39,108 bases of DNA, taken from contig CANRIZ010000023.1 in NCBI GenBank assembly GCA_947630835.1, positions 1-39,108 of the forward strand, given 5' to 3'. Positions 1 through 39,108 of the stretch are shown in pieces (position 1 is the first letter of the stretch; each line of letters opens with the position of its first letter). The DNA is from an uncultured Clostridia bacterium (GTDB lineage Bacteria; Bacillota; Clostridia; Oscillospirales; Acutalibacteraceae). The notes beneath the pieces were generated by a model. It had not been told where the DNA came from, did no database searches, and worked only from the letters and a program-made list of their open reading frames with translations. Both the position numbers and the translations under genes were made by a program.

Positions 1-1211
1 TCCATATCCTCCAGAGAGAAGTCAACCCTGATTTTCTTTGACTGGATTTCTCCCTTGGAAAGTTGAACAACCGTCTCCACATGCTCCGTATGCGGGAACA
101 TATCGACGGGCTGAATTTTTCTTACCTTGTAACCGTTTTTGGTAAGATAAAACAAATCCCTTGCGAGCGTTTCGGGGTTGCAGGAGATATAAATTACTTT
201 CTTGGGCGAAAGCTTTACAAGCGAGGTCAAAAACGGCATATCCGCTCCGGCTCTCGCAGGGTCCATAATCACCGCGTCAATCCCCTGCCCACGGGAGGCG
301 AGGGCTTTCATAAACTCCCCCGCGTCGCTTTTGTAAAACTCGATATTGCTTACGGAATTTAAACGGGCGTTTTCCTTTGCGTCCTTAATTGCGTCCCCGT
401 TTATTTCAACGCCGATAACGCTCTTAACGCCGCCGCTTGCGATAATCCCTATAGTACCCGTGCCGCAGTAAGCGTCAATTACGGTTTCGTTTTTCTTAAA
501 ATCCGCAAACTCCAAAGCTTTATTATACAAAATTTCCGTTTGTACGGGATTTATCTGATAAAATGCGCCGGGCGAAATTCTGAATTTAAACGAACAAAGC
601 TCCTCGGTGATTTTCCCGTCGCCGTACAATATTTCGCTCCTGTCGCCCAAAACCATACTTGTAAACCTGCCGTTGACGTTCTGTACAACGGTTGTAATCT
701 CGGGGTGCAGTTTTATTAATGCGTTGATAAACGAGCGTTTTTTGGGAAATTCCGCCCTTGCGGTTACCAAAACCACCATAATTTCTCCGCTCTTAAAGCC
801 TGTTTTAACAAGCAAATGGCGCAAAAAGCCCTCCCGCGACGTTTCGTCATACGGCTTCAATTTAAAGCTTTTAAGCAGTTTTTTTACGCTTTGGCAGATT
901 TCATCGGCGCGGTTATCGGTAATAAGACAGCGTTCGATATCCACCACCCTGTGGCTCGACGACCGGTAAACCCCGGCGACCGTTTTTCCCCTTACGCTTG
1001 CGAAAGCGTACTGTGATTTGTTGCGGTAATTATAGGGGTTTTGCATACCGATAATCTCGCTTACCCTGCCGAATTTCCCCAAAAGCCTGATTTCGGTTTT
1101 CATCTTATGGCTCAACTGCTCCTCATAAGTCATATTGAGAAGCTGACAGCCCCCGCATTTTTTGCGGTAGGGGCAGATTAAATCCTTGTTGTTATGCACG
1201 TTTTCGCTCAT
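1..1211 (-). CDS. rlmD: 23S rRNA (uracil-5-)-methyltransferase, RlmD/TrmA family (3' end outside window)
   Basis: I translated this by eye from the minus strand; about 403 codons are present and the stop lies beyond base 1. The N-terminus carries CPYRKKCGGC, and a further Cys in ERCLIT completes the usual four-Cys iron-sulfur site. The middle has GAFYQINP and the SAM-binding DAYCGTGTIG. Near the C-terminus are MDPARAG, the catalytic-Cys motif ISCNPETLARDL and PHTEHVETV, all typical of the family, which makes m5U in 23S rRNA (or tRNA) using SAM. The ATG at 1211 follows GAGGAG at good spacing. The visible end (FSLEDM) resembles clostridial members with an extra C-terminal region, so more protein is expected outside. 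There is no TRAM-like segment before the Fe-S site. Whether the target is U1939, U747 or a tRNA cannot be told from sequence. Confidence 0.88.
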   Translation of the reverse strand, partial: MSENVHNNKDLICPYRKKCGGCQLLNMTYEEQLSHKMKTEIRLLGKFGRVSEIIGMQNPYNYRNKSQYAFASVRGKTVAGVYRSSSHRVVDIERCLITDNRADEICQSVKKLLKSFKLKPYDETSREGFLRHLLVKTGFKSGEIMVVLVTARAEFPKKRSFINALIKLHPEITTVVQNVNGRFTSMVLGDRSEILYGDGKITEELCSFKFRISPGAFYQINPVQTEILYNKALEFADFKKNETVIDAYCGTGTIGIIASGGVKSVIGVEINGDAIKDAKENARLNSVSNIEFYKSDAGEFMKALASRGQGIDAVIMDPARAGADMPFLTSLVKLSPKKVIYISCNPETLARDLFYLTKNGYKVRKIQPVDMFPHTEHVETVVQLSKGEIQSKKIRVDFSLEDM

Positions 1212-1220
1212 AATCTCCTC

Positions 1221-1263
1221 AAAAAAAGGCAGAATAAAGACTTAATACGTTCCCTATTCTGCC
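1221..1263 (-). terminator. Rho-independent terminator after pilD
   Basis: On the minus strand GGCAGAATA pairs perfectly with TATTCTGCC (9 bp) across an 18-base loop and is followed by seven T. It ends the yfhO-pilD unit. The T run directly touches the ribosome site of the rlmD gene. Confidence 0.88.
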
Positions 1264-1274
1264 AAAATCCCGAT

Positions 1275-2087
1275 TTATAAAAATAAATTGACGTACCAAT
1301 TTATAAGTAAATCGCCGAACATCAGCGACGTAAAAATCCCCACCGCAAGATGCGGACCGAAAGGCACCTGCTTTTTCATATTCTCCTTTTTAAGGGAATT
1401 TGTAACCAAAAGATATACCGTGCCCGCCAAGCCGCCTACAAGCAGCGCAAATATCACCTTTATCGCGCCCAGAGCAAAGCCTGCGGCGAACATAAGCTTA
1501 ATATCCCCGCCGCCCATGGCGTCCGGCTTAATGTAAGCTATAAGGTAGAACAAAACGCTGACAATAAGCGACCCCGCAATCCTGCTTATAAGCTCCTTTT
1601 TGTCCCAGCCGTTTGAAATAAGCGAGTCGATATAAATTACAATGCCGCCGAGCAAAATTGTTATCCACATAGAATCGGGAATAAACATATGCTTAAAATC
1701 AATGCAAAAGGTTACAAAAAGAGCCGAGCAAATCATAAAATACCCGAGCAGCGCGAGCTTTAGCTCGCAGCCCGTGCCGAAGACGTAAGCCATTACGAAC
1801 ATAATGCCGGTAATGCTTTCGCCTATGGGATAGATAGGGGAGATTTTCGCCTTACAGTAACGGCATTTACCCCTCAAAAACAGCCAACTGAACAGGGGAA
1901 AAAGGTCGTACCATTTAAGCTCATGCTTACAATTCGGGCAAAACGACGAACCCTTTTTGAAGTCGATACCAAGAGGTATTCTGTAAACCAGTACGTTTAA
2001 AAAGCTTCCGATGCAAATGCCGAAAATAAATATTATAACCGATATGTAAATACGCATCGCAAGCAAAAAAACTTCATAATCCGCCAT
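1275..2087 (-). CDS. pilD: Type IV prepilin peptidase / N-methyltransferase PilD
   Basis: A 270-residue polytopic membrane aspartyl protease that removes the short leader of prepilins and methylates the new N-terminus. Visible are the N-terminal hydrophobic helix with GSFLNVLVYR, two CxxC zinc pairs (C50/C53 and C75/C78) of the methyltransferase domain, the first catalytic Asp (D130 in CIDFKHMFIPD) and the second in GGGDIK (D195). Several membrane helices follow. Length and layout match bifunctional PilD/GspO rather than the shorter TadV/FlaK forms. The ATG at 2087 has AAGGAA six bases upstream; the preceding yfhO gene stops three bases before it, so the two are co-transcribed. It is the only prepilin peptidase in the window and presumably processes the five prepilin-like proteins upstream. 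An internal Met at residue 11 is a less likely start. Confidence 0.93.
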   Translation of the reverse strand: MADYEVFLLAMRIYISVIIFIFGICIGSFLNVLVYRIPLGIDFKKGSSFCPNCKHELKWYDLFPLFSWLFLRGKCRYCKAKISPIYPIGESITGIMFVMAYVFGTGCELKLALLGYFMICSALFVTFCIDFKHMFIPDSMWITILLGGIVIYIDSLISNGWDKKELISRIAGSLIVSVLFYLIAYIKPDAMGGGDIKLMFAAGFALGAIKVIFALLVGGLAGTVYLLVTNSLKKENMKKQVPFGPHLAVGIFTSLMFGDLLINWYVNLFL

Positions 2088-2090
2088 AGC

Positions 2091-4955
2091 TTATTCCTTG
2101 CCCTTTTCGTCCGAATCTTTTGCCTGTTCTTCCCGTGCAAGCTCCAATTTCATTTTATGGACCTTACCCAAAAGCATAACCATTATTATGCCCAACGTCG
2201 CCGCGACCGAGATAAATATGCCCTCTTTAAGCCCGAGCGGGAAATATGACAGCTCTATCTCGTGCTCGCCCGACGGAAGCTCAAACATCATAATATGGCT
2301 TGCATGCTCGGTAAGCTCAACCGCTTCGCCGTCAACGAAAACCGTCCAGCCCTCGTCATACGGCATGGGAAGCGTCATAACGCAGTCCGATTTTGCGTTT
2401 ACCGTGCCGTAAATATGCGAGTTCTCAAACTCCTTTATTTGCAAAACGCCGTTGTCGACTATTTTATTGTAGGCTTCGGTAAATCTCGCTTCGCTTACCG
2501 AGCCTACCGACATTTGTATGGAATCGGTAAGCGGATATTCCGCTTCGTATTCCGAAAACTCTCTGTCGGGGTTTGAAACCTCAAGAGTATATTTTTCGCC
2601 TTTTGTGAAATAACCTATATCTATTAAACGCCTTTCGTAAACGTCAAAATCGCGTTTTTCGCCGTTTTGCCTGATAACGCTTAACGTCTGCATCGAGCCG
2701 CTGTCGGCAAGGGCAAAATACTCGGCGTCCTCCGAAGCCGTAAAGTCAAACGAGACTTTAAAATCATCCTTGACCGCCTTAAAGGAATACACGCCGCCAA
2801 CCGCGTCCAAAACCTGACCTAAGGTTTCCGCAGACAGCACATAGCTTTCGCCCTCGTTTGCGTCGTTTGCTTCGCCCGCAATTTCATACTCGTGGTCGTG
2901 GTCGTGCTGCTCCTGCGGTTCTTCCTCGGTAACCTGCTGTGCGTTTTCCTTGTTTTTGGCGGCTATATAATCGGAAATCGTATCCTTGTCCACTTCCTTG
3001 CAGTTTTCGTATTTGATATTTTCCGCATTGTGGAAATTAAACACGTTTTCCTCGCCGCATACGGCTTTAATAAGGTTATTCTGCACCTGAACGGGCAACG
3101 CAAAATAGGGGTCCCAGCCGTTTATATCCTTTGAAGCGCATACGCCGAAGGGCAGGGTGTATTTTACCTTGTAGACCGTGCCGTTTTCCTTTTCCTCAAC
3201 CTTTTCGTAAAACGGGCTGTTCGGGTCAATGGCGTCTATATCGTCGAAAACATATTTTATGGAAAAGAGCATATTGTAAACGGGCGTTTGCGCCGTGTAC
3301 TTAACTTTATTCATCTTGTTTCCTATATTTCCGAGCGTATACTGTGCCATGGAAAAATCAGCGTCCGCCAAAGACGAGAAGCAGGACAGACCGTTAAAAT
3401 TAAAAAATGCCGATAAGTTTGAAATTTTGCTGTTGTTTAAAAGCTCGAATCTGTTAATATCCTCAGAGCCGTATTTTTTGACGGCGTCGTTAATATCGCC
3501 TATTGTGCCCTTGCTGCCGTAATAATAGCTGTACTTTTCAAGAGGATAGATATTGTGTATGTTGGCAACGAACATTTCGCCGACAATAACCGCCGACAAT
3601 AAAACGGTTGTCACCTTGCCTGCGGAAGCGTTGTATTTTTTTATAATTATAAACGCCAAATAGACGAAAGCAAAAACGGCACTGATAATTACGGCGTAGC
3701 TTGTAAAATGGTTGCTGAATTTTGAATATTTTGTATAGATAAGCGCCGCCGCGATAAGCGCCGCCGAAATTCCGTACGCCCAAATCGGGGTTTCCTTTAT
3801 ATTCAAAATCGTTTCGTAAGCAAGCGTTATAATAAACAAAAGGTAGATAAACGAAAACCTGTACGGTAAACCTACCGGCGCGGAAAAGCCGTGCCAAAAA
3901 TAATTCATCTGCGGTATGCAGAAGGAAAAATAAAATATTGCGATTACCGCCGCCGTCGCAACCTTTTTATTGGGCTTTACGTTTTTAAGGAAGAAAAACG
4001 CGGGCAAGATTAAAAACGTGAGCATACTGCTCATAAGATAGGGCGCGGTATCCTCCGTATATTCAATTTGAACGGGCTTTATTCCGCTAAGGTTAAAGGA
4101 TAAGAAATCAAAGAAATTAAAAAACGCTTCCTTGCTTGTGAAATCCGACCTTGCCGCCGCGTTGCCTATGGCGTAAATTACGGGCAATATTACAACAAAG
4201 CAGATAAGCCCCGCAAAAAGCGAAGCCCCGCCGAATTTGAACATTACCTTCATAATCGGCGCTTCGTCCTCCGCCTTTTCGTCGGCGTTTTTTGAAATAT
4301 CCTTTGAGAAGATGAGATAGAAGAAGTAAAGCACGGCAAATATGCAAATCATATAGCCGGTGTAGAAATTTACGAAGACAGCGTACGCAAGGGAAACGAA
4401 ATAAAGCGTCGCCCTTTTGCCGTTTACTATGTTCTCGATTCCCAGTGCAATAAGCGGCAGCATTATAAGGGCGTCGAGCCACATAGTGTTGTAGTAATAA
4501 TCTATATAAAAGCCGCTGAAAGTGTATATTAACGGGAAAACGACGGAAAGTGCGCCGCCCGTTTTGAACTTCTTTTGTATGTAAAAGCTGAAAGAAGCCG
4601 CCATACACATAGTTTTTGCCAAGATTATAAAGAAGAAGGCTATATCTATATTGGAATTGTTAAAAGCAAGCGAAATTAAATTAAACGGGCTTAAAAGGTA
4701 GTAGCAAACCAAGCCGAGTTGATTGCCGCCGCCGAGGTTCCAGGAATAAAAGGCGAAATCTCCGCTTTTAAGCTTGGCGGAATATTCCGCAAGGAACGGG
4801 GCGTATTGCGACTGCGCGTCCGCACGCAGCACGGTCATTTCGCCGAAGGGCGCTACAGAGTTTACGGCGGCGACAGCGATAAATATCAGCGCCGCCAAAA
4901 GCGCGGACAAAAACATATTGATACGGCAGTTGTTTTTGCCTTTCCTTAAATCCAA
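2091..4955 (-). CDS. yfhO: YfhO-family polytopic membrane protein (GT-C-like)
   Basis: A protein of about 954 residues with many membrane helices in its first half, then a large extracytoplasmic region and one final helix before a charged tail. The N-terminal loop LRADAQSQYAPF and the C-terminal block GWTVFVDGEAVEL ... GEHEIELSYFPLG are characteristic of YfhO (PF09586). Family members in Gram-positives are linked to sugar transfer onto lipoteichoic acid or other surface polymers from lipid-linked sugars. The open frame reaches a GTG at 4964, but GGGGTGAT sits eight bases before a TTG at 4955, which I prefer as the start. An unusual acidic/His insert, with HDHDHEYE, lies in the outer domain. 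It has its own promoter after the pilin terminator and is co-transcribed with pilD, so a role in decorating pilins or the wall is possible but only inferred. Confidence 0.85.
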   Translation of the reverse strand: MDLRKGKNNCRINMFLSALLAALIFIAVAAVNSVAPFGEMTVLRADAQSQYAPFLAEYSAKLKSGDFAFYSWNLGGGNQLGLVCYYLLSPFNLISLAFNNSNIDIAFFFIILAKTMCMAASFSFYIQKKFKTGGALSVVFPLIYTFSGFYIDYYYNTMWLDALIMLPLIALGIENIVNGKRATLYFVSLAYAVFVNFYTGYMICIFAVLYFFYLIFSKDISKNADEKAEDEAPIMKVMFKFGGASLFAGLICFVVILPVIYAIGNAAARSDFTSKEAFFNFFDFLSFNLSGIKPVQIEYTEDTAPYLMSSMLTFLILPAFFFLKNVKPNKKVATAAVIAIFYFSFCIPQMNYFWHGFSAPVGLPYRFSFIYLLFIITLAYETILNIKETPIWAYGISAALIAAALIYTKYSKFSNHFTSYAVIISAVFAFVYLAFIIIKKYNASAGKVTTVLLSAVIVGEMFVANIHNIYPLEKYSYYYGSKGTIGDINDAVKKYGSEDINRFELLNNSKISNLSAFFNFNGLSCFSSLADADFSMAQYTLGNIGNKMNKVKYTAQTPVYNMLFSIKYVFDDIDAIDPNSPFYEKVEEKENGTVYKVKYTLPFGVCASKDINGWDPYFALPVQVQNNLIKAVCGEENVFNFHNAENIKYENCKEVDKDTISDYIAAKNKENAQQVTEEEPQEQHDHDHEYEIAGEANDANEGESYVLSAETLGQVLDAVGGVYSFKAVKDDFKVSFDFTASEDAEYFALADSGSMQTLSVIRQNGEKRDFDVYERRLIDIGYFTKGEKYTLEVSNPDREFSEYEAEYPLTDSIQMSVGSVSEARFTEAYNKIVDNGVLQIKEFENSHIYGTVNAKSDCVMTLPMPYDEGWTVFVDGEAVELTEHASHIMMFELPSGEHEIELSYFPLGLKEGIFISVAATLGIIMVMLLGKVHKMKLELAREEQAKDSDEKGKE

Positions 4956-4987
4956 AGATATCACCCCGAAAAATTCATATTTATATT

Positions 4988-5016
4988 ATTATAAAATATT
5001 TGTTTGCATTTTACAA
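4988..5016 (-). promoter_or_regulatory. Sigma-A type promoter for yfhO-pilD
   Basis: On the minus strand TTGTAA (5011-5016), 17 bases, then TATAAT (4988-4993). It sits between the pilin terminator and the yfhO start, in an AT-rich stretch, giving a leader of about 25-30 bases. Confidence 0.6.
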
Positions 5017-5027
5017 TATAAAATATC

Positions 5028-5058
5028 AAAAAAGAACAGAGAGATTAACCCTCTGTTC
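5028..5058 (-). terminator. Rho-independent terminator of the downstream pilin gene
   Basis: On the minus strand GAACAGAG pairs with CTCTGTTC (8 bp, 9-base loop) and is followed immediately by TTTTTT. It begins about 23 bases after the pilin stop codon and separates the pilin from yfhO. Confidence 0.88.
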
Positions 5059-5081
5059 CGCATTTTTACTTAATTGTAAGT

Positions 5082-5516
5082 TTATCCTTTTGACGCCGGC
5101 TTTTCGCTCATTGAAGGATTGTGATCTGTTGCACTGTAGTTCGGGCAAGTAACTTTGTATTTAGAAGCTGTTGCTCCGTCAAATTCTACATTAATTGTAT
5201 ATGCAGCTGTTCCTGCCGGACAAGTAGGAATACCGTTAGTATCTGTTTTGCCTTCAAAGAGCTTTTTGAAACCGGCATCTGAAGAAGGATCTGTCTTGCT
5301 GGTATCGGTAATGGGATCGCCATTATTGCCGGTCATGTAGTAAGTGCTGAGGCAGCCCTTAATAATTCTGATGTTAGAATCGCAAGTCTTAATTCTTGCA
5401 TTCTTTGTTACCGAACTGAAAATCGGCACTGCTACCGCAACAAGGATACCGAGGATAACAACAACGATCATCAATTCAACGAGTGTGAAACCTTTTTTAC
5501 TCATAAGTTTTCTCAT
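5082..5516 (-). CDS. pilA: Type IV prepilin, probable major pilin
   Basis: A 144-residue prepilin. The leader MRKLMSKKG is short and basic, cleavage is expected at G/F, and the mature protein starts FTLVELMIVVVILG with Glu at +5, followed by the hydrophobic assembly helix. The globular part has four Cys (CDSN, GCLS, TCPAG, TCPNYS), enough for two disulfides. The gene sits alone between its own TTTACA/TATAAT promoter and a strong terminator, with a near-perfect ribosome site (AAAAGGGAG). Its codons are richer in GTT, GCA and ACA than those of its neighbours, which prefer GCC and GCG. Isolation, strong signals and codon bias point to high expression, hence the major-pilin call; that is inference. 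The other small pilin at 5719 is the alternative. Confidence 0.88.
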   Translation of the reverse strand: MRKLMSKKGFTLVELMIVVVILGILVAVAVPIFSSVTKNARIKTCDSNIRIIKGCLSTYYMTGNNGDPITDTSKTDPSSDAGFKKLFEGKTDTNGIPTCPAGTAAYTINVEFDGATASKYKVTCPNYSATDHNPSMSEKPASKG

Positions 5517-5616
5517 AGTAAAAATCTCCCTTTTTAAAATAATTTTTTATATGATGGGCAGTGCCCAAGATACCTTAGATGAATTAAGAGCTTCGGGAAC
5601 ATTCCGTAACTCTTAT
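5517..5616 (-). promoter_or_regulatory. Structured 5' leader of the major pilin mRNA
   Basis: About 100 bases between the predicted transcription start and the ATG. It can fold TAAGAG with CTCTTA around an inner CGG/CCG, and a separate tight hairpin TGGGC-act-GCCCA, followed by an unstructured AT-rich ribosome site. I see no match to the c-di-GMP riboswitch cores. It may act in mRNA stability or translation. Confidence 0.4.
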
Positions 5617-5622
5617 AAGCAC

Positions 5623-5651
5623 ATTATATAATATATATACACATTTGTAAA
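5623..5651 (-). promoter_or_regulatory. Strong sigma-A promoter of the major pilin gene
   Basis: On the minus strand TTTACA (5646-5651), 17-base spacer, TATAAT (5623-5628). The upstream 65 bases are almost pure A/T with A- and T-tracts, like an UP element. Confidence 0.75.
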
Positions 5652-5718
5652 GTACTTTTATTAAAAAATGTTAAAAATTTTTAAATTTTTCTAAAAATTT
5701 ATTTAATTTTTTAAATAT

Positions 5719-6123
5719 TCAGTTGTGATTTTCATTGCTGCAAGTAACAATCAAGGCGGTTTTTTCGCCGTTTAGCCTAACGGTATAAACGTCGTCCTCG
5801 GGTATGGGCATCCTGCCGCCGTCAAGCATTGATAAATATTCCGGCGTAAACTTTTCCTTTGCCTCCTGCTCCGAAGCAACCGTAACGCTTTCCGACGTAC
5901 CGTCGGCAAAAATGTCTTTAAGCTCCGCTCCGTCATAAGTCATAAGGTACTGCGTGGCCGCTTTTTTGATTATAGCCATATTACTGCGGCAAGCCTTTTC
6001 CTGCGACCTGCTTACATTTACGCTGTATATCGGCACGGCTATTGCGACAAGAACGCCGAGGATAACAACAACTATCATCAATTCAACAAGGGTAAAGCCG
6101 CTTTTGTTCTTTAATTTTTCCAT
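5719..6123 (-). CDS. Type IV prepilin, small (second pilin)
   Basis: A 134-residue prepilin when started at the ATG at 6123, which follows GGGGGTTAAT; the frame is open further upstream, but that extension would bury the leader. The leader MEKLKNKSG precedes FTLVELMIVVVILG with Glu5. The assembly helix is almost identical to that of the neighbouring pilin, but the globular domain is unrelated by eye, acidic, and has only two Cys (ACRSN and VTCSN), which could form one disulfide closing the C-terminal loop. It has its own consensus promoter. It could be an alternative major pilin or an abundant minor pilin. No terminator is obvious after it, only A/T-rich inverted repeats, so some read-through into the next pilin is likely. 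Confidence 0.88.
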   Translation of the reverse strand: MEKLKNKSGFTLVELMIVVVILGVLVAIAVPIYSVNVSRSQEKACRSNMAIIKKAATQYLMTYDGAELKDIFADGTSESVTVASEQEAKEKFTPEYLSMLDGGRMPIPEDDVYTVRLNGEKTALIVTCSNENHN

Positions 6124-6196
6124 ATTAACCCCCAATCGAAAATGCGTTCCGATTTCGTTTAAAAAGTGTGAATATTCCGTACATCTTAACATTAAT

Positions 6197-6225
6197 ATTA
6201 TATTCGCGCAGGAAGCGTTTGTCAA
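6197..6225 (-). promoter_or_regulatory. Full-consensus sigma-A promoter for the second pilin
   Basis: On the minus strand TTGACA (6220-6225), exactly 17 bases, TATAAT (6197-6202). The leader is about 65 bases. This is the best promoter in the window. Confidence 0.82.
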
Positions 6226-6266
6226 GTATTTGCGCCGTATTTATGCGTAAATTTTTGCCGTAAATT

Positions 6267-6300
6267 GAACAACGCTCCGCCTTACGGCAAAGCGCTGCTC
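6267..6300 (-). terminator. Hairpin at the end of the main pilus operon (weak or partial terminator)
   Basis: GAGCAGCGCT pairs with AGCGTTGTTC (two G-U pairs) around an inner GCC-gtaa-GGC, about 40 bases after the stop of the 393-residue prepilin gene. It is followed by AATTTACGG rather than a T run, so it may stabilise the mRNA 3' end or terminate only partly. An outer TTGAAC/GTTCAA pairing competes with it. Confidence 0.4.
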
Positions 6301-6340
6301 ATCTGAAAGGTTCAAGTTATGAAAAAACGAACGAAAAATA

Positions 6341-7522
6341 CTATTTTGCCATTTCTATGAAATACGCCGTTCCCTCCGCGGCATAGGTCAAAGCCTTTTT
6401 AAGTGCGGGGCTTTCGCTTGCCTTTTCGATTATGGCAGGCGACCAGTCGTAATACTTATCTATTATAAGCTCGCCCAAAGCGTTGTTCTTTAATACGTTG
6501 TCCCTGAACGAGCGCAGCGTAGTCTTAACGCCCTCGCCTATTCTGTTGCCCGCCATAAGGAAGCTGATACTGCAGCCCGAGCCTATGTTCATTTCGCTCG
6601 AATTGCCCGTGGGAGTGCCGAAAGCGAAATCATAAAGCGAAATATACCTGATAACGTTCGCATGTTCCTTTAAATAAGGATAGGTACTTGTGCCGTCGCC
6701 CACATAAACCCCCGCCGTTCCGGTTTTATCCGTAACGTTGGGTAAGTTCGGGAGCTCGTCTCTTGTTTCACCTTCGGGAGCGTCCGTCGTATATGCGTAG
6801 CCCGCAACATAGTTGTTTGTAAGCGCATACATGTTTTTGTTGTTCATATTAATTTCCGCTTTGCTGTCCAAGGTGTTTTTAAGCGAAAACGACGTATGCA
6901 GCTCGTAATGGAAATCGTAATCCTTTGCGCTTTCAACGGTGATTGTTACGCCGCTTGGCAAATACTTATGCGGCTCGGTGCTTGTTTCCTTTTCAACGTT
7001 GTTTGTGTCTTTTTCAAAGGCGTCAATCGAAACCTCGTAATTTATATCGACCTTGGCTTCATCCGTGAACTTAAACCTGCGTGCCGTTTCCTGACCGCCG
7101 TTTAATACGTAGAAGTAACCGTTATATACGAACAGATAGGTATAGGTCTTGTCGGCGCCGTCCGCCCTGCCCGAAAAGGTCAGCGAGCCGTCGTCCGGAT
7201 TTTCCGTAAACGTGCCGAGCTCGGGGCAGGCGGTAAAGCTCTTGTTTGTATTTGTTTCCTCGGGATTGGAATACAACAAATCGACATTCGTCGCCGTGGC
7301 AAGCGAACCCGTACTCGCGTCAGCCTGAAATGCGCTCATTATCGCCTGAACCTCGGTTTGGATTATATAAAGCTGTTCAACCATACGGTATCTGCTCCAT
7401 ATAGAGCCGATAAGCTGGCCTATAAGCCCCGCCGCAAGGCCCATAAGGGCAAGAACGACCAAAAGCTCGACCAAAGTAAAGCCGCGCTTATCGCTTTTCA
7501 TTTTACCGATTACCTTGAACAT
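6341..7522 (-). CDS. Prepilin-like minor pilin (393 aa)
   Basis: A 393-residue protein with a prepilin N-terminus: leader MFKVIGKMKSDKRG, then FTLVELLVVLALMG with Glu5 and a long hydrophobic helix running into an amphipathic one. The rest is a large, mostly beta-type soluble domain of no family I recognise. Size and operon position fit a minor pilin of the GspJ/PilW kind that helps form the initiating tip complex. The ATG at 7522 follows GGAGG at nine bases, so the longer leader is real. It is the last gene of the long pilus operon and lies 38 bases after the giant prepilin gene. Its role as a tip or priming subunit is inferred from position and family architecture only. Confidence 0.8.
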   Translation of the reverse strand: MFKVIGKMKSDKRGFTLVELLVVLALMGLAAGLIGQLIGSIWSRYRMVEQLYIIQTEVQAIMSAFQADASTGSLATATNVDLLYSNPEETNTNKSFTACPELGTFTENPDDGSLTFSGRADGADKTYTYLFVYNGYFYVLNGGQETARRFKFTDEAKVDINYEVSIDAFEKDTNNVEKETSTEPHKYLPSGVTITVESAKDYDFHYELHTSFSLKNTLDSKAEINMNNKNMYALTNNYVAGYAYTTDAPEGETRDELPNLPNVTDKTGTAGVYVGDGTSTYPYLKEHANVIRYISLYDFAFGTPTGNSSEMNIGSGCSISFLMAGNRIGEGVKTTLRSFRDNVLKNNALGELIIDKYYDWSPAIIEKASESPALKKALTYAAEGTAYFIEMAK

Positions 7523-7560
7523 TGGCGCTGTCCTCCATTCCGAAGCTTGATTTTTTTAAC

Positions 7561-10500
7561 TTATCCTTGGCTTGCGGCAGAGTTGATTCCGCTGACCGAA
7601 ACCGTGGTAAAGTCGCCTGTTTTTTCGTCGAATACCAAGGCGGCTGTTGTTACCGCGCCGTTTGAATTCTGGATGTATTCATCCGAATTTGCGCTCACCT
7701 TAGTCTTGCAGAAATTCCAGGAATCCGTGGGGTTCTTTGACCAGTAAACAACGGCGTTTTCATCCGCGTCATTTTCCCCGTTTCCGTTTGTGTCGATATA
7801 ACCGAACGCATACCAAATGCCTTGGTTATACGAAAGCTGAATGATATTTACCTTGTCGCTGTCGGCAACCTTAACTGCTTTCCAAAGATATATGTTGTTG
7901 AGCCTGTCTACGCAATATTTTACGTTGACGTAGGCTGCATGCTCGCCGTAGCCGCTGTAGGGCTTCCAAGTAACGCCGTTATCAAGCACGCCGCCCGAAG
8001 CGCATACGTTGGCGGGTGAAATATCCTTGTCGGTCGACTGGTTGCCAGCCGCTACCCAAACGTCGTCGGCACAGCAAACGTCGTTAATCCTTGTAAGCGT
8101 TGAGATAAAGCCGAATTTATCTTCCTTGCCCAAGCTTACGGAGGAATTGTCGTAAAATTCCTTGCCCTTGTCCGAGCCTATTTTCTTGTACCAGGTGTAA
8201 TTTTCAAACTCTTTCTTAACGGAGGTTATTTTTGAGTTTTTAAGATTTTCCTGATCGTAGAACCAGCTCATAAGCGTACCGTTGGAGGTTCCCCACATAG
8301 CCTGAGCCTTGCCGTCGCCCGTAGTACCCCAGTTACAGGTGGTACATTCGGTCTGCGCCAAGGGATGGCTGTTGGTGCCGTACTGATCGTTTCCTTCGGC
8401 AACATTGGGGGAATATCCGGGCTGCGGAGCTTTATTGGAATCGGACGAAATGTTGAAATAATTTCTGTGATATTTTGTATTCCAGCCGTTAATGGCGTTC
8501 TTGCCGTCCTCGCCGGTGTACTGATCCGTTCCGTAGAACTGGTGGAACACGTTGGTTTCCTTTTTAAGCGACCAGCCCTTACCGGAAGCGAGGTTGCCGG
8601 CGTCGTCCTTTTCCGTACCGTCGCCCGTGGCACGGATATATACTATACCTGTATTATATACCTGATTTACACGGGTACAATAGTCATAGTCCGCGAACAT
8701 ATAGCTTAACGTATAGCCGACCGCAAGGGAGATATTGTTGCCCGTAAGGTCGTCGTGGAAGCTCTTAACATCGAGCATTGTGACGTTATCCCTGAGTCCG
8801 CCCGAGAAGAAGCTGTGATCGAACTTACCGCTTATGCCGTTAAACTTTTCAAAGAAGTAGTCCGAACCCGTTAAGCCCTTGATTATCGGGATTTCGGGGT
8901 CGTCAAGCGAAATTGCGAACGGGTGCGAAAGGTAACCCATTGTAATATCGACTTCCTTGCCGCCCGTAACATAATAGTCGTTGCCCTGTGCGGGAAGCGC
9001 TATACCCGTGGCAAGTATGCCGTTTGTAGTCTGCCCCGCCTTGTAATAATAGGTATTGCTGCTCTTGCTCGGGAACGGATATAAGCTGTCCTTATCGGAG
9101 GATTTTTCATCGCAATATCTTAAAAGATCCCTATAGCTTGTGCTTGTGAAAGCGTCCTTTGAAAGAGTCGTTGTGTTTGTATATATACCGCCGAATTTAC
9201 CCGTAGGTACCCAGGAATCATAAACATCGCTGAAGCCTACTCCGTAAGTGCCGACGTGTACCCATGCTTTCCAACCGCCGATATTTGCGGTTTTCCAAGC
9301 CCAAGCGTCTATAACTGCGGGAATATATCCGCAGTAAAGCGTGTAGGACTGCGTGGGATATACGTTGCTGTTAAAAGAGGTACTGTCCTGTGATTCATAG
9401 TAAGTCGGGTTATCCTTGTTTATCTGAATAGCGCCGACCGAGGTTATGGTAATAAGCGACGGGTCGTCCTTATATTCGTAGTCCGTTGCCTTTATATAGC
9501 CTTCCCTGTTAAGTATGGAGGCTTTGTTGTTGCCGCCGGTAAGCCAGGCAATATTGTTTACGGATTCATCTTGACTTGATTTTGAAGAAGGACCGTAGTA
9601 CTCGTAATTGTTGCCGAGCCAGTTTTTTACCTTTACAGCGCCCGAAAGCGTGGTGTAATACTCGTCGCCGGCGGATACGTTCGCCGTATAGTAGTTGGAG
9701 GTCAAAGCCTGATAATTGAACAACGATACCTTATCGGACTTGAACAATTCGTTTATCTTTCTTCCGTTGGTTTCAACAATTTCCTGACCCGAACGGAATA
9801 TTGACTTAAACATAGCCTGCGTTGTGAGCGTGGGTGTAAGCGTTTCATGTGCGCCCGCCTGCGCCGCGCCCTTGTTATTGACATAGGCATAGCGGTCATA
9901 GTTTGTAAGGTAATCGCCGCCCCAGTAATAGTTTCCCGTATTCTCGTTTCTCCAGAATCTTCTTACCTGGCCTGCGTCGCCGCCCATTACATAATAGCCG
10001 TAATCGTTTACGCCGCCCGCGCCGTTGTCGCCTTCGCCCTTTTCAACCCACTCAACGTCGTTCATAGCGGATTTAAGCTCGTAGTTCTCGTCGCCGTTCC
10101 GGCCTTTCATCTGCTTTGCGAGAATTTCCATTTCGCCCGTTTCGGTGTCGACGCCCTTGGTTACATAGTAATAATATTTGCCGTCGGAATTTTTCTCGCC
10201 GACCATTATTATTTCGGGAGCGCCTATTTCAACCTTTACCTTATACTTTACGCCGTTGTTGTCGCAGTATTTTATATAAAGAGGCGAATTTTCAAAGCTG
10301 ATTGTGTTGTTTGCGCCCTTAAAGGTGAAAACCGCAACCTTTGCGCCGTTGCCGTCGTCCTTAGAGGCAATATCATAGTATTTGGTTTCTACCTTTACCT
10401 CGTTGCCCGAAGAATTTGTATTGAAAACCTCAAAATGATAATCCGTAGTGTTATCCTTATTAAAGGCTTTCTCGTCAAATTCAAAGCCTTTGGGCGCAAC

Positions 10501-10938
10501 GACTATATCCTTTGTAAGGAAGTCGTCGGTAAGAACCGAGGGGAAGCATATCATAGCGTTGCCCGAATTCTCGGTATAAAATGTTACGTAAGAATTCCCC
10601 TCTTTAAGGTTCTCGGAAATAATATGTCCGTTTATGCCGCCTTCATCCGAAAAATTTACGGAAGTACCGTTTGCGCTCAACGTTAAAGGAACATCCGAAA
10701 CATCCGTTTCATATCCTATGGCGTTATTTCCGTTTATATTGGCGACAAGCCGTTCCATAAGGCTTGCCCGTTCGTAGGTTTTTTTCGTAACCTCTCCGGC
10801 GGTACGAATGTTTCCGAAATACGTCATAAACGCCGGTGTAAACACCCAAATAATAAGCACAAGCAAGGTCATAGCAACCAATATTTCGGCTAACGTCATA
10901 CCTTTTTGGGAACGTAATGCGCCTTTACTGCGTTTCAT
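7561..10938 (-). CDS. Giant prepilin-like protein (1125 aa), candidate pilus-tip adhesin
   Basis: The N-terminus is a prepilin: leader MKRSKGALRSQKG, then MTLAEILVAM with Glu5 and a hydrophobic helix to about residue 45. Roughly 1070 residues of Tyr/Asn/Gly/Trp-rich soluble sequence follow, many times the size of a normal pilin head. No known domain is certain. Near the C-terminus two segments (VWVAAG about 960-965 with a later GVTWKPY; GIWYAFGY about 1040-1047 with a later DSWNFCK) resemble BNR/sialidase-type beta-propeller blades. Between the second pair, DTNGNGENDADE (1049-1060) fits an EF-hand-like calcium loop with D, N, N, E, D, E at positions 1, 3, 5, 7, 9 and 12. AAGGAGGAAGCTTT precedes the ATG. 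Position between the PilX-like gene and a minor pilin suggests a tip-displayed binding subunit, comparable in role to PilY1 but fused to a pilin stalk. Confidence 0.78.
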   Translation of the reverse strand: MKRSKGALRSQKGMTLAEILVAMTLLVLIIWVFTPAFMTYFGNIRTAGEVTKKTYERASLMERLVANINGNNAIGYETDVSDVPLTLSANGTSVNFSDEGGINGHIISENLKEGNSYVTFYTENSGNAMICFPSVLTDDFLTKDIVVAPKGFEFDEKAFNKDNTTDYHFEVFNTNSSGNEVKVETKYYDIASKDDGNGAKVAVFTFKGANNTISFENSPLYIKYCDNNGVKYKVKVEIGAPEIIMVGEKNSDGKYYYYVTKGVDTETGEMEILAKQMKGRNGDENYELKSAMNDVEWVEKGEGDNGAGGVNDYGYYVMGGDAGQVRRFWRNENTGNYYWGGDYLTNYDRYAYVNNKGAAQAGAHETLTPTLTTQAMFKSIFRSGQEIVETNGRKINELFKSDKVSLFNYQALTSNYYTANVSAGDEYYTTLSGAVKVKNWLGNNYEYYGPSSKSSQDESVNNIAWLTGGNNKASILNREGYIKATDYEYKDDPSLITITSVGAIQINKDNPTYYESQDSTSFNSNVYPTQSYTLYCGYIPAVIDAWAWKTANIGGWKAWVHVGTYGVGFSDVYDSWVPTGKFGGIYTNTTTLSKDAFTSTSYRDLLRYCDEKSSDKDSLYPFPSKSSNTYYYKAGQTTNGILATGIALPAQGNDYYVTGGKEVDITMGYLSHPFAISLDDPEIPIIKGLTGSDYFFEKFNGISGKFDHSFFSGGLRDNVTMLDVKSFHDDLTGNNISLAVGYTLSYMFADYDYCTRVNQVYNTGIVYIRATGDGTEKDDAGNLASGKGWSLKKETNVFHQFYGTDQYTGEDGKNAINGWNTKYHRNYFNISSDSNKAPQPGYSPNVAEGNDQYGTNSHPLAQTECTTCNWGTTGDGKAQAMWGTSNGTLMSWFYDQENLKNSKITSVKKEFENYTWYKKIGSDKGKEFYDNSSVSLGKEDKFGFISTLTRINDVCCADDVWVAAGNQSTDKDISPANVCASGGVLDNGVTWKPYSGYGEHAAYVNVKYCVDRLNNIYLWKAVKVADSDKVNIIQLSYNQGIWYAFGYIDTNGNGENDADENAVVYWSKNPTDSWNFCKTKVSANSDEYIQNSNGAVTTAALVFDEKTGDFTTVSVSGINSAASQG

Positions 10939-10971
10939 AAAGCTTCCTCCTTTTCCGATTTAATATACATA

Positions 10972-12729
10972 TCACGCCAAAAGCCATTTCAGCGAGGTTG
11001 AATCCGTTGCGTCCGGCGGGATAAGCGAAGCGTAAGTGTCCTGCCTGAACTTATCCAAATCAATCTTTCTCATTGCATTATATGTTATAACGCCCGTAGG
11101 TTTGTGTTCGGAATTTTCAACGCCCGTTACATAGCTTGTGGGCGTGTTGTTTGAGGCGGAATAGTAAATCATCATAATCTGACCGAGTCTTTCGTTTACG
11201 TTCTCGGTATATCTGCCGGAGGCTACCGTGCTGTCAATAAAATACTTGAATAAGTCTATGCCGTAGCCGACAGGTCCGCCCTCGTATGCGGGTAAATCGT
11301 CGTCGTAATAATAGGCATCGCCCGAAGAAAATACCTTGTACCTGTAAGTGCCTGCGTTGGGTATCTGAACGTTTACGAAAACGTCGCCGCCGAAAAATAT
11401 TTTTCCGCATTTTCCGAAGCCGTTTACTTCCTTTTCCACTTCGTAAGCGCCCGTTCCCTCGTTCAGCTTATAAACCTTGGAACGGTATATACCGTTGTCG
11501 TTTACCGGGTCCATATTTGTGGCGGTTTCGGGATTGGGGGTTCCGATTACAACGTTGCCCAAAGCATAATTCTTAAGAAACAGTTGAAAAAGATTTAATG
11601 TTTTCTCAAGGAACTGCAACTTTGGGAAACCGTAAACATACATTTCAATGTCGCCGTTTACTATTATATTGTTTCCCCGCAGGAAAAGGGTGTTGAAATG
11701 CGACATAGACGGAGTTACGTCGACATTTGTGTTTAAGAACAAATTGGATTCGCCTATAAGCGCTACCATATTGTCCTGATTTTCTTTGAATTTAATCCCG
11801 ACAGATTTTGATCCGTCCGATTCGGGGCTGTTCAGTACCATATTGCCCGAAGTAAAGCCCATCAGCAAAGGTATGCTACGGCCGTCGGTAGGAATTGGAA
11901 GGGTTCCGGAAGTGCCTATGAACCATTTAAGTATGGGTACATTCTCAAAGAACGAATATTTAACGTTATACTCGGACGCCATTTTAACTTCGCCGAGTAC
12001 GGAAAAATTCGGGTTTTTCGCTACGGGAACGGTTTGCGTTTCCGTATTGCCGCTCTCATCGGTATAGGTAAGGGTTTTGTTGGTGCCGCTTAAGCTTGCG
12101 TCAATAATGCCCGTTTCGGCGTCATAATATCTGCCTAAGCCCTGCGTAGGTTCGGAAATAAACGCTTTCTTCTTTGCAACCGCATTGTCGTTGCCGTAGG
12201 CGTGACCCGTAGCGGTGAATACGCGCTGTCCCTCGCTCAACTCTACAAGATACTGGGTAAATGTGTTGCCGGATCCCGACGCTAAGCCGGAAGAAACCTT
12301 TTCGTTTTTAATCGCCTTTTGTACGAAGTTAAAAGGCTTGCTCTCTATTTCGACCTCATAATAGCCGATTATTTCATTGTCGGGATGTGATTGCGCGGTT
12401 GCTTCGTCAACATATTGATAAGCTCCGCCCGAATAAATCATATAAACCTTGTTTGAATTTATGATTTTACCGTCGTCGCTTGTATCTACAATAAGCTTGG
12501 TTGCGTCATCGTTGTTGCTTTTTACCGCAAGCTGAAATGCGTATGAAGCGGACTCTACGCCGGCCTGGGCAAGGTATTCCGCTTTTTTCCTGTCCGACAT
12601 AAAGCGGACGGATTGAAGGCTCGTAACGCTGTAAAGAAACATAACGGTAGCCATGGCGGAAAGCACAACAAGCAAGAAAATTACGGAAACAATAGCAAAT
12701 CCGCCGTTTTCTTTTAACTTCGTCTTCAT
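10972..12729 (-). CDS. PilX/GspK-like pseudopilin (585 aa)
   Basis: The N-terminus MKTKLKENGG followed by FAIVSVIFLLVVLSAMATV and then SDRKKAEYLAQAGVESA matches PilX/GspK-type pseudopilins. If cleavage follows the second Gly, residue +5 is Ser, not Glu. Lack of Glu5 is a known property of GspK and some PilX proteins, which cap the fibre. The soluble part is far larger than PilX (about 170-200 residues) and contains a central region rich in short hydrophobic beta strands with Asn turns (about 300-400), possibly a beta-solenoid or layered beta fold. The ATG at 12729 follows GAAGGTGATTTGTT. It lies between pilB and the giant prepilin. A capping role together with the giant prepilin is inferred, not shown. 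Confidence 0.75.
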   Translation of the reverse strand: MKTKLKENGGFAIVSVIFLLVVLSAMATVMFLYSVTSLQSVRFMSDRKKAEYLAQAGVESASYAFQLAVKSNNDDATKLIVDTSDDGKIINSNKVYMIYSGGAYQYVDEATAQSHPDNEIIGYYEVEIESKPFNFVQKAIKNEKVSSGLASGSGNTFTQYLVELSEGQRVFTATGHAYGNDNAVAKKKAFISEPTQGLGRYYDAETGIIDASLSGTNKTLTYTDESGNTETQTVPVAKNPNFSVLGEVKMASEYNVKYSFFENVPILKWFIGTSGTLPIPTDGRSIPLLMGFTSGNMVLNSPESDGSKSVGIKFKENQDNMVALIGESNLFLNTNVDVTPSMSHFNTLFLRGNNIIVNGDIEMYVYGFPKLQFLEKTLNLFQLFLKNYALGNVVIGTPNPETATNMDPVNDNGIYRSKVYKLNEGTGAYEVEKEVNGFGKCGKIFFGGDVFVNVQIPNAGTYRYKVFSSGDAYYYDDDLPAYEGGPVGYGIDLFKYFIDSTVASGRYTENVNERLGQIMMIYYSASNNTPTSYVTGVENSEHKPTGVITYNAMRKIDLDKFRQDTYASLIPPDATDSTSLKWLLA

Positions 12730-12768
12730 AACAAATCACCTTCTCGATAAATTTAAACGGGCAGTAAA

Positions 12769-14460
12769 TTAAACTATAACTCTTATCAACTCTTCAAGAG
12801 AGGTTCTGCCCTCCATAACCTTATAAAGGCCTTCGTCTTTAAGGGTGTGCATGCCCTGACTGCACGCCAAGGCTTTAACCTCGGTAACGGTCGCCCTGTC
12901 AAGGATAAGGCGTTTCATCTCCTCGGTAACGGTAAGGAACTCGAATACCGCTTCACGTCCCTTGTAGCCTGTATTGTTGCAGGTAATACAGCCGTTTGCC
13001 TTATACAATTTAAAGCTGTCGCCGTCGTATCCGTACTTATCGAAGTCCGGAATTATCTTTTTAATATCTTCCCTGCTTATTTCGTATTCCTCTTTGCATT
13101 TCGGGCAAAGCTTACGCACAAGTCTTTGCGCGAGAACGCCTACGAGCGACGAAGCCGTAAGGAAAGGCTGCACGCCCATTTCGTCAAGACGGGTAACGGC
13201 GCTGGGTGCGTCATTCGTATGCAGGGTGGAGAGAACCATATGGCCGGTAAGGGACGCCTCAATAGCTATCTTTGCGGTTTCGGCGTCACGAATTTCACCG
13301 ACCATTACTATATCGGGGTCGGAACGCAAAACAGAACGAAGCGCCGCAGCGAAGGTCATACCGGCTCGGTTGTTCATTTGTACCTGATTTATACCCGACA
13401 TTCTGCGCTCTACGGGGTCCTCAAGAGTAATGGTATTTTTATCGTCGGAGCTTATCTCGTCAAGCGTAGCGTAAAGCGTTGTGGATTTACCCGAACCTGT
13501 AGGCCCGGTAACAAGCAGAAAGCCGTAAGGCATATGTATCGCCCGGCTGAATCTGTCGAACTGCCTTTTTGAAAAGTGCAAATCCTTAAGCTGTACTACG
13601 CCCTGCGATCTTTCAAGAAGTCGGAGAACTATTTTTTCGCCGAATACGGTCGGCATGGTGGCTATACGGATATCAAGAGTTCTGTCCTCAAACCTTACCG
13701 TAGCGCGTCCGTCCTGTGGTATACGCTTTTCGGCAATATCCATACCGCCCAAGACCTTAACCCTCGATACGACCGAGGGGAAAAGCTTTATGGAATTTTG
13801 CATAATTTCCTGCAAAACGCCGTCGATTCTGAAACGAACCCTCAAATATTTTTCAAGCGGTTCTATATGTATATCGGAAGCTCCCGTTTTTATAGCGTTG
13901 TTGATAACCTGATTAACAAGCTGAACGGCGGGCTTATCGTCGATTGAATACTCCTCGGAAACGTCGCTGTCGCTTGCGGTGTCGTCGTCATCGTCGTAAT
14001 TGTCAAGGGTGGAGTTCATATTGGCAAAGTTTTCGATAGCGGCGGCAAGCTCCATATCGGGGACAACCACAGGACAAATTTCAAGATTTGTCATAAGGTG
14101 CAGATTGTCTATCGTAATAATATCGTTGGGATTTTTCATCGCAACGTAAACGGTTTTGCCCTCCTGATAAAGCGGCAATATGTTGTTCCTTAGTGCCATT
14201 TCAGGAGTGATAAGGTTGGCAACCGCAACGTTTACACCTATTTCATTTATGGAAACATATTTATATCCGGTTTTTTTTGCAAGTATTCTTGCAATATCGT
14301 CCTCTGTGCAATAGCCTAACTGCGTAAGTATTGTACCTATCAGATTTTTGCTGGTCTTTTGTACTTCAAGAGCCTCCGCAAGCTGCTCTTTAGTTATAAT
14401 TCCCGCCTCGATAAGCCTTGCGCCGAGGCTGCCCGGAATAGGTGTTACACTATTGGCCAT
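12769..14460 (-). CDS. pilB: Type IV pilus extension ATPase PilB (GspE family)
   Basis: A 563-residue hexameric ATPase that powers pilin addition at the inner face of the membrane. An N-terminal MshEN-like domain (about 12-150) precedes an acidic linker with five Asp in a row (about 156-160). The core shows Walker A GPTGSGKSTT (319-328), the Asp-box-type TLEDPVE, Walker B DIVMVGE (383-389) and the His box TGHMVLSTLHT (405-415). Four Cys (C452, C455, C491, C494) form the zinc site typical of PilB/GspE and absent from PilT. MshEN domains of this family often bind c-di-GMP, so post-translational control is plausible, although I did not verify the binding motif. The ATG follows GGGGAGAGTAGTTA. 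Confidence 0.96.
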   Translation of the reverse strand: MANSVTPIPGSLGARLIEAGIITKEQLAEALEVQKTSKNLIGTILTQLGYCTEDDIARILAKKTGYKYVSINEIGVNVAVANLITPEMALRNNILPLYQEGKTVYVAMKNPNDIITIDNLHLMTNLEICPVVVPDMELAAAIENFANMNSTLDNYDDDDDTASDSDVSEEYSIDDKPAVQLVNQVINNAIKTGASDIHIEPLEKYLRVRFRIDGVLQEIMQNSIKLFPSVVSRVKVLGGMDIAEKRIPQDGRATVRFEDRTLDIRIATMPTVFGEKIVLRLLERSQGVVQLKDLHFSKRQFDRFSRAIHMPYGFLLVTGPTGSGKSTTLYATLDEISSDDKNTITLEDPVERRMSGINQVQMNNRAGMTFAAALRSVLRSDPDIVMVGEIRDAETAKIAIEASLTGHMVLSTLHTNDAPSAVTRLDEMGVQPFLTASSLVGVLAQRLVRKLCPKCKEEYEISREDIKKIIPDFDKYGYDGDSFKLYKANGCITCNNTGYKGREAVFEFLTVTEEMKRLILDRATVTEVKALACSQGMHTLKDEGLYKVMEGRTSLEELIRVIV

Positions 14461-14494
14461 TAACTACTCTCCCCAAAATATAATTATTTGCCGA

Positions 14495-15091
14495 TCAGCC
14501 TTTTGAAAACTCAACCACGGTAATCTCGGCGTTCATTTTGTTGCTGTCTTTATCCGTTTTGGTCATATTGATTTTATCTATTCTCTTAATTTGCTTGTCG
14601 TTGACCGTAGCGCGGCAAAAGCTCATAATATCGTTATATTCGCCCGAAATCGTAATATACGCGTTGACCTGATTTACAAGCCCGGTATTTACAAGCTCGT
14701 CAAATTCAACGGAGTTAAGGCTGCAATTATACTTTTCAACGGTATTCTCTAAATCTATCATAATCTTCATCTGGTCGATAGGTTCCGATGAAATCATCTC
14801 GTCGTATTCGAGCTTCCTCGCTTTGTAAACGTCGCTCTGCTTTTTCAGCGCCAAAAGCTGATTTATTGCCTTTTGGTTGTCGGAATACTCAACCTTAATT
14901 TCGTCTATTTCACTGCGGGTTTCTTTAATCCCCATACTGCCGTAAACGATAAGCCCGATAAGAGCGATAATCATTATAATGAGTATGGCTATAACCACCC
15001 TGACGTCTTCAAGTATATTCTTTTTTTCGGATTTATCGCCCTTAGCTTCGCTTGTTTTATTCTTCTTTTTGATAACGTCGCTCAATGCCAT
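14495..15091 (-). CDS. pilO: Type IV pilus platform protein PilO
   Basis: A 198-residue bitopic protein: a Lys-rich cytoplasmic N-terminus (about 1-28), one membrane helix (about 29-51), a coiled-coil stretch (about 52-95), then a small ferredoxin-like periplasmic-type domain. This is the PilO architecture, and the start lies just after pilN (the pilN stop is three bases upstream of the ATG, with AGAGGAGGATTAAGCT as ribosome site). PilO dimerises with PilN through the coiled coil and ferredoxin-like fold to connect the cytoplasmic PilM ring to PilP. Sequence identity in this family is low, so the call rests on topology, size and gene order. Confidence 0.87.
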   Translation of the reverse strand: MALSDVIKKKNKTSEAKGDKSEKKNILEDVRVVIAILIIMIIALIGLIVYGSMGIKETRSEIDEIKVEYSDNQKAINQLLALKKQSDVYKARKLEYDEMISSEPIDQMKIMIDLENTVEKYNCSLNSVEFDELVNTGLVNQVNAYITISGEYNDIMSFCRATVNDKQIKRIDKINMTKTDKDSNKMNAEITVVEFSKG

Positions 15092-15094
15092 AGC

Positions 15095-15856
15095 TTAATC
15101 CTCCTCTGCCTGCGTCTGAGTTTCCTCCGACGTTGTTTCGGAACCGTCCTCCGATTCCGTTGCCGCGTCGGTTGCGGCGGCGGTTGTGTTGGCAACGTCG
15201 GTGGTCTGAACCTCGCCGTTATCATCCGTTACAGCCTCGCCGTTATCGTCGGTAACCGTTTCGTATTTGGGCGCAACGGTAGTAACCTCAAGCGCGTTGG
15301 AAAGGCTCAACGCCAATGTAAACGTGACCGATTTTTCATCCCCATCGGCGCTTACCGTTCTGGTTATACCGACCGTTTCAACCTGCTTAACGGTTTTCTG
15401 CATTTCCTCCGTTTTGAAAAGCTCTACGTAATCTTTATAATCCTGATAGTCCTGAACCGTGCAGTTAAGGGTGCAGATACCCTTGCTGAACCAATCCTCA
15501 AGGTCTATCTGTGTAATCTGAACGTAATCGGGAGTTATGTTTGATACCGTTGTGACAAAGTTGACAGCCTCGGAATCCTTGGGTAAAATGCTCTGTATCA
15601 TCTTTTGAGCCGATACGAGGTCGTCATATATAAGCTGATATTCCTGAAGGGCGGGGAATTCGTCCTCAAGCTGCCGATTTTTTTCGACAATGTTTGAAAG
15701 CTTCGACTTGAGAAGCTGATGCTTTATCAAAATTCCGCCGTAAACTATGAACAGGCACACAAGCACAACAAGAGCAACCTTTGAAATGAGGTCAACCTTC
15801 TTTTTACCCTCAAGGTGACGCCTGTAGCTGTCGGGCAATAAACTTACTTTAAACAT
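15095..15856 (-). CDS. pilN: Type IV pilus platform protein PilN, with acidic Thr-rich tail
   Basis: A 253-residue protein beginning MFKVSLLPDSYRR; the short cytoplasmic segment with the NLLP-like SLLP motif is what PilN uses to bind PilM. One membrane helix (about 26-46), a coiled coil (about 50-85) and a ferredoxin-like domain follow. After about residue 190 there is an unusual tail with a tandem duplication (two copies of TDDNGE) and a Thr/Ala/Glu-rich acidic end, not present in usual PilN. Such a tail would face the wall and could be flexible or glycosylated. The ATG overlaps the end region of pilM closely (TAATGAATG), which suggests coupled translation. Confidence 0.9.
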   Translation of the reverse strand: MFKVSLLPDSYRRHLEGKKKVDLISKVALVVLVCLFIVYGGILIKHQLLKSKLSNIVEKNRQLEDEFPALQEYQLIYDDLVSAQKMIQSILPKDSEAVNFVTTVSNITPDYVQITQIDLEDWFSKGICTLNCTVQDYQDYKDYVELFKTEEMQKTVKQVETVGITRTVSADGDEKSVTFTLALSLSNALEVTTVAPKYETVTDDNGEAVTDDNGEVQTTDVANTTAAATDAATESEDGSETTSEETQTQAEED

Positions 15857-15859
15857 TCA

Positions 15860-16840
15860 TTATCCCTCCAATGCCTGAATTGCAAGGCCTATACAGCCCG
15901 TAAATTTATTGATAACGTTCTGCTCGAGTCCGAAATTAATTGATTTGTAAAAATCGGGAATTGTAACGGGCAGACTTACCATACCGGTTATTTCGTTTAA
16001 AAGCTCCTGCGAATGAGGCGCCGTTGTCAAAAAGTAGATATGCTCTATGGGAGCTATGTCGGGCCGCATGGAATAGTAGCCTACGGAGGACGAGGTTTCG
16101 CTGCCGAGCATTGAACCTACAGCCTCGATATCCTCTTTTTCAAGCTCGTATCCCGCTTCGCTGTTGTAAAGCCTTTTTACGTTTTCGGCAACCCTTTCAG
16201 GTATGTTGATTGAACGCGCCATCGAAATCTCGTCGCCCTGTATGACAAGGAAATTGAGCAGGTCGTCGTTCATATTCAAGACCGCATATTTTTCCTCGCC
16301 GACAACGTCCGTCTTAAGCGCCCTGCAATATGACAGCAGAGTTGCGTCAACGTCCGTTACCTGAAACTTTGAAGCCGAAAGTATGTTTATGTATTGCTCT
16401 ATCATATTTCTTCTTGCGGCAACAAGCAGCACGTTAACGGTTTCCTGCTCCTCATCGTTAAACCCGTGACCCGCAACAACGTAGTCTATTTCCATCTCCT
16501 GAACGGGAATGGGTATAAACTCCTGAGCCTGCAGGAGAACCATATTTCTCAATTTATCGTCGTCAACCTTGGGGAACGTGGCGTATCTCATAATGACGTT
16601 TTCGTTGTTTATGCCTACAACTATGTCGGAAGACCTGAAGCCGCCGCTCTGTATAAGCTCCGTAAGAGCGATATTGAAAGCCTCCTGATCCCTGATAAAG
16701 CCCTCGTCTACCGTACCCTCCGGCAGGGGAATGTTTCCGCAGGCAAGTATCTCATAAACGCCGTTGTTGCGGCTTATTTCGGTCGCCCTGATTTCTTTTG
16801 TGTCAACCTCAAATCCGATTATGCTTTTAATTTTAGCCAT
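15860..16840 (-). CDS. pilM: Type IV pilus actin-like protein PilM
   Basis: A 326-residue cytoplasmic protein of the FtsA/PilM actin-like fold that forms a ring under the membrane and grips the PilN tail. Visible are the opening FEVDTKEIRATEI nucleotide-binding strand, the PilM-typical VVGINNENVIMRYATFPKV and the LLQAQEFIPIPVQEMEIDYVV segment, and the terminal GCIGLAIQAL. The ATG at 16840 is preferred over one six codons upstream because GGGGGAG lies nine bases before it, and the upstream ATG would place that site inside the gene. It lies between pilC and pilN in canonical M-N-O order. Confidence 0.93.
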   Translation of the reverse strand: MAKIKSIIGFEVDTKEIRATEISRNNGVYEILACGNIPLPEGTVDEGFIRDQEAFNIALTELIQSGGFRSSDIVVGINNENVIMRYATFPKVDDDKLRNMVLLQAQEFIPIPVQEMEIDYVVAGHGFNDEEQETVNVLLVAARRNMIEQYINILSASKFQVTDVDATLLSYCRALKTDVVGEEKYAVLNMNDDLLNFLVIQGDEISMARSINIPERVAENVKRLYNSEAGYELEKEDIEAVGSMLGSETSSSVGYYSMRPDIAPIEHIYFLTTAPHSQELLNEITGMVSLPVTIPDFYKSINFGLEQNVINKFTGCIGLAIQALEG

Positions 16841-16857
16841 ATTTCGTATCTCCCCCA

Positions 16858-18063
16858 TTAATAGCCTTCAACAGATGTCGAAGCCTGGAATATCGGCAAG
16901 TAAAGGGCTATAATCATTGCGCCTACTATACCGCCTATGCCTATAAGGGCAATAGGCTCAATCATAGCCTTCAGGTTTCTTGAAATAGTTTCAACGTCCT
17001 CCTCGTAAAACTCGGCGACTTTGTCAAGCATCTCGGGAAGAGAACCCGCTTCCTCGCCTATAGCTATCATACCTACTACCATGGGAGGGAACAAACCGCT
17101 TTTGTCAAGCGAATCGGATATTGCCTTGCCCTCCTCAATATCTTCAATAGCGTCCGCAACCGCCTTTGCAATCAAATCGCTTCCCGACGTGGGACCCGCG
17201 CTCTGCAAGGCTTCAACTGCGGTTACGCCGCCCGCAAGAAGCGTTGCAAGCGTACGGCAGAACCGCGCTATAACCTGTTTCGTGTTCAATTCCCCGACTA
17301 TGGGAGCCGAGAGCTTGTGGTTCTCCCAGAAAATATGTACGGGCTTGCTTTTAATAACAAAGTAGAGAACCGTGATAATTATTGCAACCGCAAGAATCCA
17401 AAAATACCATTGCGTTCTAAGGCTTGTGGAAACGTTGAAAATGAACTGAGTTATGGGATTCAACTCCGTTCCCGCCGGCATCATACTCTGGAACGTGGGA
17501 ACCATAAACGCAAGCATCGCTATCAAAAGCACAATAGCGAACAAGCCTATGTTCTTGGGGTAGGAAACCGCAGATTTTATATTGTCGTTAAGAGCCTTCT
17601 GCTTTTGAAGCTGGTTGGCAAGGCTTGAAAGCGACTGTTCAAGGATACCGCCCACTTCGCCCGTTGCAATCATAGCGATAAACAAATCGTTGAAAATCTT
17701 TGGATACTGTGCAAATGCGTCGGACAAAGGCATACCGCTTTCGACGTTTTCGCAAATTTCCGAAATTGCGGCGGAAAGCGTGGCGTTAGAGGTCTGCTTT
17801 GCAAGCGTGGAAAGAGCCCTCGTTACCGGAACGCCGGCGGACATCATTGCCGCCATCTGCCTTGAAAATATCGCAACATCCTCGATACCGACCTTTTTAC
17901 CTCTCGTCTTTTTTCTTTCGTTAACGGTTTTTTCTTTAATTTCTGTGACGACGATACCGGCTTCCCGGAGCTTATCCATAGCCTCCGATGAACTTTCGGC
18001 GACAACCTCGCCGTGAACATTTTGCCCCTGCCTGTTCATACCGCCATATACAAAGGATGCCAA
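16858..18063 (-). CDS. pilC: Type IV pilus inner-membrane platform protein PilC (GspF family)
   Basis: A 401-residue polytopic protein with two homologous T2SSF domains (about 65-190 and 270-395) and three membrane helices, the last at the C-terminus. Diagnostic pieces are FSRQMAAMMSAGVPV in the first repeat, FCRTLATLLAGGVTAVEAL in the second, and MIAIGEEAGSLPEML. It couples PilB/PilT rotation to pilin movement. The start is TTG at 18063, supported by AGGAGG nine bases upstream. The N-terminus MASFVYGGMNRQGQNVHG is typical for the family, which confirms the frame start. Confidence 0.95.
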   Translation of the reverse strand: MASFVYGGMNRQGQNVHGEVVAESSSEAMDKLREAGIVVTEIKEKTVNERKKTRGKKVGIEDVAIFSRQMAAMMSAGVPVTRALSTLAKQTSNATLSAAISEICENVESGMPLSDAFAQYPKIFNDLFIAMIATGEVGGILEQSLSSLANQLQKQKALNDNIKSAVSYPKNIGLFAIVLLIAMLAFMVPTFQSMMPAGTELNPITQFIFNVSTSLRTQWYFWILAVAIIITVLYFVIKSKPVHIFWENHKLSAPIVGELNTKQVIARFCRTLATLLAGGVTAVEALQSAGPTSGSDLIAKAVADAIEDIEEGKAISDSLDKSGLFPPMVVGMIAIGEEAGSLPEMLDKVAEFYEEDVETISRNLKAMIEPIALIGIGGIVGAMIIALYLPIFQASTSVEGY

Positions 18064-18097
18064 AGCGTTTGCCCTCCTCTTATATTAATGTTGCCGT

Positions 18098-19198
18098 TTA
18101 GAATCCGCCCGTTGAAAGCAGTCTTCTGACTTCTTTTTCGTCTACGCAGAATTCAATAACGGATTCTTTGGAAATTTTCTGTTCCCTGTAAAGCCTGATA
18201 AGAGCTTGGTCCATAGTCTGCATACCCTGCATCTGTCCGGTTTGCATCGAGGCGTAAAGCTGATGCTCCTTTTCCTCACGGATAAGGTTTTTTACGGACG
18301 GGGTATCTATCATATATTCTACCGCGACAACCCTGCCCTTGCCGTTAATGGTGGGTATGAGCTGTTGGGAAATAACCGCCTTTAAAGAGTTTGCAAGCTG
18401 CTGCCTTATCTGATTTTTTTGCCCCTCCGAGAAAGAGTCTATAATACGGGATATTGTCATAGGGGCGGTCTGCGTATGAAGCGTTGAGAACACAAGGTGT
18501 CCCGTTTCAGCGGCGGTAACTGCAATGGAGATACTTTCGGGATCTCGCATTTCGCCTATCATAATGGTGTCGGGGTCGTGACGAAGAACCGTTCTCAGCG
18601 CGTTTGCAAAGGAATGTGTGTCCGCGCCGATTTCCCTCTGCCTTATTGTTGATTTAATGTGCGTATGCAAAAATTCTATCGGGTCTTCAACGGTAACTAT
18701 ATTTGTTTCGTATCTTTCGTTTATGTATTTAATCATAGAAGCGAGGGTTGTCGATTTGCCCGAGCCGGTAGGTCCGGTTACAAGCACAAGCCCTCTCGGC
18801 AAATTGCAAAGCCGCTTAATGTCGCTCGGAAGCCCGAGCTTATCGAGATCGGGAATTTCAAACGGAATCGCCCTGAAAACCGCCGCAAGCGAACCTCGCT
18901 GAATTATGACGTTGCCCCTGAATCTGGCGCAGTCGGGAACCGCTACCGCAAGGTCAAGCTCCCAATCGTTTATAAGCCTTTCCTTCTGTACCGGAGAGAG
19001 TACGGAAGAAAGCATACATTCAATGTCCTCGGGAGAAAGCGCCGGATAATCCTCCTGCCTTTTCAAATCACCGTTAATTCTTATACAGGGTTCGACTCCC
19101 GCAACGAGGTGCAGGTCGGAGCCTCCCGTTTCAACGGTTTTCCTTAAAAGATCGTGCAATGTGCAGGGGAAATGGCTCTCCCTTCCTTCAAAAAACAA
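18098..19198 (-). CDS. pilT: Type IV pilus retraction ATPase PilT
   Basis: A 366-residue ATPase that depolymerises the pilus, giving twitching and pulling force. It has the PilT N-terminal PAS-like region (TGGSDLHLVAGVEPCIRINGDL), Walker A GPTGSGKSTT (142-151), VEDPIEF, Walker B TIMIGE (211-216), the His box TGHLVFSTLHT, and the C-terminal SVKNLIREEK, the counterpart of the AIRNLIRE retraction motif. It lacks the four-Cys zinc site of PilB. The start is a TTG at 19198 with AAGGAG twelve bases upstream, a slightly long spacing; a second TTG twelve codons in is possible but has no better ribosome site. Hairpins lie between it and the preceding gene. Confidence 0.95.
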   Translation of the reverse strand: MFFEGRESHFPCTLHDLLRKTVETGGSDLHLVAGVEPCIRINGDLKRQEDYPALSPEDIECMLSSVLSPVQKERLINDWELDLAVAVPDCARFRGNVIIQRGSLAAVFRAIPFEIPDLDKLGLPSDIKRLCNLPRGLVLVTGPTGSGKSTTLASMIKYINERYETNIVTVEDPIEFLHTHIKSTIRQREIGADTHSFANALRTVLRHDPDTIMIGEMRDPESISIAVTAAETGHLVFSTLHTQTAPMTISRIIDSFSEGQKNQIRQQLANSLKAVISQQLIPTINGKGRVVAVEYMIDTPSVKNLIREEKEHQLYASMQTGQMQGMQTMDQALIRLYREQKISKESVIEFCVDEKEVRRLLSTGGF

Positions 19199-19247
19199 TT
19201 TGTGCTACAACTCCTTAAATAACCCAAAGGGGAAAATTACTGTATTA

Positions 19248-19307
19248 AACGGCAAATCAATTACCGCAATAAGCCGTTATAGGGTGCAAGCTTTTTTGCC
19301 TGCACCC
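19248..19307 (-). promoter_or_regulatory. Two hairpins between the secretin-N gene and pilT
   Basis: GGGTGCA/TGCACCC (19282-19307) and AACGGC/GCCGTT (19248-19278) are perfect inverted repeats in the 120-base gap. Neither is followed by a T run, so they may be mRNA processing or attenuation structures rather than terminators. A CCGA/TCGG hairpin sits just before them, after the stop codon of the upstream gene. Confidence 0.45.
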
Positions 19308-19321
19308 GATATTTTTCGGTA

Positions 19322-21076
19322 TTAAGCCGCGTCCATTTCGGCAAGCAAGGCCTTAACGTAATCTACCATTTCGGGCGTTGCCCTAACGTAGGTTGTGCAG
19401 CTTGTTGTATCGCCGTTCTTGGAAGTAACGGTTACGAACTGGAATTCCGCGGTTGCGGGAATTTCGGGATGCGTCATACGCAGCGCCTCGATTCTCGACC
19501 TGCCTATGGAAGCGCTTGCCGTGCTTTCAACCGCCCTGTACTCCACTTCGGAGGTGGTTGCGGTATCGAGAGCGTCAAGCAGGGACTTAATCTGCTCCTG
19601 TCTTGAATAGTCACAGCTTACTATCAAAGCCTTTGAAACCTTCGGGTAAGCGTTGGTCTTGAAGGTTACTTCGCCTACGTCGATGTTTGCGAGCCTGTCG
19701 AGCATTTCCTGAGCCGTGCAGTTCTTAAGGTCGTAGATAAAGAACTGATTTTCAAGCTTCATACTGTCGGCATAGCTTTCGGTATCAAATTCCTTAATTT
19801 TGCCCTCCGCCTTATTTACTTCGGATTCAAGGCCCATAAGCCAAATTTTCTTCGACATCTTTTCCGGACCGTAAAGGCTTACGTCATAGGGGAAGCTTCC
19901 GAGGATTTCAACTGCCGCCGCCCTGTCGATATATTCGAGGGCAACCTCCCTGAGGATTGTATCCTCGGTCGGAGCGGTCGAGGTTCCGGGCTCGGAAGGC
20001 GCAGCCGTGCCGCTGTCGCCGGGCGTGCTTGCTCCGGGCTGCGTACTCGGCGCTGTGGTTGTCGGCTGTTCGTTGCCTGTGGAAGGTTCGATAACCTCCT
20101 GATTGGAGCCCTCAAGGTTTTTGCCTGTGAGAGGCTTATCTACAATACTTTTAATCGCTTTAATATCGGCAAGCGCCGCTCCTGTCACATATGTATATAA
20201 AGTGTACGGTCTTGACGCAAGTACGATTCCCGCGTCCATACCGAGATTTGAAAGCAATCCGCTGAACTCGGTCGCGTCAATATTTTCAAGCTGTATCGAG
20301 GTAAAGTTTGAAGTGATAAGCGACGCGCCCGCCGAAATGTTGCTGCTTACGTCGAGTATATCGACAAGCTCCTTGATTTTGGCAAGCTCCTTGGGATATG
20401 CGCTTATGTAAACGGTGCTTGTGTCCTGAGGAGTATCAACATACTGTATATTTTCAAGCCCGAGCGAACCCGCCTGCGATTTAAGGGTATCGACGGTAAT
20501 GTATTTCAAGTTAAACTTAGTCATAACGACCTTGTCGACGAACGTGCCGTTAAGGTCCGCCGCCGTGCCGACCATAATCGTGTTGCCGTCCTTTAAATAT
20601 GAGAGATCCGCAAGTCTTGTAACATAGTCAACAGCCTTTAGGGGTGATACGTTTTCAAGGTTTACGCTTACTTTCTGATTGGGCTGACCGTCGAAGATTA
20701 CCGTGTAACCCGCATTTCTTGCTATAGCCGTAAGAGCGTCCCTTACGTCCGCCTCGTTAAGATTTAAAGTAAGTCTTGACGTGAACCAGGATCTTTCCTC
20801 GGTAGCCGAACCGAGGGGAACCTTGATTACCCTGCCAGCATAAAGCTTATCGGCATTTGAGAGCTTATTGGCAAGCATAATGTCGTTTGCCGAAACATTG
20901 TATTTTTTTGCAACGCCCGCAAGGCTGTCGCCCGATTTCACAACGTAGTATTGATAATCGGTGCTTGTGTCGTTGCTTGAGCCCATAACCGTGACGGGCA
21001 TTACTGCGTTGGCGAGCAAAACGACCGCCAGCAGAGCTACGAGAAACGCCTTTAAACTTTTTCTTGAACCGTACAT
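19322..21076 (-). CDS. LysM plus secretin-N-domain protein, PilQ substitute without secretin barrel
   Basis: A 584-residue exported protein. A signal peptide (about 1-32) is followed by a LysM domain (about 41-87; YVVKSGDSLAGVAKKYN ... AGRVIKVP) that should bind peptidoglycan. Residues about 101-171 (LTLNLNEADVRDALTAIAR ... KVSVNLENVSPLKAVDYV) are an STN/N0 domain as in PilQ. At least three or four N1-like beta-alpha-beta repeats follow (about 183-243, 254-315, 372-432, 440-506), interrupted by a Pro/Thr/Ser linker (319-371). The last about 75 residues look like another half repeat (YVRATPEMVDYVKALLAEMD). The C-terminal secretin channel domain is absent, as expected for a cell with no outer membrane. 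It lies between the PilP-like gene and pilT. I infer a wall-bound collar through which the pilus passes. Confidence 0.8.
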   Translation of the reverse strand: MYGSRKSLKAFLVALLAVVLLANAVMPVTVMGSSNDTSTDYQYYVVKSGDSLAGVAKKYNVSANDIMLANKLSNADKLYAGRVIKVPLGSATEERSWFTSRLTLNLNEADVRDALTAIARNAGYTVIFDGQPNQKVSVNLENVSPLKAVDYVTRLADLSYLKDGNTIMVGTAADLNGTFVDKVVMTKFNLKYITVDTLKSQAGSLGLENIQYVDTPQDTSTVYISAYPKELAKIKELVDILDVSSNISAGASLITSNFTSIQLENIDATEFSGLLSNLGMDAGIVLASRPYTLYTYVTGAALADIKAIKSIVDKPLTGKNLEGSNQEVIEPSTGNEQPTTTAPSTQPGASTPGDSGTAAPSEPGTSTAPTEDTILREVALEYIDRAAAVEILGSFPYDVSLYGPEKMSKKIWLMGLESEVNKAEGKIKEFDTESYADSMKLENQFFIYDLKNCTAQEMLDRLANIDVGEVTFKTNAYPKVSKALIVSCDYSRQEQIKSLLDALDTATTSEVEYRAVESTASASIGRSRIEALRMTHPEIPATAEFQFVTVTSKNGDTTSCTTYVRATPEMVDYVKALLAEMDAA

Positions 21077-21130
21077 TATTCAGTCCCCCTGTGTTGACTT
21101 TTGGATTTTATATTTTAAAGAAAAGCTTGG

Positions 21131-21649
21131 TTATTTTTTCATCTCTATGGTTCTCGTTTTTTCGCCGAGAGAGAATGTTACGGAAGAATCCGTAATAGCC
21201 TCGACAAGCCATTGAGAGCTGCCGACGTAATCGCCTACCTGGAGAGTGTACGAAGCGTACTGTGTTTGGACCACCGCAGTCCAATAACCGTCGGAATTAT
21301 AGATTAAACCGGTTAATTTTGCGTTTGCGATAACGTCCTCGGCAAAGGGATCTACGTTTTCGGCAACGGTTTCGTCCTGAGTTCGCTCGATTTCGGGAAG
21401 CACCGCAACCGCCTGACCCGCAACCGTCGCGCTCTCGTCAAGCTCCGTGTCGGATTTGGGACCGGAGAGAATAATAATAACCGCAACGACAACCGCTATA
21501 AGAACAAAGAGAGCCGGCAAAATTATTTTCATTTTGGGATTTTTATCGAAAAAAGCGGTAACGGAGCTGCCTTTTCGCGCGTCCTTTTTCCCGCCTCCGG
21601 ATTTGAATTTTTTAAACAAATCCTTAACGTCCATATCTGCTAAGCCCAT
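21131..21649 (-). CDS. pilP: PilP/GspC-like platform protein
   Basis: A 172-residue bitopic protein: basic cytoplasmic segment, one membrane helix (about 40-62), an acidic spacer, then a compact beta domain beginning NVDPFAEDVIANAKLTGLIY and including YWTAVVQTQYASYTLQVGDYVGSS. The DPF motif, the L-x-G-x-I strand and the VGDYVG turn are PilP/HR-domain features. PilP normally links PilN/PilO to the PilQ N0 domain, and here its gene directly precedes the N0-bearing LysM protein, which supports both calls. The ATG at 21649 has GGAGG eight bases upstream; the TTG five codons earlier is itself part of that ribosome site. This is the first gene after the pilus operon promoter. Typical PilP is a lipoprotein, whereas this one has a membrane helix, more like GspC. 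Confidence 0.8.
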   Translation of the reverse strand: MGLADMDVKDLFKKFKSGGGKKDARKGSSVTAFFDKNPKMKIILPALFVLIAVVVAVIIILSGPKSDTELDESATVAGQAVAVLPEIERTQDETVAENVDPFAEDVIANAKLTGLIYNSDGYWTAVVQTQYASYTLQVGDYVGSSQWLVEAITDSSVTFSLGEKTRTIEMKK

Positions 21650-21770
21650 ACAGTAACCCTCCAAAATAAATATCGCAGCGAAATTATTTTAACTGATAAA
21701 AAACAACTTAAAATTCCGATAAACGCCGAGGGGAAAAACAATCCCCCGAGCATAAATATACATTAAACTT

Positions 21771-21799
21771 ATTTTATAATAAATCGTTGTCATAGTCAA
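21771..21799 (-). promoter_or_regulatory. Promoter of the main pilus operon
   Basis: On the minus strand TTGACT (21794-21799), 17-base spacer, TAAAAT (21771-21776). It gives a leader of about 115 bases before the pilP-like gene, with one small GGGGA/TCCCC hairpin. The rest of the 290-base gap holds only this promoter and the upstream terminator. Confidence 0.7.
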
Positions 21800-21884
21800 T
21801 AAAATTCAATCAAAAAACATTAAAAAATTAAATATTTTATTTAGTTTTTTACATATTTTCCTATTAGAGAAAAATATTGCGAAT

Positions 21885-21913
21885 AAAAATCCCCGCGGCA
21901 AAATCGCGGGGAT
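21885..21913 (-). terminator. Rho-independent terminator of the BY-kinase gene
   Basis: ATCCCCGCG pairs with CGCGGGGAT (9 bp, 7-base loop); on the minus strand it is followed by TTTT-ATT. It lies 26 bases after the stop codon. Confidence 0.88.
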
Positions 21914-21939
21914 AAAATCGTTTTTCGTATTTGATTTTT

Positions 21940-23457
21940 TTAATCTTTTTTTGCTCTTTTTTTGCTTCTTGAACTGCCGTAACCGTAGCCGTAACCGTAA
22001 CCGTAGCCGTAGCCTTTTCTGTAACCCTTGCCGTAGCCGTATCCGTAGGCGCCCCTTTTGCCTTTTAAGAAAGAAGAGGACAGGCCGCTCTCGGCGTCGT
22101 TGAAGATACAGCCGATTATCTCCGTGCCGGAGTTTTCAAAGTTTTCGACAGCCCTCTTAATTCGCCTTGCCGAAGCAAAATCCTGCTTAACGACGAGAAC
22201 TATGGTATCGGAATAGGCCGCGAGTATGGACGCGTCTGCAAGCAGACCGCACGGCGCGGTGTCTATAATGACAAAGTCAAATTCCTTCCTTGCCTCCTCG
22301 ATAATTTCCTCCATCTGCGCCGAAGAGAGGATTTCGGAGGAGTTCTCGTACGCCTTATTCGAAACAAGCACGAAAAGCTGATATTTTTCGGAATACTTTA
22401 TCGACTCCTTGAGAGTCTTGGAACCGGAAATGATGCCGTATATGCCCTCGTCGTCCGTGGCGGCAAAGCCGAGCGTTTTGGCAACGGAGGGTTTCCTGAG
22501 GTCGGCGTCGATAAGCAATACCGATTTTCCGTTTTGAGCAAGCGAAAGCGCAATATTGGTGGCCGACGTTGTCTTGCCCTCGTTTTCAACGGTACTGGAA
22601 ACTATAATTACCTTGTAGTCGTTTCTCGAAGCGACGTGTTCTATTTTGGTTCGTATCAATTTATAGGATTCGATAAACGAAAATCCGGAGCGTTTATCCG
22701 TAACAAGTATTCCCTGCCTGGGAACGTCCTTCTTAGAGCGTTTGCCAACCCTGCCGATAACGCCGAGCAGCTTCATACCGAGCTTGTTGGTAACGTCCTC
22801 GGTATTTTTAATTGTATCCTTAAACATAACCGCAACAATTATAAACAGGCAGGACAGAACAATGCCGATTACAAAGCCCATAGCCGTATAAACAAGCTTG
22901 CTTCGGTTTTCGTTGGGTTTTTCGGCAACAAGCGGAGGGTCGATTACCAAAAGCGAGGTGTTCGGGAACGCCGTTTCGATAGCGGTTGAATAGTTGTCAA
23001 TATATGCGTTTGCTATAGCGTAGGACACCTTTGGGTCCGTAGTGGTAACGGTCAGGTTTACGATAGCGGTCGACTCGACCGAATCAACCGAAACGAACCT
23101 TTTGATGTCGTCCGGCGTAACCTTATAGCCGCAGGAATCCGCTACAGCCTTTGAAAGCTGGGTAGTAGTGAAAACGTACTTAAAGCTTTCGGCAAGCGAA
23201 ATGGAAGCGCTCAGGTCGGCCGAAGAACGGCCGGCAACCGTTACCGCCTGAGTTTTATTGCTTGCGATAAACATAATTTTTGAAGAATATTCTTCAACAT
23301 AGGTAGCCCTTGCGACAATAAAGCCGACCAAGGCGCAAATAATAGAAGAAAGTACGATTAACCACCATTTATCAACGAGCTTTTTGAGGTACATAAGAGC
23401 CATATCAAGGCTGAGGCCCTCGTCGTACTCTTTTCTTGATTCCGAATTATAATCCAT
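21940..23457 (-). CDS. Fused Wzz-like/BY-kinase (bacterial tyrosine kinase) with Tyr-Gly tail
   Basis: A 505-residue protein with an N-terminal Wzz domain, membrane helices at about 33-50 and 188-211, and a cytoplasmic tyrosine kinase: Walker A-type SSTVENEGKTT (about 287-297), Walker A' VLLIDADLRKP (313-323) and Walker B FVIIDTAP (about 395-402). The C-terminus holds ten Tyr in alternating Tyr-Gly (470-494), the autophosphorylation cluster, before a basic tail. The one-protein layout is like Gram-negative Wzc; many Firmicutes split it in two. Such kinases control polymerisation and export of capsule or exopolysaccharide, but no glycosyltransferase genes adjoin it. ACAGGAGAAAAAA precedes the ATG. 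It has its own promoter and terminator, so it is a single-gene unit between the pilus operon and the peptide-export cluster. Confidence 0.9.
   Translation of the reverse strand: MDYNSESRKEYDEGLSLDMALMYLKKLVDKWWLIVLSSIICALVGFIVARATYVEEYSSKIMFIASNKTQAVTVAGRSSADLSASISLAESFKYVFTTTQLSKAVADSCGYKVTPDDIKRFVSVDSVESTAIVNLTVTTTDPKVSYAIANAYIDNYSTAIETAFPNTSLLVIDPPLVAEKPNENRSKLVYTAMGFVIGIVLSCLFIIVAVMFKDTIKNTEDVTNKLGMKLLGVIGRVGKRSKKDVPRQGILVTDKRSGFSFIESYKLIRTKIEHVASRNDYKVIIVSSTVENEGKTTSATNIALSLAQNGKSVLLIDADLRKPSVAKTLGFAATDDEGIYGIISGSKTLKESIKYSEKYQLFVLVSNKAYENSSEILSSAQMEEIIEEARKEFDFVIIDTAPCGLLADASILAAYSDTIVLVVKQDFASARRIKRAVENFENSGTEIIGCIFNDAESGLSSSFLKGKRGAYGYGYGKGYRKGYGYGYGYGYGYGSSRSKKRAKKD
21976..22014 (-). 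repeat. In-frame 6-base repeat (GGYTAC) coding Gly-Tyr
   Basis: Six consecutive GGY-TAC units encode the Tyr-Gly tail of the BY-kinase; the Gly codon alternates GGC and GGT while Tyr is always TAC. Slippage would add or remove Tyr without a frameshift. A looser set of the same unit continues to about 22050. Confidence 0.8.
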
Positions 23458-23499
23458 TTTTTTCTCCTGTCAAGTATACTCAAGTCAATCTCGTAGGAT

Positions 23500-23528
23500 A
23501 TTATAGCAGATTAATCCCAAATATACAA
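23500..23528 (-). promoter_or_regulatory. Promoter of the BY-kinase gene (extended -10)
   Basis: On the minus strand TTGTAT (23523-23528), 17 bases ending in TGC, then TATAAT (23500-23505). It lies in the 88-base gap after the ABC exporter gene, which has no visible terminator. Confidence 0.65.
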
Positions 23529-23545
23529 CTAAAATTTTTATTTTT

Positions 23546-25213
23546 CTACAGTTTCCTGATTTTAATTGATTTGTCCTCTATTTTTATTTCTTTGCCGCAT
23601 ATTTCATATGCCGCGGATTTATGAGAAATTATTATGCAAGTCTTTTCTTTAAGCGCTTTTATATTGTCCAAAAGCCTTTTTTCCGTCGCCTCGTCAAGGG
23701 CGGAGGTCGCCTCGTCAAGCAAAAGCACGGGCGCGTATGTAAGCACCGCGCGGGCGATTGCAAGGCGTTGAATTTGCCCCTCGGACAAGCCTTTGCCGCC
23801 CTCAAGCAAAACCGTATCGAGCTTATCCGGCAGCTCGTCGATAAATTCATCCGCGCAGCTTATTCTCGCCGCGCGCATAACCTCCTCGTCCGTCGCATTT
23901 TCGTTTACGAATTTTATATTATCCCTTACCGTTCCGCTGAAAAGCATATTGCCCTGCGGAACATAGGCGAACAGCGGTCTTGTGAACCTGTCCGCCGGGT
24001 ATTCCGAACCGCCGGACCTTAAATATATTTTGCCCGAATCCGGCGGAATAACGCCCAAAAGCAGTTTTAACAACGTGCTTTTTCCTATTCCCGAAATTCC
24101 CGAAATCACGATAAAGTCGTTTTTTTCTATTTCAAAGCTTCCGTTTTCAATAACAGAGTCCCTGCCGTAACCGAAGCATACGTTTTCAAAGTTTATGCTT
24201 TCAAGCTCATTGTAAAGCTTTTTCACATCAATGCCGCCGTCGTTTTTCGTTTCGCCGCACTCCAAATTTTCTATCTCGATAATCCTGTCGGCGGAGGCGA
24301 GCATGGAATAATACTGCGGCACAGCGGCGGAAAGCGCGGTAAAGGGCGTCTGAACTTGGTTTACAAGCTGCATTACGGCGGTAAGCGTGCCGAAGGTTAT
24401 GCCGCCCGTACAAAGCCTTGCGGCGCTCCAGACAAGCGCCAAAAGATAACCCAGCGAAAAAGCCGCCGAGAAGCCGAGATTTGCAAAAATCGACCAGCGG
24501 TTTTTTCTTATTTTCGCTTTGTAGTTGTCAAGCTGTAAATTTTCCGACTCCTTTTTCATTTTTTTGCCGACGCCGAAAATTTTAACTACAAGTAAGCTCT
24601 CAACCGTTTCCTGCATAAAAGAGCGCGCCCTGCCGTCCGTTTCCTGAACCTCTCTGTGCAGTTTTTTCATAGAGCCTCTGAAAATTCTTGTAAAAACAAA
24701 GAGTAAAATTCCCGCCGCAAGGAAAACTGCGGCAAAGGTCTTATCGAGAAAAAACAGCACCGCAAAGGCGCATACAAGCCTCGTTACCGTTGAAACTACG
24801 CCGGGGACTATAGACACTACCGCCTGGCTTATCACGTTTACGTCGCTTGTGAGCCTTGTCATCAGCTCGCCGCTGTGATAGCGGCTTATTTTAAGATAAT
24901 CCTTTTCAAGTATGTTGGAAAAAAGGCTTGTTTTGTATTTGATTTCAAGCCTTCCCGAAACTCTGACCTCTATCGCCTTGGAGGAGAGCTTTAATATTAT
25001 TTGAAAAACAATTACGCACAAAAGCATAACGGCGTACTTAATAAGCCCCTGTACCGAACCCGCCTGAGCCCTGTCGATAATGAGCTTTGCGAACACCGCC
25101 ATGGAAACGGAGCAAGCCGAGTACAGAGCGTCGCACAGTACGAGCGACACAAGTCCCGGCATTTCCTTTTTGGAATTTGCCCATATCCAGTTTAACGCTT
25201 TCGTGTTATCCAT
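23546..25213 (-). CDS. ABC exporter, fused membrane and ATPase domains
   Basis: A 555-residue half-transporter that should work as a dimer. The membrane domain (about 1-310) has about six helices and the type-1 exporter EAA-like loop around SGELMTRLTSDVNVI. The ATPase shows Walker A GISGIGKST (372-380), a Q-loop in YVPQGNMLFSGTVRDNI, the signature LSEGQ (476-480), Walker B VLLLDEATSALD (496-507) and the switch His in ISHKS. There is no N-terminal C39 peptidase, so leader removal would fall to the S26-type enzyme encoded just before it. The ATG overlaps the end of that gene by 22 bases and has only a weak ribosome site, implying translational coupling. Its cargo is unknown; context suggests a modified peptide. 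Confidence 0.9.
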   Translation of the reverse strand: MDNTKALNWIWANSKKEMPGLVSLVLCDALYSACSVSMAVFAKLIIDRAQAGSVQGLIKYAVMLLCVIVFQIILKLSSKAIEVRVSGRLEIKYKTSLFSNILEKDYLKISRYHSGELMTRLTSDVNVISQAVVSIVPGVVSTVTRLVCAFAVLFFLDKTFAAVFLAAGILLFVFTRIFRGSMKKLHREVQETDGRARSFMQETVESLLVVKIFGVGKKMKKESENLQLDNYKAKIRKNRWSIFANLGFSAAFSLGYLLALVWSAARLCTGGITFGTLTAVMQLVNQVQTPFTALSAAVPQYYSMLASADRIIEIENLECGETKNDGGIDVKKLYNELESINFENVCFGYGRDSVIENGSFEIEKNDFIVISGISGIGKSTLLKLLLGVIPPDSGKIYLRSGGSEYPADRFTRPLFAYVPQGNMLFSGTVRDNIKFVNENATDEEVMRAARISCADEFIDELPDKLDTVLLEGGKGLSEGQIQRLAIARAVLTYAPVLLLDEATSALDEATEKRLLDNIKALKEKTCIIISHKSAAYEICGKEIKIEDKSIKIRKL

Positions 25214-25653
25214 TTTTTCAGCAACCCTCTGATTTTAAATATATACTTTCTCATCGGTCTGAAAAGAGTCCAAATTGCGCCGTAAAGCCTGTAGCCGAAA
25301 GAATTTTCCGAAATTTTTTTGCCGTTCCTGACCACCGCCGCCGTAACGCCGACAATCCGAGCGTAGGCTATATCCTTTTCGATTTCCCATTGGTTGTCGC
25401 CGCAGGCGCAAAAAGAATTTTCCCCCGTCCTGACCGCCCTGTGCAAAACGAAGGCGCCGTCTTCTCTTCTGTAGAGGGGAATATCATACTTTTTTAATTT
25501 GCCGTCAAACGCCCTGAGTATAACCGTGTCCCTTTTTTGCGTAAGCAAAGGCAGCATACTCGTTCCGTTTATATTTATCTCAAACGTGCCGCCGCTTTTG
25601 AGTTTTTCCTCTATTATCGGCAGCAAGTCCTCAAGCCTGTATCCGCTGTCCAC
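25192..25653 (-). CDS. S26/S24-type signal-peptidase-like serine protease
   Basis: About 153 residues. It contains ININGTSMLPLL, with the catalytic-Ser SM motif (S32 from this start), FVLHRAV with a His at the general-base position (H71) as in SipW/eukaryotic-type enzymes rather than Lys, and the CGDN box. A basic, hydrophobic C-terminus (about 120-153) may sit at the membrane; there is no clear N-terminal anchor. The frame opens at a TTG (25662) that overlaps the previous stop, but GAGG lies ten bases before a GTG at 25653, which I prefer. This small family is often found near PqqD-like and HPr-kinase-like genes, where a role in leader cleavage is presumed. No substrate is visible here. Confidence 0.75.
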   Translation of the reverse strand: MDSGYRLEDLLPIIEEKLKSGGTFEININGTSMLPLLTQKRDTVILRAFDGKLKKYDIPLYRREDGAFVLHRAVRTGENSFCACGDNQWEIEKDIAYARIVGVTAAVVRNGKKISENSFGYRLYGAIWTLFRPMRKYIFKIRGLLKKWITRKR

Positions 25654-25658
25654 AAAAA

Positions 25659-25925
25659 TCAATCCTCGATAATTTTTTCGGCGCGAAGCTTAATTATATA
25701 CCTGTCAATATCCCTTGCGGCTGTTTCCTCGTCGACGTCGTATTCCGCCAGAACCTCTTTTACGAGTTCTTCCCTGTCCGCCCCGTTTTCGAGAAATTTC
25801 CAAATAAAAGCGCCCACGCCGTTTAAGGTCATAATCCCCTTGAAGCTTGACTGAGTTTCCCCGAGCGGAACAACAACGTAGCTGCCCGCAATTTCCTTTA
25901 AAGCATAGCCTTCTTTAATTTTCAT
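25659..25925 (-). CDS. PqqD-family peptide-binding protein (RRE)
   Basis: An 88-residue protein with the PqqD/RRE fold: an N-terminal three-strand part (EIAGSYVVVPLGE), the LNGVGAFIWKFLENG helix motif typical of PqqD proteins, then EVLAEYDVDEETAARDIDRYI. In ribosomal peptide (RiPP) pathways these bind the leader of a precursor and present it to a modifying enzyme. It starts with ATG after GGAGGTAATT, overlapping the end of the kinase-like gene by 11 bases, so the two are tightly coupled. In lasso peptide systems the equivalent is the B1 protein, but no lasso cyclase gene is present here. Confidence 0.87.
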   Translation of the reverse strand: MKIKEGYALKEIAGSYVVVPLGETQSSFKGIMTLNGVGAFIWKFLENGADREELVKEVLAEYDVDEETAARDIDRYIIKLRAEKIIED

Positions 25926-26649
25926 AATTACCTCCGCCGGATTTTATATATTCGTTTATGCCGTTATACGCGGTGAAAACCGCTTCCCGGGACATATTGC
26001 ATTTGAGCCTGAAAACCGGTATCTCCCTCAAAACCGCGTCAATCATAGCGAGCAGCTTCATCATCCGTTCCCTGTCCGAAGGCCGCAGAGTCTGCGACAT
26101 AAAACGCGGTATCGCCTGCCCCGGCGTCATACGCTCTATGCTGTTTTCCTTCGCCCTTTCGAGAAAAACCACAGCCCTCAAAGGAACGCGGACGTTTGCG
26201 CTCTTGTCGTCCTTCCCGCTGAAAGGAGTTCCGCAGGCATACAGTGCGCCGTTTATTTTTCTTATGGCGGGCTTATCGTCGTTTATTATGCTAACGTCGT
26301 CAAAAACCTTTTGCCACAGAGCCGTGTGCGTGGATTTGCCAATCCCGCTTTTTGCCGAAAAGAGGTAAGCGCAGCCGTCCTTTTCCACAGCCGAGGCGTG
26401 CAGCAGCATACCGTCGTAATCAAGCAGCTTGTAATAGAACATCTCGCCGCAAAATATATAATCGCACTCGTCCAAGCTGAGATGCGGGAGCCTTGCCGCC
26501 TTTTCTTTGAGCGTTTTTTCGGGTACGCCGACAAAGAAATCCGCTTTTTCGCCGCCGTCCTCGGCAAGATATGCCCTTGAACGCTCGTAAACCAAGCCCT
26601 CTTTGCAATCCATATTCACTTTAAGACCCGCTATGTCAAAAAGCTCCAT
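25915..26649 (-). CDS. HPr-kinase-like P-loop protein, candidate peptide kinase
   Basis: A 244-residue protein with a Walker A SAKSGIGKST (98-107) preceded by LLHASAVEKDGCAYLF, and the acidic IINDDKPAI (D124/D125), as in HPr(Ser) kinase and its relatives. It lacks the N-terminal DRTGG-type domain of true HprK, so it is not the carbon-catabolite regulator. Similar HprK-like proteins in Paenibacillus lasso clusters phosphorylate the precursor peptide; here the gene is followed directly by a PqqD-like binder, a serine protease and an exporter. I infer a peptide or small-molecule kinase. The ATG at 26649 follows AGAGGTTAAAA, and a promoter lies about 35 bases upstream. Confidence 0.8.
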   Translation of the reverse strand: MELFDIAGLKVNMDCKEGLVYERSRAYLAEDGGEKADFFVGVPEKTLKEKAARLPHLSLDECDYIFCGEMFYYKLLDYDGMLLHASAVEKDGCAYLFSAKSGIGKSTHTALWQKVFDDVSIINDDKPAIRKINGALYACGTPFSGKDDKSANVRVPLRAVVFLERAKENSIERMTPGQAIPRFMSQTLRPSDRERMMKLLAMIDAVLREIPVFRLKCNMSREAVFTAYNGINEYIKSGGGNYEN

Positions 26650-26679
26650 TTTTAACCTCTCAAAGCATTGAATAGAATT

Positions 26680-26708
26680 ATTTTAACATTTTTTCATGGT
26701 TTTGTATA
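26680..26708 (-). promoter_or_regulatory. Candidate promoter of the kinase/PqqD/S26/ABC cluster
   Basis: On the minus strand TATACA (26703-26708), 17-base spacer, TAAAAT (26680-26685); the -35 is weak. The leader would be about 25 bases. The 179-base gap contains only this and the proS terminator, and no precursor ORF longer than about 14 codons. Confidence 0.45.
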
Positions 26709-26773
26709 GATTGTATTTCAATAAAATTATTCTCTGTTAAAATACGCTTATTACGGCTTTGCAAAAAGCTTCT

Positions 26774-26814
26774 AAAAAAAGGTCACTCTCCAAATAAGGC
26801 AATTCGGAGAGTGA
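26774..26814 (-). terminator. Rho-independent terminator of acpP-proS
   Basis: CACTCTCC pairs with GGAGAGTG (8 bp plus one A-T) across a 14-base loop and is followed on the minus strand by ACC and seven T, shortly after the proS stop. Confidence 0.87.
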
Positions 26815-26828
26815 AACCGCCGTAATTA

Positions 26829-28265
26829 TCAATATGCCTTGCCCCAGTAAAGCATCTTTTTCGCAGGCTTGCCGCAGCATACGCATTTGTCGGAAATTTC
26901 GGTCTGCTCAAACGGAATACAGCGGGAAGTTACGCCCGTCTCCTCTTTGAGCTTATCCTCGCACGCTCTGTCGCCGCACCACATAGCTTTGATAAAGCCG
27001 GGCTTGTTGTCCGCAATTTCCTTGAGTTCCTCAAAGCTGCGAGCCTCGTAGGTCATTTTTTCTCTTCTTTCGAGAGCGTTTTTGTAAAGCGAAGCGTGAA
27101 CCTCGTCGAGCAATTCGGGGATTTTTTCTTCAAGCTCGTCAAGGCTTACAAAAATCTTTTCCCTGTTGTCGCGGCGCACTATGACGCATTGATTTTTCTC
27201 TATATCCTTGGGGCCTATCTCCAGACGGAGCGGCACGCCCTTCATTTCGTATTCGGCAAATTTCCAACCGGGAGTATTGTCCGTTTTATCGCACTTAACC
27301 CTGCAAACTCCGGAAAGCCTTTCGGTAATTTCGTCCGCCTTTTCAAGCACGCCGGGTTTATGGTACGCTATGGGGACTACGACCGTCTGTATGGGCGCAA
27401 TCTTCGGCGGAAGCACAAGCCCGTTGTTGTCGCCGTGAGCCATAATAATAGCTCCGATAAGCCTTGTGGACGTGCCCCAGGAGGTCTGGAAGGGATATTT
27501 AAGCTTATTGTCCTTATCGGTAAACTGTATTTGGAAAGCCTTTGCAAAGCCGTCGCCGAAATAATGGGAGGTTCCCGACTGAAGCGCCTTACCGTCGTGC
27601 ATAAGAGCTTCTATGGTATAGGTGTCTTCCGCACCGGCGAACCTTTCCTTTTCGGTCTTAACGCCCTTTACAACGGGAATCGCAAGCACGTTTTCGCAGA
27701 AATCGGCATAGACGTTCAACATTTTGATTGTTTCTTCCTGCGCTTGCTCGGCAGTGGCGTGTATGGTATGTCCCTCCTGCCACCAAAATTCCCTTGTCCT
27801 TAAAAACGGTCTTGTTGTTTTTTCCCAGCGCACAACCGAAACCCACTGATTGTAAAGCTTGGGCAAATCACGGTAAGACTGTACGGTTTGCTTGTAATGC
27901 TCGCAGAAAAGCGTTTCGGAAGTAGGTCTTACGCAAAGGCGTTCCTCAAGCTTTTCGCTGCCGCCGTGAGTAACCCACGCAACCTCTGGTGCAAAGCCCT
28001 CGACGTGGTCCTTTTCCTTTTCCAAAAGGCTTTCGGGTATAAACATAGGCATACAAACGTTTTCGTGGCCGGTCGCCTTAAACATACCGTCCATAATCTT
28101 CTGTATGTTTTCCCATATGGCGCAGCCGTAAGGCCTTAAAACAATACAGCCCTTTACGCTTGTATATCCGCAAAGCTCGGCTTTTTTTACAACGTCGGTG
28201 TACCACTTTGCGAAGTCCTCGTCCATTGAGGTTATTTCCTCAACCATTTTTTTCTGTTCTGCCAT
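26829..28265 (-). CDS. proS: Prolyl-tRNA synthetase, archaeal/eukaryotic type
   Basis: A 478-residue class II synthetase that charges tRNA-Pro. Motif 2 is [22 protein letters not shown]-like (about 147-168), motif 3 contains [16 protein letters not shown], and RPTSET marks the proline pocket. There is no inserted editing (INS) domain between motifs 2 and 3, and the C-terminus has the zinc-binding tail with Cys in MWCGD, RCIPF and CVCCGK, ending in Tyr. All this is the shorter ProS type 3. The ATG at 28265 follows AAGGATGTAGTTTA. It is co-transcribed with acpP, 32 bases upstream. Confidence 0.97.
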
Positions 28266-28297
28266 TAAACTACATCCTTATCTTTCCTATTTTGCGC

Positions 28298-28522
28298 TTA
28301 GTTTTCTTCGATATATTTAACTATATCCGCCACGGTTTTTATTTCGGAAATCGCCTCGTCGGGGACCTCAATTTTAAATTCGTCTTCAAACGTCATAACA
28401 AGGTCTATCAAATCAAGGCTGTCGGCGTCAAGATCCTCTCTTATTACCGTTTCGGGCGTAATGCTGTCCGAATCAATTTCAAACTGTTCGCAAATAATGT
28501 CTCTGACCTTTTCAAAAATCAT
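28298..28522 (-). CDS. acpP: Acyl carrier protein
   Basis: A 74-residue acidic protein with the phosphopantetheine site DADSLDLIDL (Ser35) and the flanking helices of ACP (IICEQFEIDSDSITPETVI; VADIVKYIEEN). It carries growing fatty-acyl chains after modification by a holo-ACP synthase. No fab genes adjoin it; its partner is proS. The ATG follows AAGGAGCTTATT and a good promoter lies about 45 bases upstream. It could be the housekeeping ACP or a specialised one; the sequence is ordinary for AcpP. Confidence 0.93.
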   Translation of the reverse strand: MIFEKVRDIICEQFEIDSDSITPETVIREDLDADSLDLIDLVMTFEDEFKIEVPDEAISEIKTVADIVKYIEEN

Positions 28523-28567
28523 AATAAGCTCCTTATATGAATTTAATTAAATTACCGATTACATTAC

Positions 28568-28595
28568 ATTTTAAATAAATATTCGGCTTTGTCAA
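28568..28595 (-). promoter_or_regulatory. Promoter of acpP-proS
   Basis: On the minus strand TTGACA (28590-28595), 16-base spacer, TAAAAT (28568-28573). It starts five bases after the stop codon of the phosphohexomutase gene, which has no terminator of its own. Confidence 0.72.
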
Positions 28596-28599
28596 TAGC

Positions 28600-30126
28600 T
28601 TATTCAAAATTCTTTAAGCTGTGAAAAGCCTCCATATCCAAAGAGCCGAAAATTTTAAGCTCCTCAAACGCCTCAAAGGCGATTTTCATAACGCCGCCCT
28701 TAACCGCGCTTTCTATATTCATAGGCATCACGGGGTCGTGTACGCTGAGCCTCAAAAGGAAAAAGCCTTTTTTGTCGGGAGCGCCGAAAGAAACCTTTAC
28801 GCCCTCGCAGGAATCCGAAGCAAGCTCCCATTCGGGCTTGAGCTTTGCAACTCCTTCAAGGTGTTTTATGACCTTTTCGCCGTATTCTCTGAAATTTTCC
28901 TCTTTTATTTTAAAGCGAAGCTCGGTTTCCTCCGCGGGTTCTTTTAAATCCTTTATCACGCTGTCGAGCGTTTTCCCCTGCGCGCGCAAATCCGCCATTT
29001 TAATAATAATTTTAGTGATAAGATACGCTCCGTCGTCAAGAAAATAGTTTTCCTTAAATGCGGCGTGACCCGAGGTTTCTATCGCAAGCGGAGAGTTAAC
29101 GCCCTCCTTGCAGAGCCTTATGCTTTCGTCAATAACGTTTTTATAGCCTCTTTTAAATCGTCTGTGAACCCCGCCGAGCTTTTCGTTTATAAACTCCGTA
29201 AGCCCCGCCGAGGTGACGGAATCGGTAACTATTGTTCCTCCCGCGTTGTTTTCAAGCGCAATGCTTGCCGCAAGCGCAACAAGCCTGTTTCGGTTGATTT
29301 CCTTTCCGTCGGCGCTCACGCACGCCGCCCTGTCTACGTCGGTATCAAAAATCACGCCGAGATCCGCGCCCGAATTTACAGTCGCCTCGCATATGGATTT
29401 CATCGCTTCTTCATTTTCGGGGTTTGGAACGTGATTTGGGAACATTCCGTCCGGTTCGAGGTATCTGCTTGCGCTTATGTCGGCGCCCAGGGGTTCAAGC
29501 ACGCCCTTTGCGAAAAATCCGCCCACGCCGTTGCCCGCGTCCACAGCTATTTTTAAGCCCTCAAGAGGTTTTTCGTAATTCGTGTAAGAATTAACGCCCT
29601 CTTTTATAAGCTTTTTGAGATGCTCGCAGTAAACGGACATAAAGTCGATTTCCGCGGCGGTTCTCGAAGTATCGTAGGCAACCGCTTCGTACTTTTCCGC
29701 AACCTCAAGGATTTTGCTTATCTCCTCGCCGGAAAGTCCGCCGTCGCCCGTAAAAAATTTAAGACCGTTTCTGTCCCACGGGTGATGGCTTGCGGTTATC
29801 TGAACCGCGCCGTCGCAGCCGGCAAGCTTTGTTGTCATAAACATTGCCGGAGTGGAACAAAGCGAACAATCCTTTACGTTTACGCCCATTGACAGCAGTA
29901 TATCCGTAACGGCTTTTTTTATTCTCTGCGCCGACACCCTTGAATCGTGGCCGACGGAAATTACAAGCTCGTCCTTATCCTTGCCCGTTTTTGCACAAAG
30001 GAACATAACGAACGAGGCGGTAATTCTCATAACGGCTTCATCGGTCAATTCGATTTCGTGCTCGTTGTTATAGCTTACCGCAACGCCTCTTACGTCGGTG
30101 CCGCTTTTTAAATTCCGAAGCTTCAA
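28600..30126 (-). CDS. Phosphomannomutase/phosphoglucomutase-family enzyme
   Basis: A 508-residue alpha-D-phosphohexomutase that moves phosphate between C1 and C6 of a hexose. The phosphoserine loop is TASHHP (S113; the family norm is TASHNP), the metal loop is DTDVDR (D261, D263, D265), the sugar-binding loop is ETSGH, and a final phosphate-binding domain follows. Whether the substrate is glucose, mannose or glucosamine phosphate cannot be told. The start is TTG at 30126 with AGGAGG eight bases upstream; it overlaps the previous stop by four bases (TTGA). Galactokinase in the same operon feeds hexose phosphates, consistent with sugar interconversion. Confidence 0.9.
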   Translation of the reverse strand: MKLRNLKSGTDVRGVAVSYNNEHEIELTDEAVMRITASFVMFLCAKTGKDKDELVISVGHDSRVSAQRIKKAVTDILLSMGVNVKDCSLCSTPAMFMTTKLAGCDGAVQITASHHPWDRNGLKFFTGDGGLSGEEISKILEVAEKYEAVAYDTSRTAAEIDFMSVYCEHLKKLIKEGVNSYTNYEKPLEGLKIAVDAGNGVGGFFAKGVLEPLGADISASRYLEPDGMFPNHVPNPENEEAMKSICEATVNSGADLGVIFDTDVDRAACVSADGKEINRNRLVALAASIALENNAGGTIVTDSVTSAGLTEFINEKLGGVHRRFKRGYKNVIDESIRLCKEGVNSPLAIETSGHAAFKENYFLDDGAYLITKIIIKMADLRAQGKTLDSVIKDLKEPAEETELRFKIKEENFREYGEKVIKHLEGVAKLKPEWELASDSCEGVKVSFGAPDKKGFFLLRLSVHDPVMPMNIESAVKGGVMKIAFEAFEELKIFGSLDMEAFHSLKNFE

Positions 30127-31397
30127 AGCAAATTCCTCCTGACTATTTCATCGGCGGCAAGCAAAACGCCGATTTTTGACGAAAAAAAGTTAAGCCCGCC
30201 CTGCATCCATACCGCATACGGCTCGCGAAGCGGCGCGTCCGCAGAAAGCTCTATGGAGGAGCCGGAGGTGAACGCGCCCGCCGACATAATAACCTTGCTG
30301 TCGTATCCGGGCATATCCCAAGGCTCGGGGGCAACATACGAATCCACGGGAGCGCCCTTTTGCATACCTTGGCAGAATGCGATAAGCCTTTCGGAATTTT
30401 CAAGGCAAATCGCCTGAATTATATCGTGCCTTGTCTCATCGCTTCCGGGCGTAACCTTAAAGCCCAGCAGTTCAAAAAGCGAGGCGGCGAAAACCGCGGT
30501 TTTAAGCGCCTGTTCGGTAACATGGGGAGCGTTGAACAGACCCATAAAAAGGCTTCTGTTAAAGCCGAGGGTTGCGCCGAGCTCCGAACCGAGTCCGGGC
30601 GTCGTCAGCCTGTAGGAGCAAAGCTCGACAAGCTCCTTTTTGCCTGCGATATAGCCGCCGCTCGGGGCAATTCCGCCGCCCATATTCTTAATAAGCGAAC
30701 CGGCAACGATATCCGCGCCCGCCTCTATAGGTTCTCTTTCCTCGGTAAATTCGCCGTAGCAGTTATCAACCATAACCGCGGCGCCGGGGTTTACGGCGTG
30801 TACGTCGGAGCAAACCCTTTCTATTTCCGCAACGCTTATGCTGTGCCTGAGCTCATACCCTCTTGAACGCTGAATATAAACCATTTTCACGCTTTTGTCG
30901 GCGGCTTCGAGCTTTATCCTCTCGTAATCGAGCTCGTCGTTGTCCTTTAAATCCACCTGTCTGTATTTAACCGCGAAATCGGCGAGAGAACCCTGCCCTG
31001 CGCCCTTTGAGCCGAGTCCTATCACCGAATGTATGGTATCGTAGGGCGTACCCGTTACGCACAAAAGCGTGTCGCCGGGTCTTAATATGCCGTACAGGCA
31101 CACGGCAAGCGTATGCGTTCCGCAAGCAAGAGCGCCCGCCCTTATTATTGCGCTCTCCGCGGAGAATATATCCGCAACAACCGAGTCAAGCTTTTCCCTG
31201 CCCTTGTCGGAATAGCCGTATCCCGTAGTTGTGTTGAAATCCGTTTCGTCTACCCGATTTTTGATAAACGCCGCAAGCACCTTTTGCTGATTGTATTCGC
31301 CCGTGCGCTCTATTTTTTGAAATTGCTTTTCCGCTTTTTTAAGAGCCGCTTCGCCCGCCTGCTTTACGGTATCGCTCAAATCAAAATATGTATTCAT
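30123..31397 (-). CDS. PF06838 PLP enzyme (methionine gamma-lyase-like, 'aluminium resistance' family)
   Basis: A 424-residue fold-type I PLP enzyme. It opens with a helix-rich segment, then TTGYGYSDKGREKLD and GALACGTHTLAVCLYGILRPGDTLL, hallmarks of the family. The Schiff-base Lys is in DIVAGSLIKNMGGG (about 238), after the Asp of VMVDNCYGEF. Family members are annotated as Cys/Met metabolism lyases; the exact reaction is uncertain. The gene overlaps both neighbours by four bases (ATGA with the GNAT gene, TTGA with the mutase), so translation of the three is coupled. Confidence 0.9.
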   Translation of the reverse strand: MNTYFDLSDTVKQAGEAALKKAEKQFQKIERTGEYNQQKVLAAFIKNRVDETDFNTTTGYGYSDKGREKLDSVVADIFSAESAIIRAGALACGTHTLAVCLYGILRPGDTLLCVTGTPYDTIHSVIGLGSKGAGQGSLADFAVKYRQVDLKDNDELDYERIKLEAADKSVKMVYIQRSRGYELRHSISVAEIERVCSDVHAVNPGAAVMVDNCYGEFTEEREPIEAGADIVAGSLIKNMGGGIAPSGGYIAGKKELVELCSYRLTTPGLGSELGATLGFNRSLFMGLFNAPHVTEQALKTAVFAASLFELLGFKVTPGSDETRHDIIQAICLENSERLIAFCQGMQKGAPVDSYVAPEPWDMPGYDSKVIMSAGAFTSGSSIELSADAPLREPYAVWMQGGLNFFSSKIGVLLAADEIVRRNLL

Positions 31398-32203
31398 AGT
31401 TCAATCAATCCCAAATCCATATAAGCCTTTCTCTCAAATCCTATTTTTTTGTAAAAGTTTTCCGCCGCAAGGTCGTTGCAGGCGAGGAAAACCGTATCCC
31501 CCTCTTTTTTAAAATCCCTGCATATGCCCGAAATGCAATCGCTTGCGTATCCCATTTTGCGAAAATCCCTGTCGGTGGCAACATCTCTGATATAAACCAT
31601 ACTGCCGAGCCTGTCCGCAACCGCGGCGGACAATATCGAATTTTCACCCGATTTTACCGTTCTGACGGTGGTAAAGCCGTTAAATATGCCCCTTGAAGTT
31701 CTTGCAAGCCAATGCTTGTAAGCGTTTTCGGAAAGCTTTTTTAAATCCTTATCCTTAACCGCGTTTGCGCCCTTTATTATATCCTGCCGCGATTTTGTAA
31801 GCAAGTCGAAAACCGGGCGTAAGCCGTCGTTTATCTCAACCGATTTTTTACCCTTTTCTATATCCTTTTTCAAAACCATAAGGCTGATTTTTGAAAATGC
31901 GGTCATGGATATTTTTGCGCTTACCGAGCTTTCGCAGTGAACTACCATTGCGCCGAGCCTTGAAACAAAGTCGCAAAGCTCATAGAAATCCGCGTTTTCC
32001 TTTGCGGTCAGAAAAACCTTGCTCGTTTCCTTTTCAACGACAAGCGCAGTTACGTCGTCGTCCTGCGTCTGCACCCAAGCGCCGTCAACGCTTGTGTAAT
32101 CAAGCAGCGACATAAGCACAAACATTCCGTCCGCGCTTTTTTTGAAAAAATCCGCAAGTCCGAGCGCCGTTTCCGAATTAAGATTCTCGATAAGCTTAAT
32201 CAT
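31394..32203 (-). CDS. GNAT-family N-acetyltransferase
   Basis: A 269-residue protein whose C-terminal half is a GNAT domain: MVYIRDVATDRDFRKMGYASDCI carries the acetyl-CoA loop (R/Q-x-x-G-x-A-type RKMGYA), and LAAENFYKKIGFERK is the usual end motif. The N-terminal half (about 1-130) is probably a degenerate second GNAT-like domain. The ATG at 32203 has GGGGAG eight bases upstream, which is better than the TTG two codons earlier; the start region overlaps the preceding M42 gene by 8 bases. The substrate is unknown. Confidence 0.85.
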   Translation of the reverse strand: MIKLIENLNSETALGLADFFKKSADGMFVLMSLLDYTSVDGAWVQTQDDDVTALVVEKETSKVFLTAKENADFYELCDFVSRLGAMVVHCESSVSAKISMTAFSKISLMVLKKDIEKGKKSVEINDGLRPVFDLLTKSRQDIIKGANAVKDKDLKKLSENAYKHWLARTSRGIFNGFTTVRTVKSGENSILSAAVADRLGSMVYIRDVATDRDFRKMGYASDCISGICRDFKKEGDTVFLACNDLAAENFYKKIGFERKAYMDLGLIEL

Positions 32204-33206
32204 TCGCAAGCTCCCCTATAAGCTTTTGGGCGAGCAGCTTGACGCTTTCGATATCCTCAAGCTTTGCAACGCAGGACGGCGAGTGAATATACCTTGTGGG
32301 GACGGAAACCGCTATGGTTTTCACTCCGCCGCAGGACTTATGAATTGCCGCCGCGTCGTTGCCTCCCGCAACCGCCGTTTTGGTTTGGCATTTAATGCCG
32401 TTGTCCTCTGCGATTTTCAAAGCCCTTTTATACAGTTGAAAATCGTAAACAGTACCCGAATCCATATAAGAAACAACCGCGCCGCCGCCGAGAACGCACA
32501 CCTTTTTGCCCTCCGGCACGCCCGAAACATCGTTTGCGGTTGTCCCCTCAAGCACAACGGCGAAGTCCGGCTTAACGTTGTATGCGGCGACCGCCGCTCC
32601 CCTTGTGCCTATTTCCTCCTGCGTGACAAAGCAGGCGGTAAAATCATATTCCGTGTCGGAATTTAAAATATCTATAAGTATTTTACAGCCCATTCTGTCG
32701 TCAAGCGCCTTTGCCTTTACAAAGCCGTTTCCGTACAGCGTATAATCCGAATTAAAATAAGCGCTGTCGCCTATATTGACATAATGCTCCGCCTGTTTTC
32801 TGTTCTCCGCGCCTATATCTATATACATTTCATCAAAGTCCGGCGCTTTTTTCAGCTCGTCCGCCGAAAGATGATGCACCGCCTTGGAGGCTATTACGCC
32901 GCTTACCTTTCGTTCGCCTACGGTAACGCTTCTGCCGAAAACCACCCTTGCGTCAATGCCGCCGACGGGAGCGAATTTTAAAAAACCGTCGTCCGTGATG
33001 TAGGTTATTATAAAGCCTACCTCGTCCATATGGGCGGAAAGCATAATTTTATTTTTCGGCCGTTTGCTTCCCTTTTTTTCAACAATCAAGTTCCCGAGGT
33101 TGTCAACGCCGTAAGCGCAATCAGAAGGCAGAAGCCCGATTATATAATCCCTTACCTCGTCCTCTCTTCCCGAGATTCCGTTTATAAGGCATAATTCTTT
33201 AAGCAT
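32196..33206 (-). CDS. M42-family metallo-aminopeptidase (second of a tandem pair)
   Basis: A 336-residue cocatalytic metallopeptidase. Visible ligand motifs are LSAHMDEVGF (His), KALDDRMGC (Asp), TQEEIGTRGA (the two Glu) and RYIHSPS (final His). M42 enzymes form dodecameric particles that trim peptides in the cytosol; some act as endoglucanase-annotated FrvX/YsdC types. The ATG follows CGGAGGCGTTTTCG and overlaps the first M42 gene by 8 bases. Sequence differs clearly from its neighbour, so this is an old duplication rather than a recent one. Confidence 0.93.
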   Translation of the reverse strand: MLKELCLINGISGREDEVRDYIIGLLPSDCAYGVDNLGNLIVEKKGSKRPKNKIMLSAHMDEVGFIITYITDDGFLKFAPVGGIDARVVFGRSVTVGERKVSGVIASKAVHHLSADELKKAPDFDEMYIDIGAENRKQAEHYVNIGDSAYFNSDYTLYGNGFVKAKALDDRMGCKILIDILNSDTEYDFTACFVTQEEIGTRGAAVAAYNVKPDFAVVLEGTTANDVSGVPEGKKVCVLGGGAVVSYMDSGTVYDFQLYKRALKIAEDNGIKCQTKTAVAGGNDAAAIHKSCGGVKTIAVSVPTRYIHSPSCVAKLEDIESVKLLAQKLIGELAND

Positions 33207-34221
33207 CGAAAACGCCTCCGTCTAAAATGTACTGCGCCAAAAGCTCGCCCGTATTTTTAACGTCGTTTAAGGAAACAACCTCGACGCCCGTGTGCATATA
33301 GCGAAGCGGAACGGAAAGGAGTCCGCATCTGAAGCCCTTGCCCGAAACGCCTATGCAGTCGGCGTTCGTTCCCGTTCTGCCGTTCATAATCTCAAGCTGA
33401 TAGGGTATTCTCTTTTCCCCCGCAATCAGCTTTAATTTTTCGGAAATTTCCCTGTCAAGGGAGGGTGCGCAGCCTATCATAGGCCCGCCGCCGAGTATTC
33501 CGCATTCCTCGGCGCGGGAATCCGGAGTTTTTGCAAAGCTTACGTCAACCGCTATACATTCCTGCGCGTCGGCATTGTATGAAGCTACTCTTGCTCCGCT
33601 GCCGCCGACCTCCTCGCGGGTGGAAAAAACAACGGTGATTTTCCTGCCGCATTCCCTGCCTTTAAGCGTATGAAGAGCGTACAGAACAGCCGCAATTCCG
33701 CAGCGGTCGTCCAAAGCGGGAGCGGCAATTTTTTTGCCCGCAAGATGCAAAAGCTCCGAGTCAACCGTTATCCTGTCGCCCGGCTGTACCGCCTTTACGG
33801 CGTTTTCGTAATCCATTCCTATATCTATAAGTATATCGCCGATTTCTACCGCTTTCGAGTCCTCTCCCCTGCGTTGAAGATGGGGAGGCACGCTCGCCGT
33901 AACGCCCTTGATTTTTTCCCTGCCGTAAACAGTTACCTGCCGGGCCAAAAGGGTTCTGCCGTCTATACCGCCGCATTTTGCAACCCTGAGGAAGCCCTCG
34001 GGCGTTATCGAGGTTACAATAAGCCCAACTCTGTCGATATGAGCGTCGAGCAAAATTCCGCTTCGCCCGCCCTCGATTTCGCATATAAGATTTCCGAGCT
34101 TGTCCGTGCGGGTTTCGCCGTATTCGCTTAAATATTTTTCCGCCGTTTCAACCGCGTCCCCCTCCGCCCCCGGAGTACCCGAACAGGCTGTAAGCTTTTC
34201 AATAACCTCTAAAATATCCAT
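33199..34221 (-). CDS. M42-family metallo-aminopeptidase (first of a tandem pair)
   Basis: A 340-residue protein of the same family as the next gene, with LLDAHIDRVGLI, APALDDRCG, STREEVGGSGA and RYMHTGVEVV as metal-site motifs. HIDRVG replaces the usual HMDEVG, an Arg instead of Glu beside the first ligands. The ATG follows GAGGTTATGTT and lies 14 bases after galK. The two different paralogues may form separate particles or a mixed one with different residue preference; that is inference. Confidence 0.92.
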   Translation of the reverse strand: MDILEVIEKLTACSGTPGAEGDAVETAEKYLSEYGETRTDKLGNLICEIEGGRSGILLDAHIDRVGLIVTSITPEGFLRVAKCGGIDGRTLLARQVTVYGREKIKGVTASVPPHLQRRGEDSKAVEIGDILIDIGMDYENAVKAVQPGDRITVDSELLHLAGKKIAAPALDDRCGIAAVLYALHTLKGRECGRKITVVFSTREEVGGSGARVASYNADAQECIAVDVSFAKTPDSRAEECGILGGGPMIGCAPSLDREISEKLKLIAGEKRIPYQLEIMNGRTGTNADCIGVSGKGFRCGLLSVPLRYMHTGVEVVSLNDVKNTGELLAQYILDGGVFDA

Positions 34222-34235
34222 AACATAACCTCAAT

Positions 34236-35516
34236 TCAGATTTCAACGCCGCCGACAGGTCTGATTGAAAGCACATAGCAGGAGCCTTCGCCGAAAACGG
34301 CTTCCATTTCCGCCTTGTATTCGCCGAGCATACCGTTGGGCACAAATGCCTGAATGGTACCCGCAAAGCCTCCGCCGTGAACCCTCCAGGCTCCGGCGCC
34401 CTTCAAAATTTTCTCGGAAAGCGCAAGCGCAACCGAAACGGGCTGAACGTCCGCCTGCTTGGGAGCAAAAACATTTTGATTGTATTTGTACGAGGAGTCT
34501 CCGCTTTCGATAACATAAGCCTTGAAGCTTTCAAAGTCGTTATTTCTGAGCGCTTCGACCTCCTTTATAACCCTCGAGTTGTCGCCGAAAAAGTGTATCG
34601 CTCTCAAAACCGCTCTGTCGCCAAGCTCGCTGCGAAGCTCGGGGATATTCTTTTTAAATTCGCTTTCGTCAACCTCTCTTAAAACGTTTTTGCCGAAGTA
34701 CCGGGCAACGCTTTCCATTTCAATGCGTATAGCCGCATATTCGTCCGTAAGGTTTGAATGACTGCCCTTGGTGTCAACTATGCAAAGGGAATGTCCGCAG
34801 GAAGCAAAATCAAACTCAACCTTTTCTATTATCGGCTGTTTCGGATTTTCAAAATCTATAGTGATAAAGCCGCCTACGGAGCTTGCCATCTGGTCCATAA
34901 GTCCGCAGGGCTTGCCGAAATATTCGTTTTCGGCGTACTGGGCTATTTTTGCTATTGTAACCGCGTCCACACTGCCGTCGTTATAGAGGTAATTCAGCAT
35001 TGTCCCGACAAGCACCTCGTATGCCGCCGACGAGGAAAGCCCCGAACCCGAAAGCACTCTCGAAGCCGTTACCGCGTCAAAGCCTCCGATATTTAAGCCG
35101 TGGTTGAGGAAGCCGTTTATAACGCCCCTTACAAGCGCCGGAGAATGTCCCTCCTCCTCGTGATGAACGCTTAAATCCGATATATCGACAACGTCCATAG
35201 CATAACCCTTTGACTTAATGCGGACGATATTGTCATCGTTTTTTGAAGCAAGTGCAACAGCGTCAAGGTTTATTCCCGCCGCAAGCACCCTGCCGTGGTT
35301 GTGGTCGGTATGGTTGCCGCCGACCTCCGTTCTGCCGGGCGCGGAAAACATCCTGATATCGGCGCCCGACGAAAAGAACTCGTCAAAATCGTCCGCCAGC
35401 GAACAAAATCTTTCGTACTGTAATTTTATTTCCGACTCGGCAACGTAAACCCTTTTCAGTCTTTCGTCAAGCCTTCCGCCCTTTAAATCCTCTCTAAGCT
35501 GCGCCGTCGTGTACAT
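34236..35516 (-). CDS. galK: Galactokinase
   Basis: A 426-residue GHMP kinase that phosphorylates galactose at C1. The galactokinase signature GRTEVGGNHTDHNHG (61-75), the ATP loop GSGLSSSAA (156-164) and the C-terminal VHGGGFAGTIQAF are all present. GRTEVGGNHTDH is the usual form in Clostridia. The protein is slightly longer than the usual 390 because of an N-terminal segment of about 30 residues. The ATG has GGGAGGATATTTT upstream. galT and galE are not in the window, so the Leloir pathway must be completed elsewhere. Confidence 0.95.
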   Translation of the reverse strand: MYTTAQLREDLKGGRLDERLKRVYVAESEIKLQYERFCSLADDFDEFFSSGADIRMFSAPGRTEVGGNHTDHNHGRVLAAGINLDAVALASKNDDNIVRIKSKGYAMDVVDISDLSVHHEEEGHSPALVRGVINGFLNHGLNIGGFDAVTASRVLSGSGLSSSAAYEVLVGTMLNYLYNDGSVDAVTIAKIAQYAENEYFGKPCGLMDQMASSVGGFITIDFENPKQPIIEKVEFDFASCGHSLCIVDTKGSHSNLTDEYAAIRIEMESVARYFGKNVLREVDESEFKKNIPELRSELGDRAVLRAIHFFGDNSRVIKEVEALRNNDFESFKAYVIESGDSSYKYNQNVFAPKQADVQPVSVALALSEKILKGAGAWRVHGGGFAGTIQAFVPNGMLGEYKAEMEAVFGEGSCYVLSIRPVGGVEI

Positions 35517-35541
35517 AAAATATCCTCCCTGCGATTTTTAA

Positions 35542-36267
35542 TCACTTAATTTTATCTTTGCCGTTTGCAAAATTCAAAAACATATTTATGCCTATCATCG
35601 CTATTCCCGTAAGAACAAAAATTATAACCAAAGGCAGCATAAAGGCATATGAAAACGGGTCAAACACATGCCGCCCCACCATACTGTAGGAGATTATTTT
35701 AGGTAAAAATCCGAGCATGGACAAAAAGATATATTTGTAATAGCCGTAACCCATAGCGCCGTAAAGCTGGCTTACCGTGTTGATGGGAATGCTCGGCACA
35801 AGCCTCAGCGCAACGAGAAGTCCGTCCTTTGACGAGGCGTCGGATTCGAGAACCTTCTGCACGTTTTCATAACGGCACAAAAATTTATAAACGAAGCCTC
35901 TGCCCAAATGCTTGCCCCAAAAGAATTTTATGGTGCAAAGCAAAACGAACCCGACTATATTGACGGCTACCGCCAATTCCGTGGGGAAAGCCATACCCGC
36001 AACAACGCACACCGCGGAAATGGGTATGGGCAGCAGCGCCTTGGCAAGATACAAAAGCATGATAGCTATAATAATAAGACCCTTGTTGGGAATTGCAGCT
36101 ATTGCATTGTCCAAATTGTCAAGCATTTCCAAGAACTTTGCATACCTTACCGCAAACTGCTGTATCTGCATAAGCATAGTCAGCGCCAAAAGCACAAAGC
36201 CGATTATAATAAGCAATAAGCCGCAAAGATTCAAGAGCTTACTCCTTGTCAGGGATCTCATTTTCAA
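35542..36267 (-). CDS. TVP38/TMEM64 (VTT-domain) membrane protein
   Basis: About 241 residues with roughly five or six hydrophobic segments. The central FPTELAVAVNIVGF ... FWGKHLGRGFVYKF and the later LVALRLVPSIPINTVSQLYGAMGYGYYKYIF are the conserved VTT core (DedA-related, putative lipid scramblase or transporter). The start is uncertain: TTG at 36267 has AGAGG nine bases upstream, a TTG two codons earlier abuts it, and an ATG follows two codons later at 36261. It is the first gene of the housekeeping operon ending at the phosphohexomutase. Confidence 0.85.
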   Translation of the reverse strand: MKMRSLTRSKLLNLCGLLLIIIGFVLLALTMLMQIQQFAVRYAKFLEMLDNLDNAIAAIPNKGLIIIAIMLLYLAKALLPIPISAVCVVAGMAFPTELAVAVNIVGFVLLCTIKFFWGKHLGRGFVYKFLCRYENVQKVLESDASSKDGLLVALRLVPSIPINTVSQLYGAMGYGYYKYIFLSMLGFLPKIISYSMVGRHVFDPFSYAFMLPLVIIFVLTGIAMIGINMFLNFANGKDKIK

Positions 36268-36306
36268 ACGCAACCACCTCTGTTTTACGCATAAACATAC
36301 ATCATA

Positions 36307-36335
36307 ATTTTATAACATAATCCTCGTAAGGTCAA
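36307..36335 (-). promoter_or_regulatory. Promoter of the VTT-galK-M42-GNAT-lyase-mutase operon
   Basis: On the minus strand TTGACC (36330-36335), 17-base spacer, TAAAAT (36307-36312); leader about 35 bases. Confidence 0.7.
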
Positions 36336-36368
36336 GAATTAAAGAAACTTTAATATTTTTATATTACT

Positions 36369-36397
36369 TTGATTAATTTTATGCTACAATAAATAAT
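36369..36397 (+). promoter_or_regulatory. Candidate promoter of the hydroxyacid dehydrogenase gene
   Basis: TTGATT (36369-36374), 17 bases, AATAAT (36392-36397); an alternative is an extended -10, TGC-TACAAT (36382-36390), without a good -35. It is divergent from the promoter on the other strand. Confidence 0.4.
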
Positions 36398-36418
36398 AAA
36401 ACCTACGGAGGGAATTTT

Positions 36419-37381
36419 ATGCTGAAAACAGTCATACTTGACGCAATTACCACAAATCCGGGTGATTTATCCTGGGAATGGCTTTCTCAATACGGAGAAA
36501 CCGAAATATACGACAGAACGCCCCGAGAAAAAATCGTTCAAAGAACAAAAGACGCAGATATAGTAATAACCAATAAAACGCCGCTTACCAAAGAAACTAT
36601 AGAAAAAATGGAAAAGGTTAAGTTTATAGCCCTGCTTTCGACGGGATATAACGTAGTTGACTGCGAATATGCAAAACGGCGCGGCATTCCCGTTTCAAAT
36701 ATACCGTCTTACTCAACCATGGCTGTAGCGCAGCTTGTTTTTGCTTTTATTTCGGAATTTTGCAACGGCGTTGCGCTTCATTCCGAAGACGTAAAAAACG
36801 GAGGCTGGAGCAGTTGCCCGGACTTTTGCTATTGGAAACAGCCGCTTATAGAGCTTTGCGGTAAAACGATAGGAATAGTGGGCTTCGGCAAAATAGGTCA
36901 GGCGGTCGCCGACATAGCCGAGGCTTACAAAATGAACGTAATCGCCGTATCGGGTCACGAAACAAATCAATCCGGCAGGAAGAATTTTAAATGGGTGAGC
37001 CTTGACGAGCTTGCAAGGCAGTCGGATATAATAAGCTTTCACTGTCCGCTAACCCCTAAAACGAAAAAAATGCTGAATGCGGAGTTTTTGGAAAAATGCA
37101 AAAAATCCGTGTTTATCATTAATACCTCAAGGGGCGCCGTGGTTGACGAAGAGGCCCTGGCGCGGGCGCTTAACAGCGGAAGGATTGCCGCGGCGGCGGC
37201 GGACGTTTTATCTGCGGAGCCTCCGGAGCCCGACAATCCGCTGCTTTCCGCAAAAAATTGCCTTATAACGCCGCACATAGCCTGGGCAGGTTACGAAACA
37301 AGGCTTAGGCTTATGACGATTTTGCGGGAAAATATTAAAGCCTTTTTTGAAGGCAAGCCCCAAAACGTGGTTAATATGTGA
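36419..37381 (+). CDS. D-2-hydroxyacid dehydrogenase (NAD-dependent)
   Basis: A 320-residue enzyme that interconverts a 2-oxoacid and its D-2-hydroxyacid with NAD(P)H. The nucleotide loop is GFGKIG (155-160) after IGIV, the catalytic triad is R238 (NTSRGAVVDE), E267 (LSAEPPEPDNPL) and H286 (TPHIAW), and LSTGYNVVD is the family's substrate-side motif. It resembles glycerate/hydroxypyruvate reductase (HprA-like) more than PGDH, since there is no ACT domain. The ATG is preceded by GGAGGG. It is divergent from the VTT operon and followed by guaA. Confidence 0.93.
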   Translation: MLKTVILDAITTNPGDLSWEWLSQYGETEIYDRTPREKIVQRTKDADIVITNKTPLTKETIEKMEKVKFIALLSTGYNVVDCEYAKRRGIPVSNIPSYSTMAVAQLVFAFISEFCNGVALHSEDVKNGGWSSCPDFCYWKQPLIELCGKTIGIVGFGKIGQAVADIAEAYKMNVIAVSGHETNQSGRKNFKWVSLDELARQSDIISFHCPLTPKTKKMLNAEFLEKCKKSVFIINTSRGAVVDEEALARALNSGRIAAAAADVLSAEPPEPDNPLLSAKNCLITPHIAWAGYETRLRLMTILRENIKAFFEGKPQNVVNM

Positions 37382-37410
37382 TTTACCGTAACCGAACTTC
37401 ATAAAATTTA

Positions 37411-37455
37411 AATTTTCGTCAGGCGTTTTGCTCGCTTGCAATACGTCCGAAAATT
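37411..37455 (+). terminator. Inverted repeat between the dehydrogenase and guaA (weak terminator)
   Basis: AATTTTCG (37411-37418) pairs with CGAAAATT (37448-37455) over a 29-base loop. It is followed by alternating A/T, not a T run, and overlaps the guaA promoter, so its function is uncertain. Confidence 0.3.
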
Positions 37456-37464
37456 ATATATAAT
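37436..37464 (+). promoter_or_regulatory. Sigma-A promoter of guaA
   Basis: TTGCAA (37436-37441), 17-base spacer, TATAAT (37459-37464). The leader of about 40 bases has a direct repeat of AAAACGAC and no room for a purine riboswitch. Confidence 0.75.
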
Positions 37465-37511
37465 ATTCAAAACGACAAAACGACAAATTTTTTGTTCCCG
37501 GGGGAATTTTA

Positions 37512-39041
37512 ATGGAAAAAATACTTGTTTTGGATTTCGGCGGTCAATACAACCAGCTTATCGCCCGCAGAGTGCGGGATAACAATGTTTATGCCGAAAT
37601 TCTGCCGTACACAACGCCTATTGAAAAAATCAAGGCAAATAATTACAAGGGCATAATTTTCACCGGCGGGCCCAACAGCGTTTACGACGAAGCCTCGCCG
37701 CACTACAGCGGTGAAATTTTAAAGCTCGGTATTCCGGTACTCGGAATTTGCTACGGCTGCCAGCTTATCGCTTGGATGCGTGAAGGCGAGGTTGCAACCG
37801 CCCCCGTTTCGGAGTACGGAAAAATCGAGGTTACGCTTAATTGCGAAAGTCTGCTTTTTAAGGATATACCCGAAAAAAGCGCGGTTTGGATGAGCCATAC
37901 CGATTACATTTCTCAACCGCCGCAGGGCTTTAAAATCACCGGCACAACGGATAACTGCCCCTGCGCCGCTATGGAAAATCCCGAGGAAAAAATATATGCG
38001 GTACAGTTCCACCCCGAGGTCACTCATTCTCGGTTCGGCAAGGAGATACTGCGCAATTTCCTGTATCTTGTCTGCCGTTGCTCCGGTGACTGGATAATGG
38101 ACGATTTTATTGACAGAACCGTGGCGGATCTGCGTGAAAAAATCGGCGATAAAAAGGTAATTCTCGGTCTATCGGGCGGAGTTGACTCGTCCGTTGCCGC
38201 CGCTCTCATTTCCCGTGCCGTAGGCAAACAGCTTACCTGCGTTTTTGTTGACCAGGGGCTTATGCGTAAGGACGAGGGAGATTTTGTTGAAAAAACCTTC
38301 ACTTCGCTTTTCGATATGAATTTTGTGAGGGTGAATTGTCAGGAGCATTTCCTTTCAAAGCTAAAGGGCGTTACCGACCCCGAGGAAAAGAGAAAAATAA
38401 TCGGCACGGAATTTTTCAATGTTTTTTGGCAGGAAATTCGCAAGGAAAGCGACAAAGGATTTTTTGCCCAGGGCACAATTTACCCCGATTGCATAGAATC
38501 GGGCAAGGGCGACGCCGATGTTATAAAAACGCATCACAACAAGGTTAAAATGCCCGACGACGTGGAGTTTGAGGGCGTTATAGAGCCGCTGTGCGACTTG
38601 TTTAAGGACGAGGTGCGCGCCGTCGGCGAAAAGCTGGGTATACCTAAGGAGCTTGTCTGGCGCCAGCCGTTCCCCGGTCCGGGACTCGGAGTGCGTATTA
38701 TAGGAGAAATCACCGCGGAAAAGGTTAAAATTTTGCAGGAGGCGGACGCAGTTTTCCGTGACGAAATGGCAAAATCGGGCTACGAGAGCGAATTGAGCCA
38801 GTTTTTTGCGGTCCTCCCGAATGTGAAAACCGTAGGCGTTATGGGCGATCACAGAACATACGAGCATCTTATCGCGCTGCGCGCCGTCACAACCGATAAT
38901 TTTATGACCGCCGATTGGGCGCAGATTCCCTACGACCTCCTTGCCCGCGTTTCCAACCGCATAACAAACGAGGTGGAACACGTCAGCAGAGTAGTCTACG
39001 ACATAACCTCCAAACCCCCCGGAACAGTTGAATGGGAATAA
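37512..39041 (+). CDS. guaA: GMP synthase (glutamine-hydrolysing)
   Basis: A full-length 509-residue enzyme that converts XMP to GMP using glutamine and ATP. The N-terminal class I glutamine amidotransferase has C80 (GICYGCQ; the usual residue after GICYG is Met), H167 and E169 (QFHPEVTHS). The ATP-pyrophosphatase P-loop is SGGVDSS (221-227), and the C-terminal dimerisation domain includes [15 protein letters not shown] and ends in PPGTVEWE, as expected. The ATG follows GGGGGAATTTTA. It has its own strong promoter. Confidence 0.98.
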
Positions 39042-39081
39042 GTTGAGAAGTCGTAAAAACCCAGTATTTATGCGGGTTTGC

Positions 39082-39101
39082 AGACTTTCGAGAGGTCTTT
39101 T
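39082..39101 (+). terminator. Possible weak terminator after guaA
   Basis: AGACTTT can pair with GAGGTCT (two G-U pairs, 3-base loop), followed by four T. It is close to the window end, and an AAACCC/GGGTTT inverted repeat lies just before it. Confidence 0.3.
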
Positions 39102-39108
39102 GATAACA

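Follow-up and report, generated by a model that had tools for sequence, protein, structure and literature searches.

We describe here LQ, a 584-aa protein encoded within a type IVa pilus gene set of an uncultured Clostridia bacterium, in which a PilQ-type N0 domain is followed by N1-like repeats without a secretin barrel. The window (the whole stretch of DNA analysed, 39,108 bp) carries the LQ gene directly after that of a PilP-like protein. On balance, LQ is probably a PilQ-related stack of N domains, docked on PilP, that forms a collar where the membrane meets the wall in a monoderm type IVa pilus.

In diderms, PilP links PilMNO to the N0 domain of PilQ, and the AMIN domains of PilQ and the LysM protein TsaP hold to peptidoglycan, according to passages of two articles (PMC9239104, PMC7545093). 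Reviews take monoderms to lack PilP and PilQ for want of an outer membrane, and Pelicic (2019) states that monoderms have neither PilP nor the secretin and suggests a large PilO for wall crossing (both PMC6916266). Repeated secretin loss in monoderm type IVa pili was inferred in part of Denise et al. 2019 (PMC6668835). PilQ homologs were reported in some Gram-positive pil operons by Imam et al. 2011, with no barrel-resolving domain detail in the relevant sections (PMC3244431), and passage of type IV pili through the thick Gram-positive wall is called an open question in a passage of Antunes et al. 2016, citing Melville and Craig 2013. In the open-access literature (subscription papers and preprints being outside this scope), we found no account or mention of a LysM-N0-N1 protein without a barrel, in line with the preliminary description.

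Domain make-up and gene neighborhood of LQ

The LQ gene and its domains are as follows.

19322..21076, minus strand: LQ, LysM/N0/N1-repeat protein of 584 aa, no secretin barrel
20987..21076, minus strand: signal-type N-terminal helix, residues 1-30 (from sequence; helix 5-25 in the structure model; signal role predicted)
20816..20947, minus strand: LysM domain, residues 44-87 (PF01476, E 3.2e-14)
20549..20785, minus strand: N0/STN domain, residues 98-176 (PF07660 above cut-off; 99.2% to PilQ N0)
20339..20539, minus strand: N1 domain, residues 180-246 (PF03958 above cut-off; 97.7% to PilQ N1)
20129..20323, minus strand: N1-like domain R2, residues 252-316 (95.8% to PilQ N1, 98.6% to LQ N1)
19970..20128, minus strand: Ser/Thr/Pro/Gly low-complexity linker, residues 317-369 (from sequence; pLDDT below 50 at 318-368)
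19769..19969, minus strand: N1-like domain R3, residues 370-436 (95.7% to PilQ N1)
19553..19759, minus strand: N1-like domain R4, residues 440-508 (93.8% to PilQ N1)
19325..19552, minus strand: C-terminal domain R5 (weak sequence match, 22% to PilQ N1 and 78% to R3)

The linker varies in length across homologs. The predicted topology of R5 in the structure model is that of the N1-like domains, and LQ comprises one PilQ-type N0 and four N1-like domains (N1 and R2 to R4), with R5 as a fifth. The secretin barrel family PF00263 had no match in LQ or in 24 homologs (Pfam), and LQ segments reached at most 1.0% against the barrel profile. The Foldseek and VIA match lists were mostly N0/N1; the TsaP chain 6ve2_O matched at E 0.66, through LysM. 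The preliminary description, which had read one STN/N0 domain and N1-like repeats behind a LysM domain and no barrel, was thus borne out by Pfam and the PilQ N0/N1 comparisons, and structure prediction returned the N0/N1 fold that it had named as a check. LQ is under purifying selection, as are the neighboring genes, with dN/dS of 0.071 and 0.067 for LQ, 0.074 for PilO, 0.050 for PilP, and 0.034 for PilT (the remaining comparisons were saturated).

The type IVa pilus parts in the window are PilB, PilT, PilC, PilM, PilN (by position only), PilO, PilD, and prepilins. All lie on the minus strand in the order PilP-LQ-PilT-PilC-PilM-PilN-PilO-PilB, followed by a PilX-like protein, four prepilin-like proteins, and PilD, with LQ between the PilP-like protein and PilT as first described.

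21131..21664, minus strand: PilP-like protein, one transmembrane (TM) helix and an HR-type C-terminal domain (PF04351, E 0.0032, below cut-off)
18098..19198, minus strand: PilT retraction ATPase (TIGR01420 above cut-off)
16858..18063, minus strand: PilC platform protein (PF00482, 1.1e-61)
15860..16858, minus strand: PilM (PF11104, 2.3e-21)
15095..15856, minus strand: PilN-like protein (position and size only; no Pfam or NCBIfam match)
14495..15091, minus strand: PilO (PF04350, 1.6e-5)
12769..14460, minus strand: PilB extension ATPase (PF00437, 1e-137; TIGR02538, 4e-184)
10972..12729, minus strand: PilX-like pilus-associated protein (position; no Pfam match; label given in this analysis)
5082..10938, minus strand: four proteins with prepilin N termini (PF07963 N_methyl, the largest just below cut-off), at 7561-10938, 6341-7522, 5719-6225, and 5082-5516
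1275..2087, minus strand: PilD prepilin peptidase (PF06750, PF01478)

The PilP-like protein scored 17.9 bits against PF04351 (cut-off, 25.6), and 3 of its 23 relatives matched this family at E ≤ 0.1. Its profile gave 97.6% to PilP proteins whose genes neighbor one for full PilQ in other Bacillota (controls, ≤12.2%), the solved Neisseria PilP (PDB 2ivw) matched it at E 0.0018, and it has the single TM helix followed by an HR-type domain that marks PilP. A hairpin (21913-21889) and a promoter-like site (21799-21771) fit an operon start at pilP; this assignment is weak, since the region has 15 terminators versus 14.0 in shuffled sequences and 20 promoters versus 13.7. Upstream of pilP lies a gene for a Wzz/tyrosine-kinase-like protein with a Tyr/Gly-rich tail (21940-23457, minus strand); many LQ clusters have a relative of it in this upstream position. 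The prepilin-like protein at 7561-10938 (minus strand) is very large (1,125 aa), with relatives reaching 1,354 aa in locus L045.

LQ resembles PilQ in the order of STN/N0 and Secretin_N (N1) domains, in the peptidoglycan-binding module before N0 (AMIN in PilQ, LysM in LQ), and in the position of its gene directly after pilP within a type IVa pilus gene set, which is a feature of the PilQ family. It differs in lacking the barrel, in having four to five N1-like domains rather than one, and in its monoderm host. Proteins of the PilQ family form rings of 12 to 15 subunits in the outer membrane; the window's genome has no Omp85. A full PilQ from another member of the Bacillota (L186:9252-10775) likewise combines N0-N1 and LysM in one chain and is encoded beside PilP, but it keeps the barrel, has its two LysM domains at the C-terminal end, and comes from a genome with Omp85. 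TsaP consists of LysM and a TsaP-specific C-terminal region. TsaP and FimV share with LQ the LysM domain in an envelope component of type IV pili, but in those systems LysM and secretin are on different proteins, whereas LQ has LysM and N domains in one chain.

Distribution, ancestry, and host envelope

LQ, counted by matches beyond LysM, was found in the window's genome and 1 of 80 others of its family, in 10 of 245 genomes of its order, and in 18 of 391 sampled genomes of its class; the class count required E < 1e-30, a raw tally of 315 being mostly LysM alone. Among named genomes, 19 LQ loci were found, all from uncultured Clostridia or Firmicutes metagenome-assembled genomes. PilP lies directly upstream of LQ in 39 of 42 assessable loci and is fused with it as a single gene in 2 of the 42; in 33 loci of this survey, the gene after LQ is PilT (31 loci) or PilC (2 loci). 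The PilP-LQ pair is thus conserved, and its conservation and the fusions both go beyond what was first described. Other type IV pilus clusters in this order, among them one from the window's own family (G299), have PilM, PilN, and PilO without PilP or LQ (in-house profiles). Some f32 clusters have a gene for a sigma-70-type factor between pilC and pilM (L145:12483-13181, regions 2 and 4 checked; also in L146 and L149), and in genome G415 the LQ gene is split over two reading frames (L143:3482-4906). A PilT search of viral contigs returned no match.

Above the cut-off, PF00263 matched nothing in the window's own genome, the 245 genomes surveyed for the order, or the 28 LQ genomes. Four sub-cut-off matches (L073, L160, L161, and L162) were rejected as ABC permeases with a chance VPxxGDIP motif, which is a trap for secretin surveys relying on weak matches. 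The reading of LQ as the leftover of, or an accessory to, an ordinary secretin with its gene elsewhere, for which we found no supporting evidence, is accordingly very improbable as far as these draft genomes show; a secretin elsewhere that pairs with these genes had been named in advance as what would overturn the proposal. In the phylum, 94 of 378 genomes have a secretin above the cut-off, all outside the window's class, some of which may be type II secretion secretins rather than PilQ. Of those 94, the 80 that were tested all have Omp85, as do 4 of 4 PilQ genomes; none of the 28 LQ genomes has it. The LQ hosts are therefore very likely monoderm, as the preliminary description held. Since barrel presence tracks Omp85 in the genomes tested, LQ bears on the diderm-first view of the Firmicutes.

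Trees comparing LQ systems with PilQ-bearing and PilP/PilQ-less clusters, all unrooted, placed the LQ rows in one clade for PilB (22 LQ of 37 rows, 100/100), PilC (30 of 48, 100/100), PilT (30 of 42, SH-aLRT 100), and PilM (29 of 45, 98). In the N0-N1 tree, LQ segments also form one clade against PilQ (38 of 54, 100/99). The sister of the LQ systems may be either PilQ-less or PilQ clusters (AU p 0.32 for PilB; 0.37 and 0.14 for PilC). On these unrooted trees, LQ is likely a PilQ that lost its channel, as first suggested. It has more N1-like domains than PilQ and is thus no plain truncation.

Candidate roles at the cell wall

LQ would belong to a distinct type IVa pilus subtype of monoderm Clostridia, with PilP in the cytoplasmic membrane atop PilM, PilN, and PilO. 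The HR domain of PilP would bind the N0 domain of LQ, as in the PilP-PilQ pair of diderms. PilP-PilQ and GspC/GspB-GspD likewise set a one-TM, HR-domain partner beside an N0 domain, and an HR-N0 pair is known from the solved GspC-GspD complex 3oss; the LQ pair differs in that the partner is barrel-less and that HR and N0 are naturally fused in two genomes. HR-N0 docking of PilP on LQ is likely. N0 and the stacked N1-like domains may oligomerize into a short collar around the growing pilus, stacked N1 rings being expected from the fold family, and LysM, where present, may tie it to peptidoglycan. A barrel would be superfluous in a cell that has no outer membrane. The parts list of diderm PilP, PilQ, and TsaP minus the barrel thus points to a collar where membrane and wall meet. 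The conserved pair of PilP and a barrel-less PilQ in monoderms is a concrete, testable candidate for wall passage and may show how gut bacteria without an outer membrane hold pili or pass them through the wall.

The LysM anchor of the first reading is present in the window's LQ and, by Pfam, in 20 of the 24 homologs aligned in A5, but it is not general and would be dispensable in some proteins: Pfam assigned no LysM to L048, L145 (f32-type), L151, or L158, or to the PilP-LQ fusions examined. LysM assignments in L048 to L051 and L151 were rejected as an artefact of an in-house profile built with LysM-less rows. The L154 protein consists of LysM-N0-N1 only.

A more extended form of the proposal, a "wall secretin", has the N0/N1 ring or tube sit on PilP, tied to peptidoglycan, and guide the pilus through the thick wall with no barrel in a membrane, as a leftover of type IV pili of a diderm ancestor with N1 domains added and with a pilus-less envelope role in one genus; this form is possible rather than probable. 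It is rather unlikely that LQ is instead a wall-bound scaffold that forms no ring, ties PilP and PilMNO to peptidoglycan against retraction force, and leaves the pilus to cross the wall unaided, a role akin to those of TsaP and FimV in diderms. The frequency of LysM and the pairing with PilP agree with such a scaffold, as do the clusters of the same order that lack PilP and LQ. So does Streptococcus sanguinis, also a monoderm with PilM, PilN, and PilO, whose type IVa pili are reported in part of one review to be made without PilP or PilQ (PMC6916266); its PilO is large, and that of the window has about 200 aa. Against the scaffold, the LysM-less and PilP-fused forms retain the full N0-N1 stack, which argues that the stack rather than the wall anchor is the conserved function. 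Secretin N0/N1 domains, moreover, form rings, as is established for PilQ, GspD, and InvG.

The collar role is nevertheless not the whole story, since several relatives lack LysM and the genomes of one genus, g104, retain the pair although no genes for type IV filament machinery were detected in them. In f18, PilP-LQ lies away from pilus genes and near genes for alanine racemase, HolB, and PSP1, as at L048; at L052 and L053, genes for FemAB and alanine racemase lie divergent to the pair, and L053 has HolB and PSP1 beyond them. Three g104 genomes (92 to 97% complete) had no PilM, T2SSF, or T2SSE match above the cut-off, and neither did G204 (75% complete). These findings would agree with an envelope job of PilP-LQ apart from pili, such as wall cross-bridge synthesis, with the pair joining the pilus operon in some lineages. 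We regard this as improbable, given that PilT or PilC follows LQ in 33 of the surveyed loci and that PilP-N0 pairing is a pilus or secretion trait; the f18 rows, moreover, form a single group inside the LQ clade of the unrooted N0-N1 tree, as later pilus loss predicts. The loci with PilP-LQ and no detected filament ATPase (above cut-off), platform protein, or PilM are L048, L050, and L051 (genomes G178, G096, and G118) and L053 (G204).
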